DNA from: a virus
IMG/VR virus record: IMGVR_UViG_3300042398_000572
Span: 1 to 48,028 of that record
DNA length: 48,028 bases
Reading direction: 5' to 3' (one strand)
A program made the position numbers and the translations under genes. Shown here piece after piece: positions 1-48,028 of this stretch (position 1 is its first letter; each line of letters opens with the position of its first letter). The notes below the pieces were generated by a model, which was not told where the DNA came from, did no database searches, and saw only the letters and a program-made list of their open reading frames with translations.

Positions 1-152
1 AGCGAAACAATCATACAATAATTTTCAATGAAGTAAATTGGATCTTCCTCGCATAATGCGAGTTCTGTCAATTGCTCCGGAGTAAAATTATGTTTGTATC
101 CGATCGGTTTTAAATTAATATTACCGTGATACGAGGATTCCTCAACTATCAT
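1..152 (-). CDS. 17: Terminase large subunit gp17, N-terminal fragment
   Basis: Only the first 50 or so codons lie in the window; the gene continues past its left edge. In T4 relatives gp17 is the ATPase and nuclease that pumps DNA into the prohead. The visible part reads MIVEESSYHGNINLKPIGYK and then an FTPEQLTEL...DPIYFIENYCMIV stretch, which matches the start of the gp17 family just before the ATPase domain. Walker motifs are outside the window. The start codon at 152 overlaps the end of the gp16 gene by 11 bases, which suggests translational coupling. The identification rests on the short N-terminal match and on the 15-16-17 gene order, which is that of T4. Confidence 0.85.
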   Translation of the reverse strand, partial: MIVEESSYHGNINLKPIGYKHNFTPEQLTELALCEEDPIYFIENYCMIVS

Positions 153-630
153 GTTCTATAACTTTTGCTTTCTCTGCTTTCAATGCCTTGAGTAAATCTT
201 GGGTGCTTCCGGAAAAGATAATGTTATTCTGCGTGTCGATTTGCTGGGTTTTCTTGCTATCATCCTGGAGAACTTTTTTCTTTCTTGCCTGAAGATCCAT
301 AAGATCTTTAGCAGTATCACCTGTTGTCTTGATCAGTTGTCCGACGACTTCGTACGCACGAGGACTGTCACTTGCCAGAGCAACATTCAACATACCCTCT
401 AATGCTTTTTGACTCGTGCCAATTAATTCATTGAGTTTATTGCGAGCGGTGTTGTAGTCATCTTCAATATCATTACCTGTGGGTTCAATGACTACTGGAA
501 CTGCAGGCACAGTCGTTGTTGCTGGAAGAATTTCCACTTCAACGACTTCATCTTGTTCTGGGATCTTCGTTGTTTCAGTTCCAAAAAGATCGTCAAGATC
601 TTGATAGTTACCCTTGTTCGTAGAATTCAT
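142..630 (-). CDS. 16: Terminase small subunit gp16
   Basis: Predicted 162-residue small terminase, close to T4 gp16 (164 aa). It recognises the concatemer and regulates gp17 during packaging. The N-terminal 60 residues are acidic and Pro/Val-rich. The centre (about residues 60-130) is helical and fits the coiled-coil oligomerisation core. The C-terminus has a conserved-looking NNIIFSGSTQDLLKALKAEK segment. An in-frame ATG exists 27 bases upstream at 657, but the ATG at 630 has a GGAG ribosome binding site at good distance, so 630 is preferred. The gene overlaps the end of gp15 by 23 bases and the start of gp17 by 11. Confidence 0.88.
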   Translation of the reverse strand: MNSTNKGNYQDLDDLFGTETTKIPEQDEVVEVEILPATTTVPAVPVVIEPTGNDIEDDYNTARNKLNELIGTSQKALEGMLNVALASDSPRAYEVVGQLIKTTGDTAKDLMDLQARKKKVLQDDSKKTQQIDTQNNIIFSGSTQDLLKALKAEKAKVIEHDS

Positions 631-1381
631 CGAATTGCTCCACATAATCCCATTCATCCGTTACTGCAGCAGTATCTGGATCTGTTGTTACTTGATATTT
701 TTGTTGATAGGTAGGTTGTTCAATATCCGTATATGTATTCGCAATCGCAGTTCGGATAATTCCTTGCTGTTCGACTGGTCCATATAGATTCAACCCGAGA
801 GTAAAGTTTAGCGTCCATACAATTGAACGTCTTTGCATGTAGTCACCAGCATAATCATCTTCATAATTGATAGAATCGAGAACTATCTGAAGATCTCTCT
901 TGATTCCCATCGAAGGAATGTCAGTTACAGTGACGCAGAAGTCAGGATTGAAGAACGGAATTATTTGCTCAATAATTTGCAACCCATCATCTTGGTTCTT
1001 TGCCATAGCATATAGCGAAATATTCATGTCGTATGGTGTGCTTGTAAATTGAGTGCGCAGAACATTAGGATCGTCGCCTTGTCCGACTGCTACGTTCTTT
1101 GTTAACAAGTTAATTTTTCTCGCAGGATTGTATTGCAATCCCGTTATCTCAAAACCCATTCGCGGAAGAATAATTGCCGTTGCCTGCGTAGTAGTTGTTG
1201 GGACTTCTGCGATACGAGCAAGGAATTTATTTTTTGGCGAATATGCCAAGGGAACGCGAACAGATTGCACGACTTCTTGATCAGAATTATATCTCTTGAC
1301 ATTAATCTGATTGAAGATTGTGCCGAAAGCAATGATTGCTTTTCTGATGTGTTGGTGATAGAAGTGTTGACGTAAAAACAT
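608..1381 (-). CDS. 15: Tail sheath stabilizer and completion protein gp15
   Basis: 257 residues against 272 in T4. gp15 forms the hexameric ring that caps the finished tail tube and sheath and joins the tail to the neck. Family features seen: an N-terminal FYHQHIRKAIIAFGTIFNQI segment (T4 has FYNSSFRRYATLMGDLFSNI), the IILPRMGFEITGLQYNPARK core, the DDGLQIIEQIIPFFNPDF segment, and RRSIVWTLNFTLGLNLYGPV near the C-terminus. The start codon overlaps the gp14 stop by one base (TAATG). It sits between gp14 and gp16 exactly as in T4. Confidence 0.93.
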   Translation of the reverse strand: MFLRQHFYHQHIRKAIIAFGTIFNQINVKRYNSDQEVVQSVRVPLAYSPKNKFLARIAEVPTTTTQATAIILPRMGFEITGLQYNPARKINLLTKNVAVGQGDDPNVLRTQFTSTPYDMNISLYAMAKNQDDGLQIIEQIIPFFNPDFCVTVTDIPSMGIKRDLQIVLDSINYEDDYAGDYMQRRSIVWTLNFTLGLNLYGPVEQQGIIRTAIANTYTDIEQPTYQQKYQVTTDPDTAAVTDEWDYVEQFDEFYEQG

Positions 1382-2127
1382 TATGCTCTTTTCTGTACCT
1401 CACCGAATGGATTGAATGCGGTGAAGTCTAGAATTCCTTCTGCTTCTATCTCGAATTCATCATTGTCTGATTGTGGATCTGTGTCTGCAGTTGCATATAC
1501 TTCAAGAATAATTGAATCATCGCTAGTGTTTAACACAAAATCGCCTGATTCTTTTAGTAGTTGGAATCTGTAAACGTCTTGACTTGACTTGTCCGTGGCG
1601 GAATCGATTTCTCCAATTCCAGTATCGATTCTTTCCGAACTGAATTCGAACACATCACATTGCAGTTTGTATGTGTAGATCTTACCAAGTTGATAGAATG
1701 GGTTTAAGAAGTCAACATACTTGATCACGAAAAATGTTTTGGTTTTCGAGAAGTAAAGTAGATCGCCTTCTGCTGGTCTTCCAGGTAATTGTAGTGTTGC
1801 ATTCTGAGCAACACCTTCTTCCCAGCGCCTCTTAGCAACTACGAACGTTGCCGAAGATCTAAACTCGAATCCGAACTTAGTGAACAGTTCGCCTTCGCCT
1901 TCAAACCCTTGAACATTCTCAAGATACATTTCGAGAGGATATGCTTGATCAAAATACTGAAGTGCATCCTCGCCGAGAATACCATCTAGATTACCGCTTT
2001 GTCTTGGAAGATAATAAACATCGTGCCCGTAGATCTTCAAACTTTCAATGACAAGATCTTCCACTAAACGCTGTTCGTTTGTGGTTCCAGAAGTATTTCC
2101 TGATTGAAAGTAGAAGTTCGTTGGCAT
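1381..2127 (-). CDS. 14: Neck protein / head completion gp14
   Basis: 248 residues (T4 gp14 is 256). gp14 works with gp13 to close the filled head and present the tail-binding surface. The N-terminal region has the family pattern TNEQRLVEDLVIESLKIYG followed by VYYLPR and GEDALQYFDQAYPLEMYLEN, then RRWEE and a beta-rich centre with GDLLYFSKTKTFFVIKYVD. A GGA-containing ribosome binding site lies before the ATG, three bases after the gp13 stop, so the gene is in the same late operon as gp13 and gp15. Confidence 0.92.
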   Translation of the reverse strand: MPTNFYFQSGNTSGTTNEQRLVEDLVIESLKIYGHDVYYLPRQSGNLDGILGEDALQYFDQAYPLEMYLENVQGFEGEGELFTKFGFEFRSSATFVVAKRRWEEGVAQNATLQLPGRPAEGDLLYFSKTKTFFVIKYVDFLNPFYQLGKIYTYKLQCDVFEFSSERIDTGIGEIDSATDKSSQDVYRFQLLKESGDFVLNTSDDSIILEVYATADTDPQSDNDEFEIEAEGILDFTAFNPFGEVQKRA

Positions 2128-2130
2128 GTC

Positions 2131-3099
2131 TTATCCAACCATGAAATCGACAGGCAACTCTGACTTCAATTGCATTTCGTTTTCGATTGTTGCGATTTCT
2201 TCGACTGCTTCTTCGTAGATCTCTCTACCATTTAGAATGACACCTCCTGGAAGTTGGATTCCACCAAACTTCTTCATGTTCTCACCCCATTGACGTTTGA
2301 TCAATGCAGTAGAATAACGTTTCAGGAACATGTCATCGTAGACTTGTGTGTATGTTGATGGATCTAGGATGCGATAGCATTCGATGACAATGAAGTCATC
2401 AGGATTTAACACCTCTTCCCAATTCATGTCGATATACATCTTGTCCATCTTACGATTATATTTGAATGAACGATCGCCAACTAGAAGCATGTCGAGCATT
2501 GATAGATGCTGTTGAACTTGAGTGTAGTAAACCATGTCAGCAGACAGTAAGTTATACATGTCATTTAGGCGGAACTGGTAGATTAGATCAAACATGTTAT
2601 TGCGATTGTTCATGCCTGAACTCGGACCATTCACTGGCAGAACACGGATAACACCGATTACCGAATCTGGGAGCGGAAGATAACCGTTTTGAATATCTCC
2701 TGGAGTATAGAAATTAGTGGATGCGATTGCTCTGCTGAATCCTGAGATAGATCCTGTTACAGTTTCGCCTGCTGTGAAAGCGCCCTTTACATTGGTTATT
2801 CTGGCATTCGTTCCAGATAATGTGTATAGAATACATGTTGCGCCTGAAGTATTACCAACCAGCATCTCGTTGTTTTCGAACGAGGGTGAGGATAATCCTG
2901 AGAATTTTAATTCTGCCGTAGTAACTTTGTGTGTGAGATAGAGTCTCTCGACGCCATCAAAGTGATACTCTTGGAAATACTGTAATGCGTCGTCGATGCG
3001 ATCTTCTACTTGATCATCGTCCACATTAATTTCAATTACTGGAAACCCGAGTCTGCGGAGACAGTAATCTATTAAACCTTGTCTTGAAGAAATTGCCAT
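2131..3099 (-). CDS. 13: Neck protein gp13 with an inserted beta domain
   Basis: 322 residues (T4 gp13 is 309). This head-tail connector protein binds the portal and gp14. The N-terminus (SRQGLIDYCLRRLGFPVIEI followed by DDDQVEDRIDDALQYFQEYHFDG) and the C-terminal half (QFRLNDMYNLL, then ALIKRQWGENMKKFGGIQLPGG) fit the family. Residues about 67-129 look like an insertion: a Gly/Thr-rich beta module with VGNTSGATCIL and AGETVTGSISG. A related VTGGTSG module occurs in the large structural protein at 18629-24718. A GAGGAC ribosome binding site precedes the ATG. A late promoter lies 20 bases upstream, so this gene probably opens the gp13-14-15-16-17 transcript. Confidence 0.93.
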   Translation of the reverse strand: MAISSRQGLIDYCLRRLGFPVIEINVDDDQVEDRIDDALQYFQEYHFDGVERLYLTHKVTTAELKFSGLSSPSFENNEMLVGNTSGATCILYTLSGTNARITNVKGAFTAGETVTGSISGFSRAIASTNFYTPGDIQNGYLPLPDSVIGVIRVLPVNGPSSGMNNRNNMFDLIYQFRLNDMYNLLSADMVYYTQVQQHLSMLDMLLVGDRSFKYNRKMDKMYIDMNWEEVLNPDDFIVIECYRILDPSTYTQVYDDMFLKRYSTALIKRQWGENMKKFGGIQLPGGVILNGREIYEEAVEEIATIENEMQLKSELPVDFMVG

Positions 3100-3118
3100 A
3101 TCTTGTCCTCTTTCGGAC

Positions 3119-3126
3119 TATTTATA
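3119..3126 (-). promoter_or_regulatory. T4-type late promoter for gp13-gp17
   Basis: On the minus strand the sequence is exactly TATAAATA, the T4 late promoter consensus read by the gp55/gp33/gp45 machinery. The predicted transcription start near 3113 gives a leader of about 14 bases that still contains the gp13 ribosome binding site. The element overlaps the last codons of the upstream small fibre gene. Confidence 0.75.
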
Positions 3127-3364
3127 ATGATCCCATGTCATACACGGTAGGATCCACCCCTTCGATGCCCCCTAAATCGATTGTTCCTGGGATAGTAAAG
3201 AAATCCGGATTATATCCACCCACTTCAATAATACTCCCATCAGTTTTTTTAGAATATAATGCTCCATCTGCCAAATTCAACGCAAGTTCTCCAACCGCAA
3301 TATCGCTTGCTGTTGGAACTGCTCCTGCGGTTTCACTTCTTTTCAGTTGAACGACAGTTGACAT
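3122..3364 (-). CDS. Small tail-fibre adaptor-like protein
   Basis: 80 residues. The first 48 match the N-terminal module seen on many phage fibre proteins: QLKRSETAGAVPTASDIAVG followed by ELALNLADGALYSKKTDGSI. The same module starts the 119-residue protein at 4707-5066, so the two are paralogues. The C-terminal 30 residues (IPGTIDLGG...DPTVYDMGSL) carry no fibre shaft. In longer phage fibres this module attaches the fibre to the virion; here it stands almost alone, so it may be a tip, cap or adaptor. The exact role is unknown. It lies two bases before the next gene and shares its transcript. Confidence 0.7.
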   Translation of the reverse strand: MSTVVQLKRSETAGAVPTASDIAVGELALNLADGALYSKKTDGSIIEVGGYNPDFFTIPGTIDLGGIEGVDPTVYDMGSL

Positions 3365-3365
3365 A

Positions 3366-4481
3366 TTAATTCAATAGTGTCCCTGCTGCGTTGTAAACAT
3401 TGATGCGGAAATATGCACTTGAGTTACCATCGAGGAGATCTGCGTCAAGTCCTGACCCCGAACCATCAACTGTCTTTAGTTTGGTCAGAATATCTGCTGC
3501 AGTATATGAAGACGCAGGAAGTGCTGCATCTGCTGTTACACCTTGTGCCGCAGTAGCATATGCAGAAGATGCTGTTGTCGCGGCAGTGCCAAGACCCAGT
3601 GTTGTTCGAGCAGCGGCAGCATCTGCATCATCGATTAATGTTCCACCAAAAGTGCTGACATTTGCTGCTGGTAGAGCATTATCTGCCTTAGTTCCTTGAG
3701 CAGCAGTAGCGTAAGCAGTCGCAGCAGTAGTTGCTGCAGTGCCAAGTCCTAATGTAGTTCTGGCAGCAGCAGCGTCGGCATCGTCAACTAGAGTCAAACC
3801 AAAGGCACTAACAGCGGAAGAATTTAACTTAGTTCCAATGCTAGTAGTGATGGTGGTTGAAAAGTTAGCGTCATCACCGAGAGCAGCAGCAAGTTCGTTT
3901 AGCGTATTTAATGCAGCAGGAGCAGCATCAATAACGTTGGCAACTGCAGTTGTCGCAGCATTATCGGCATAAGTTTTGGTTGCGATAGTCGAATCGACTG
4001 CGACTGCACCATTGGTAATTGTAATGCCTGTTCCAGCGCTGAAGTGAGCGCGAACATCAGATGCACTTGGACCAGTGAATGTTAGAACACCAGTAGAACT
4101 ATTATATGAAAGCGATCCGTCTCCACCAGAATCTGTTACAGAAATGGCACCTCTTGCAGATGCATCGGTGTATTGGGTGATAGAAGTAGAGATAGCACCA
4201 TCAGTAATGGAAATACCAGTGCTTGCGCTAAATGCGCCTCTTGCTCTAGCATTTGTGAAGTAGAGGTTTGTTGAACCTTCTGTAATTTCGTCGCTGTTAT
4301 CTTTTGTTTGAATCTGAGAAGTAACGTATGCTTCTGTTGCCAGAGGTTTACCACCAGCGGTAGTACCATCATGGACAACTACAGTATCTTTCGTTGTGTC
4401 TACTGTTACTTCACCAACCGCACCAGTAAAGGTAGAGTGTTGAGTAGTAGTCCCTCTTCTAAGTTGTAAAATCGTTGCCAT
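3366..4481 (-). CDS. Tail-fibre-like protein with Ala/Thr-rich repeats
   Basis: 371 residues. Residues 1-50 (ILQLRRGTTTQHSTFTGAVG followed by EVTVDTTKDTVVVHDG) are the module found at the start of the Bordetella phage major tropism determinant and many fibres. A shaft-like segment follows with SSTGVLTFTGPS and TGITITNGAVAVDST. Then come two copies of a repeat of about 43 residues containing LxDDADAAAARTTLGLGTAA. The end has DGSGSGLDADLLDGNSSAYF, a sequence style common near fibre ends. It probably forms part of a trimeric fibre. No lectin or chaperone domain is visible. An AGGAG ribosome binding site precedes the ATG. The C-terminus (YNAAGTLLN) resembles that of the 160-residue protein at 17924-18406. 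Confidence 0.75.
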   Translation of the reverse strand: MATILQLRRGTTTQHSTFTGAVGEVTVDTTKDTVVVHDGTTAGGKPLATEAYVTSQIQTKDNSDEITEGSTNLYFTNARARGAFSASTGISITDGAISTSITQYTDASARGAISVTDSGGDGSLSYNSSTGVLTFTGPSASDVRAHFSAGTGITITNGAVAVDSTIATKTYADNAATTAVANVIDAAPAALNTLNELAAALGDDANFSTTITTSIGTKLNSSAVSAFGLTLVDDADAAAARTTLGLGTAATTAATAYATAAQGTKADNALPAANVSTFGGTLIDDADAAAARTTLGLGTAATTASSAYATAAQGVTADAALPASSYTAADILTKLKTVDGSGSGLDADLLDGNSSAYFRINVYNAAGTLLN

Positions 4482-4503
4482 TTTTATCTCCTAGTCCATC
4501 TAT

Positions 4504-4707
4504 TTAGGTGTATGTTCCACCGTCTAGAATGGCACCGTCATCTATATTATCCAAAGAAGTTTTTAGAAGTTCGTGTCCACCTGCAGTAGATCCATCATGA
4601 ACCCTCACCGACCAGTTAGTTGTGTCAACTGTAATTTCTGCTTCTGCTCCAGTAAATGCTTGGTGCTGGGTAGAAGTACCTCTTCTTAGTTTAACTCTTG
4701 CCGCCAT
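4504..4707 (-). CDS. Minimal fibre N-terminal module protein
   Basis: 67 residues. Nearly the whole protein is one copy of the module that opens the 371-residue fibre (here KLRRGTSTQHQAFTGAEAEI, then TVDTTNWSVRVHDGSTAGG). A short tail ends in DGGTYT. That ending is shared with two nearby proteins (ends at 5402 and 7132), which finish in NIDGGTY. The start overlaps the stop of the upstream gene by one base (TGATG), so translation is likely coupled. It may be an adaptor or decoration protein of the fibre; the function is not known. Confidence 0.68.
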   Translation of the reverse strand: MAARVKLRRGTSTQHQAFTGAEAEITVDTTNWSVRVHDGSTAGGHELLKTSLDNIDDGAILDGGTYT

Positions 4708-5066
4708 CAGATACTCCCATAATCGATTGAGTTATACTCAAAAACAGTATCGGTAATAAGTCCATAATCTAAATCTGCATTTTGATTTAGGCGAACAACT
4801 GCGACACCTGGAGTGGTTGTGGTATCGACAACGAAATCCCCGAAAATGGTGTCGGCGAATGAGATGGTTGTAACTCCAGCATTCGCCCCACCATCATTTA
4901 CTGAGACTCCACCAAGACCAACAACTGTTCCGTCAGTCTTTTTAGAGTAAATTTTCTTGTCTGTTAGATTAACAGCAAGTTCGCCAATCGCTAGATCTGC
5001 ACCAGTTGGTGCTGCTCCAGCAGTTTCGCTACGTTTTACTTGGACTATTGTTGTCGGCGATGTCAT
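4707..5066 (-). CDS. Small fibre-module protein, paralogue of the 80-residue protein
   Basis: 119 residues. Residues 8-52 (QVKRSETAGAAPTGADLAIG followed by ELAVNLTDKKIYSKKTDGTV) are closely related to the 80-residue protein at 3122-3364. The remainder is a short beta-rich segment (NAGVTTISFADTIFGDFVVD) ending in EYNSIDYGSI. A clear GAAGGAAG ribosome binding site supports the ATG at 5066 even though it overlaps the preceding gene by 38 bases. A virion fibre or adaptor protein is the best guess. Confidence 0.68.
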   Translation of the reverse strand: MTSPTTIVQVKRSETAGAAPTGADLAIGELAVNLTDKKIYSKKTDGTVVGLGGVSVNDGGANAGVTTISFADTIFGDFVVDTTTTPGVAVVRLNQNADLDYGLITDTVFEYNSIDYGSI

Positions 5067-5352
5067 TCAGAACTTCCTTCTCGGTTAGTTCCACATCGTC
5101 GACGAGATATGGTTCTTGTGTGTCGGTATAACTATAATCTGATTTTAATTTACCGTCAAGACCCATATAGTCAGACTTAGGAACTGGAATTGCTTGAATA
5201 TCTTCTAAAACTTGAATCTTTTTCTGCTGCTCATTAATGGTTTCATTTGCCATTGTAAGTTGAGTGTTTAGCATGATATTATCAAGTGTCAATGCCTTCA
5301 ACCGTTCTGCAAGATTTGCAATATACGAGTTAATAAATTTTGTTTGATCCAT
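5029..5352 (-). CDS. Coiled-coil hypothetical protein
   Basis: 107 residues with no recognised domain. Residues about 10-50 (IANLAERLKALTLDNIMLNT and a following ANETINEQQKKIQVLEDI) show heptad-like hydrophobic spacing, so a coiled coil is likely. The C-terminal half is acidic and Tyr-rich with YMGLDGKLKSDYSYTDTQEP. It lies among fibre genes and its GGAG ribosome binding site is directly beyond a terminator hairpin, so it may be a fibre linker or assembly factor. The function is unknown. Confidence 0.6.
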   Translation of the reverse strand: MDQTKFINSYIANLAERLKALTLDNIMLNTQLTMANETINEQQKKIQVLEDIQAIPVPKSDYMGLDGKLKSDYSYTDTQEPYLVDDVELTEKEVLNDIADNNSPSKT

Positions 5353-5363
5353 TATCTATCTCC

Positions 5364-5394
5364 AAAAAGTGGGAGGGGAGAAATTCCCCTCCCA
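5364..5394 (-). terminator. Rho-independent terminator after the 568-residue fibre gene
   Basis: A 10-bp GC-rich stem (5370-5379 paired with 5385-5394) with a 5-base loop is followed on the minus strand by AC and a run of five Ts (5368-5364). It lies 7 bases beyond the stop codon of the fibre gene at 5402. It should end or reduce transcription before the next small genes. Confidence 0.8.
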
Positions 5395-5401
5395 TTATAT
5401 A

Positions 5402-7108
5402 TTAGTATGTTCCACCGTCGATATTACCGAACGAAGGAGCATTGCCTGACCCACCAGATTTTAGAACCTGCCCAGCAGTTCCAACTGATGTTGCTTGGAT
5501 AGCAGAAGTTCCGCTACCAAATAGAACACCATTAGCAGTCAGAGTTGCTGCACCAGTACCACCGTTTGGAACGCTGATTGCTGAAGCAAGAGACGAAATC
5601 GTTCCGCCTTCGAGGTTAGCAACAAGAGTAGCAATTGTGTAACCAGTTGCGCCTGTGTTAACAGTTGTAGTTGGAGCAGATTGCGAATCCTTGAAGAGTT
5701 TCCACTTACCGTCCGAAGCATCGCGGAAGATACCTGAGTAAAGGTCTAGCGAACCGCTGGTATCATACATACCGAACAGACCGATGTCAACTGCGTCTGT
5801 TGCATTGTTGTCGTTACCAACGAACACGAGAGGATCGGTAACAGTTAGAGTTGTCGAGTTAACAGTGGTTGTTGTGCCCGAAACTGTCAGGTTTCCAGCA
5901 ACAGTAACGTTTGCGCCTGAAAGAGTCAGAGCAGTAGTTCCGTCCGATGCCTTAATGTCATTTCCTGCGACTGTTAGATCGCCTGCAACAGTAACGTTTG
6001 CGCTCGACATTGTGATGGCAGTAGTTCCGTCTGACGCCTTAATGTCATTACCTTCAACCTTTAGGTCGCCCTTAACAGCAACGTCGCCAGTTGAATCGGT
6101 GAGTGTAAGAGCAGTTGCGCCATTAGCAGTCTTAATGTCATTACCACCAACCTTCAGGTCACCAGCAACTGCAACGTCGCCTGAACCTGAGAAAGTAATA
6201 GCAGTAGTTCCACCATTCATCTTGATGTCGTTTCCACCAACTGTTAGATCGCCAACAAGCGTAACGTCGTCAGTAAGAGCAACGGTAACTGCGCCACCTT
6301 CAGAACCTGAACCTGTGATAGCAACTTGGTTCGCAGTTCCAGCAACAGTAGCAACATAGTTACCAGTTGTGTCGGTTCCAAGAGCAACCGAGTTGGCAGC
6401 AATCGAAACAACACCCGCTTCAGTTACTGTAATGTCGCCTGAAAGACCAGCATAGATGTAGTCGCCAATATCTTCAGCAGTAATCTTCTTGTTTGCAGTT
6501 GCCGAAGCATCATAAACAAGGAATTCGTCTGCATCGGCAAGTGATGTCAGAGCAGTTGCGCCAGTGATATCAGCAGCGATACCAATTTGGTTGTCAGAAA
6601 CAGTTGTCTTGATGCCAGCAGAACCAGCAAAAGTCAGAGTTCCACCAGTCGAGAAGGAATCAGTATTCGGAGTTCCTTGGTTGTCGCTGATCGTGAACGT
6701 ACCTGAGGGAATCGCTGCCCATGTGGTAACGCCTGAACCATCTGTCTTCAGATACTGATCAGCATCGCCATCGTTGGCAGGGAGAGTAAGAGTATAATCA
6801 GCAGCAAGTGTATTTGGCGCCTTAACAGTAATCTTGTTAGAACCATTGTCTGTTGCTTCGGCGAAAGTTGCACCACCACCAACAGATGAGGTAGCATCGA
6901 TAAGACGAGCATCAACCTTATCAGTGAAATACTTACCACCGACTGCGTGAATTGTAGCAGTACTACCTTCGATCGATTCGATATAAAGTTTCGCAGACGC
7001 ACCATTATTGGATGCATCTTGTGCGTATGCCATTTCGCCTTCTAGGAGAGCAGATGTTGTTGGAGCAGTCGCACCAGAACTTCTTTTAATTTGAATAATT
7101 GTAGACAT
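5402..7108 (-). CDS. Long tail-fibre-like protein with about 29-residue repeats
   Basis: 568 residues. The N-terminus (IIQIKRSSGATAPTTSALLE followed by GEMAYAQDA and KLYIES) is a fibre attachment module. The centre (about residues 275-400) holds four copies of a repeat of about 29 residues built on AGDLTVGGNDIKxxxGTTAI, ending with a shorter GNLTVSG. The C-terminal part has DGKWKLFKDSQSAPTTT, VPNGGTGAATLTANGVLFG and GSGNAPSFGNIDGGTY, all typical of structural fibre or spike proteins of marine phages. It probably forms a long repetitive trimeric shaft. The final NIDGGTY is shared with the neighbour at 7132-7377. A terminator follows directly. Confidence 0.78.
   Translation of the reverse strand: MSTIIQIKRSSGATAPTTSALLEGEMAYAQDASNNGASAKLYIESIEGSTATIHAVGGKYFTDKVDARLIDATSSVGGGATFAEATDNGSNKITVKAPNTLAADYTLTLPANDGDADQYLKTDGSGVTTWAAIPSGTFTISDNQGTPNTDSFSTGGTLTFAGSAGIKTTVSDNQIGIAADITGATALTSLADADEFLVYDASATANKKITAEDIGDYIYAGLSGDITVTEAGVVSIAANSVALGTDTTGNYVATVAGTANQVAITGSGSEGGAVTVALTDDVTLVGDLTVGGNDIKMNGGTTAITFSGSGDVAVAGDLKVGGNDIKTANGATALTLTDSTGDVAVKGDLKVEGNDIKASDGTTAITMSSANVTVAGDLTVAGNDIKASDGTTALTLSGANVTVAGNLTVSGTTTTVNSTTLTVTDPLVFVGNDNNATDAVDIGLFGMYDTSGSLDLYSGIFRDASDGKWKLFKDSQSAPTTTVNTGATGYTIATLVANLEGGTISSLASAISVPNGGTGAATLTANGVLFGSGTSAIQATSVGTAGQVLKSGGSGNAPSFGNIDGGTY
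5880..6275 (-). repeat. In-frame repeats of about 87 bp inside the fibre gene
   Basis: Four diverged tandem units encode the GDLTVxGNDIK repeat. Phrases such as gttagatcgcc and cttaatgtcatt recur on the plus strand. The copies differ at many positions, so they are old rather than recent duplications. Boundaries are approximate. Confidence 0.65.
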
Positions 7109-7131
7109 TACAGTTTCCTTTGGTTATTTTT

Positions 7132-7377
7132 TTAATACGTTCCGCCATCAATATTGCCGAGACTAATTTCCTCGGCAGGTGCTGCTTCCCACTTTCTTGT
7201 CGCTGAATTAAACACCAGCGTATAACCATCTTGCACCGTATCATCAACAACCACATTGCTCAAATTTTCGAGTTTTGCGGCAGAGTTCTTACTTAGAATA
7301 TTAGTATTTATATTATTTGGATTCCCCACAGAAGTATTAATTCCTCTGTTTAATGGGACAGTTACCTTCACAGACAT
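7132..7377 (-). CDS. Small fibre-associated protein ending in NIDGGTY
   Basis: 81 residues with no enzyme motif. The segment KLENLSNVVVDDTVQDGYTL followed by VFNSATRKWEAAP is a short beta module frequently seen in phage fibres. The last seven residues, NIDGGTY, are identical to those of the 568-residue fibre next to it, although the codons differ. The start overlaps the stop of the upstream gene by one base (TAATG). A fibre adaptor or cap is likely; the exact role is unknown. Confidence 0.68.
   Translation of the reverse strand: MSVKVTVPLNRGINTSVGNPNNINTNILSKNSAAKLENLSNVVVDDTVQDGYTLVFNSATRKWEAAPAEEISLGNIDGGTY
7305..7312 (-). promoter_or_regulatory. Possible internal late promoter
   Basis: Exact TATAAATA on the minus strand inside the 81-residue gene. 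It would start transcription near 7299, about 190 bases before the 568-residue fibre gene. It may give extra expression of that gene, but a chance match inside coding sequence is possible. Confidence 0.4.
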
Positions 7378-7706
7378 TAGCGTGTTACCTCTGGATTCAT
7401 TACAACAATACCTTCTAGGACACGAAGTGTCTCTTCATCACTTTCAATTTCGATATCATACACATATCTACCTGCTTTCAATGCACTTGTTTGCGTTGCC
7501 GTCAGAGATATAGTAATTTCGCCATCGAGTGGTGAAGATACTTCTGTAGTAAAACTTGTCGATGTGTTTGAATAATAGGATTTTCTTAGTTGACCGCGAA
7601 CAGTAAAATCTGTTAGATCTTTCGCGTCGCCGTTTTGATCGCTTACTGTAATTGTTAAGGAATATGTGGTTCCCTGATCAATATACAAATTTTGAATTGT
7701 CGCCAT
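7377..7706 (-). CDS. Small beta-sandwich-like virion protein
   Basis: 109 residues. The sequence (YIDQGTTYSLTITVSDQNGD, DLTDFTVRGQLRKSYYS, GEITISLTATQTSALKAGRY, VYDIEIESDEETLRVLEGIV) has regular beta strands. It resembles the small beta-sandwich modules in baseplate and fibre attachment proteins of many phages (BppU N-terminal-like), which is a family guess only. It is first in the minus-strand fibre transcript and has an exact late promoter 28 bases upstream of its ATG. Confidence 0.65.
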   Translation of the reverse strand: MATIQNLYIDQGTTYSLTITVSDQNGDAKDLTDFTVRGQLRKSYYSNTSTSFTTEVSSPLDGEITISLTATQTSALKAGRYVYDIEIESDEETLRVLEGIVVMNPEVTR

Positions 7707-7716
7707 GAGTAACCCT

Positions 7717-7724
7717 TATAAATC
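7717..7724 (+). promoter_or_regulatory. Late promoter for the glycosyltransferase cassette
   Basis: TATAAATC on the plus strand, 7 of 8 bases of the T4 late consensus. The predicted start near 7730 leaves a 26-base leader with a GGAG ribosome binding site before the ATG at 7756. It faces a second late promoter on the other strand only 10 bases away. Confidence 0.6.
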
Positions 7725-7733
7725 ATCTGAGAC

Positions 7734-7741
7734 TATTTATA
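7734..7741 (-). promoter_or_regulatory. Late promoter for the minus-strand fibre genes
   Basis: Exact TATAAATA on the minus strand. The predicted start near 7728 gives a leader of about 22 bases before the ATG at 7706. It points towards the plus-strand promoter at 7717-7724, so each promoter lies within the first bases transcribed from the other. Confidence 0.75.
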
Positions 7742-7755
7742 ATTTCGGAGTTGTG

Positions 7756-8433
7756 ATGAAAAGCATCTTAATGTTAAAATATGGAACAAAATATTCCGCT
7801 GAAGATGTCAATAAAATCGTTGAAGATACTGGCAGGAAGTATACCTACGTATGCTTTACTGACGATCCGACAGGTTTAGACCCAATTGTTGTTGCTTGGC
7901 CGTTACCAGATGATATAGAAGGTCATTGGTATAAGATTTGGATGTTCAGTCAACGTGGATTTGGTGATGTTCTTTATCTAGACCTAGACATTCGTATTCA
8001 AAATAATATTGATCATCTATGGAATTACCTTGACATTCACCCAACAATCGCGTATACTTATTGGAAGAATAAAGAGTTTCCTGATCATGTCGGAGAGACT
8101 CATGGTATGCGCTACTTGAGTAACTACAACTCAAGTGTGATGATGTGGAAAGATGGAACTGTCAAACATATATGGGAACACTTCGAGCGCGACTCTGATT
8201 ACTACATGGTTAAATACTTTGGTGATGATAGATTTTTGTGGCACGAAGATTTTAGATTTAATTACTTTCCGAAAGGTGAGATATATTCGTTCGTATATGG
8301 CGCAGACTATTATGGCATAGATGATCACAATGAATCTTTCTGGTATAGACCAAGTTATACCATAGCATTATTAAATGGATTAGATCAGTTTCCTGGAGCA
8401 GATAAAGAATATGATGAACTTCGTATGCATTAA
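7756..8433 (+). CDS. Glycosyltransferase 1 of the plus-strand cassette
   Basis: 225 residues. It resembles GT-A fold sugar transferases: YLDLDIRIQ places a DLD metal- and nucleotide-sugar-binding motif at residues 76-78. The N-terminus has the KYGTKYSAEDVN signature shared by the next three proteins. Other shared blocks are CFTDDPTGLDP, NSSVMMW (acceptor-side region) and a late DDRFLWHEDFRF. An in-frame ATG at 7705 exists, but the ATG at 7756 has a GGAG ribosome binding site 5 bases away and aligns with the starts of its paralogues. Sugar donor and acceptor are unknown. Targets could be phage fibres, phage DNA or host surface polysaccharide. Transcription runs against the flanking structural genes. 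Confidence 0.8.
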   Translation: MKSILMLKYGTKYSAEDVNKIVEDTGRKYTYVCFTDDPTGLDPIVVAWPLPDDIEGHWYKIWMFSQRGFGDVLYLDLDIRIQNNIDHLWNYLDIHPTIAYTYWKNKEFPDHVGETHGMRYLSNYNSSVMMWKDGTVKHIWEHFERDSDYYMVKYFGDDRFLWHEDFRFNYFPKGEIYSFVYGADYYGIDDHNESFWYRPSYTIALLNGLDQFPGADKEYDELRMH

Positions 8434-9169
8434 GTGGGGTGATAAGTATCCCGCCAAATATGTGAATAATCTTTACAACATGGTAAAGAAGAACTACCCC
8501 AACCTGTTCACATTTACATGTTATACTGATGATGCCGATGGTTTAATTTGCGATACTGCACCTATACCAGACGATGGTATTCTACATCCAAAATATTGGT
8601 TTGGTAAAGAAACCTTCTGTTTCGATCGAGCAAAGTTCTTAGTATTCAATTCGCACAGCTGGTTAGGATATGAAGGCAACTGGTGCTACTTAGATCTTGA
8701 TGTAGTAATCCAAGAAGATATATCTGACATAGAAGAACTTGCGCAGAAACCTCGTATCATTCAATGTCGTTGGCAACCAGAATCTCAGAAACACGACAGA
8801 TTGTTTATTGAGATTCGCGGAACTTTTTTCAACTCCAGTATGATGCTTTGGCCTGGAAAATCATGCGAACACATTTACAGAGATGTTTTAAGCAATTCAG
8901 AATCCGTATTCAAAACTTTCTTTAAGGGAAGTGACAACTATCATTACTGGAGGCAGAGAGATTTCTGGAAAGATATTCCTGGTGGTTGGATTTATTCTTG
9001 GAATCGAGGCAAGCATTATCCCGACGATGTCAAACGATTTAAATTTCGACCAGATGCTAAGATCTGTTTGTTCAACACAGACAATGTTCCACATCCATCC
9101 GCCAGAGAACAGGAAGAATTATCTGACTGTTTAGACGAAAACATTATTAGATTATGGAACTGCGAATGA
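8411..9169 (+). CDS. Glycosyltransferase 2 of the cassette
   Basis: 252 residues, a paralogue of its neighbours. Shared blocks are IKWGDKYPAKYVNNLY, CYTDDADGL, HPKYWFG, YLDLDVVIQEDIS (DLD at residues 95-97), NSSMMLW, DNYHYWRQRDFW and GGWIYSWNRGKHYP. The gene overlaps the end of glycosyltransferase 1 by 23 bases. A second ATG directly follows the first (8414) and could be the true start. The predicted enzyme is soluble with no signal peptide or membrane segment. Its substrate cannot be read from sequence. Confidence 0.78.
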   Translation: MMNFVCIKWGDKYPAKYVNNLYNMVKKNYPNLFTFTCYTDDADGLICDTAPIPDDGILHPKYWFGKETFCFDRAKFLVFNSHSWLGYEGNWCYLDLDVVIQEDISDIEELAQKPRIIQCRWQPESQKHDRLFIEIRGTFFNSSMMLWPGKSCEHIYRDVLSNSESVFKTFFKGSDNYHYWRQRDFWKDIPGGWIYSWNRGKHYPDDVKRFKFRPDAKICLFNTDNVPHPSAREQEELSDCLDENIIRLWNCE

Positions 9170-9984
9170 GAGTTAATTACGTCTGTTGCAAATGGGGGAC
9201 GAAATACTCTGCGGAGTTTGTTAATCGTCTTTATCGAATGACAAAGAAACATACTCCAGATAATTTTGAGTTTCACTTCTATTGCTACACAGACAATAGT
9301 GAAGGGTTTGACGCTGAAATTAAAGTCATTGACTTCCCAGACATTCCCGACATCCATCCGAAATACTGGTTCGGATCTGAGGATTTCAAATACGGTATGG
9401 CACGTTGTTGGGACAGACCAAAGACTTTTATCTTCAACACCCACAACTTCGCAGAAGATAAACCAACTGGCAGATTTGTATTCTTCGATCTGGATGTAAT
9501 TATTCAGAACGACTTATCGCCAATAATCACTTATGACCTAGAGAATCCTACTAAGTTACGTTCTTGGTGGCAAGACCCTCGCCCGATGAAGTCGCGCAAC
9601 TTTAAGTTAGCGCATGGTGCATATACCAATGGCAGTTGTATGGTGTGGTCAGATGATCAAACAGAATGTATCTGGCAAGATGTCCTAGAGCATCAAGAGC
9701 GTATTTGGTTCACGTTTACAGATGGAACTGACAACTATCACAGTTGGCGTTGGGGTGACTTTAGTGATACTCCACTTTGGGCACACTTCCCAAGCACATT
9801 TGCTTACTCATATAATCGTGGTCGAAACTGGCACGAAGGTGACTTAGAAGTCGGAATATATAGAAAGGACTGTATCCTTTGTGTGTTTAATGTTGACTTA
9901 CTTCCATTTCAGGACAACAGCAGAGGTAAAGTGAAGCAAGAGTCGCTTGTCGACCCTGATCTTTTAGAGCATTGGAATGTATGA
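9166..9984 (+). CDS. Glycosyltransferase 3 of the cassette
   Basis: 272 residues from the ATG at 9166, which overlaps the previous stop as ATGA; an ATG 12 bases earlier (9154) is also in frame. Motifs shared with glycosyltransferase 2 are especially close: CKWGTKYSAEFVNRLYRMTK, HPKYWFGSEDF, FFDLDVIIQNDLS (DLD at residues 108-110), NGSCMVW, DNYHSWRWGDF and YSYNRGRNW. This pair looks like the most recent duplication in the array. It is probably a GT-A type transferase; donor and acceptor are unknown. Confidence 0.78.
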   Translation: MRVNYVCCKWGTKYSAEFVNRLYRMTKKHTPDNFEFHFYCYTDNSEGFDAEIKVIDFPDIPDIHPKYWFGSEDFKYGMARCWDRPKTFIFNTHNFAEDKPTGRFVFFDLDVIIQNDLSPIITYDLENPTKLRSWWQDPRPMKSRNFKLAHGAYTNGSCMVWSDDQTECIWQDVLEHQERIWFTFTDGTDNYHSWRWGDFSDTPLWAHFPSTFAYSYNRGRNWHEGDLEVGIYRKDCILCVFNVDLLPFQDNSRGKVKQESLVDPDLLEHWNV

Positions 9985-10667
9985 TGATTAATATTTACAC
10001 AGTAAAGTGGGGTGGCAAATATGGTCCAGAACATGTCAACCGTGTTTTTGATCAATGCCGTGAACACATAACAACCGATTTTAATTTTTACTGCTTAACT
10101 GAACATCCGCTTGATCTAAATCCAGAAATTACTGTTATCCCTTTACCAGAAAATAACTACTACGAGAAATGGTGGAACAAACTGCATTTATTCGATCGCA
10201 GGATAATCAGGCAGCAAGGTGAGAAATTGTTCTTAGATTTAGATATTGAGATCCAACAGAATATTGACTGTATTGTAGATTACGATACAGTGGATAAATT
10301 GACGTTCGTCCGCACCCACTGGCACAACATGAAGAAAATGAAAACAGACACAAAGGATATTCCGCACAAATATACGGATCTCAATTCTAGTGTTCTGAGA
10401 TGGAACGACAGATTAGATATCGATAAGATTACCAAGTTCGTCAGGGATTATCCCGACCAGATGTTTTATTATTATCGAGGACTCGACAACCTATTTGGTC
10501 ATCAGAGAGAACGTCTGCTAAAGATTAATTTTTTCCCAGATGGTTGGGTGTATAGTTACAACTACGGATATATTTGGCCAACAGATGTGAGAGAACAAGT
10601 TATCCGCGAAGAACCACTTATTTGCTTATATGATTCAATGGAAAGACCACAAGATGTTAAACTATAA
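9981..10667 (+). CDS. Glycosyltransferase 4 of the cassette
   Basis: 228 residues starting at the ATG at 9981, which overlaps the previous stop (ATGA). Shared signature: VKWGGKYGPEHVNRVF, FYCLTEHPLDLNPEITVIPL, FLDLDIEIQQNID (DLD at residues 86-88), NSSVLRW, LDNLFGHQRERL and FFPDGWVYSYNYG. The short acceptor region between N-terminus and DLD resembles glycosyltransferase 1 more than 2 and 3. Stop-start overlaps through the array indicate one co-translated unit. Confidence 0.78.
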   Translation: MMINIYTVKWGGKYGPEHVNRVFDQCREHITTDFNFYCLTEHPLDLNPEITVIPLPENNYYEKWWNKLHLFDRRIIRQQGEKLFLDLDIEIQQNIDCIVDYDTVDKLTFVRTHWHNMKKMKTDTKDIPHKYTDLNSSVLRWNDRLDIDKITKFVRDYPDQMFYYYRGLDNLFGHQRERLLKINFFPDGWVYSYNYGYIWPTDVREQVIREEPLICLYDSMERPQDVKL

Positions 10668-11313
10668 CTATTTGAATAATTACCGAAATTGGGGCGATGG
10701 ATTAGAAAAGATTGCACACGAGATGCCGTGGAAGCACGAGGATTTTCGTAAGTCTATGAATCCAAATACAATGGATGCTGCTATCTGGTTGGTTGAAAAT
10801 CTTCAGGAAGTCACTCAAGACCCCGATCCATTGAATATTACTATTCTAAATTCTTGGTTAGGATTTCCGTTGGTTCCACTTCTGTGCGAAAATCTAAATG
10901 TTAAGAAAATCAACTTGATCGATATCGACAAAGATGCACTAGAACTATCAAAAGTATTCAATCGTTACTATAATAATGATAGAGGCATCGAACTCAATCA
11001 CATCAACTGGGATATTCCTTTTGCATATCATGACATTAATGCATTAGAAACAGATGTTGTCATTTCTCTTTGTTGTGAGACCATGTATCCTCTGAAGAAA
11101 ATGACAACAGCAAATCCAGATTGTATCTTTGCATGCCAGTCATCTAACGTATTCAAGGAAATGTATGGTATTAATTGCGTGCCAACGATTGAAGAGCACA
11201 TCGAGAATATTGGAGTTACTGATGTTTTTTACGAAGGTAAAATTGAACAGTCCTACTGGTCTTGGGATGGTAAGGTAAACTTTGATCGCTTCATGGTAAT
11301 AGGGAAGAAATGA
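10654..11313 (+). CDS. SAM-dependent methyltransferase-like protein
   Basis: 219 residues from the ATG at 10654, chosen because GGAAAG lies at ribosome binding distance; an ATG at 10630 would add 8 residues. Residues 62-77 (ITILNSWLGFPLVPLL) are at the place of the SAM-binding loop of class I methyltransferases. KKINLIDIDKDALELSKVFN (84-103) looks like the second strand with the acidic residues that bind the SAM ribose. ETDVVISLCCETMYPLKKM fits the following strand. The usual GxGxG is not intact, so activity is uncertain. It overlaps the end of glycosyltransferase 4 and may modify the same glycan or target. Confidence 0.65.
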   Translation: MLNYNYLNNYRNWGDGLEKIAHEMPWKHEDFRKSMNPNTMDAAIWLVENLQEVTQDPDPLNITILNSWLGFPLVPLLCENLNVKKINLIDIDKDALELSKVFNRYYNNDRGIELNHINWDIPFAYHDINALETDVVISLCCETMYPLKKMTTANPDCIFACQSSNVFKEMYGINCVPTIEEHIENIGVTDVFYEGKIEQSYWSWDGKVNFDRFMVIGKK

Positions 11314-11314
11314 T

Positions 11315-11950
11315 ATGGCAAGAGCAAGGATCGTCGCACCTCCACCGCAAGATTATATACCAGAACCATTAGTACCACCGCCGCCGCCACCCTGGATGGA
11401 TTCTCCACCTGAGGAAGTAGTCGCGGAACAATGGATAGAGGGCAATTTAGAAGAAGAAATTGTATGCAATGAACCTTCCCAAGAAGAACTTGAGAAGGAA
11501 AGAATTGCCCAAGAAAAGTATGAAGAATTACAGCGACAGAAAGTAGAACAAGAATCTAAAGTTTCTGCAGAACTGCAAAGTTTACGCGAAGAAAACCAAA
11601 AACTTATTCGCGAAAAAGAGGCAGCAGAAAAAGCACGGGAAGATCAAATTGTAAAGGTTCGACAACAGGCAACTGATCAAAAAGGCAGTCAGTTGAACAT
11701 GGTCGAAGCAAGGAAACCTTCCTTACTTAGCAGATTAAAAGATTTCCTAAGACGCCGAAGAATTCAACTTGCCACTGTTCCTCGTGCAAATTACGAGAAA
11801 GCAATTATTCATCAAGCAGCAGTTGCCGTTCCAAAAATGCTAGATGAGATTGAAAAGATGCACGAAAGTTTGACTATCTTAGAAGAACTATTGGCAAAAC
11901 ATAAAGAACGCGAAAAGATTAACCGAAGTGAGAAGCATCCTCGCCAGTAA
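11315..11950 (+). CDS. Proline-rich coiled-coil protein of unknown function
   Basis: 211 residues. Residues 1-35 are proline-rich (VPPPPPPWMDSPPEEV). Residues about 53-115 form a highly charged predicted coiled coil (EELEKERIAQEKYEELQRQK, then ELQSLREENQKLIREKEAAE). A basic patch KDFLRRRRIQL follows, then another helical region to the end. No family was recognised. It is last in the plus-strand cassette and its final 32 bases overlap the end of the opposing oxygenase-like gene. It could scaffold the sugar-modifying enzymes or be a virion protein; this is a guess. Confidence 0.6.
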   Translation: MARARIVAPPPQDYIPEPLVPPPPPPWMDSPPEEVVAEQWIEGNLEEEIVCNEPSQEELEKERIAQEKYEELQRQKVEQESKVSAELQSLREENQKLIREKEAAEKAREDQIVKVRQQATDQKGSQLNMVEARKPSLLSRLKDFLRRRRIQLATVPRANYEKAIIHQAAVAVPKMLDEIEKMHESLTILEELLAKHKEREKINRSEKHPRQ

Positions 11951-12596
11951 TATCTTCAATCATTGAGCGCCAAATTTCTAGATGCGGCACAACATAACCT
12001 AATGTTAATCTCTTTGCAGAGTTACCGCAGCAGTGATAAACAATTTTATTAGGATCGCTGCGGTCACCAAAATATCCAACCTTACATGACCAACCAACAG
12101 GATCCACCATAGTAACGATTTCTTTTGTTACTGGATCTAAGTAGCGGAAGTATCCACCATTTTCTTCTGCATTATATGTGATCAGAATATTGTATCCTGA
12201 TGCATTCCAGTTGGTATGCCATCCCATGAAACCATTTTCAGGATAGTAAGTAAACACAGCATTGTTTCTAGCGCCGAGATAACTGATCAGTTCTCTATTG
12301 GTTTCTTGTTGCCTTCTGCCATATTCAGAAGGGAACCATGGTTGTCCATGTGCCTGTGACATGTCAGTACACCATGCTACATCCGGAAACCCGACATGTC
12401 GTTCACCCTTGCCAACGATATGGTTTAGATATTGCTCATCGGTAGCAGTGTCGACTGTCAATCCACCACGACGCTTTTCTTGATGCTCTTCTGGACCCAA
12501 CACAAGATGCTGATCATTTTGGGCGAAGAACCATTCTGTGAATGGATCTAGAATATCGCTTAGTTCTTTAGAAACTGATTTTGTAAATTGTAGCAT
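11919..12596 (-). CDS. 2OG-Fe(II) oxygenase-fold protein with HxN
   Basis: 225 residues. The region GFMGWHTNWNASGYNILITY, followed by GGYFRYLDPVTKEIV and a later VYHCCGNSAKRLTLGY, has the layout of a double-stranded beta-helix 2-oxoglutarate dioxygenase: H127, then H188, then R196 eight residues on for 2OG binding. The usual HxD iron motif is H127-T-N129, so one ligand is Asn. Such WHTN proteins may be a divergent family in marine phages (recollection, not checked). Possible roles are hydroxylation of a protein, nucleotide or glycan. It is the last gene of a three-gene minus-strand operon and overlaps the opposing gene tail to tail. Confidence 0.65.
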   Translation of the reverse strand: MLQFTKSVSKELSDILDPFTEWFFAQNDQHLVLGPEEHQEKRRGGLTVDTATDEQYLNHIVGKGERHVGFPDVAWCTDMSQAHGQPWFPSEYGRRQQETNRELISYLGARNNAVFTYYPENGFMGWHTNWNASGYNILITYNAEENGGYFRYLDPVTKEIVTMVDPVGWSCKVGYFGDRSDPNKIVYHCCGNSAKRLTLGYVVPHLEIWRSMIEDITGEDASHFG

Positions 12597-12607
12597 GTGT
12601 GTCCTGT

Positions 12608-13303
12608 TTAACTTAGTAAAGAATGTGGAATTGTGTAATGATAAATCACTACTGGTTGCCCCTGTAATTCTTCTTTTTTATATCCGGAAACAAAGTTCCA
12701 CCTAGCATCTGGATCAGGGAATCTGGCAGTCTTAACACCAAAATCGTAATGATTCAGAAGTCTCCACATTGTGAAGGTATCCCACTGTAGCGCAGATTCG
12801 GGATAATGTTTACGATCCCATCCTGGTTTATTCTGCTCCCAATACTCACCATACCATGCACGCATAAGGTTTAATGTTTGTTCATTATTTCGATAGACGA
12901 ACAACCCACAGTGCTCAGTCATTTCTTCCGTATCAGATAACTTAGTCAGTGCTGCGTTATATGGACGATTGGCAGTGAAGATGATATCGATATCCTCTGG
13001 GATCTGGTCGAAAATCTTTTGGATATCTTCATGTTCGACTTCGGTGTCGCAATCCATGTAAACTGTCAGATCGTATGGAGTTTGATCAAGCGCCCACAGT
13101 TTTGCTCGCTTGTCCCGTGGGACATTTTCAGTAATGACAGTGTCGAAGATTTCATAATCATCTGGTTGCACCCATTCCTCATGTGTGAAGAATGTAATAT
13201 GTGCATCAGGATAGAAGTCGCGCAGAGATATAGCAGAATTTCTTGCTGCTCTATAGTAACCTTTTCTTACTGTTGCGACGTAAAGAAAACCATTATTCTG
13301 CAT
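12608..13303 (-). CDS. Glycosyltransferase (GT-A fold, DCD motif)
   Basis: 231 residues from the ATG at 13303, which overlaps the end of the upstream gene by 11 bases; an ATG at 13330 would add nine residues. The N-terminus FLYVATVRKGYYRAARNSAI and the later LTVYMDCDTEVE (DCD at residues 84-86) fit a nucleotide-diphospho-sugar transferase of the GT8-like type. HCGLFVYRNN and RWNFVSGYKKEE follow. It is not closely related to the four plus-strand enzymes, which use DLD. Together with the oxygenase-like gene it may decorate a phage or host structure. Confidence 0.72.
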   Translation of the reverse strand: MQNNGFLYVATVRKGYYRAARNSAISLRDFYPDAHITFFTHEEWVQPDDYEIFDTVITENVPRDKRAKLWALDQTPYDLTVYMDCDTEVEHEDIQKIFDQIPEDIDIIFTANRPYNAALTKLSDTEEMTEHCGLFVYRNNEQTLNLMRAWYGEYWEQNKPGWDRKHYPESALQWDTFTMWRLLNHYDFGVKTARFPDPDARWNFVSGYKKEELQGQPVVIYHYTIPHSLLS

Positions 13304-13748
13304 CGACTGATTCTCGAACAATAGCAGCATTCGCTTCTTCTTGTTGTAGGAGAATGACAGTATAAGCAGTAACTTCCATAATGTTCTTTGCTTTACGGAT
13401 CTTGGACTTCAACTCGCGATTCTTTGAAGACTTAATTAGATCGATCTCGAATGCATCCAGTTTGGCAGCGAACAGTTGCTCTTGCTGCATACGAGTCTTG
13501 TCAACCTTCTGGCGTTCAATGTTATGCTTGATATGTTGATTGCGGTCATCAAACCGTTTCTTGGTATTCGCATCAATCTGCTCAATACTAAACTTCTTCA
13601 TTAACTCATCAAAGTCACGGTTAGTTCCGTCATTCATAATCGATGCAGTTGCTCGTTTACCCGTATCAGAGTAAACGAACTCTGCGATAACATGTTGTTT
13701 TTCTTTGTTCGCCCAGTAAGGATTTTCAATAGTGCGGTTGGTAGTCAT
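13293..13748 (-). CDS. Conserved-looking coiled-coil hypothetical protein
   Basis: 151 residues. The N-terminal 45 residues (ENPYWANKEKQHVIAEFVYS followed by DTGKRATASIMND) look like a small beta domain. Residues about 65-125 are highly charged and helical (NIERQKVDKTRMQQEQLFAA). No enzyme motif is visible. It is the first gene behind a sigma70-like promoter and heads the glycosyltransferase and oxygenase operon. Its function is unknown. Confidence 0.65.
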   Translation of the reverse strand: MTTNRTIENPYWANKEKQHVIAEFVYSDTGKRATASIMNDGTNRDFDELMKKFSIEQIDANTKKRFDDRNQHIKHNIERQKVDKTRMQQEQLFAAKLDAFEIDLIKSSKNRELKSKIRKAKNIMEVTAYTVILLQQEEANAAIVRESVDAE

Positions 13749-13775
13749 TCAAATCTCCAATAAAATAAATTTCAA

Positions 13776-13809
13776 TATTATATATACGCCATTTTAATGC
13801 AAAAGTCAA
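13776..13809 (-). promoter_or_regulatory. Sigma70-like promoter for the three-gene operon
   Basis: On the minus strand, TTGACT (13809-13804), a 17-base spacer, then TATATA (13786-13781) continuing into TATAAT. It sits in the largest gene-free gap of this region, just after the stop codon of the repeat fibre gene, and lies about 30 bases before the ATG at 13748. No late TATAAATA element is nearby, so this operon may be transcribed early by unmodified host RNA polymerase. Confidence 0.65.
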
Positions 13810-13814
13810 GGTTT

Positions 13815-15692
13815 TTATGTGGTGCGAACCCAAAGTTTTATCGTCGATACCGTTTCCTTGGTTGCAATTACTGTTGCACCAGAGAAGTTTTGCGAGTATG
13901 TTCCGCTAAAGTTACTGGCATAATTTCCTGCATAGTTTCTAGAACCTGAGTAGAAACCTGTGTAGTTACCCGAGAAAAACCCAGTGTAGTTACCTGTGTA
14001 TGTTGCAGTTCCTGCGAAGAATCCAGTATAAAACCCTGTAAAGAATCCAGTATAGTTACCTGTGTATGTCGCAGTTCCAAGATAGTTACCCGAGAAGAAC
14101 CCAGTATAAGTGCCCGAATATGTTCCAGTGTAGGTTGCTGGACCAACATAGTTTCCTGTGAAGAATCCTAAGAAGTTCCCGAGATATGTTCCAGCATAGT
14201 TTGCAGCATAGTTTCTAGATCCCGAGAAGAATCCAGTATATGTTCCGAGGTAGTTACCTGCATAGCCACCAATGGGGGCGTAGTTTCTTGACCCAGCATA
14301 CGTTCCTAAGTAGTTACCGCTGAATGAACCAAGATAGTTACCTGTAAAGTTATTTGCATAAGTTCCAAGGTAGTTACCAGCGTAAGCAATTGTGCCCACG
14401 AAACCACCAAAGAATGGTGTGTATGTTCCGAGGTAGTTACCACTGAAGTTACCAAGATATGTCCCAGAGAAGTTTCTTGAATATGTTCCAAGGTAGTTAC
14501 CTGCATAGTTACCCGCATAGTTTCTTGAACCAGCATAAAATCCTAGGTAGTTACCGCTGAAGTTTCCAGCATAGTTACCAGCATAGTTTCTTGAACCAGC
14601 ATAAAAACCAGTGTAGTTACCACTGAAGTTTCTTGTATAATTTCCAGAATAACCAGCAGTCCCTACAAAGTTTCCAACATAATTTCCTGAGAAACCTTGT
14701 GAGTAAGATCCTGAATAGTTTGCAGGTCCAACAAAGTTACCCGTAAAGTTATTTGCGTATGATCCAGAGTAATTTCCTGAGTAGTTTGCTGGTCCAACAT
14801 ATCCACCGCTGAAATTATTTGCAAAGTTACCCTGGAATGTCCCAGCATAGTTTGCAGTATAGTTTCTCGAACCTGAGAAGGTGCCGAGATAGTTACCAGA
14901 GAAGTTACCCAGATAGTTCTGTGGTGTTACTTGCTCTCTGGTGTCAGAAAACTCATTGCCCATTTCAACCCAAGTACCGCTTCCTGGTGCTGTAGATTGA
15001 ACCTTATATGTGCCAATTCCTGTATCAATGATTCTGTTTCTGAAATTCGGAAGCATTTGTAGAATTTCAGAAGATGACATTTCTTTGACATCTTTGGTAT
15101 CAATAAGTCTTAGTGGTCTAAGATTAGAGTCTGACAGTGTAGTTGCAGCAGTTTTCTGCCACAGATATGTTACAGTGTTTCCACCATTGGCAACGTCAGT
15201 CAATGTGTAACGAGCAACCCAAGTTCCACCAGATGGTGCTGTTGGTTGGAGGCGATATTGCCCTGCAGCATATGTAGACTCGGTGATCATAGCATTGATC
15301 GCATAGTCTAGGATTTCAGTATCAATTTGACCATCAGTCATTTCTTTAATACCATCGTCATATTTCAAAGGACGATTGGTGATATTTTCTGTCGCGGCAG
15401 CAGTAACCTGTTTAGCAGTGTATGTGACAGTATCAACCGCACCAGTTGCTGGGTGGGTTCCTGTTGCTTCTTGTCTATCAGTATCAGAGAATGTTCCGAT
15501 AGAAGTACCAGAACCACTATTGTTTGTGGTGATGTTAATTTCGGCAGTGCCAGTACCATCTGAGTTTGCACCAAAGGAAACTGTCAGAGTTTGTGCAATA
15601 TAATTTTTTACTTCATCGACAGACATCTGTTGTAGACCCTGCCAGTTTGCAGCAGAAACAGGTGTTGCTGAAGATTTGTTTCTCAAAACCAT
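13815..15692 (-). CDS. Repeat fibre A (Gly/Asn/aromatic tetrapeptide repeats)
   Basis: 625 residues. Residues 1-255 form an N-terminal region shared with the next gene (VDEVKNYIAQ, AEINITTNNSGSGTSIGTF, ENITNRPL, SGGTWVARYTLTD, NTVTYLWQKT, FRNRIIDTGIGTYKVQ). Residues about 256-600 are a run of four-residue units of the form N-(Y/F)-x-G, for example NYSGNYSGSYANNF and NYAGNFSGNYLGFYAGSRNY. The C-terminal 25 residues (FSGATVIATKETVSTIKLWV) are again shared with the paralogue. The regular spacing of Gly and aromatics suggests a fibrous or solenoid adhesin. The role in host binding is inferred from position and repeats only. Confidence 0.75.
   Translation of the reverse strand: MVLRNKSSATPVSAANWQGLQQMSVDEVKNYIAQTLTVSFGANSDGTGTAEINITTNNSGSGTSIGTFSDTDRQEATGTHPATGAVDTVTYTAKQVTAAATENITNRPLKYDDGIKEMTDGQIDTEILDYAINAMITESTYAAGQYRLQPTAPSGGTWVARYTLTDVANGGNTVTYLWQKTAATTLSDSNLRPLRLIDTKDVKEMSSSEILQMLPNFRNRIIDTGIGTYKVQSTAPGSGTWVEMGNEFSDTREQVTPQNYLGNFSGNYLGTFSGSRNYTANYAGTFQGNFANNFSGGYVGPANYSGNYSGSYANNFTGNFVGPANYSGSYSQGFSGNYVGNFVGTAGYSGNYTRNFSGNYTGFYAGSRNYAGNYAGNFSGNYLGFYAGSRNYAGNYAGNYLGTYSRNFSGTYLGNFSGNYLGTYTPFFGGFVGTIAYAGNYLGTYANNFTGNYLGSFSGNYLGTYAGSRNYAPIGGYAGNYLGTYTGFFSGSRNYAANYAGTYLGNFLGFFTGNYVGPATYTGTYSGTYTGFFSGNYLGTATYTGNYTGFFTGFYTGFFAGTATYTGNYTGFFSGNYTGFYSGSRNYAGNYASNFSGTYSQNFSGATVIATKETVSTIKLWVRTT
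13880..14925 (-). repeat. 12-base-period coding repeats in fibre A
   Basis: Degenerate tandem units encode N(Y/F)xG. On the plus strand phrases such as aggtagttacc and catagtttct recur many times. Higher-order copies of about 60-70 bases (for example the SRNYAGNYAGNFSGNYLGFY type) are visible. Unit boundaries are approximate. Confidence 0.8.
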
Positions 15693-15696
15693 GTTT

Positions 15697-17922
15697 TTAT
15701 GCCGTCCTTATCCACAATTTAACAGATGACACTGTTTCTTTAGTTGCTTGTATTGTTGCACCAGAAAATGTTCCACTGAAATTCCCCGAGAATGCTCTGG
15801 AATAATTTCCTGTATAATTTGCTGGTCCATTATATAGTCCGTCGTAGTTTCTGCTACCAGAGTAGTTTACTGCTCCACCATAACTTCCGGTGTAGTTACC
15901 TTCATAGTTTCTAGAACCAGTGTAGTTTGCTGGTCCGATATAGTTTCCGGCATAGTTACCATCATAGTTTCTTGAACCAGTATAGTTTGCTCCTCCACCG
16001 TAATTTCCGGTGTAGTTACCTTCATAGTTTCTAGAACCAGCGAAGTTTGCTGGACCAAGAAAATTGGCAGTTCCAAGATAGGTGCCACCGTAGTTTCTTG
16101 AACCAGTATAGTTTGCTGGACCTACGAAGTTTCCAGTTCCAAGATAACTGCCTTCATAGTTTCTAGAACCAGTGTAGTTTGCTGGACCGCCAAAGGTTCC
16201 AGTTCCAAGATAACTGCCACCGTAGTTTCTAGAACCAGCGAAGTTTGCTGGACCAAGAAAGTTTCCGAGTCCTGCATAGGTTCCTTCATAGTTTCTAGAA
16301 CCAGAATATGGCGTTCCAGGAGCAGCATATGGTGGGCCTACATAAAAAGCAGGAATAAATCGTGGTCCAGGACCTTGTCCTGCAGGTCCGCTACCACCAC
16401 CAAGAAAAAATCCTGCTGTAAAGAATCCAGTATAGAATCCTGGACCTGAAAAGTATGGTGTCTCAAAGTAAGCTATTGTGTCGCCTGGAACGGGAACATA
16501 TAATGTAAATGGCGTGCCAGAATATCCAACAGTTCCTGAAAAATACCCTGCATATGCTTCAGCTTGGAAGTATCCAGTATATGCTGGACCTGCAGGCCCA
16601 AGATAGTTACCTTCATAGTTTCTAGAACCAGAGTAGTTTGCTGGACCTACAAAGTTTCCAGTTCCTGCATAGGTTCCTTCATAGTTTCTAGATCCAGAAT
16701 AGTTTGCTGGACCTACAAAGTTTCCTGTGCCTACGTAGGTTCCTTCATAATTTCTCGATCCAGTGTAGTTTGCTGGACCGCCAAAGGTTCCAGTTCCAAG
16801 ATAACTGCCTTCATAGTTTCTCGATCCAGTGTAGTTCTGTGGACCTACAAAGTTTCCAGTTCCTGCATAGGTTCCTTCATAGTTTCTCGATCCAGAATAC
16901 GAACCAGTAAAGTTTCCAACTCCAGCATAGTTGCCTTCGTAGTTTCTAGATCCAGAATATGACCCAAGAAAGTTTCCGAGTCCTGCATAGGTTCCTTCAT
17001 AGTTTCTTGAACCAGAATACGTCCCAGAAAAGGCTCCACCACCAAGATAGTTGCCCTCGTAGTTTCTAGAACCAGTGTAGTTTGCAGTTCCTCCATAATT
17101 ACCAGAAAAGTTACCAGTGAAATTTCCAGTAAAGTTTCCTACATAATTTTGGGGCGTCACTTCTTCGCGAGTATCCGTAAATGTGTTACCTGTTTGAATC
17201 CAAGTTCCGCCACTAGGCGCATCTGTTTGGATTTTATAGGTTCCGATACCTGTTTCGATAATTCTATTTCTGAAGACTGGGAGCATCTGCTCAATTTCTG
17301 CTTCAGTCATCTGCTTGCAGTTACCACCATTAAACACTCTTAGTGGTGTATAATCTGCTGATGGTGCTGAAGATGCAACCGTTTTCTGCCACAGATATGT
17401 TACAGTGTTTCCACCTTGCGCTGTATCTGTTAGTGTATATCTTGCAACCCAAGTTCCGCCTGATGGTGCTGTTGGTTGTAGTTTATATTGACCAGCAGTA
17501 TATGATGATTCTTCAACCATTGCATCAATACAGAGATCCATTGTGCTATCAATGTCACCGTCTGTCATTTCTTCTAGACGAGAATCCCATGCTAGTGGTC
17601 TGTTGGTAATATTTTCAGTTGCCGAAGCAGTAACTTGCTTAACATAATATGTTGTCGTAGAAACTCCACCAGTAGCAGGGTGCGTGCCAATAGATTCAGT
17701 TCTGTTAGTGTCAACAAAAGTTCCGATTGACGTACCAGAACCTGAGTTATTTGTTGTGATATTTAATTCTGCAGTGCCAGTACCATCTGTTACTGCAGCA
17801 AATTTTTCAGTGATAACATTGGCAATATAATTTTTTACCTCTGCATCGGTCATGGTCTGCAAACCGCTGATGTTTGCAGAAGTGATTGGGGACCCTGTTG
17901 CCTTGACCTTTAGAGGATTCAT
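15697..17922 (-). CDS. Repeat fibre B, paralogue of fibre A
   Basis: 741 residues. The N-terminal 260 residues align throughout with fibre A (AEVKNYIANV, AELNITTNNSGSGTSIGTF, NITNRPLAW, SGGTWVARYTLTDTAQGG, FRNRIIETGIGTYKIQ). The repeat region uses longer units of about 22 residues such as SRNYEGTYAGTGNFVGPANY. Near its middle (16330-16600) the pattern is interrupted by a Gly/Pro/Phe-rich stretch with FTLYVPVPGDTIAYFETPYF and GPGPRFIPAFYVGPP. The end matches fibre A. It lies four bases upstream of fibre A, a tandem duplication that has since diverged. It is probably a tail fibre or adhesin. Confidence 0.75.
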   Translation of the reverse strand: MNPLKVKATGSPITSANISGLQTMTDAEVKNYIANVITEKFAAVTDGTGTAELNITTNNSGSGTSIGTFVDTNRTESIGTHPATGGVSTTTYYVKQVTASATENITNRPLAWDSRLEEMTDGDIDSTMDLCIDAMVEESSYTAGQYKLQPTAPSGGTWVARYTLTDTAQGGNTVTYLWQKTVASSAPSADYTPLRVFNGGNCKQMTEAEIEQMLPVFRNRIIETGIGTYKIQTDAPSGGTWIQTGNTFTDTREEVTPQNYVGNFTGNFTGNFSGNYGGTANYTGSRNYEGNYLGGGAFSGTYSGSRNYEGTYAGLGNFLGSYSGSRNYEGNYAGVGNFTGSYSGSRNYEGTYAGTGNFVGPQNYTGSRNYEGSYLGTGTFGGPANYTGSRNYEGTYVGTGNFVGPANYSGSRNYEGTYAGTGNFVGPANYSGSRNYEGNYLGPAGPAYTGYFQAEAYAGYFSGTVGYSGTPFTLYVPVPGDTIAYFETPYFSGPGFYTGFFTAGFFLGGGSGPAGQGPGPRFIPAFYVGPPYAAPGTPYSGSRNYEGTYAGLGNFLGPANFAGSRNYGGSYLGTGTFGGPANYTGSRNYEGSYLGTGNFVGPANYTGSRNYGGTYLGTANFLGPANFAGSRNYEGNYTGNYGGGANYTGSRNYDGNYAGNYIGPANYTGSRNYEGNYTGSYGGAVNYSGSRNYDGLYNGPANYTGNYSRAFSGNFSGTFSGATIQATKETVSSVKLWIRTA
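15770..17150 (-). repeat. Tandem coding repeats of about 66 bases in fibre B
   Basis: Repeated units encode the SRNYEG-x-Y-x-G-x-NF-x-GPANY pattern. On the plus strand the phrase ttcatagtttct recurs across the region, usually followed by agaaccag or a close variant. The units are imperfect and broken by a non-repeat insert at about 16330-16600. Confidence 0.8.
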
Positions 17923-17923
17923 T

Positions 17924-18406
17924 TTAGTTTAACCTGTTACCACTCGAGTCATATACAATTAAATTAGTTACGCGATACCAATCTTGAGTATCTTGTGCAA
18001 CCAATTCAACAGAAGAGTATGGTGACAGATTAACACCAGCATTGACAGTTCCACCATCAATAACATCTGAAGTATTTGGATACACCTTAATGGTGACTGC
18101 TGTGGTGTTGATAACCGTCACAGTCAACCCAGCGGCAGCAGTCGGGAGTTTTACGCCCTGATTTGCTGTTGCTGTTGTGATCATGTTGACAGTTTTTGTC
18201 AGCGCAGTCGCGTCACCTTGGGTGGTTCCTGCTGCTGTGACTGTGCCCGCAACCGATTTGATTAGAGTTCCAGTAAGTGCGAGATCTGCAAAAGAAGGAC
18301 TGTCACCAGATTCATACTTATCTGAATTCAAATTGCTGAAGTTATCATCAACTTCAGTATTCGTCAGCGGAGTCCCCTTTACAGATCTAAGGGTAAGTGT
18401 GCTCAT
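17924..18406 (-). CDS. Small structural protein, gp10 N-terminal-like
   Basis: 160 residues. The start LRSVKGTPLTNTEVDDNFSN resembles the short N-terminal motif by which gp10-like baseplate and fibre proteins attach. The later part (TVTVINTTAVTIKVYPNTSD, DGGTVNAGVNLSPYSSVELV, QDWYRVTN) matches in style the beta domain near the N-terminus of T4 gp10. It ends in YDSSGNRLN, similar to the end of the 371-residue fibre. It is probably a virion baseplate or fibre adaptor. A late promoter lies about 70 bases upstream. Confidence 0.65.
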   Translation of the reverse strand: MSTLTLRSVKGTPLTNTEVDDNFSNLNSDKYESGDSPSFADLALTGTLIKSVAGTVTAAGTTQGDATALTKTVNMITTATANQGVKLPTAAAGLTVTVINTTAVTIKVYPNTSDVIDGGTVNAGVNLSPYSSVELVAQDTQDWYRVTNLIVYDSSGNRLN

Positions 18407-18417
18407 GCTTTATATCC

Positions 18418-18627
18418 TTATTTCTGTAGTATTTGTGTTAGTAAGTTTTTAATCTCAATCATTTCATTCTTAAGATTATTTATATCGTCTCCATATGATT
18501 CGATTTGCTTCATATGTTGTTTTCGAGACTTATATGCATGCAGAGCAGGTAGGTCATTCGAAAGTATTGCCTTCGAATGACCATCACGTTCATACTTTGT
18601 TGTATCAGTTAATTTAATTCTTGTCAT
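18418..18627 (-). CDS. Small coiled-coil protein
   Basis: 69 residues from the ATG at 18627, which follows directly after the preceding stop (TAATATG) and has an AGGTG ribosome binding site; an ATG at 18645 would lie inside the previous gene. The N-terminus (TRIKLTDTTKYERDGHSKAI) is basic. The C-terminal half (MKQIESYGDDINNLKNEMIE, then IKNLLTQILQK) is a clear heptad coiled coil. The function is unknown. It could be an oligomerisation factor for the large structural protein encoded just before it. Confidence 0.6.
   Translation of the reverse strand: MTRIKLTDTTKYERDGHSKAILSNDLPALHAYKSRKQHMKQIESYGDDINNLKNEMIEIKNLLTQILQK
18477..18484 (-). promoter_or_regulatory. Late promoter before the 160-residue structural gene
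   Basis: Exact TATAAATA on the minus strand inside the small coiled-coil gene. The predicted start near 18471 leaves about 65 bases before the ATG at 18406. It probably also serves the repeat fibres downstream. Confidence 0.6.
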
Positions 18628-18628
18628 A

Positions 18629-21600
18629 TTACACCTGTAACGCAATCGCTCTTAGTTCTCTTACGCGAGGAACAACAGAACTGTTAGACGATGTTAAAAC
18701 AACTTTAACTGCAAAAGATTTATACCCACTAAAGGTAGCACTTCCAACTGTGTATTCTAAGACACCAGCGTTTTTATTTGCAGTAGGAATTGTATACTCA
18801 TACTCAACAAATCCAGATTTTGCTGCGCTGTCAAGAGGAGAATTGGTTAAATCCAATTCAACCCAATCAAGGTCATCAAAGTTTGATGCGTCTGTTGCGT
18901 TTTGGAATCTACCATAAACTTTAACACCACATCCAGTTGGAATCTTATTGCTCAAATAAACCTTCAAATCTTCTGCGTCTTGACCATCATCAAGAACTAC
19001 GCGACGAGAGATATACTTCGATGCAGCCAAACCATTGTTTCCATCTTCATTTGTAGTGACATTATTAATGTCATTAGCAATAGCAATAATAGAACACTTT
19101 CTAGTATCAATTACTGGAGAAACCGTTGATGTTTGTGTCATCAATCCTGCTCTCACCGTAAGCGATTTATCACCGTCGAGATCTGCTTGCTCGTTTGAGT
19201 AAGAATAAACTTGTGCCTCGTATGACAATTCATATTCTTGCCCAAAATTGATTCCTTCAAAGGATGCACCACCAGCAGTTGCACCAGTTGCGGTAGGAGC
19301 AACTGACCAAGAAATTGTAGCAGGAGTATGATCAATGCAACCCATATTGGTTTCAAGAACGTTTAGTTGTTTATTTTCAACTTCAGTAATTTCTGCATAT
19401 GTTGGTCCAGTACCGACAACGTCGCCGACAGTAAATTTACCAGAGGTTACAAGGATCTTACCGACATTATAAAGCGAGTCATACTGCTTCACAAATCCTT
19501 TGTTGAGCGTAACAGTAACAACTGCACTAGAACCTGAACCGCTGGAAATTGTCAGAGTTGGGTTGCCTGTATATCCTGCTCCTGGTGCTACAACAGTTAC
19601 ATCTGTTACTGCCCCGCCAGAAATTGTGACATTAACAACACCATTGGTTGTTGCTCCACCACCTGAAAGGGTGTGTGAGATTGTTCCATTAGTATATCCA
19701 CTTCCTGGATTCGAGATATTAAACGAGAACCCATGAACAGTGTCACCTGCTTCGAAATTACCATCATAGAAAGAATCGAATTTGAGGAAGTCAACGTCCA
19801 TGTTCTTCATTACCAACGAACCAACAGTGTTGATTGCGAAGTCTGCGCGACGAAGGGTAAACTTAATATCTTCCTTCTGCCATGCTGTCCACGATCTGTT
19901 GTTCGCAGAAGTAAACAGAACACCAATATGTGGTTGTTCAGAAATTCTATTTTGAGTACCCAGTTGGTTTTCGCCAAGTTCCGAAACCCAGATATTGTAA
20001 TCTGGATTGTTACCTGCAGGGAGAAGAACAAAGCAGTATTCAGTGTTATTTTGCAGATATACTGGTGATGGGAATACGAAGGTAGTTGCTGCCGTAGCAT
20101 TTTCGCTGACGTTGACAGCACCAGGATTTAATGTTACTTCACCAAACGGAATTACCTTGTCACCTGGATAACCATTCACAACTTCACGGATCTGCAGAGT
20201 AATTGGTGCGCTCGAAGATTTAGTTCTGAAGTAAATGTCAAGATTAGTGACGTAACAACCAAATGGCATACCTTCAACATAGAAAGTTTGCGCAATAGGA
20301 TCTCGTCCGCGAGGTGTTGGCGCACATGGATTGACAGTGGTGCAAGTTGCAGGTAGTGTTATTGTTTCAATACTACCATTAATTAATCCACCAAATCCAC
20401 CCAATCCACCGATTGTAATTTCTTGCTCTTCTGTGCAGGTTGTTATTGGTTCGCACGGATTAGGAGTCGGTGCCTCTGGTTCGAAGATCTCAACAGGAGG
20501 AAGCACTGGTGGTTGTGGTGGTGCTGGCGGATCCGAAACTCCTGGTGGCGGCGGTGGCGGTGGCGGTGGCGATGGCGGAAAGACAATTGGACCACGATCG
20601 ATAATTACTGGATCTGGAGTAATATTTGTGATATTTGTATTATTGATATTTGTTACGTTGGTAACAGTGTTATCAATGTTTGTGATGTTGTTTACTGTAG
20701 TAAACGTATTATTTACTGTTGTTTGAACAGTACCAACTGTTCTATCCGCAATTCTATTCTGAGTTCTTTGTGTTTCAAATACTGATCTAGAATCAGATGT
20801 TGTATTCAATTCTATATTAGCGACTCTGGTCGAAATAACTGTGTCTTGAACATTTTGTGATAGACCATTCGCAGACCATGTTTTAGTCGATGAAGTGGTT
20901 ATAAATCCATCACGATTGAATTGGTCGTCGCACAGACGGAAGTTCTTATCGCCTGTTCTAAAGGTTCCTGATGGAATTCTGAATTGACCAACGCAGACAC
21001 CTTGAGCATTGGTGATCAGTGGATCTCCGTAATTACCATCAGCATATGATGAAAATGCAGCAGGATCTGTTGGTTTGATATCAGTAGCAGGATCGAAATC
21101 TAGTGGACGACAGTGCTCATAAACACCAATACCATCAAAGAATGGATATACTCTGGTATTTGGTTTCAATCTTTGTGCGATGAATGTGATAGTTACTGAA
21201 CGCATGAACGGAATGATCGAAGTATTAGTTACTCGAGCACCAGTTCGTTGAGTCTGTGTTTCTGGAGTTACCGAAAGCGAAACACCCTGACGAGTTTGGC
21301 GTTGTTCAATTGTCGTTGTAACAACTTGTGTCTGTTGCTGTAAGAACGTATCACCACGTAGCGTAGTATTACCTGCTACAGTTTCTGACGACTGTCCAAC
21401 TGCAGTTCTTCCAGTTACAACGTCTTGCCAATCACCCCATTGAGTTCCCCAAGCATCTGCCATGGTTTCCCATGCGTCATAGTTTCCGTCGAAGTTTACG
21501 CTAACATCTGGTTGTTGTGCGGTATCCGTCCAGTTATCAACTGGTGGATCTAGTTCCATATTTCCGATGTAATTGAATAGTAATTCGCCGACGCAATTTC

Positions 21601-24600
21601 TTGGTTTAGAGGCAAACGGATTGGATGTCATCTCAATATTGACATACGGGAGAGTGATTAGATCTCCTGTTTTATAGACATTGGTTGAATTTGCATAATC
21701 AAATGCAAGGTCAATATTTTCTAGATAGAAGAAAGGACGCATTTCTTTCTTCGATGGATCGATAGAGATGTGATATGCAGAATCGAAAACGTTACCCACG
21801 TTATGTCCTGTGAACGCATCAACAAGAATACCATTCTTAAATCTGTCGAGTCCTGCGCTGTCAGTAATCGAAAGATCGCTTGCTGCTTTTTCGAGCAGAG
21901 ACAACGAAGTATAGTATTCAAGACGGTTAATACGTTGCTCGAGAACACCAATATCGCGCATGGTGTAGCGGCGATTGTCGATAGTGCGGAATGATACACC
22001 ATAGTCTGGACGATTTACGCTCTTAGCGACATTTGGTGCAAGCGATGGATATGGAGGAATGCTGATGATTGCCAGCGACATCGCATTTTCAGGTTCTGCT
22101 GGTGTCAACGGCGCAAGCGAAGGAGTTCCGTAGATAGAACTGAAGATACCTTCAGAGTCGATGATCAGTCTGTCGGTTCTACCAAGATAATACTCAAGAT
22201 CGGTTGTGAATTGTTCAGTTGGAACAGGATTCGTGATACCAACTGCTGGTGCCGAGATAGAAGTACCTTCAGTTGGATTGGTTGTAGCACTACCAACTAC
22301 CGTAGCATTTGCCGCTGTATCAACTAATCGAACACGGAAATCTAGAGTGTCGCGAAGATCGAACGATTCACCAGTGATCGGTGATACGTAGACAGGAATA
22401 TCCTGAGTTTTAATTGTCGCCGCCGTAGCACCAGTATCATCGATCGGATAAGAATCAACAACAAAGAAAGTTCCGTCTGCTGAAGCACCGTCGTGGGTGT
22501 AGTAGTCCAACTTGATAACAAGTTTCTTGTTAACGAGAGATGGAGCAGATGGTTTCTTGATAATTTTAGCGTTACGATATTCGTTGTCGCGTTGACCGTT
22601 ATCAAGAGTGAACGAAGAAGCGATGTCAACACCAGCGGCAACTACTTCTGCATCTGTGTCAGTATTAGCGCCAATGAAGATGTTCTTAATTTGATAGACA
22701 TCAGAAAGACCAAGCGAATACGTACCACCACTTGTTGATGGGTGGGTATTTGTATTGATGATAACGTAACGGTCTTCACGAAGAACCTTAAGAACAGGTT
22801 GAGCATTAGCAGTCTGAACATTTACATAAAGTTTAACCTGCTTTGGTGCAGCGGCAAGACTTCCTGTAAGATCAATAGTGATTGATTGTGCAGAGTTCTT
22901 TGTGAAAGTTGCTTCAGCCGTAGAAAGATTAATTATAGATCCAATAGGGCGACTATCACCATCAATGGTAGCCGCTTCTTTCATCACCATAGTGAAATTG
23001 TTATTTCTGATTGTATTAGTAAACGAATCATATGGGAAAGTTTCATCACCACTTAGAGTTATGGTAACTCCACCAGTAATGCTCAATTCACCGTCGAATT
23101 CCTTGGTGTAGATAAACGAGTTATCATATACCTCATTAGGCGCAATAGTTTTTGTTGCTTTTGATGGAAGTCTGTATAGAGATCTATTGAAACTTGTTTC
23201 TTGTAAAACTGCGTTATTATTCGCATCGAGCACAACATCAGCATGCCCATCAGCCGTATCATTATAGAAGATACCGCGAACATCTTTGAAATCGCCGCTT
23301 GACATTTGAATGTCATAGAGATATAAACGATATTCTGCCGCAGCAGCACCGACAGTTCCGGATTCATATACAATCTGCCTAACACGAGCAGTACCGACTT
23401 GAGATCCTGGAGCAGATGTAGCAGAGAATGTTCCAGCGGTTACTGCGCCCGCCGCTTCGCCACGGAGACTTACGCGATCACCACCATTGAGATCCCACAG
23501 ACCGCAGAATTCATTGACTAGAATGTAGTTACCATATGCAGTGCTGATTGGCGATTCTTGAACGGAAACTGTTGTGTTTCCCTTTGGAACAACAACGTAT
23601 TCTGTTTGGAAAGTCTCGTGTTCGAAACCGCGAACATATGCTTTACCTGCTTCGAGACCAACTGCGAGTAGATCTTTACTACCACCACGTTCTGGATCAA
23701 CAGTGTTGAGTTCTCGTAAACCATTATTGCCATCTACATTAAGATGCTCTTTGATCAGAACAGGGAATTGTCTTACAGCATAGTTGCCCGATTCATCATA
23801 TGTGCGTCTTGCCAAGTTCTTGCCAAGTTCGCCGTAGATATTTGCGGTATATGTTCTCTGAATTTCACCGTTGACAATATCAACCAATTGGTTAAACGTA
23901 GAAGGAATTGTGTCGGTCGGTTCATATGCAACAAGTGTAGTTACAACTTGGTATCTATCTGCTCCTGGAGCAGCATAGTTAAAAGATCCCTGTGCAGGAT
24001 CTTGAAGAGTGCTATCATCTTCAGGTGAAACAGTATTTTCTACAACCTGAAATCCAACCTTCACAGTTGGTAGGTTTGAATACTTTGATAGTATGATTGT
24101 TTGCGCTTCGTGATTTATGAATTTCCCGTCAATATACAGAATACCATCATCGACAGTAAGCGCACAACCAAGACCCCAGTAACTGTTTGTTGGTTCTTCT
24201 TCATCATATGTATCATCTACAACAAATGTGTCACCATTCCTACCAGTATCAGTCGAAGATACAGTTAGTGTTTCACCACCATTAAAGTGGACTGCGGTAG
24301 ATTCACCATCACCGCCAGTATAACGAAGATAGAGAGTTTTTAAATTCGGTTGTTCTGCCTCGGTACCAGTTGCTACATCTAGGATTACTGCAGTCATTCC
24401 TGATGTTCCGCCTGTTACGGTATCACCAATATAGTTTACTAACGTGTCATTGTTCGCGCCTGTGTCTGCAATTTTAACGAACGCTCTATCAGAATCGAGT
24501 TTAAATTCGCATCCTTGAACGACAGAACCATTCTTAAAAACATGGTCTCCGAATCTGCCAATCTGATCTTGCAGAATGGTTTGTAGAGCAGTCAGTTCTC

Positions 24601-24718
24601 TTGCTTGGACTGCATATCCAGGTCTGAAGAGAATTCTATTGTAATTTTTTACAATCGCACCACTCAACGGGTCATAGGAATCATCATAATATGGTGAGAC
24701 ATTTAAATTCAGTGCCAT
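18629..24718 (-). CDS. Very large virion structural protein (DUF4815-type)
   Basis: 2029 residues. The N-terminus (NLNVSPYYDDSYDPLSGAIV, NYNRILFRPGYAVQARELTA, LQTILQDQIGRFGDHVFKNG) is characteristic of the DUF4815 structural proteins of marine T4-like phages. A VTGGTSG beta module lies near residue 100. At about residues 1325-1365 there is an Asn/Thr/Ile-rich stretch (TVNNTFTTVNNITNID). A polyproline hinge follows at about 1375-1410. Then come a CxxxxxC-rich segment and a DPIAQTFYVEGMPFGCYVTN domain. Two GSGY-type beta repeats lie near 1655-1720. The position after gp8 suggests it replaces T4 gp9-gp12 functions at the baseplate periphery; this is inference. A GAGAGA ribosome binding site precedes the ATG. 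Confidence 0.8.
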   Translation of the reverse strand: MALNLNVSPYYDDSYDPLSGAIVKNYNRILFRPGYAVQARELTALQTILQDQIGRFGDHVFKNGSVVQGCEFKLDSDRAFVKIADTGANNDTLVNYIGDTVTGGTSGMTAVILDVATGTEAEQPNLKTLYLRYTGGDGESTAVHFNGGETLTVSSTDTGRNGDTFVVDDTYDEEEPTNSYWGLGCALTVDDGILYIDGKFINHEAQTIILSKYSNLPTVKVGFQVVENTVSPEDDSTLQDPAQGSFNYAAPGADRYQVVTTLVAYEPTDTIPSTFNQLVDIVNGEIQRTYTANIYGELGKNLARRTYDESGNYAVRQFPVLIKEHLNVDGNNGLRELNTVDPERGGSKDLLAVGLEAGKAYVRGFEHETFQTEYVVVPKGNTTVSVQESPISTAYGNYILVNEFCGLWDLNGGDRVSLRGEAAGAVTAGTFSATSAPGSQVGTARVRQIVYESGTVGAAAAEYRLYLYDIQMSSGDFKDVRGIFYNDTADGHADVVLDANNNAVLQETSFNRSLYRLPSKATKTIAPNEVYDNSFIYTKEFDGELSITGGVTITLSGDETFPYDSFTNTIRNNNFTMVMKEAATIDGDSRPIGSIINLSTAEATFTKNSAQSITIDLTGSLAAAPKQVKLYVNVQTANAQPVLKVLREDRYVIINTNTHPSTSGGTYSLGLSDVYQIKNIFIGANTDTDAEVVAAGVDIASSFTLDNGQRDNEYRNAKIIKKPSAPSLVNKKLVIKLDYYTHDGASADGTFFVVDSYPIDDTGATAATIKTQDIPVYVSPITGESFDLRDTLDFRVRLVDTAANATVVGSATTNPTEGTSISAPAVGITNPVPTEQFTTDLEYYLGRTDRLIIDSEGIFSSIYGTPSLAPLTPAEPENAMSLAIISIPPYPSLAPNVAKSVNRPDYGVSFRTIDNRRYTMRDIGVLEQRINRLEYYTSLSLLEKAASDLSITDSAGLDRFKNGILVDAFTGHNVGNVFDSAYHISIDPSKKEMRPFFYLENIDLAFDYANSTNVYKTGDLITLPYVNIEMTSNPFASKPRNCVGELLFNYIGNMELDPPVDNWTDTAQQPDVSVNFDGNYDAWETMADAWGTQWGDWQDVVTGRTAVGQSSETVAGNTTLRGDTFLQQQTQVVTTTIEQRQTRQGVSLSVTPETQTQRTGARVTNTSIIPFMRSVTITFIAQRLKPNTRVYPFFDGIGVYEHCRPLDFDPATDIKPTDPAAFSSYADGNYGDPLITNAQGVCVGQFRIPSGTFRTGDKNFRLCDDQFNRDGFITTSSTKTWSANGLSQNVQDTVISTRVANIELNTTSDSRSVFETQRTQNRIADRTVGTVQTTVNNTFTTVNNITNIDNTVTNVTNINNTNITNITPDPVIIDRGPIVFPPSPPPPPPPPPGVSDPPAPPQPPVLPPVEIFEPEAPTPNPCEPITTCTEEQEITIGGLGGFGGLINGSIETITLPATCTTVNPCAPTPRGRDPIAQTFYVEGMPFGCYVTNLDIYFRTKSSSAPITLQIREVVNGYPGDKVIPFGEVTLNPGAVNVSENATAATTFVFPSPVYLQNNTEYCFVLLPAGNNPDYNIWVSELGENQLGTQNRISEQPHIGVLFTSANNRSWTAWQKEDIKFTLRRADFAINTVGSLVMKNMDVDFLKFDSFYDGNFEAGDTVHGFSFNISNPGSGYTNGTISHTLSGGGATTNGVVNVTISGGAVTDVTVVAPGAGYTGNPTLTISSGSGSSAVVTVTLNKGFVKQYDSLYNVGKILVTSGKFTVGDVVGTGPTYAEITEVENKQLNVLETNMGCIDHTPATISWSVAPTATGATAGGASFEGINFGQEYELSYEAQVYSYSNEQADLDGDKSLTVRAGLMTQTSTVSPVIDTRKCSIIAIANDINNVTTNEDGNNGLAASKYISRRVVLDDGQDAEDLKVYLSNKIPTGCGVKVYGRFQNATDASNFDDLDWVELDLTNSPLDSAAKSGFVEYEYTIPTANKNAGVLEYTVGSATFSGYKSFAVKVVLTSSNSSVVPRVRELRAIALQV

Positions 24719-24732
24719 GTTTTATTTCTCTC

Positions 24733-26370
24733 TTAAAACTTTAAAATTGCTCTAATTTTTTCTACTTGGTCTTGCTGGCGTACGATAAATTCTCTATTAT
24801 CCAGATATATAATTTCACCAGTTTTATTATCTATTTCTGGATCTGCTACTGCCTCTATATCTTCAGGTACATCTGTATTTATTACCAAATTTGGGATAGA
24901 TTGTGTGGTATTTGTAAGAATACTTGATGTTGTAATTATTGGAATTATTGGTAAGAGGTAGATACTCTCAGTTATACCATCGCCATCGGCATCAACCTTT
25001 TGTATGACAATAAACTTACCACCACTATCAGTAGTAATAACGTCATCAAGAGCATAGTTCTGTGGATCTAAAACTTGAATCACATAGCAACATGTCCCTG
25101 TAGTTGATCGGAAATTATTACCATTAAGTCTTAATGGATTTTTTATTACTCCGATTTGTCTGAAATCGTTGTTCAAAAACAAATCTGCGCTATCGTTAAC
25201 CAAGTTTACTGAGAAACCAACATTGGTTGCAAATAATTCTTTCTGTGCATTTGCGCCATGCCCTGCCCTCGGCGAAACGACTGCAATAAGTTCTGCGCCT
25301 GTCCCCTCCGCACCAGTAATTGTGACGTCTGCAAATGTATATCCCGAACCTCGGTTAGTTATTGTTACAGAGAGAATTGATCCATCATCAGAATCAATAT
25401 CCAAGATTGCTTCTGCACCAGATCCATCACCAACAATTGCTACTGCCGCATCACCATCAACATAATCGATACCACCAGAAATAATTTCTAGTCTATCAAT
25501 CGTTCCTGGAATTGCTGCGTTCTCAACATCTTCTTGAACAGTCCCAGATTCAGTTGCGCCCAATAAAACCGATGCTGCAGCACCAGATCCACCACCACCT
25601 GAAAATGTGATATACGCAAAACTGTAACCGCTGCCTTGATTTGTCAAAGTAATATTAGTAAGAACTCCAGCACCAGAAACGGCAGCAGTCGCAGTAGCGC
25701 CGACACCATCACCATTGATGTGAACAAATGGCGCAGTTTCATATGAAGATCCAGTGTCAGTAATAGTAATAGTATCTATTCTACCATTAACATCAAATTC
25801 AGGATCACCAGATCCTGCAATTTTTCTTACTGGAATATACTCAGGCGTCAAGAATTTAATTTTATCTGACGCCTCGACCTTGAACATGAATTTCCAAATA
25901 TAACCATCCTCGAGTTCGATTGCTGAAGTCGAGGTACCTGTTGGTTTTTCTGTGCTCGCCGCACCATTATTATTGAAAATACATTTGTAAACATGATCGT
26001 CATCGGTTAAAACATAAAATTGCGCATCTTGTAATGAAAGAGCGCCACTACTTGCAGCATATGCATTACCATCAGCATCGAGTTCGCCATATTTGTCGTC
26101 ATACTGATCATATACTGTCCCAGATGCCCAATTAATTCTGGGAATCATAAGAACTGTGTCGCTTTTCTCAATGCGTTTTACGAACAGCATGTTTCTGCTT
26201 GACGTGTTTGCATAACGCACAGAATCAACTGGTGTTTCAGGAGATTCCTCGTCATCCCACTCAGTTGTTCTGCCTACAAAGAAATAGAAGAAGTCGTTCT
26301 CGTTGGTAATATCACGATAGAGACTTCTTGCTATTTCTGTGCGACCTGCTGATCGTAGAAGAAGTGCCAT
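24733..26370 (-). CDS. 8: Baseplate wedge protein gp8 with a beta-repeat insertion
   Basis: 545 residues against 334 in T4. The ends match T4 gp8: the N-terminal NENDFFYFFVGRTTEWDDEE, PVDSVRY and IPRINW, then DGYIWKFMFKV at about 155-166, and the C-terminal IIYLDNREFIVRQQDQVEKI. Residues about 190-375 are an insertion built of four GSGY-type beta repeats (TDTGSSYETAP, TNQGSGYSFAY, SGGIDYVDGD, TNRGSGYTFAD). gp8 links gp7, gp10 and gp6 in the baseplate wedge. The repeat insertion may replace missing peripheral contacts. It lies six bases from the next gene. Confidence 0.85.
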   Translation of the reverse strand: MALLLRSAGRTEIARSLYRDITNENDFFYFFVGRTTEWDDEESPETPVDSVRYANTSSRNMLFVKRIEKSDTVLMIPRINWASGTVYDQYDDKYGELDADGNAYAASSGALSLQDAQFYVLTDDDHVYKCIFNNNGAASTEKPTGTSTSAIELEDGYIWKFMFKVEASDKIKFLTPEYIPVRKIAGSGDPEFDVNGRIDTITITDTGSSYETAPFVHINGDGVGATATAAVSGAGVLTNITLTNQGSGYSFAYITFSGGGGSGAAASVLLGATESGTVQEDVENAAIPGTIDRLEIISGGIDYVDGDAAVAIVGDGSGAEAILDIDSDDGSILSVTITNRGSGYTFADVTITGAEGTGAELIAVVSPRAGHGANAQKELFATNVGFSVNLVNDSADLFLNNDFRQIGVIKNPLRLNGNNFRSTTGTCCYVIQVLDPQNYALDDVITTDSGGKFIVIQKVDADGDGITESIYLLPIIPIITTSSILTNTTQSIPNLVINTDVPEDIEAVADPEIDNKTGEIIYLDNREFIVRQQDQVEKIRAILKF

Positions 26371-26376
26371 GTTATA

Positions 26377-26826
26377 TTACGAGATCGTTACCGTCCAAGT
26401 GATTGTCATGCTGTCTGACGCACCCTTGTTGATGACAGCAAATTCAGTGCGGCAAAGCATTGTGCCTGATGAAGAAGCATTGAAGATACCTGCTTCAGTA
26501 ACAGCACCAGTACCAACACCCGCACCAAAAGTTGCAACATATTCAATTGCGTTTGCAGTTACTGTTGTTGATGTGAGAGAAACACGCGAACCAAGTGGTG
26601 TTTCAAGAGCAGTATCACCTGCTGCTGGGTTTGTTGTGCCCGAACCAACTGCCATGTGTGTCATTGCACCAAGAGTTGTGTCCTTCATGCGCGAAGCAAT
26701 ATAAGCAAGACCTGTGTTAACGACCAAGTTTGGAACAGTTACGTTTTGTGTAACATTTCCTGCTTCGTCGCGAAGAACGATATTTAGTTCGCCCTTAGTA
26801 CCTTTTACGTTTTCGATTAGTTTCAT
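26377..26826 (-). CDS. Small virion structural protein
   Basis: 149 residues. The pattern is NVTVPNLVVNTGLAYIASRM, MTHMAVGSGTTNPAAGDTAL, ETPLGSRVSL, AVTEAGIFNASSSGTMLCRT, then a C-terminal beta strand ITWTVTIS. This style is common in phage tail and baseplate accessory proteins, where a conserved AVGxG and EAGIFN mark a beta-sandwich. It sits between gp7 and gp8 genes, so it may be a small baseplate component. An AAGAAGG ribosome binding site precedes the ATG. Confidence 0.7.
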   Translation of the reverse strand: MKLIENVKGTKGELNIVLRDEAGNVTQNVTVPNLVVNTGLAYIASRMKDTTLGAMTHMAVGSGTTNPAAGDTALETPLGSRVSLTSTTVTANAIEYVATFGAGVGTGAVTEAGIFNASSSGTMLCRTEFAVINKGASDSMTITWTVTIS

Positions 26827-26842
26827 TTGATTTACCTTCTTC

Positions 26843-29800
26843 TTAGTTAAAGTATGTTACTTGACCAACATAGTCCGAACCGAAGTCACCATCAACATAG
26901 TTTTGCGTATTCACAATACCATCTTCGGTGACTGTTACTGTTTCGAATAGTCCTTTAAGTGTATTTATAAGAGATTGTTCAGCAGCAGCAATAGATTCTA
27001 TCGTTGCAGAGTCATTCGCAACAATTAATAATTCAGTTGCACCTGCATCATCAGTTTTAACCAGATATGGAATTATACCAACTGTATCAGTTGACGTAAC
27101 AGATTCAGTCAAATATTTATACAGATGATTGGTTGAAGATTCAGATGTGTGCACGTGAGTTTCAGTAAGGTCATCCTCGAAATGGGGATCCTGCCCAATA
27201 GTTTCTCTGACAAGACCAACTGCTCTATATTCGTCAGCAATTACAGATTCTGTAAACGTTCTATAATACTCTACTGTTCTGGCGAATGTATCTGCGTTGG
27301 TTACTGTATCTGTCAGAGTTTTATTCATGTCAAACGCTTGCGATTCTGTGGTTATTGCTGCGTCAGATATAACCTTTGCAAAATCAAACTCAGTAGTATC
27401 TGCCGCGACATAATTTTCATCAAAGAAATCTTCAGCGTATGGATCTTGTAAGAAAATTGTATCTTGTAGAACCTTACCAAAATCAGTAATTGCATTTTCG
27501 GCAGTAATTGTGTTTTCGCTTACTTCGCGCACATATTGAACGACGCGATCGAACACGTCTGTAGTTTCAGTAGTATCGCCTTCATCTTCGTAGATACCAA
27601 CAGTAAAATCAAGGGATGCTATATCTGTTGTTGTCGCAACATCAGTTAATACCTTGAAAACATGACTGCTGTTTGCATCTGCTACTTCCGCAGAGTCAGT
27701 AAGAACCTTGATGAAGTTTACTGCATAATAGAATGTATCAGCAGAAAGTTCTTCAAGCACAAACTCATAGATATGCAGAGGTTGTATTGGTGTTGTAATA
27801 TATTGTCTGAAGTCAACCGTCTGCTCGAGAGTAAGTTCACCGAAGATAGCAGTACCTGCTGGATGCGTGGTATTCTTAACTATATCCAACCATTTATTGG
27901 AAGGAACATTCGAGCGAATTACATATGAGTAGTTCTGATAGTAGAAGTTATCTTGTAGTCTGTTGACATTTGACAACATACCACGCGAGTCTTTAAATCT
28001 ACCTGTCTTAACATTCACAGCACCTGTAGTAAACGACAGAGTAGCAGTACAACCCAATGGGGATTCGATTGTCGCAGTAAATGATTCGCGTTCGAAGTCA
28101 AATCCTGTGTCAAAAATACTTACTGCAGTTGGACAACCATCGTCATCAACTGCATCGATTCTAATAGACGCCTTGTTATCTCTACCAACGAGGGTATATG
28201 GACTTAATCCAGCGTCAGTTTCATTATACTTGTTAAGAAAATATTCTAAAGTTTCGTTTTCAAATTCTATGGTATAAGAACCAACGGAACCTGTTTCGTC
28301 GATAGAGAAAATGTCACCGACTGTAAACCCGCATGGTGGATCCCCACTGCAATCAATGACATCAACTGTTGCTAGTTGTCGAACAATGTAACCATAGTTC
28401 GTTACGGTTGTTCCCGAAACAATCTCAACTTTAGTGCGTATTGCTTGTGTGGAAAACGTAACAGCAGGTGCTGTTGAATAACCAGATCCGCCGTTTGTGA
28501 CAATTACGTGAGATATTTCACCAGTGTCTGTGAGTATTGGTCTGGCAGTTGCAGATGTTCCTGTCGCCGAAGTAAACTGCACTGTTGGTGTCGCAAAGTA
28601 TCCATTACCGCCATCAGTAACAGGTTCATATAGTCTATTATTTCCTGGATCTGCAGGAGCAATGTTAATTGCAGTACCCAATGCTGCGTTGTTTGCAGTC
28701 AATGCTAATTTTATTTGGTTGGCATTTACAACGATTACGTAATATATTGCATACTCTGTTAATCCACTAACGACATGTCCTGCGCTTTTAGAATAGATTA
28801 CAATATCGCCAGTAGAATAACCGTGACTGTTTATCGTAATTATATTCGTGCTATCATTTACGCTCGTTGACGAGTCGAATTGGGTATACGCCTCACCAAC
28901 AATTGCTTTTACTTGTCCGCCTGCAACAAGTGCAGAGGCAACTGCACCAGCACCTGGAACTCGAATTGTTGCAGTTTTCGGTAGACTTGTTACCAATTCA
29001 TAAACAGCAGGGAAAACATATGCGAACTTAGTAACATTGCTAATGTTAGTTTCAACAGTTCGCTCATATGTTATCGACGAGACATTCTCATAGTATGTAA
29101 TTCTGACTGTTTTACTGTTCAGGTCAAACGGATTTGCTGTAATTGATGAATCGACTGCAAGTTTTAATGTTACGTCTTCAATCCAAATACCATCAGATGC
29201 ACGAAGAATTTGTTCAGATGGATAGAAAATTTCTGTGCGTTCATTGTATAAGATTCTAAAGAGCAGTTCGATTGCCCTCTCAGAACCTTTTGCTTCATAG
29301 AACTGCTTAATAAATTTGATTAAACGTCTGTCGTCTATTTGCGCCCCAATCGGGAAGTTCTGCGCATACTGGTTTTTAAACTTAGGAATGAACGTATCAA
29401 GTGTTCTGTTGATATCAAAATTTTTCTCATAATTGAGAAGGAAATTGTTTACCTGATTTTCTTCGTCTAGGAACTCATAATATTTTTCCAGGAACGTAAC
29501 GAATACAGGATACTCGGTGCGAACGAAATCCGGAAGTTGATTTGCAATCAGATGACTTAATGATTGCTTGAACCCGTTGTATTCATCGTCAATGTAAACC
29601 ATATTTGCAGTTGCTGCTGCACCAGAACCATTACCACCTGTGAATGTTACTGCTGGTGGTTCGAGATATTTATGTCCTCCCGATGTAACCGTGATTGCAG
29701 TGATTCGTCCACCCGCGACTGTAGCAACTGCTGTTGCACCTCCACCGCCAGCGATTGAAACTGTTGGCGCAGAGGTGTAACCCGATCCGCCATTCGTGAC

Positions 29801-29845
29801 CGTTATACTGGCAATCTTCTTATAGAATGAGGTGGTCTGTGACAT
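26843..29845 (-). CDS. 7: Baseplate wedge protein gp7-like
   Basis: 1000 residues (T4 gp7 is 1032). The core from about residue 100 resembles the C-terminal half of T4 gp7: [68 protein letters not shown], and later [20 protein letters not shown] followed by [14 protein letters not shown]. The N-terminus carries two GSGY-type beta repeats and the middle two more. Residues about 690-1000 are an extension of repeats around the pattern KxLTDxxxxxD. gp7 organises the baseplate wedge around gp10, gp8 and gp6-gp25-gp53. The rest of T4 gp7 is not recognisable here. Confidence 0.8.
26962..26969 (-). promoter_or_regulatory. Late promoter candidate before the 149-residue gene
   Basis: Exact TATAAATA on the minus strand in the 3' end of gp7, with a predicted leader of about 130 bases to the ATG at 26826. 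It is likely to boost expression of the 149-residue protein and gp8. Confidence 0.5.
27114..27121 (-). promoter_or_regulatory. Second late promoter candidate inside gp7
   Basis: Another exact TATAAATA on the minus strand, 152 bases upstream of the first. Being farther inside coding sequence it may be a chance match. Confidence 0.3.
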
Positions 29846-29848
29846 CTA

Positions 29849-31747
29849 TTATTCTTGTGAATTAGCAACTGCCGTAATCGACAGACCTGCAGGAATGTTT
29901 ACTAGAGAATTCGCGGCGCTCGTATCTAAAGTTAACACAGTATTTCTAGCAGCATATGGGAAGACTGCTGCTGTTGACACGTTCGAAGTTGAGGTCAAAT
30001 CTGTTGTTAAAATATTCGGCGCATCACCAGAGGGTTCAACATAAACTCGTATAGTATTGTCTAGAGTTGATTCTGTTCCTGAATTAATGAGAAGATCGGA
30101 AATAGTAACAACACCAGTTGTATAGTCGACAGTTCCTACATTGGATAGAACAATAACATCATCTGATGCACGTTTCATCACAAGAGTTCCAATATCACCA
30201 ACTGTCGTATCATGTTGATCAGTTATGTATACCACATAATCCTGTGTTCCGATAGTCGTATTGAAAGTCGTAGTTTTTAATGTTTCAATTTCCAATGGCC
30301 CATTAAATCTGACTACATAGTCTTCTGGAAACTCTGTGAATATCGGAATTCGTTTATGCATTAGTACTTGAATGCTCGCAGAGAAAATAGACTGCGTCGT
30401 TCCAACCACTGCCGACAGTAATTTAGAATAATAGAAGTTTTTCTGCAATTTATTGACGTTGTTCGTGAAGAAGTTTCGCACAACCGTTCCAACCTCGGAC
30501 TCTATTCTCGAGGAGGTAAGAGATGTAATTGTCTTATTATAGTTGACTGTAATGTTCAAACCGATATATGTTTCGATTGGATCTACGAATTCAGGTTGAA
30601 TAGAAACAACACTTCTTGGTCGAATAATATCTCTGGCGATAATATCTTTATCTGCTTGCGAGATAATCGATCCAGGTAAAGGTTGAATCGAAATAAACAC
30701 TTTACCGTAGATTGGAGGATTATTCTCTTCTCCACCCCACACAGAAATAGAATTAATATTTCCAAATCTAGATCTGATCAGTGTCTCATAATCGTCTGAT
30801 GTAACAACACGATTTTTAGTAGCGTTAAATTTTGGCGCATTGTAACGAATACTATCTACGCTTTCTTTTTCGCTACCACCAGTAGCAGCAGATCCCAAAT
30901 AAACGACTTTAGTCTCGCCTGTTGCAGTGAACGTTCTTGATGGCGAAAAGTTAGGAATAAAATTCGCGGCGGATCCACTGCTTACGATATAATCGATGCT
31001 GACAATATTACCAACTTGCAGTTGCTGCCCGATAACATCATCGCCAAATCTTACTTCATATAAACCAGATGGACCCTCTTCGATAAAGAACGCTCTAGTA
31101 TTTGCATCAACTTCCACAATATCATCATAAAAGTTCCATGTAGTAATTGATGTAACGGTATTTGATTGTTGCACTCTTACTCTTACAGTAGTAGTGTCAA
31201 TGTTACCATTCGGTAAAACAAACGGTCCAGATTTATTAGATTGATCAACAATAAATGTATTAGTTACTCGCTTACCTTCAATCAGTTCCATCGGGAAACT
31301 GAATCCTGTTTGTCCCGTTTCAAGAATTACTAGACCCGAAACATAATCTTCTTTCGGGAAAAACGTATATGTGTTCTTTGCCGTCTTTGCAGTAAATGGG
31401 GTGTCGCGCGATATAGTTAAACTGGTATTTGTGAATGATACAGGTGGATCAATCTGCAGCGTAATATTTGCTCGAGCAGATCTTCTCGAAGTAGGTGTAT
31501 AACCCAATGTTTTCGCAATAGATGCGACCGAGTTTCTCTTGACTGCGCTATCAATAAACATTTCATTTGCTTGAAGATGTGCGAGAGTTGCATTGTAGTG
31601 CGTATTATAGGCAAGAATGTCAAGAAGTATCGTGAGACCAGCGCCATCAAAATTATAATCCTGGAACTCCTCTTGCGATTGCATGAAGGTTTTTAGATTT
31701 TCCTTGATAGTTGCAAAATCTAATTCAGTTACATTAAGTTGAGACAT
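29849..31747 (-). CDS. 6: Baseplate wedge protein gp6
   Basis: 632 residues (T4 gp6 is 660). gp6 forms the inner ring of the baseplate and drives the change of shape on contraction; it belongs to the baseplate J-like family. The N-terminus (LNVTELDFATIKENLKTFMQ, QEEFQDYNFDGAGLTILLDI, LAYNTHYNATLAHLQANEMF, IDSAVKRNSVASIAKTLGYT) is a textbook match. Later KVFISIQPLPGSIISQADKD and RPRSVVSIQPEFVDPIETYI fit the J domain. It is followed closely by gp7 and preceded by gp25, an order conserved in contractile tails. Confidence 0.93.
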   Translation of the reverse strand: MSQLNVTELDFATIKENLKTFMQSQEEFQDYNFDGAGLTILLDILAYNTHYNATLAHLQANEMFIDSAVKRNSVASIAKTLGYTPTSRRSARANITLQIDPPVSFTNTSLTISRDTPFTAKTAKNTYTFFPKEDYVSGLVILETGQTGFSFPMELIEGKRVTNTFIVDQSNKSGPFVLPNGNIDTTTVRVRVQQSNTVTSITTWNFYDDIVEVDANTRAFFIEEGPSGLYEVRFGDDVIGQQLQVGNIVSIDYIVSSGSAANFIPNFSPSRTFTATGETKVVYLGSAATGGSEKESVDSIRYNAPKFNATKNRVVTSDDYETLIRSRFGNINSISVWGGEENNPPIYGKVFISIQPLPGSIISQADKDIIARDIIRPRSVVSIQPEFVDPIETYIGLNITVNYNKTITSLTSSRIESEVGTVVRNFFTNNVNKLQKNFYYSKLLSAVVGTTQSIFSASIQVLMHKRIPIFTEFPEDYVVRFNGPLEIETLKTTTFNTTIGTQDYVVYITDQHDTTVGDIGTLVMKRASDDVIVLSNVGTVDYTTGVVTISDLLINSGTESTLDNTIRVYVEPSGDAPNILTTDLTSTSNVSTAAVFPYAARNTVLTLDTSAANSLVNIPAGLSITAVANSQE

Positions 31748-31748
31748 C

Positions 31749-32147
31749 TTATCTACTTCTTCTTAGAACAGTTGAAAATGAAACGGGATCTGCAACCCCA
31801 ACAACATAAAAATAAATTGTCACATCAAACGCATTCTGATCAAAGAGAGGCACAACATCTATTTGTTGCGATCTAACTCGTGGTTCATACTTATTGATTA
31901 GTAACTCTAATCTCAACTTCAAGGAATTGGCAGTAACCATGTCAACGTTCTCGAACATCATACCGTAGATCGGCGATCCAATTTTAGGTTGGAATGGTCT
32001 TTCATAGAAGTTCGTAAGAACGAGAACTTTCAGTGCCTGCTTTACAGCATTAACATCAAACTTCCTCGCAACGTCACCCGTAATTGGATGCGCTGCGAAG
32101 GATAAGTCTAAATCCGAATAGATTCTGTTTACTGTTTTTGTTGTCAT
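31749..32147 (-). CDS. 25: Baseplate wedge protein gp25
   Basis: 132 residues, the same length as T4 gp25. It is the small sheath-nucleating wedge protein (lysozyme-like family by name only). Seen: IYSDLDLSFAAHPITGDVAR, VKQALKVLVLTNFYERPFQP (the conserved EPR-like core is FYERPF), KIGSPIYGMMFE and a C-terminal LINKYEPRVRSQQIDV. It sits directly upstream of gp6. No ribosome binding site is visible before the ATG, and a late promoter ends six bases upstream. Confidence 0.93.
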   Translation of the reverse strand: MTTKTVNRIYSDLDLSFAAHPITGDVARKFDVNAVKQALKVLVLTNFYERPFQPKIGSPIYGMMFENVDMVTANSLKLRLELLINKYEPRVRSQQIDVVPLFDQNAFDVTIYFYVVGVADPVSFSTVLRRSR

Positions 32148-32152
32148 ATAGT

Positions 32153-32160
32153 TATTTATA
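32153..32160 (-). promoter_or_regulatory. Late promoter touching the gp25 start
   Basis: Exact TATAAATA on the minus strand. With the usual spacing, transcription would begin at or next to the gp25 ATG (32147), giving a leaderless or nearly leaderless message. It would drive gp25-gp6-gp7 as a unit. Confidence 0.6.
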
Positions 32161-32190
32161 TCAACTTCTTAGACGGTCAGAATCGATTCA

Positions 32191-35100
32191 TCATCTTAGA
32201 TGAGGAATCTGTTTGAATTTTCCTTTTGATATATATTTTCCTGACGGTCCTTCCATAGTCCCGCTCATCCCAGGACGTTGTTTTCCATCTCTGTAAACCC
32301 ACCCTACGTGAATCCATCCACTGGTTGATTTGTTTGGCGTATACTCTAGTAAGATTTGATCGTGCTTACAATTGTCAGTAATCCATTTTGCAATTTTAAT
32401 GAATTCTCTTTTATCTCGACCTCCGATACCATCAATGTCAGCTGCAGCACCATAACCATGAGCGCCTGGATCACGTCCTCCTCTATTCGGATGCGTGCTT
32501 CTATACCCACAAGACAATCTAAGTTTACCCCATTTTTCTTGTGTAGGTTCAAGAATATTAACGCACAGGCAACGCAAGTTATTAATGATATCTGCTACTG
32601 TATGCCCATACGGAGATGACCGCAATCCTCTCCATCCATCTGGGCAACCATCGCTCGGAAACACACAAAGATCTTCTAACTTGAAGTTTGGTGATAATTG
32701 AAGATTACCATTATATTTCCCAGATAATGGGGTAAGTTCTACTGATTTACCTTTTAGTATAACTATGTTACAAGATTTCGTTGCAACACCAGATTTATCT
32801 GGAATTGTTCCAGTTTCTGTTCCTGGATCGCCTGTATCATTTGAAACTGTATTGTTTCCAGCACTTGATGGATCTCCGTCTGTATTGACGCAATCTGGAT
32901 TATTGCTTTCTACTGGAGGAGTATCATCACCATCGGCATTCATAATATCATTTTCACCATCATAACCAGTAGCAACTGTATTGACAGTTCTTTCAACTGG
33001 TTGTGACGCAGATAGAGATACAGGTTTTTCTAACTCATATGTTACTGGGAGTTTCGCAGATACTGCACAGACTGCATCTTCAGCAGAACCAGCAGAACCA
33101 GCAGACGCAGGAACTGTGATAGATGCAGTGGTATTACCCTTTATATCGGTAGTATCATCTGGAGTATTATGTGTTCCCTTCAGGTTTGTAGTTCCTGCAT
33201 TCAATGTAGTAATATTTGCTGTTGTTACATCAAGAGTTGCAGTATCAATAGGCGAAGACGTAACCAGTGGTGCCTTCAAACTGATGTTTCCTGTGCTTTC
33301 TGCATTAATAGTTCCAGCAGATTTAATATTAACATTACCTGTTGATTCTTGGTTGATCATCGCAGCAGATTTAATATTAACATTACCTGTTGATTCTTGG
33401 TTGATCATCGCAGCAGTTTTCAAGTTAATATCACCAGTAGATTTAGCAAGTAATTCTGCGTCAGTGCAGAGATTCATGTTACCCGTTGAATGGTTGAAGA
33501 ACGATCCACCAGATTTGATGTGCGTATTAACCTTAGATGTCAGGTTTAACCCTGCATCTGTTGTTAGATTATATTTACCCGTAGTTTTGGTAGTGACTGC
33601 TCCTGTAATTTCAGCATCAACCTTACCTTCATTCTTAACAGAAATATCGCCTTCGTTTCTGAGGTAGATACCATCCTGCACTGAAAGACCAAGAGATCCA
33701 CCAATGTTGACATTGACATCATTATGGATGTCAAGACTGACTTTGCCGTGCATAGTTAGTGCGGTATCATTCATAATGAACACATTACATTGTCCTGCAA
33801 TGTGAACGTTGGCATTACCTTCAATTAAAACGAAACCATCTTTTTCAATAATGGAATACCCATTACCCATAATTTTATTTACTTGAGTTCCATCAGGTCC
33901 AGTCTCTGTAAAGGTTCCTGACTTGTGAGCAATATTCAAACGCTCAAATCCAGGAGTGTCATCAATTTCCAAAGCATGACCAGATTCACCAGCAAACACT
34001 TTATTATATGGATATTTTGCAGCGTATGGAGTTGCTGGTTGTTCCCACGTAGACCCAGAACGTCCTGCCATTTTGACAGCACGTTTTCTCGATGCATTTC
34101 TTGCTGCTGGTGAAGAACCTAATGACTGAGAAGATTTATCGCCCGCAGATGTTCTTGGGTCTGGGTTAATATTTTTAGAATTTACCCCAAGCGCAAGAGT
34201 ATTGGTATCTGGTTTGTTTACGTAGTCTGGTTTTGGATATTTTTTTCCAGGATCAGCAAAACCTTTTTCATCTGGTTTTTCTACGTTAGTTCCCTCGTGC
34301 GTCGGAAGAGCATTCGCAGGTGCAGAATTTACCTGAGTAGTAGGTTCCGCCGATCTTGCATTATGCTCGATACCATTATCTAGAGTGTTCGGAGAAGAAC
34401 TCTTTAATGGTGCATCAACTTTTTCTACTGTCTTAGTTTGTGTTACTGTTCCATCTGCGTCTGTTGTTGTGGTAACGGTTGTTACCGCACCAGAAGATTG
34501 AACAGTTGACACGGATGACGTAGAACTCCCGTCAGCAGAAGTTTCTGTCGCTTGTGAAATCGCAGAAGAAATAGTTTGGGTATCTGCAGTAAAGTTTGTT
34601 TGAATTTCATTCTTTGCTGATATACATGCTTCATATGTGAACGACAATCTAGATCTATCTGCTTCTTGCGCCTTAGCATCAAGTTGCTTGATGAGAGTTT
34701 CTATGTCAGCGGGATCGTCGAAAGCAATGGTTTTGTTGCTTTCAACATCATCAATTTTAGTATTCTCATTAGTGGTTTTTAACTGTTTTAGTGCTGTGAC
34801 AATACTTGGATATGTTTTGGGCAACCATTCAATTACAGTCTCAATAGCAAGTAACCAAGTTCCACCAGATCCTCTACCATGCAAAGAATCGCGTTCTGCT
34901 GATTTGATTTGATTGAGTTTAGTTGCTGCAGTAGAAGCAAGATTTGCAGAATCTGAATCGGATCCTTCAAAAAGAACTCTTCCATTCTCGACTCTATCTA
35001 CGACAGTGAGTTTAAAGGTTTCCGCACCAAGTTGTTCTAATGTAGTCACAATACCATTCTGAATAAAACTGAATGGATTTGTTACTGTTGTGGTGAAACC

Positions 35101-36246
35101 ACCTGAACCAAGAACACTAACAGATTTCTTTACCGCAGTAACAACTTTAGCAGAGATAGTTCCATTAGAAGTTAATTCATATGTGATTGTTCCATTATTA
35201 ATTGTCTTAACAATTTTCTTAGGAACTTCTTTTGCCTCTACTGGTGAATTAGATGTTTTTACAGTTTCAACAGTAGTTTGTCCAACGGGTGTTTCTGGTT
35301 CGTCTGCAGGAGGTGTTACTTCCTCATCCTTGACTACGCTTGTAGTGCCAGCAATTGGTCCAGGTGTTGCAACCTTTTCCTCTGGTAGCGCAACAGCATT
35401 GTATCCAACATCGAACCAATATTTTGCAGATACGCCACTTGTATCTGTCTTGACATTTCCTCGTAAATAATTTTGTGTGGAGTCAATATCCCAGCACAGT
35501 GATAATGCCAATGCACCAGCAAGAGTTTTCTTATCAACTGATTCAGTTATTGCACGAGATGTCAGCAATAACTGATATGTAAACTTTAGTAGATTTGAAG
35601 CAGCGAGATCTTGCAAAAATGGATTTTCTATGAATCCTCCATGCATGTCGCCATGATCTGTCAAAGCACCATCTGAATTTTTCGTTGCTAACTGCGGATG
35701 CACCGAAACATTGAATCTGGGATCGCCGCCATTAATTGGATAAATTAACATGTAGTATAGTGCATTGTTTCGAGCATTGACAGGCGCTTCAATTATTCTT
35801 GTTTGCTTAGACCTGTTGTATTTTACGAAACGACTATACCAACTTTCGTATTCCTCGTTGCCCTTCGAAGGAACAGGAATATTTGGCAGATTATTACTGA
35901 TCCAGGTAGTTAAATCGCTACCGAACATTCCGGCATCGATCAGTTGCGTTACGCCAAGTTTATATACGCCATACTCACCATCTGCATGAACAACAGTAAA
36001 TTTCCATTGATCACCAGTTTCTGTTAGTTTACCACCCTTTACTTCTAATAAATTATATCCTGGGCCGGGAGGTGTTTGTCCGAAATTATAAACCTTATTA
36101 TAATATTGTAAAGTCATCGCTTTTTGAATTTCTTTCAAAAGCGTAACTACATCATCGCGAGTCAGAGAACCGATAGTTTCTTCTTCACCCATGTTGATCG
36201 TATCAACAGTTGTGAAATACGGTGTAAATGGATCATATTTTTTCAT
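32191..36246 (-). CDS. Hub needle (gp5 C-terminal-like) with M15 peptidase domain
   Basis: 1351 residues. Residues 1-270 are an unrecognised N-terminal domain. About 270-750 is a Thr/Ser/Glu-rich linker with coiled coil. About 800-1030 is a needle-type beta-helix like the C-terminus of T4 gp5 and VgrG (FERLNIAHKSGTFTETGPDG, FVLIEGNANVHIAGQCNVFI, then repeats STGNVNIKSAAMINQE). The last 168 residues are a peptidase M15 domain: GAHGYGAAAD gives H1263 and D1270, and SGWIHVGW gives H1313 as the third zinc ligand, with E1301 as a candidate catalytic residue. It would cut peptide cross-links of peptidoglycan at the needle. The gp5 OB-fold is in the next gene. Confidence 0.82.
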   Translation of the reverse strand: MKKYDPFTPYFTTVDTINMGEEETIGSLTRDDVVTLLKEIQKAMTLQYYNKVYNFGQTPPGPGYNLLEVKGGKLTETGDQWKFTVVHADGEYGVYKLGVTQLIDAGMFGSDLTTWISNNLPNIPVPSKGNEEYESWYSRFVKYNRSKQTRIIEAPVNARNNALYYMLIYPINGGDPRFNVSVHPQLATKNSDGALTDHGDMHGGFIENPFLQDLAASNLLKFTYQLLLTSRAITESVDKKTLAGALALSLCWDIDSTQNYLRGNVKTDTSGVSAKYWFDVGYNAVALPEEKVATPGPIAGTTSVVKDEEVTPPADEPETPVGQTTVETVKTSNSPVEAKEVPKKIVKTINNGTITYELTSNGTISAKVVTAVKKSVSVLGSGGFTTTVTNPFSFIQNGIVTTLEQLGAETFKLTVVDRVENGRVLFEGSDSDSANLASTAATKLNQIKSAERDSLHGRGSGGTWLLAIETVIEWLPKTYPSIVTALKQLKTTNENTKIDDVESNKTIAFDDPADIETLIKQLDAKAQEADRSRLSFTYEACISAKNEIQTNFTADTQTISSAISQATETSADGSSTSSVSTVQSSGAVTTVTTTTDADGTVTQTKTVEKVDAPLKSSSPNTLDNGIEHNARSAEPTTQVNSAPANALPTHEGTNVEKPDEKGFADPGKKYPKPDYVNKPDTNTLALGVNSKNINPDPRTSAGDKSSQSLGSSPAARNASRKRAVKMAGRSGSTWEQPATPYAAKYPYNKVFAGESGHALEIDDTPGFERLNIAHKSGTFTETGPDGTQVNKIMGNGYSIIEKDGFVLIEGNANVHIAGQCNVFIMNDTALTMHGKVSLDIHNDVNVNIGGSLGLSVQDGIYLRNEGDISVKNEGKVDAEITGAVTTKTTGKYNLTTDAGLNLTSKVNTHIKSGGSFFNHSTGNMNLCTDAELLAKSTGDINLKTAAMINQESTGNVNIKSAAMINQESTGNVNIKSAGTINAESTGNISLKAPLVTSSPIDTATLDVTTANITTLNAGTTNLKGTHNTPDDTTDIKGNTTASITVPASAGSAGSAEDAVCAVSAKLPVTYELEKPVSLSASQPVERTVNTVATGYDGENDIMNADGDDTPPVESNNPDCVNTDGDPSSAGNNTVSNDTGDPGTETGTIPDKSGVATKSCNIVILKGKSVELTPLSGKYNGNLQLSPNFKLEDLCVFPSDGCPDGWRGLRSSPYGHTVADIINNLRCLCVNILEPTQEKWGKLRLSCGYRSTHPNRGGRDPGAHGYGAAADIDGIGGRDKREFIKIAKWITDNCKHDQILLEYTPNKSTSGWIHVGWVYRDGKQRPGMSGTMEGPSGKYISKGKFKQIPHLR
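33316..33411 (-). repeat. Perfect 48-bp tandem duplication in the needle
   Basis: Two directly adjacent identical 48-base copies (33316-33363 and 33364-33411) encode 16 residues of the beta-helix (AAMINQESTGNVNIKS). Absence of even synonymous changes points to a recent duplication that lengthens the needle by a whole repeat. Confidence 0.9.
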
Positions 36247-36249
36247 TGG

Positions 36250-37263
36250 TTATACCTTATACTTATTTCTATAGAAGGCAAATTTCTTTTTTCTATCAGC
36301 AAGACCCAGTGCTGGATCGGAACCATTGATTGCTGTAGATACGTACTCGACATCGCCCCATTTATTATTTTTACCGATTTTAGGTCGTTCTTTGTTGAAG
36401 TAGTAAATTAGTATTAATGCTGCGACTTCTTTAGTTGCTGCCAACTCTGGATTTTCCTCCAGCGGTTGGTTAAGATATTTCCCAGCTTTTCGATAATTAA
36501 TTTTCCAAGTAAGTCCCAAAAACCCTCTTCCGCGATATTTCTTTCCATCTCCTGGTTTCGTATTACCCATCATTCTTGCTCTTTTTCTGCCTTCTGGGTC
36601 TATACTTGTAATATCATATCCGCTATGAATCTTTTTCCCGTTTCTGTTTCTACCATTATTAATATAATTGTCATCGCCCACTTCTGTCATTTTCGTGAAT
36701 CCGCCTGACTCATGGGCGCATTGCGCCATTATCATAGCTTTGGCGAGTGGGGTATATCCATTTATTTTTTTAGCGCCATTAGCATCTAACCAAGATTCCA
36801 AATAAGATTCCAGATCTTTTGCATTACCCGTTGGTTGTACTACATCACCGACATCTCCGCTAGTATTATCACCATTAGAGGTGGCATTATCACCAGAAGA
36901 ACCAGATCCCTCAGTCGGAGCACAATCTGCAGACGCTAATCCTCCTGGAATGGATCCAACAGTCCCAAAGAACATAGGGTGTTGCCCGTTTTCACCATCA
37001 GCAAAAAATCCAACAACCCAAGAACCTTCTACCGCACCCGTTGGCGACCAACCAACACCAGAACTTCCCGCCGAGTTTGCAGGCATAACAGGAATTGCCC
37101 ATGGAAGATCTTCTGATGGAAGTACTTCGTTATCTTCAGTGTGATACCCAATAATTCTTACGCGACATCTACCTAGTCGTAGTGGATCGTTTCGATCCTC
37201 GACTACTCCAAACCACCAATAAAAGTTTGCATTATTGTTAGATGTAATATTGTCCATTGCCAT
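36250..37263 (-). CDS. 5: Hub protein: gp5-type OB-fold plus GH19 lysozyme domain
   Basis: 337 residues. Residues 13-107 are the OB-fold of gp5/VgrG (FYWWFGVVEDRNDPLRLGRC, RVRIIGYH, DLPWAIPVMP, GSWVVGFFADG, HPMFFGTVGS). A Gly/Ser/Asn linker follows. Residues about 147-337 form a glycoside hydrolase 19 (chitinase-like lysozyme) domain with AQCAHESGGF (E185, predicted acid), E194 and YRGRGFLGLT (243-252). T4 gp5 carries a different lysozyme at this position. The protein should sit on the gp27-like ring and cleave the glycan backbone of peptidoglycan. It ends before the needle, which is encoded separately three bases downstream. Confidence 0.85.
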   Translation of the reverse strand: MAMDNITSNNNANFYWWFGVVEDRNDPLRLGRCRVRIIGYHTEDNEVLPSEDLPWAIPVMPANSAGSSGVGWSPTGAVEGSWVVGFFADGENGQHPMFFGTVGSIPGGLASADCAPTEGSGSSGDNATSNGDNTSGDVGDVVQPTGNAKDLESYLESWLDANGAKKINGYTPLAKAMIMAQCAHESGGFTKMTEVGDDNYINNGRNRNGKKIHSGYDITSIDPEGRKRARMMGNTKPGDGKKYRGRGFLGLTWKINYRKAGKYLNQPLEENPELAATKEVAALILIYYFNKERPKIGKNNKWGDVEYVSTAINGSDPALGLADRKKKFAFYRNKYKV

Positions 37264-37266
37264 TTT

Positions 37267-39342
37267 TTAACTTCCTATCACACTATTGACACGTTCAAGA
37301 ACCTTCTGATAACTCTTTGGATGTAATCCATCATTAGAAGGAAACTCAGTTAGTTTAATTGTTTTGTCACCATATTTAGATGCGACGCCTTGAATCTTCT
37401 GCGCAATCGTAGGATCATACGGAAGAATCCAAATAACTTTCTTGGTTTGCGCTTTGATAGATTCTCTTACTGCTGTTGCATTTTCAACAGTCTTAATGTT
37501 TGGATAACCCTTATCGTTGGATCCCATAGAAATAACTGTATAATCAGAACCACCCTTGGCACTATAATTTTGTTTAATTTTATCAGTGTTCCATCCAACT
37601 GTAGCATTTGTTGTTGCATCCTTGGCAGAACTTCCTAGACCCTGCGCAATACTATCGCCGATGAACGAACCTTTACCAACTGGTTTAGTCGTCGATGTTG
37701 CTGGAGCAGTAGGATCTGTTGTAGTAGGTTCGTCCGCTGGAGCACTAGTACTATCCGATCCACCAAGTTCTTCAACTTCATAAATTTCTTGCGCATAAGA
37801 ATCTTTGGAAATTTCCAAAAACATAGTGTGGCGCAGAGGAGTTATTTGATGGTGAATCGCAGTTATCATGTAGATGCCTGTTACAAATTTATCCCAGATC
37901 AATGCTTCGGAATCCTGATTAGTTTTCTCCCCAACTGATGGGTAAAATAGTTGGATCATTCTACCGACTTCAGCGTCGGTTCTTCCTGGTACTGTTATTT
38001 GTAATCTTAATGTAGTAAGATCCATCAGGGAACTATTTCTCTGCGACACAAAATCTTCAGGACGTAAGTCTATCGAATCTTCGGTTGAATCTAAAACACC
38101 AGGATTCACCGTGGAAACAAATGGTTTACTATCCGACGAGCGCAACACATTAATTGGAAAAATCATTTTGTATTGTTTGTCGGTTTTGGTAGGATCTTCT
38201 TGATCTATATCAGGAAATTTATATGCTCCCGTCGATGGATCCAATTTTCCATCTTCCATGTGATTGTATTGCTTATAGTTGAATCCATGATCATAGTAAT
38301 ATGCGGTATATTCTTTCTTCACCATATTGAATGAATGCACAGTGCTGGCAAAGTGACCTAAATCTTGACTTTGAATAACATCCAAATTGGTAATAAATTG
38401 CAGTGCTTCTATGGTTTGGAATCCCTTAATCAATGAACCAACCGTTTGTAAATTAGATAAATTAGTATTGTATACGAAGGCTGAGTATATGTCTCCGTTT
38501 TCTAACTGATTTTTAACAAGACCTTCAATTGATGCAAAATAAAATCCCTTGGTTGTTTCATAAAACATAAACGTTGGCGATTTATTCTGACTTCCAATAG
38601 ATCGTTTCGCCAACCAATTCAGGCACTGAAACGGCGACCACATTGGCGACACGAACGTTATGTGCGAATCATGCGGAGTATCAGCGATAAACAGTTCTGT
38701 GTATGATGTCTCATCCGTCGCATCATATGTTGTATCACTAGGCGTTTCTGGTGATGTAGGAGTGGACGTTCCTGTACTAACTTGACTTTTACGAGTAAAG
38801 AATCGTTCTGCTTTTATGTTTTCTTTGAAAATATCAGAAACGATTTCGTCAGTCGTACCTTCGAATTTCTTACATATTTTTACGACGTTGTCTGCAGATG
38901 CTTCTATAGAGCAAAATAACAACTCATAATATTGCTCTCTGTCATTGTTTAGTTTACGATTCTTGACTGCATAAACCGAAAATGACTTCTGAATTTTGTT
39001 GATTGGATCGAATGTTCCAAGATTGCTTTTGGTATAACCACCCAACTCTTTCCACGGAGTCTGAACATCCATAGTCAGAACTTCATCCCCAATGATTGGT
39101 AATCTTCCAATAAGATTTAACGAATCGCGAATGAGTACTGAACCGTGCAGAGTCGGAGAAAAAATATCTTCATATAGATTTATTTCCATCAAAAATGGTT
39201 TCAAATCTAGTGCATCTTCTGATGATACTACATTTAGATCCAGTCTTGTGATGATTACGTCTCCTGGTTTGGAAATCGCATCACTGATTGGATTTGATGG
39301 TGTTGGTTTAGATTTTTCTTGACCTGTTGTCGGTTCTGCCAT
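37267..39342 (-). CDS. 27: gp27-like baseplate hub protein fused to an SGNH esterase
   Basis: 691 residues (T4 gp27 is 391). Residues about 25-520 have the hub layout (DVIITRLDLNVVSSEDALDL, MEINLYEDIFSPTLHGSVLI, then KFVTGIYMITAIHHQITPLR near the end of the domain). A Thr/Pro/Ala linker leads to a 139-residue SGNH/GDSL hydrolase: FIGDSIAQG with nucleophile S564, G583 in block II, MGSND with N609, and NDGLH giving D671 and H674. All four catalytic blocks are present. Such enzymes remove acetyl or acyl groups; in a tail hub, O-acetyl groups of peptidoglycan or surface glycans are plausible targets. It is followed by the gp5-type gene. Confidence 0.8.
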   Translation of the reverse strand: MAEPTTGQEKSKPTPSNPISDAISKPGDVIITRLDLNVVSSEDALDLKPFLMEINLYEDIFSPTLHGSVLIRDSLNLIGRLPIIGDEVLTMDVQTPWKELGGYTKSNLGTFDPINKIQKSFSVYAVKNRKLNNDREQYYELLFCSIEASADNVVKICKKFEGTTDEIVSDIFKENIKAERFFTRKSQVSTGTSTPTSPETPSDTTYDATDETSYTELFIADTPHDSHITFVSPMWSPFQCLNWLAKRSIGSQNKSPTFMFYETTKGFYFASIEGLVKNQLENGDIYSAFVYNTNLSNLQTVGSLIKGFQTIEALQFITNLDVIQSQDLGHFASTVHSFNMVKKEYTAYYYDHGFNYKQYNHMEDGKLDPSTGAYKFPDIDQEDPTKTDKQYKMIFPINVLRSSDSKPFVSTVNPGVLDSTEDSIDLRPEDFVSQRNSSLMDLTTLRLQITVPGRTDAEVGRMIQLFYPSVGEKTNQDSEALIWDKFVTGIYMITAIHHQITPLRHTMFLEISKDSYAQEIYEVEELGGSDSTSAPADEPTTTDPTAPATSTTKPVGKGSFIGDSIAQGLGSSAKDATTNATVGWNTDKIKQNYSAKGGSDYTVISMGSNDKGYPNIKTVENATAVRESIKAQTKKVIWILPYDPTIAQKIQGVASKYGDKTIKLTEFPSNDGLHPKSYQKVLERVNSVIGS

Positions 39343-39348
39343 TATTAA

Positions 39349-39861
39349 TTACCTGCTGATCAAATTCGAGTAGATATTTACGAATTCCGCCAAATATTTT
39401 GGATCCAACATCTTTATTTCTCGTTTTTCATTATTTAGATCTTCTTCGTGCTGGTAGTTGGAAACAATATATATCGCTCCACTCGCCAGATCTTCTTCGT
39501 TAAACTCTACGACTATTTTATGTTCATCATTTGTTCTACAATGGTGTGGTCGGTAAAGGTTCGTTTCTCCATATTTCTTTTTGCAGTATGCAAGTAAATC
39601 CGAAGATCCCATTGGCCACTCTCTTCGCACATCAACGATTTCATTTATAGTCATGATCACCCAATGATAGTCTGGACTGTTATAGAACTTATCCGAAACT
39701 TGCTCAATTGTGTAACCATCTGGAACAGTGATTGTCTGTAAGAAAACAACATTACTCTTAAATTTATTCAATGAGATTCTGCGAAATATGTCAGTTACAA
39801 GTGTCGCTGTATTTGGCGTAATCGTATTGACCAACAATTTCGGGAACATGGAAAACAGCAT
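39349..39861 (-). CDS. 53: Baseplate wedge protein gp53
   Basis: 170 residues (T4 gp53 is 196). This small wedge protein clamps gp6, gp7 and gp25 and has a LysM-like fold. Matching features: TVPDGYTIEQVSDKFYNSPD, YHWVIMTINEIVDVRREWPM, YGETNLYRPHHC and the C-terminal EIKMLDPKYLAEFVNIYSNL. The start lies one base after the stop of gp48. Confidence 0.9.
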   Translation of the reverse strand: MLFSMFPKLLVNTITPNTATLVTDIFRRISLNKFKSNVVFLQTITVPDGYTIEQVSDKFYNSPDYHWVIMTINEIVDVRREWPMGSSDLLAYCKKKYGETNLYRPHHCRTNDEHKIVVEFNEEDLASGAIYIVSNYQHEEDLNNEKREIKMLDPKYLAEFVNIYSNLISR

Positions 39862-39862
39862 A

Positions 39863-41107
39863 TTAGTATCCCTTCTCGATTCTGTCTGTAGTCAATGTTT
39901 CCAACTCAGAGAATTGTAATCTAATAAATGCTTCAGTTGGACATCCGTTGTCGAATGTTGTAAATCCTTCTGCGCCATAATCTATCGTCATGTCTGTCAG
40001 CACACAGTTTGATATTTTTCTTACAAACGTATTCTCTTCGCCGTTATGATAATAGATAATCATAAACTCCGACGGATATGTTTGGAATAATCCATTAGGA
40101 CTCAACGTTGGATGCATGTGCGAAGTAAACAACTCAAGTATGCCAGACTTTCCATCCGGACGACCAAAGACCATCTCTGCTTCTTCAGGACTTCGTGGTG
40201 AAAATCTATAGTCAAACGCGAACTTTCTGAAACCCATGGATCTAAATAATTGCTCTTTGTATGGGTTTTCTACTCTCTTGGAAGTCGCTTGTAGTACATT
40301 AGTAAACTGATCAAATCCAGCGATATTGGCGACACGACCTGCTTTTCTTATAAGATAGTCAGCAGTTTCTGTGCCTTCCGTGAACAATCCACCAACTGTT
40401 GCTTTACCTGATGCGAGACCACCAATAAGCGCACCAAGATCTGCAGTTTCATAGTTAGCGTTATACCCTGTTGATAGTTTGTCTGGAATGTATAGAACTA
40501 TCTCGTCGCTGCCAATTACTAAACGTTGCTCTCCTGCGATAGCACTAGCAGCAACACCTGCTAGTGCACCAGCGCCTGCACCCAAAATTCCACCCACAAG
40601 TCCTGCTGCCATTTTTACACCGATTGATACTGGTCCACCTGTAGCATTAGGATTTTTGTTTACGGTTGTTCCACCATTTTTATTTAATATCTCACCTAGA
40701 GATGTCGCAGAACCAGCGCCAGCTGCCGCACCCGCTCCGGCTCCAATTAACGCACCTGCTGCTGCCGTTGCAATTTTACCATTTTCTGGATCGACTCTGT
40801 TCTGATCTGTCTGATCAAAAATTCTACCACCGCCATTCGCCAATAATTCCTTACCTTGTTTTGTTCCTTCGCGCACGAGAGGATAAAAAACAACATAATG
40901 CGGATATTCTTCGGAGTTTCCGACGTCTAATGGATAGCGACGTTGACCGTCTTTATCCAATGGTGTTTCTAGGAAATTGAGTGGCGCAGTACCTCTACTG
41001 AACCGACTTTCCTTTTTTGGTGCAGGTGCCGCTGCGGGTGCAGCAGGTGCAGTTGCTCCTGGAGCAGGAGTTTGCGCAGGAGGTGGTGGTGCTTGGGTTA
41101 ATGCCAT
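39863..41107 (-). CDS. 48: Baseplate tail-tube cap gp48-like, with glycine-zipper insertion
   Basis: 414 residues (T4 gp48 is 364). The C-terminal third fits the gp48/gp54 tube-cap family: RSMGFRKFAFDYRFSPRSPE, SHMHPTLSPNGLFQTYPSEF, YYHNGEENTFVRKISNCVLT. The N-terminus is Ala/Pro-rich (residues 1-30). Residues about 111-191 contain two hydrophobic Gly/Ala-rich helices (AAAGALIGAGAGAAAGAG and GLVGGILGAGAGALAGVAAS) that resemble glycine zippers. gp48 caps the baseplate hub and starts the tail tube. It is the first gene of the long minus-strand baseplate unit and has an exact late promoter upstream. Confidence 0.8.
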   Translation of the reverse strand: MALTQAPPPPAQTPAPGATAPAAPAAAPAPKKESRFSRGTAPLNFLETPLDKDGQRRYPLDVGNSEEYPHYVVFYPLVREGTKQGKELLANGGGRIFDQTDQNRVDPENGKIATAAAGALIGAGAGAAAGAGSATSLGEILNKNGGTTVNKNPNATGGPVSIGVKMAAGLVGGILGAGAGALAGVAASAIAGEQRLVIGSDEIVLYIPDKLSTGYNANYETADLGALIGGLASGKATVGGLFTEGTETADYLIRKAGRVANIAGFDQFTNVLQATSKRVENPYKEQLFRSMGFRKFAFDYRFSPRSPEEAEMVFGRPDGKSGILELFTSHMHPTLSPNGLFQTYPSEFMIIYYHNGEENTFVRKISNCVLTDMTIDYGAEGFTTFDNGCPTEAFIRLQFSELETLTTDRIEKGY

Positions 41108-41111
41108 CTAG

Positions 41112-41119
41112 AATAAATA
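41112..41119 (+). promoter_or_regulatory. Candidate late promoter for the plus-strand tail operon
   Basis: AATAAATA on the plus strand, 7 of 8 matches to the late consensus. The predicted start near 41125 leaves a 26-base leader before gp4. It faces an exact late promoter on the other strand. Confidence 0.5.
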
Positions 41120-41143
41120 TCCTATTAAGTATAGAGTTTGGAA

Positions 41144-41151
41144 TATTTATA
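41144..41151 (-). promoter_or_regulatory. Late promoter for gp48 and downstream baseplate genes
   Basis: Exact TATAAATA on the minus strand, overlapping the gp4 start codon by one base. The predicted start near 41138 gives a leader of about 31 bases to the gp48 ATG at 41107. Confidence 0.75.
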
Positions 41152-41609
41152 TGAGTTATGGCAAGGAAACTTTGAAAGGTCTGTATAAAATACAGAATCC
41201 AAAGAAATACATTGGTAATCCGAACAATATCATTTATCGCTCCAGTTGGGAACTAAAGTTCATGAAGTGGTGCGATAATAACGACAACATATTGGAATGG
41301 GGATCTGAAGAGTTGCCCATACCATATATCTCTCCTTTAGATAATCGAGTACATAGATATTTCGTGGATTTTTATATCAAGGTTCAAGAAAAAAGTGGTG
41401 TTACAAAGAAGTATCTAGTTGAGGTAAAACCGCAGAAGTTTACTAAAGAACCCAAAGTGCCTGCTAGAAAAACAAAGAAATTTCTACAGGAAGTTATGCA
41501 ATGGGGTGTAAACCAAGCAAAGTGGAAATTTGCTACTGAATTTTGTGAAGATAGAGGATGGAAATTCATCATCCTAACTGAGAACGAGTTGGGAATCCGT
41601 AATAAATAA
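41151..41609 (+). CDS. 4: Head completion protein gp4
   Basis: 152 residues (T4 gp4 is 150). gp4 (also called gp50) acts on filled heads before tail joining and has a TnsA-like nuclease fold. Family features: NPKKYIGNPNNIIYRSSWEL, KFMKWCDNNDNILEWGSEEL, VHRYFVDFYIKVQEK (acidic D in a beta hairpin) and KYLVEVKPQKF, with E and K in the ExK active-site pattern. It is the first gene after the strand switch. Confidence 0.92.
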   Translation: MSYGKETLKGLYKIQNPKKYIGNPNNIIYRSSWELKFMKWCDNNDNILEWGSEELPIPYISPLDNRVHRYFVDFYIKVQEKSGVTKKYLVEVKPQKFTKEPKVPARKTKKFLQEVMQWGVNQAKWKFATEFCEDRGWKFIILTENELGIRNK

Positions 41610-41623
41610 GAAGGAGAATATCT

Positions 41624-41785
41624 ATGGCAAAAGCAAAATCAGGTGGCGGAAATACTAAGATTTCCTTTACTAATCAAAAGAAGGGTAAGACATCAATTGG
41701 TGGTAGTGCCTCTTCGATTAAGTTTTCGACCATGAATAAACGTAAACGTGCTAACTATAAAGCATACAGAGGACAAGGTAGATAA
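41624..41785 (+). CDS. Small basic protein (53 residues)
   Basis: ATG at 41624 with a strong AAGGAG ribosome binding site 7 bases away; TAA at 41783-41785. The product starts MAKAKSGGGNTKISFTNQKK, contains GGSASSIKFSTMNK and ends RKRANYKAYRGQGR. It is rich in Lys and Arg with almost no acidic residues. It is probably a virion or nucleic-acid-binding protein between gp4 and the next structural gene; the function is unknown. Its stop abuts the TTG start of the following gene. Confidence 0.75.
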   Translation: MAKAKSGGGNTKISFTNQKKGKTSIGGSASSIKFSTMNKRKRANYKAYRGQGR

Positions 41786-42358
41786 TTGGCAAATCCGTTT
41801 CAGAGACTTCGCGCCAAGGCAGGTGATGGACAAAAATCCATGGATTGGTATATGAACAATGTGAAAAATCTCGTCGGCGCGAGGTTGTCTCAGAGCAGCG
41901 TAATGAAATCTGATATTGGAGAATTAAACTCCAGTATCGAGATTGGTTCAATGTATCTGTATTTCTACGATCCAAAGTTGAAGGAAGAACTTCCTTTCTA
42001 CGACACCTTTCCATTGGTATTACCATTTGGTCCAGCAAAAGGTGGATTCTATGGAATCAACTTACATTATCTGCCTTACATGTTACGAGCACAAGTTCTT
42101 GGTGAATTGTTAGACTACAAAACAACCAAGACATATTCTGAAACAACCAAGTTGCGTATGTCATACAATCTATTAAACAACTTGAAGAATGCGAATGAAG
42201 TCAAACCATGTATCAAACATTACCTGACCAATCATGTTAACTCGCAATTCTTAAAAGTCAATCCTGAAGACTGGCAGGCAGCAATATTCTTACCAATCGA
42301 GAACTTTGTGGGCGCCACAAAAGAACAAGTATTCAGAGATTCTAGGAGCAAATTCTAA
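41786..42358 (+). CDS. Conserved T4-like structural protein with TTG start
   Basis: 190 residues. The only upstream start that gives the N-terminus ANPFQRLRAKAGDGQKSMDW is TTG at 41786, directly after the previous stop with AAGG at ribosome binding distance. Seen: GSMYLYFYDPKLKEELPFYD, TFPLVLPFGPAKGGFYGINL, HYLPYMLRAQVLGELLDY and a C-terminal DWQAAIFLPIENFVGATKEQ. I believe this is a protein common to T4-like marine phages next to gp4, possibly the counterpart of T4 gp2 or gp3 (DNA end protection or tail completion), but I cannot settle which. Its stop overlaps the next ATG (TAATG). Confidence 0.72.
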   Translation: MANPFQRLRAKAGDGQKSMDWYMNNVKNLVGARLSQSSVMKSDIGELNSSIEIGSMYLYFYDPKLKEELPFYDTFPLVLPFGPAKGGFYGINLHYLPYMLRAQVLGELLDYKTTKTYSETTKLRMSYNLLNNLKNANEVKPCIKHYLTNHVNSQFLKVNPEDWQAAIFLPIENFVGATKEQVFRDSRSKF

Positions 42359-42939
42359 TGGCGAGACCAACATTTCATAATATAAATGATTTTTTATCTC
42401 AGATTAGAACAACTAATTTCGCAAGATCAAATCGATTTGAAGCATTCTTTTTACCGCCTCCTTTTATGACTGATCATCAAACAAGTCAAGGAGAATCGCC
42501 AAAATTAATTTCCATGATGGTTGAAGACGCAATGTTCCCAGGAATGCTGGTTGGAACTAGACCACTAAGAATAAACAACCTGAACGAACAGCGTGCAAAT
42601 GCTATCGATTTTGGCGGGGATTCTATTACGTTTACGTTTTTGTGCGATACATCTTGGACAGCAAAAGATTTCTTCGGAGACTGGATGCGCAAAATCATAA
42701 ATCCATACTCGAGATATGTTAGTTATCCTGAAGATTACTACTCAGAAATTGATCTGGTGTCATTGAATCAAGAAGACAACGTTATTGCACATTGGAGAAT
42801 TTATGATGCATTTCCCAGATCCATCGCACCAATAACTGTTTCTGCGACCAATTCAGAAGTTCTCAGAATGCCTGTGACTTTCGCGTATAAGAGATGGGAA
42901 GTTATTGGCGCATATGACCCAGCGGGTGAAGAAATTTAA
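42358..42939 (+). CDS. 54: Tail-tube-fold baseplate protein, gp54-like
   Basis: 193 residues. The pattern FARSNRFEAFFLPPPF, MMVEDAMFPGMLVGTRPLRI, NNLNEQRANAIDFGGDSITF, TFLCDTSWTAKDFFGDWMRK and a final TFAYKRWEVIGAYDP follows the tail-tube fold shared by T4 gp19 and gp54. Given its place next to gp26 and tape measure genes and away from gp18-gp19, the tail tube initiator gp54 is more likely than the main tube protein. T4 gp54 is longer (320 aa), so the assignment is tentative. Confidence 0.72.
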   Translation: MARPTFHNINDFLSQIRTTNFARSNRFEAFFLPPPFMTDHQTSQGESPKLISMMVEDAMFPGMLVGTRPLRINNLNEQRANAIDFGGDSITFTFLCDTSWTAKDFFGDWMRKIINPYSRYVSYPEDYYSEIDLVSLNQEDNVIAHWRIYDAFPRSIAPITVSATNSEVLRMPVTFAYKRWEVIGAYDPAGEEI

Positions 42940-42963
42940 AATTTAAATATTTTGGAGTAAATT

Positions 42964-43650
42964 ATGGCATTACCTACAATTGCAGTACCAACATTTGACG
43001 TTGACGTATATTCAACAAAACAAAAAGTATCAATGAGACCATTCCTCGTGAAAGAGGAAAAGATTTTAATTCTGGCAGCAGAGTCCAACCAAAGAGCAGA
43101 TATGGTTCGCGCAATGCAGCAGGTCATCAACTCTTGCTCTGAAGGTAGGATCGAAGCAGAGAAACTACCATTCTTTGACATACAGAATATCTTCATTAGA
43201 TTGCGTTCGCAGTCTATTGGTAAGGATTCTGAGTTTAATTTAATTTGCGGCGAGTGTGGTCATAAAACTCCAACCATCCTAGATCTAGATAATATCGAAT
43301 TACAAATATCTCCAGATCACAAGAATAAAATTATGATCACTCCTGACATTGGTGTTATCATGAAGTATCCAACTGCAGAAGTTTTGGTCGACGACGACTT
43401 ACCTATCTTTGATTTAGTTGTGTCATGTATTGACAAAGTCTTCACACAAGATGAAATTCATGACGCGAAAGACCAAACCACTGAAGAAATTGTTACCTTC
43501 ATCGAAGGATTGACGAACGAACAATTTGAGAAGATCGTAGAATTCTTCGTAACTGCACCAAAGATCTTTCATAACATTGATTATACATGTTCGAAATGTG
43601 AAACAGAAAACACTGTAGTTGTGGATGGTGTCGAAAATTTTTTCGGATAA
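42964..43650 (+). CDS. 26: gp26-family baseplate hub / tail assembly chaperone
   Basis: 228 residues (T4 gp26 is 208). It fits the T4 gp26/gp51 family: DVDVYSTKQKVSMRPFLVKE, EKILILAAE, FDIQNIFIRLRSQSIGKDSE. Two CxxC pairs (C95-x-x-C98 in LICGECGH and C209-x-x-C212 in YTCSKCE) suggest a zinc ribbon. The gene lies two genes upstream of the tape measure, the place of tail assembly chaperones in tailed phages. Its last codons contain a -1 slippery sequence and the -1 frame is open into the next small ORF, so a fusion of about 284 residues is possible. A TTTTGGAG ribosome binding site precedes the ATG. Confidence 0.85.
   Translation: MALPTIAVPTFDVDVYSTKQKVSMRPFLVKEEKILILAAESNQRADMVRAMQQVINSCSEGRIEAEKLPFFDIQNIFIRLRSQSIGKDSEFNLICGECGHKTPTILDLDNIELQISPDHKNKIMITPDIGVIMKYPTAEVLVDDDLPIFDLVVSCIDKVFTQDEIHDAKDQTTEEIVTFIEGLTNEQFEKIVEFFVTAPKIFHNIDYTCSKCETENTVVVDGVENFFG
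43635..43644 (+). other. Candidate programmed -1 frameshift site
   Basis: In the reading frame of the gp26-like gene, A AAT TTT (43635-43641) overlaps T TTT TTC (43638-43644); both match the X-XXY-YYZ slippery rule. The zero-frame stop is six bases later. The -1 frame has no stop from here to 43817 and continues RITLSHDNL into the small ORF. A GGATGGTG sequence just upstream could act as an internal ribosome-binding stimulator. No strong downstream hairpin was seen. Confidence 0.7.
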
Positions 43651-43670
43651 CCCTTTCTCATGATAACTTA

Positions 43671-43817
43671 ATGAATTTCTACAAAATCAACTTTATTTTA
43701 ATGCATGAACATAAATATAGTTTGACCGAATTAGAGAATATGATGCCGTGGGAGAGGGAAGTTTACATAGGGATGCTAATGGCGCATCTTAAAAAGAAAG
43801 CAGAGAATCAGGACTAA
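43671..43817 (+). CDS. Small tail chaperone extension ORF (48 residues)
   Basis: Reads MNFYKINFILMHEHKYSLTE followed by LENMMPWEREVYIGMLMAHL and a Lys-rich end. The PWEREVY motif with a preceding helix is the kind seen at the C-terminus of tail assembly chaperone fusions. It has an ATG at 43671 but no ribosome binding site, and it is fully open in the -1 frame relative to the upstream gene from 43644, so it is probably expressed as the C-terminal part of a gp26 fusion. Independent translation by reinitiation is the alternative. Its stop overlaps the tape measure ATG (TAATG). Confidence 0.75.
   Translation: MNFYKINFILMHEHKYSLTELENMMPWEREVYIGMLMAHLKKKAENQD
43710..43717 (+). promoter_or_regulatory. 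Possible late promoter before the tape measure gene
   Basis: CATAAATA on the plus strand, 7 of 8 matches to the late consensus, about 95 bases before the tape measure ATG and inside the chaperone extension ORF. A weak match; it may be chance. Confidence 0.35.
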
Positions 43818-46045
43818 TGGAACAGCAAACTAAAGGTATCGGCAAGGAAAGTCAACTTTCTAAGATTGCTGCTGCAGTAAATCCAGGTTCGATGGCAGAG
43901 GCAAATCCTACTGCTACACAATCTATGATCTCAACTTTCATGCAAACTTTTGAGTCTTCAGCATTAGAAATGCGCGAAGAAACAAATGATGATCAAAAAG
44001 CATTGATCAAAACAATGATAGATGAGATCACCAAGTTACAAACTAAAAACATGAGTGAGTTTGAGAAGGCAATCGGTAAGATTGTTAGTATCACAAAGGA
44101 TCTACAAAAATCTGACAATCCGATCTTACAAAAACTCGGTAAAGAGATGGAAGAAAAATCTCGCGAGGAAGTAGTAAAGGCATCTGGGTATACATTAACT
44201 GGTGAAAAAGATACATTTTTAAATCGTCTTGGTCGTTCAGTTGGTATGAACACCGAAGAAGAACCGTTAGAAAAGAATAAACAAGGTATCGGTAAACTCG
44301 CCAAAGGATTCGGGTCCAGCATTGGTGGAACTCTAAAACGTGGATTTAATATCGCCGTAGGAAGAGAAGCACCTGAAGGCAGTTTCGCTGATAGTGTGTT
44401 TACTTCGGATGAACAAAAACGCGAACGCTTGATGAGCAGAATAGATTCTGAGACGAACAAAACTCAATCTGTATCTGCATCTGATACATTTAAGAAAGTT
44501 ATTGAAGAATACTTTAAAGAAGAAAAGCAGAAGTCAGATTCATCAGGAAAAGAAAAAAGAAATCCTTCGTCGGTTAACAGCGAGGGACAAGAAGATACAG
44601 CAGGTATCTCCAAAGATGCAACAATCGAAGCATTACAAAAAACTGCGGATTCTAATGTTTTAATACAAGAGTATTCTAATACCACTCAAGAAAAGACAAC
44701 TGAAACAGTCGAAGTATTGAAAGAAATACTAGAAGTGATTAAGAGAATGTCATCTAACCTCCAAAGTGGCGGTGGCGACGGTGGTGGCGATGATGATGAT
44801 GGTGGTATGGATATCGATCTCCCAGATAGAAGACGCAGACCAAGAAGATCCAGAGGAAGATTGCGTGCTCGCGCACGTATGGCCAGTCGCGCTGTCAAAG
44901 GTAGCAGAGCAGGAGGTATTGTTCGCGGATTAGTGAATGGTGCCCGATCAATAAGTGGACAGGGTATAAACGCAATTACATCAGGCGCCAGAGCAATAAC
45001 AGCGCCGATGGCACTTGCGGGAACTGCCGCAATTGCTGCAACAGGTTCGATTCTTTATGGTGTAGATAAGTTTATCAAGGGCACAAATATTGGAGCGAGA
45101 AAAGAGCAAGAAGAAGGGACTGCTAAATTTGGTTTAACTGGTAATAACACGGACGGGTTTTTTATTAATGGAAAACCAGCTGGTAAGTATAAAGATCTAC
45201 CAGAATATTATCAGAAGGTCGCCGATGGTTATGGTGCCAATAGCAGAGGTGGCGCAGCAGAACGTGCACGCGAATATGTTAAAACTCATAATCCTGATGG
45301 CAGTAAAAAGACTGAGAAAAAACCTGCTGCTGTTGAAAAGGATAAGAAAAAAACCGATGCCAAGGTAACTCCAAAGACACCAGCAAAACAAGTAACAACT
45401 CCATCACCAGCAAAACAAGTAACAACTCCATCACCAGCAAAACAAGTAACAACTCCAGATGAAATCGTAGTTACTGCTCCGAAAAAGAAAGCAGAAGTCG
45501 AGAAACCAAAGCAGGAAAAATCAACTGCGACTTCTACTGTCAAGGAAGCAACAGAACCAAAGAAGAAACAGGATCCAGCGCCTTCTTTAGATGCAGTTGA
45601 TAAATCCATTAAAGGTAAAGTTGCCGAGATAGATCCTAAAGGTCGCTGGGCGAAACTCAACGATGGTAAAATTGTAGATCCTGATTTTCCTAATGATGCT
45701 GATTCAAATAATTCTGCAGCGGCGGCATATAAGTTGAGTCAGAAAGCAGGTAAGGTCGAAGGTAAAGATAATAAAACAGGCAATCAAACAGGTGATCTAA
45801 TGTCACCAAAGAAAAAAACAATTGGTAAAACTGAAACAGGTAAGAACATAGATGGCGCTCTAATTGAGCAAGGCACTGCAGAAACTAAAGACAAGGTGCA
45901 AGTAAATGTCCCACCGCCAACAGTGATCAATCAAGGTGGTGGTGAACAAGCACAACCACAAATAACTTTCCCAGGAGGCGTAGGAAACGTTAGAACAAAT
46001 GATTCATCGTGGCAACGATTCCAAGATAGAAGAGCAGTCGGATAA
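43817..46045 (+). CDS. 29: Probable tape measure protein (gp29-like)
   Basis: 742 residues (T4 gp29 is 590). Evidence is position after the tail chaperone, length and composition: long helical stretches at the N-terminus (MIDEITKLQTKNMSEFEKAI), then GGGDGGGDDDDGGMDID at about 317-333, an Arg-rich patch DRRRRPRRSRGRLRARARMA, and a hydrophobic segment at about 394-417 (APMALAGTAAIAATGSILYG) that could cross a membrane. A Lys/Thr/Pro-rich linker with three repeats follows, and the end is NDSSWQRFQDRRAVG. It would set tail length and enter the host envelope on ejection. Direct similarity to T4 gp29 is not evident, so the name is by context. Confidence 0.72.
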   Translation: MEQQTKGIGKESQLSKIAAAVNPGSMAEANPTATQSMISTFMQTFESSALEMREETNDDQKALIKTMIDEITKLQTKNMSEFEKAIGKIVSITKDLQKSDNPILQKLGKEMEEKSREEVVKASGYTLTGEKDTFLNRLGRSVGMNTEEEPLEKNKQGIGKLAKGFGSSIGGTLKRGFNIAVGREAPEGSFADSVFTSDEQKRERLMSRIDSETNKTQSVSASDTFKKVIEEYFKEEKQKSDSSGKEKRNPSSVNSEGQEDTAGISKDATIEALQKTADSNVLIQEYSNTTQEKTTETVEVLKEILEVIKRMSSNLQSGGGDGGGDDDDGGMDIDLPDRRRRPRRSRGRLRARARMASRAVKGSRAGGIVRGLVNGARSISGQGINAITSGARAITAPMALAGTAAIAATGSILYGVDKFIKGTNIGARKEQEEGTAKFGLTGNNTDGFFINGKPAGKYKDLPEYYQKVADGYGANSRGGAAERAREYVKTHNPDGSKKTEKKPAAVEKDKKKTDAKVTPKTPAKQVTTPSPAKQVTTPSPAKQVTTPDEIVVTAPKKKAEVEKPKQEKSTATSTVKEATEPKKKQDPAPSLDAVDKSIKGKVAEIDPKGRWAKLNDGKIVDPDFPNDADSNNSAAAAYKLSQKAGKVEGKDNKTGNQTGDLMSPKKKTIGKTETGKNIDGALIEQGTAETKDKVQVNVPPPTVINQGGGEQAQPQITFPGGVGNVRTNDSSWQRFQDRRAVG
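45380..45457 (+). repeat. 27-bp tandem repeats in the tape measure gene
   Basis: Three head-to-tail copies (45380, 45407, 45434; the third is 24 bases long) encode PAKQVTTPS units. They are identical at the DNA level, so the array is recent and could vary in copy number. Confidence 0.9.
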
Positions 46046-46051
46046 TGAAAT

Positions 46052-46080
46052 GGGGGAGCGAAACGCTCCCCCAAGTTTTT
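46052..46080 (+). terminator. Terminator after the tape measure gene
   Basis: A perfect 9-bp stem (46052-46060 with 46064-46072) around an AAA loop, followed by AAG and a run of Ts. It separates the convergent tape measure and gp32 genes. The T-run is on the plus strand only, so it mainly stops plus-strand transcription; the hairpin could still stabilise the 3' end of the gp32 message. Confidence 0.88.
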
Positions 46081-47002
46081 AGTCATCAGCGAGACTCGAG
46101 AAGTAACTCATCGTGTCATCGTCACTGTCTTCTTTCCAAGGTGGACTGTCATCCGTTGCCTTAGCAGCAGGTGCATTACGCATCTTGGTTTCGACAAACA
46201 GTTCATCTTCAGCATCAAGCGGATTAACCTTCTCAGCAGTTGCCATACGAGCACCGCCTGTGAGAACAGCATTCATCTTTGCCTTCAGTTCATCATATGA
46301 CTTGAAGTTCGAAGGATCGAGGAAAGTGGCAAGCGAATGCGCATTCTTCCAGATCTGCTCCAACTTATCTTCATCATCATTGAGAGGTGTTGGACCATCG
46401 AATTCTGACTTATCGTAGTTACGATAACCTTCAACCTGACGAATGCGCAACTTGAAGTTAGCACCTTCCCAAAGGTCAAATGGGTTGACTGGTTTCTCAT
46501 CCTCAAAGGTTGGTTGCATTACATCCTTGATCTTGTCAAAGATTTTCTTACCATACTTGTAGAGGAATACCTTACCTTCATTCTCGGGATTAGCAGGGTC
46601 ACGAACGACCAGCACGTTTGAGATGTAAGAAAGACGACGCTTCTGCTTACGAGCAATTTCCTTATTCGCTTCGATACCTGAGTTCCAAAGTTCGGAATTC
46701 AGTTCGCCAACAGGATCTGGTTTGTTAATTGTGGTCAACGAGTTTTCGATATACCACTTTCCAGTTGGACCCTGGAAACCATGATCAAAGACGCGAACCC
46801 AAGGAAGTTCTTCACCTGCAGGAGCAGGGAGGAAACGAAGCACTGCTTGACCATTACCTGCCTTATCGACAGTTGGTTTCCAGAAGCGATCGTCGTCGCT
46901 ACGTTTTTCATTTGATGGGTTTGCGATTGACTCAACTGCCTTCATGAGTGAGTCGAAGTTTCCGCGATTCTTACGAAGTTCGGATAGTGAATTAATTGAC
47001 AT
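46079..47002 (-). CDS. 32: Single-stranded DNA-binding protein gp32, without zinc cysteines
   Basis: 307 residues (T4 gp32 is 301). It coats ssDNA in replication, recombination and repair. Seen: the core KAGNGQAVLRFLPAPAGEEL, VFDHGFQGPTGKWYIENS, SNVLVVRDPANPENEGKVFL, KYGKKIFDKIKDVM, LWEGANFKLRIRQVEGYRNY, and an acidic C-terminus (DDSPPWKEDSDDDTMS) that recruits partners. The T4 zinc ligands H64-C77-C87-C90 are absent; the protein has no cysteine at all. It is downstream of gp59 as in T4. Ribosome binding site AAGGA. Confidence 0.95.
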   Translation of the reverse strand: MSINSLSELRKNRGNFDSLMKAVESIANPSNEKRSDDDRFWKPTVDKAGNGQAVLRFLPAPAGEELPWVRVFDHGFQGPTGKWYIENSLTTINKPDPVGELNSELWNSGIEANKEIARKQKRRLSYISNVLVVRDPANPENEGKVFLYKYGKKIFDKIKDVMQPTFEDEKPVNPFDLWEGANFKLRIRQVEGYRNYDKSEFDGPTPLNDDEDKLEQIWKNAHSLATFLDPSNFKSYDELKAKMNAVLTGGARMATAEKVNPLDAEDELFVETKMRNAPAAKATDDSPPWKEDSDDDTMSYFSSLADD

Positions 47003-47031
47003 ATGTATTGTCCTTATATTTGCGTTGTATG

Positions 47032-47202
47032 TTAGTATTTGCGATTTGTATCATAATCATCGTAGTCATCATAATCTTCATCATGACTACTAGAGTATTT
47101 ATACAAGTTTTTACGGTGCTTGTTTGATTTATCAACACCTTTACGTACTTCTTTTACTCTGGGTTCAGAACCATAGTAATCTTTACTTCTTGAATTGCTC
47201 AT
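47032..47202 (-). CDS. Small charged hypothetical protein
   Basis: 56 residues from the ATG at 47202, which overlaps the gp59 stop (TAATG); an ATG at 47235 lies inside gp59. The sequence is basic in the middle (EPRVKEVRKGVDKSNKHRKN) and Asp/Tyr-rich at the end (DEDYDDYDDYDTNRKY). No fold was recognised. It lies between gp59 and gp32, so it may take part in replication or simply carry the gp32 promoter. Confidence 0.55.
   Translation of the reverse strand: MSNSRSKDYYGSEPRVKEVRKGVDKSNKHRKNLYKYSSSHDEDYDDYDDYDTNRKY
47096..47103 (-). promoter_or_regulatory. Late promoter for gp32
   Basis: Exact TATAAATA on the minus strand inside the small charged gene. The predicted start near 47090 gives a leader of about 88 bases to the gp32 ATG. 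T4 gene 32 also has late transcription in addition to earlier promoters. Confidence 0.65.
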
Positions 47203-47804
47203 TAACAGACCATTTGACCTTTCTCGTTGATCCATAGTTGAGAGAATTTCGCCCGATCGAAACGAACGAACGGACGATACTTAATTATCAAAAGATTTAA
47301 ATCATTCCAGATAAAATCGTTCAACAATTCAGTATTTACATTATACCTGAAATCTAGTAGTTTGTCAAGTATAATAACTGTTTCTAGTGAAATTTTATTA
47401 CCCAACAACATCCTGATTAGTATTGGATGTTGATTATTATATGAAACCAGAGGATCTTGTTCTGACTTCTCTGCTTCTAAGAGTAAGCGACTAATATCGT
47501 CTTTAAACATGTAAGACAATCTATCTTGTCTACCCTTCCACTTTTCATAGATGTCATCAGAATCTGCATTAAAGATGCCGCCGTTCTTATCTCCTGCTGC
47601 AAAGTTTGCAACAAAGTAGTTGATAATTTCTTGACGAGCGACGAACTTCTTCGCCAGTTTCCTGAATAGGAAAACATCTCTTCTTTTTAAGAAGGCAGAC
47701 TCTGACGACTTGACAGCACCTTTAGTAACGGTGATGTCATAAGACGCAGTAGTGAAATGTAGTTTAAGTGCCATATAGAGGCGATAAACTTCATATGCTT
47801 CCAT
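47202..47804 (-). CDS. 59: Helicase loader gp59
   Basis: 200 residues (T4 gp59 is 217). gp59 loads the gp41 helicase on gp32-coated forks. Features: YEVYRLYMALKLHFTTASYD, FLKRRDVFLFRKLAKKFVAR, FVANFAAGD, DDIYEKWKGRQDRLSYMFKD, HPILIRMLLGNKISLETVII and LDKLLDFRYN, all matching the all-helical T4 protein. The ATG overlaps the stop of gp33 by one base and gp32 is downstream, the order 33-59-32 known from T4. Confidence 0.92.
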   Translation of the reverse strand: MEAYEVYRLYMALKLHFTTASYDITVTKGAVKSSESAFLKRRDVFLFRKLAKKFVARQEIINYFVANFAAGDKNGGIFNADSDDIYEKWKGRQDRLSYMFKDDISRLLLEAEKSEQDPLVSYNNQHPILIRMLLGNKISLETVIILDKLLDFRYNVNTELLNDFIWNDLNLLIIKYRPFVRFDRAKFSQLWINEKGQMVC

Positions 47805-48028
47805 TAAAGTGGTAATTTCCCGCCAGATTTACGCTTCAGCATATTTAGTTCTTCTGCTTCTGCTCTAATCTTTTCTTTAAGAGAAGTGGTGAGTAAAACA
47901 GCAACTGACTCCATCTCAATATCTTTTTTGACACAATAGTCAAGAAGAATATCCAAACAAGGAATACCATTCTCGAATGATTGTTTCTCTATGAATTGAG
48001 AGAACTCAGTTGCTGAATTATACTCTTT
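47804..48028 (-). CDS. 33: Late promoter recognition accessory protein gp33, C-terminal part
   Basis: The last 74 codons are in the window; the start lies beyond the right edge. The visible part reads YNSATEFSQFIEKQSFENGI, then DILLDYCVKKDIEMESVAVL, LTTSLKEKIRAEAEELNMLK and RKSGGKLPL. It matches the helical core of T4 gp33, which bridges RNA polymerase and the sliding clamp for late transcription. Its presence agrees with the late TATAAATA promoters found through the window. The call relies on this partial similarity and on the 33-59-32 order. Confidence 0.8.
   Translation of the reverse strand, partial: KEYNSATEFSQFIEKQSFENGIPCLDILLDYCVKKDIEMESVAVLLTTSLKEKIRAEAEELNMLKRKSGGKLPL

Follow-up and report, generated by a model that had tools for sequence, protein, structure and literature searches.

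Three Putative Envelope Hydrolases on the Split-gp5 Baseplate Hub of a T4-like Environmental Phage

We analyzed three consecutive baseplate genes in a 48,028-nt stretch of DNA (IMG/VR record IMGVR_UViG_3300042398_000572; the whole stretch is called the window below), the source of which is a T4-like environmental phage. Taken as a whole, the explanation that we consider likely is that these genes encode a T4-type hub in which gp5 is divided between two proteins, three enzymes are carried on tethers, and the domain in the position of the lysozyme is inert. The domain identities, the conservation of motifs, the gp5 split, the exchange of modules and the loss of a Glu residue are all read from sequence. 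An earlier note on this DNA had proposed that three different hydrolase domains reside on three adjacent hub genes, and ORFs, profiles and motifs confirm it; a survey of relatives found the combination of esterase, glycan hydrolase and M15 peptidase on 24 contigs.

Gene layout and the division of gp5

The three ORFs are intact, lie on the minus strand, as do all features described below, and are separated by 3-nt gaps. They encode a 691-aa baseplate hub protein in the gp27 position with a predicted C-terminal esterase domain (37267..39342), recognized by phrog_350 and its position; a 337-aa protein with OB and GH19 domains (36250..37263), which has Pfam, PHROG and T4 gp5 matches; and a 1351-aa needle protein (32191..36246) with PHROG and T4 gp5 matches. 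The genes sit within the baseplate gene cluster, where gp53 (39349-39861) adjoins the gp27-position gene, and the order gp53 - gp27 position - gp5 - gp25 - gp6 is common to T4. Because of this location and the fusion to hub domains, a reading of the ORFs as lysis endolysins was ruled out. Sites resembling promoters or terminators were about as frequent in this region as in shuffled sequence, and an NCBIfam search returned zero matches.

The gp27-position protein matched the phrog_350 tail protein (1.9e-72), and its gene is located between gp53 and the gp5 OB gene; its sequence profile did not find gp27 in the PDB. We keep the label "gp27-like" of the earlier note in the sense that it rests on gene order and phrog_350. 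The earlier note had described the OB protein as gp5-type and the third protein as a needle, and both match T4 gp5; overlooked was that a single gp5 is split across both genes, as were the apparently dead needle domain and the swapping of modules. T4 gp5 is a single chain with OB domain, lysozyme and helix that is cleaved after synthesis, whereas its counterpart here is two genes, the first and second halves of a split gp5. The OB-GH19 protein holds the gp5 N-terminal OB domain (36928..37257; Gp5_OB 1.4e-13, T4 gp5 4.8e-18). The needle protein holds a gp5-type linker (GFADPGKKYP...; 34117..34308), where positions 65-126 of the Gp5_OB profile align with residues 647-710, and the gp5C triple beta-helix (33439..34086; T4 gp5 1.3e-16, phrog_430 2.4e-43). 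OB domain and triple beta-helix are, by sequence, common to this hub and the gp27-gp5 hub of T4.

Enzyme domains and the lysozyme-position domain

In the gp27-position protein, a gp27-like core (residues ~20-522; 37777..39285), defined by phrog_350 and its own profile, is followed by a Ser/Thr/Pro/Ala linker (37675..37776), at which relatives lack or swap the next domain according to alignment and identity profile. This next domain (residues ~557-691; 37270..37674) is a predicted SGNH/GDSL hydrolase, as indicated by Lipase_GDSL_2 scores, catalytic blocks and PDB profile matches. The residues of all four blocks claimed by the earlier note are present (GDS Ser564, block II Gly583, GxND Asn609, DxxH Asp671/His674). 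Among related loci with the same type of domain (SGNH-A), the block I Ser, block II Gly and block III Asn are each found in 26/26 and DxxH in 25/26, so that 25/26 keep all motifs together; a second type (SGNH-B) keeps its motifs in 4/4, and the blocks are also invariant in two stand-alone homologues of 31-33% identity. The window domain scored E 8.7e-5 with Lipase_GDSL_2 (23.5 bits), below the Pfam gathering threshold of 32.9, which is a statistical convention and no biological feature; the class was assigned on the catalytic blocks. All 9 of 9 aligned members matched this family (best E 1.9e-5). A first profile searched against the PDB gave no SGNH match before two distant homologues were added. 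With the widened profile, the only matches at E<=5 were entries annotated as acyltransferases, a CE2 esterase, a lysophospholipase-like esterase and a lipase, the best at E 0.01 being 5ug1/5ufy. These are labelled acyltransferases, and we take them to be OatA-type peptidoglycan O-acetyltransferase domains. In the AlphaFold model from nine sequences, strands and helices alternate, but pLDDT was only 51, and Foldseek matches to this low-confidence model, including GDSL lipase 4m8k and the Oskar OSK domain, were not significant. The SGNH fold is thus predicted from only the motifs and the sub-threshold profile scores. The dN/dS of the domain is 0.06-0.07.

The GH19 glycan hydrolase domain of the OB protein (residues ~150-337; 36253..36816) was assigned from Pfam, where it scored barely above the cut-off (25.6 vs. 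25.5 bits), PHROG and alignment. A phmmer comparison with the SPN1S-type endolysin 4ok7 (1e-15) aligned both Glu residues that the note had expected (Glu185 and Glu194), and both are kept in 42/42 related loci; dN/dS is 0.14-0.42. The needle ends in a predicted M15 zinc peptidase domain (residues ~1169-1339; 32230..32742), assigned by PHROG (endolysin, 9.6e-20) and alignments. The window needle protein had no Pfam M15 match at E<1, a limit that is a statistical convention; a related gp5, from L131, passes Peptidase_M15_3 (1.3e-7). The three zinc ligands, correctly noted before (H1263, D1270, H1313), and the catalytic E1301 (HxxxxxxD ... E ... WxH) are invariant in 17 diverse sequences, and the motif is kept in 39/39 related loci. 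Alignments of the profile to hedgehog N domains (E 0.01), where the hedgehog/M15 zinc site coincides, and to the muramoyl-pentapeptide carboxypeptidase 1lbu (E 0.27) were also obtained, and dN/dS is 0.04-0.09 where measurable. Chance was ruled out as a source of the SGNH, GH19 and M15 motifs, since they are invariant while adjacent positions vary. Relatives in which catalytic residues are lost throughout were looked for and not found, and dN/dS is well below 1, which indicates purifying selection.

The needle protein begins with a domain in the lysozyme position (residues ~24-286; 35389..36177) that is probably catalytically dead. In hhalign comparisons it matched the Glu-bearing domain of T4-like gp5 proteins at 96.6% and 97.2%. 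The Glu that precedes a GYxGxYQ motif is conserved in the phiM9 type and present in phiM9, RL2RES, Y68, N34, L130 and L131; here its place is taken by Met44, and by Met, Leu, Ile or Val in 100/100 needle sequences. Pfam and PDB searches with this domain and its Glu-bearing relatives returned no family and no entry. An AlphaFold model reached pTM 0.78, and Foldseek found no significant PDB fold for it; its matches to the lytic transglycosylase MltE (E 7-9) are too weak to count as evidence. By alignment, the domain is probably a dead scaffold, and the lost Glu is presumed, by analogy, to have been catalytic.

Exchange of enzymes among related hubs

When the tails of the three proteins were compared among relatives, the gp27 tail was found to carry nothing, SGNH-A or SGNH-B, the OB tail GH19, a SleB-like domain, Phage_lysozyme2, GH24 or a VgrG3-like lysozyme, and the needle tail almost always M15, which in diverged lineages is 24-40% identical to that of the window. 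SGNH-B was found on four IMG/VR contigs only and had no match in the phages collection. Single modules differ between close relatives. L019 lacks SGNH and retains GH19 and M15; its gp27 core is 90% identical to that of the window, and nucleotide identity is 90-93% on both sides of the SGNH gap. L044 and L046 have Phage_lysozyme2 in place of GH19 and retain SGNH, and L007 has its M15 replaced next to a helix that is still 96-97% identical. Conversely, SGNH is 83% identical across hubs with gp27 cores only 51% identical. The sharp jumps of the identity profile at the linkers show module exchange. To judge by these comparisons, each tether is an exchangeable slot for wall-breaking enzymes, and when a domain is replaced by a non-homologous one, the enzyme class of the slot tends to stay the same. 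This rule is not absolute, since the OB slot of Methylophilales phage Melnitz carries a VanY-type peptidase.

The idea of a built-in dismantling unit holds in part: glycan hydrolase and M15 form a near-universal, stable pair among relatives, but the unit is not fixed, as SGNH is absent from close relatives such as L019. The esterase, a predicted activity, appears to be an optional accessory of the hub and thus not essential. Among the relatives are T4-type hubs that are nearly identical but for one enzyme at a time, a natural series that makes the role of virion-associated hydrolases in entry, and their possible influence on host range, directly testable. Being small, diverse and modular, the domains may also be a source of new wall-active enzymes.

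Proposed mechanism, alternatives and known hubs

The three genes would form a T4-type central hub, from which three flexible tethers would bring the enzymes into the envelope; a trimeric hub, like that of T4, would carry three copies of each enzyme. We infer the assembly, the order of action and the substrates as follows. After contraction of the sheath, the needle would pierce the outer membrane. M15, at its end, would be first into the periplasm and would cut stem peptides or cross-links; GH19, suspended from the OB collar, would cut glycan strands; and SGNH, suspended from the gp27-like ring, would strip acyl (most plausibly acetyl) groups off peptidoglycan, or off surface glycans standing in the way of the tube or of the other enzymes. 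This order of arrival is taken from the geometry of T4. With its presumed catalytic Glu lost, the lysozyme-position domain would serve as a structural adaptor, its former task having passed to an exchangeable enzyme on the OB protein. The suggested route is one in which the virion lysozyme was outsourced to a neighboring protein and the old domain retained as a scaffold. Only tentatively do we extend this to a system in which the original lysozyme domain is inert and catalysis lies on three interchangeable tethers, one for each bond type (acyl ester, glycan, peptide), allowing the phage to be re-armed against cell walls cassette by cassette.

It is quite possible, although we do not favor it, that SGNH acts outside the wall, deacylating O-antigen, capsule or exopolysaccharide for baseplate seating or tube passage, with only GH19 and M15 acting on peptidoglycan. 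SGNH is attached to the gp27-position protein, which lies at the greatest distance from the needle tip in the T4 layout, the presence or absence of SGNH in the window and L019 is what a host-surface trait predicts, and deacetylating enzymes are known on phage tailspikes (PMC5380687). Pointing back to the wall are the acyltransferase labels of the best PDB relatives (5ug1/5ufy, E 0.01) and a stand-alone homologue in a podovirus, whose gene has an annotated lysozyme two genes away and an annotated peptidase three genes away. The single-module swaps in L019 (SGNH), L044/L046 (GH19) and L007 (M15) raise the somewhat doubtful alternative that the tethered domains are independent host-range cassettes, each of advantage on some hosts, rather than a co-adapted trio; domain shuffling is a frequent occurrence among the tail and lysis proteins of phages (PMC10684548). 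However, the enzyme class per slot is mostly kept, which points to a division of labor, and glycosidase and M15 co-occur nearly always. That any of the three proteins ends in a domain retained to bind rather than to catalyze is improbable: the needle N-terminal domain suggests that the hub retains an apparently dead hydrolase-like domain, and the Pfam scores in the window are below the cut-off (SGNH) or absent (M15), but the catalytic residues are retained in nearly all sequences and are among the few invariant positions of the SGNH and M15 alignments, distant members included.

Among known systems, the gp5 of T4 contains a single T4L-like lysozyme (PMC7650644). A glycan hydrolase adjoining the OB domain is common to both hubs; unlike T4, the window has GH19 as this enzyme, plus two additional enzymes. 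The nearest isolates in this comparison are Synechococcus phage BUCT-ZZ01 and Melnitz. The gp5 of BUCT-ZZ01 has OB, GH19, helix and M15 in the order of the window, but on a single chain of ~940 aa, with a gp27 neighbor that is without SGNH; a dead lysozyme-position domain was not detected in this gp5. Split gp5 is shared with Melnitz and Pootjesviridae (phiM9, RL2RES). The Melnitz needle likewise ends in M15; unlike the window, VanY is on its OB protein and its gp27-position protein is without SGNH. A homologue of the window's needle N-terminal domain is present in the phiM9-type needle, but with the Glu retained. In Staphylococcus phages 80-alpha and phi11, the gp27-like Tal (gp59 and gp44, respectively) forms a trimer and ends in an SGNH/GDSL domain, and another tail-tip protein, Hyd (gp67 and gp49), carries wall-degrading domains (PMC7048315, PMC5380687). 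Both features, SGNH at the C terminus of a gp27-like protein and a further wall-degrading tail-tip protein, resemble the window; in contrast, these are siphoviruses of a Gram-positive host, with the enzymes on two proteins and no split-gp5 needle, and the Tal SGNH domain is of ~240 aa vs. ~135 in the window. In the 80-alpha baseplate map, the Tal C-terminal domain and Hyd are unresolved (PMC7048315), a precedent for flexible tethers. The trio of chemistries is not unique among tail tips: phi11/80-alpha combine SGNH on Tal with a second muralytic protein, and GH19 plus M15 occur on the gp5 of BUCT-ZZ01. Catalytic motifs are shared with SGNH/GDSL hydrolases, GH19 endolysins (4ok7) and peptidase M15, relatives that include secreted enzymes and lysis endolysins, whereas the window enzymes are domains of a virion hub.

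Hub genes and their enzymes

ORF calls and profile matches place a T4-type baseplate gene cluster in the analysed sequence, a 48,028-base IMG/VR virus record with no host given. The cluster includes a gp48/54-like tail tube cap (39863-41107), gp53 (39349-39861), gp25 (31749-32147), gp6 (29849-31747) and additional wedge proteins. Three consecutive minus-strand genes, separated from one another by 3 nt, encode proteins 1 (691 aa; 37267-39342), 2 (337 aa; 36250-37263) and 3, the needle (1351 aa; 32191-36246). A 2029-aa ORF adjoins the baseplate genes (18629-24718), and two further large ORFs (13815-15692, 625 aa; 43817-46045, 742 aa) had no PHROG match at E<0.001.

An earlier note had proposed that these three proteins carry SGNH, GH19 and M15 domains, respectively, as a cell wall dismantling unit. 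Protein 1 matches phrog_350 (tail protein; 1.9e-72). It is the gp27 counterpart by gene order, on which the assignment rests because its sequence profile did not reach gp27 in the PDB. The SGNH domain is upheld by its catalytic blocks and by Lipase_GDSL_2. It is predicted to span 135 residues after a Ser/Thr/Pro linker. The Pfam score of the window's copy was under the curated cut-off (E 8.7e-5); Lipase_GDSL_2 was matched by 9/9 aligned SGNH members, with DUF459, an SGNH-clan family, second best. An AlphaFold model of the domain reached pLDDT 51 and drew no significant Foldseek hit. It is precisely the catalytic blocks that are kept in two unrelated stand-alone SGNH homologues (31-33% identity), and PDB matches of the SGNH profile, stand-alone homologues included, bear only esterase, lipase or acyltransferase labels. 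One related gp27-like gene (L013:2075-4036) has a frameshift within SGNH and has lost the DxxH block, through sequencing error or recent loss.

The phrog_430 match divides between protein 2 (positions 7-125, residues 3-119) and protein 3 (positions 312-549, residues 722-995), indicating that gp5 is split over both. Protein 2 consists of the gp5 OB domain followed by GH19, and endolysin 4ok7 aligned across the whole GH19 domain, Glu185 and Glu194 included. The gp5 linker and beta-helix lie in protein 3, which ends in M15 with H, D, E and H invariant. Relative to the window, dN/dS was 0.06-0.07 in SGNH and 0.14-0.42 in GH19; M15 gave 0.04-0.09 in comparisons with measurable dS. No recognised domain was found in needle residues ~330-640 (34330-35250). 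A related 1666-aa needle (L007:11018-16015) has a ~300-residue insertion in its N-terminal domain, including repeated segments (KRISTDPADF...). Another mode of gp5 splitting occurs in L128:12126-14945, L133:11765-14773 and L143:11620-14466, where GH19 forms the needle N-terminus and the OB protein has no recognised enzyme.

The lysozyme position and a proposed mode of action

Protein 3 has a further domain at residues ~24-286. In other gp5 proteins (L130-L132, L141, L144), its homologue occupies the lysozyme position, after OB and before the helix, and a homologue is also present in the needle of phiM9/RL2RES (Pootjesviridae). Hhalign probabilities were 96.6% and 97.2%, the second covering the C-terminal 85 columns only. 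In the relatives' domain, a Glu precedes a GYxGxYQ motif (KESSGDY, RESSQNY, KKESTNNY). This Glu falls on window Met44 in the MAFFT alignment, and a by-eye, gap-free 25-residue match between window IGSLTRDDVVTLLKEIQKAMTLQYY and phiM9 VGPLAEADWQKLRDWLKQKESSGDY gives the same placement. Here 100/100 window-type sequences have M, L, I or V and none has Glu; many of the loci duplicate one another through overlap on shared contigs, such that independent cases are fewer than 100. We read the domain as a dead enzyme retained as a scaffold; likeness to lysozyme-like domains suggests that the lost Glu was catalytic.

On the favoured reading, the hub of this T4-type contracting injector would bear three tethered enzyme types. 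With T4 geometry as the guide to order, copy number and substrates, the needle end would carry M15 into the periplasm first, GH19 would follow at the OB collar, and SGNH would act closer to the tube. O-acetylation hinders lysozyme-type enzymes; therefore, if SGNH strips peptidoglycan O-acetyl groups, it would open the path for the glycosidase. If it strips acyl groups from surface glycans instead, it would act earlier.

Exchangeable modules and precedents

Protein 2 as query brought in 52 relatives and the hub core as query 80 loci, some of them on contigs that both sets share; the complete trio recurs on 24 contigs. The hub core tail holds nothing, the window-type SGNH-A or a different SGNH-B. 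The OB tail holds GH19, SleB-like Hydrolase_2 (with weak Pfam support), Phage_lysozyme2, GH24 or a VgrG3-like lysozyme, and VanY in the Methylophilales phage Melnitz. The needle tail is M15 in nearly all relatives, the distant L052 group being without it. Nucleotide identity to the window jumps along several loci: L006 is 82% identical over the hub core but 93-94% over SGNH and up to 98% over GH19; L007 is 85-94% identical over the helix but only 58-62% over M15; and L019 has no SGNH between flanks of 90-93% identity. These jumps indicate module exchange. SGNH-A is 83% identical across hubs with 51% identical cores. In L120:1621-2985, the OB protein is fused to a Pfam T6SS_VgrG3-like_C match (7e-27), a phage version of a domain from type VI secretion spikes.

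The building blocks and principle are already known. Synechococcus phage BUCT-ZZ01 has OB-GH19-helix-M15 in a single gp5 chain, Melnitz has gp5 split as in the window, and in the Staphylococcus phages 80-alpha and phi11 the gp27-like Tal ends in an SGNH domain and is accompanied by further wall enzymes (PMC7048315, PMC5380687). In the literature searched, with sparse coverage of subscription journals, no description was found of a T4-type hub with this set of enzymes or with parts of the set. What is new is the three-slot arrangement, with swaps that mostly preserve enzyme class, and the apparent outsourcing of the lysozyme. PhiM9 (L152, 1-52 and 1969-4545) also has a gene annotated as an SGNH hydrolase, two genes away from that for gp5.
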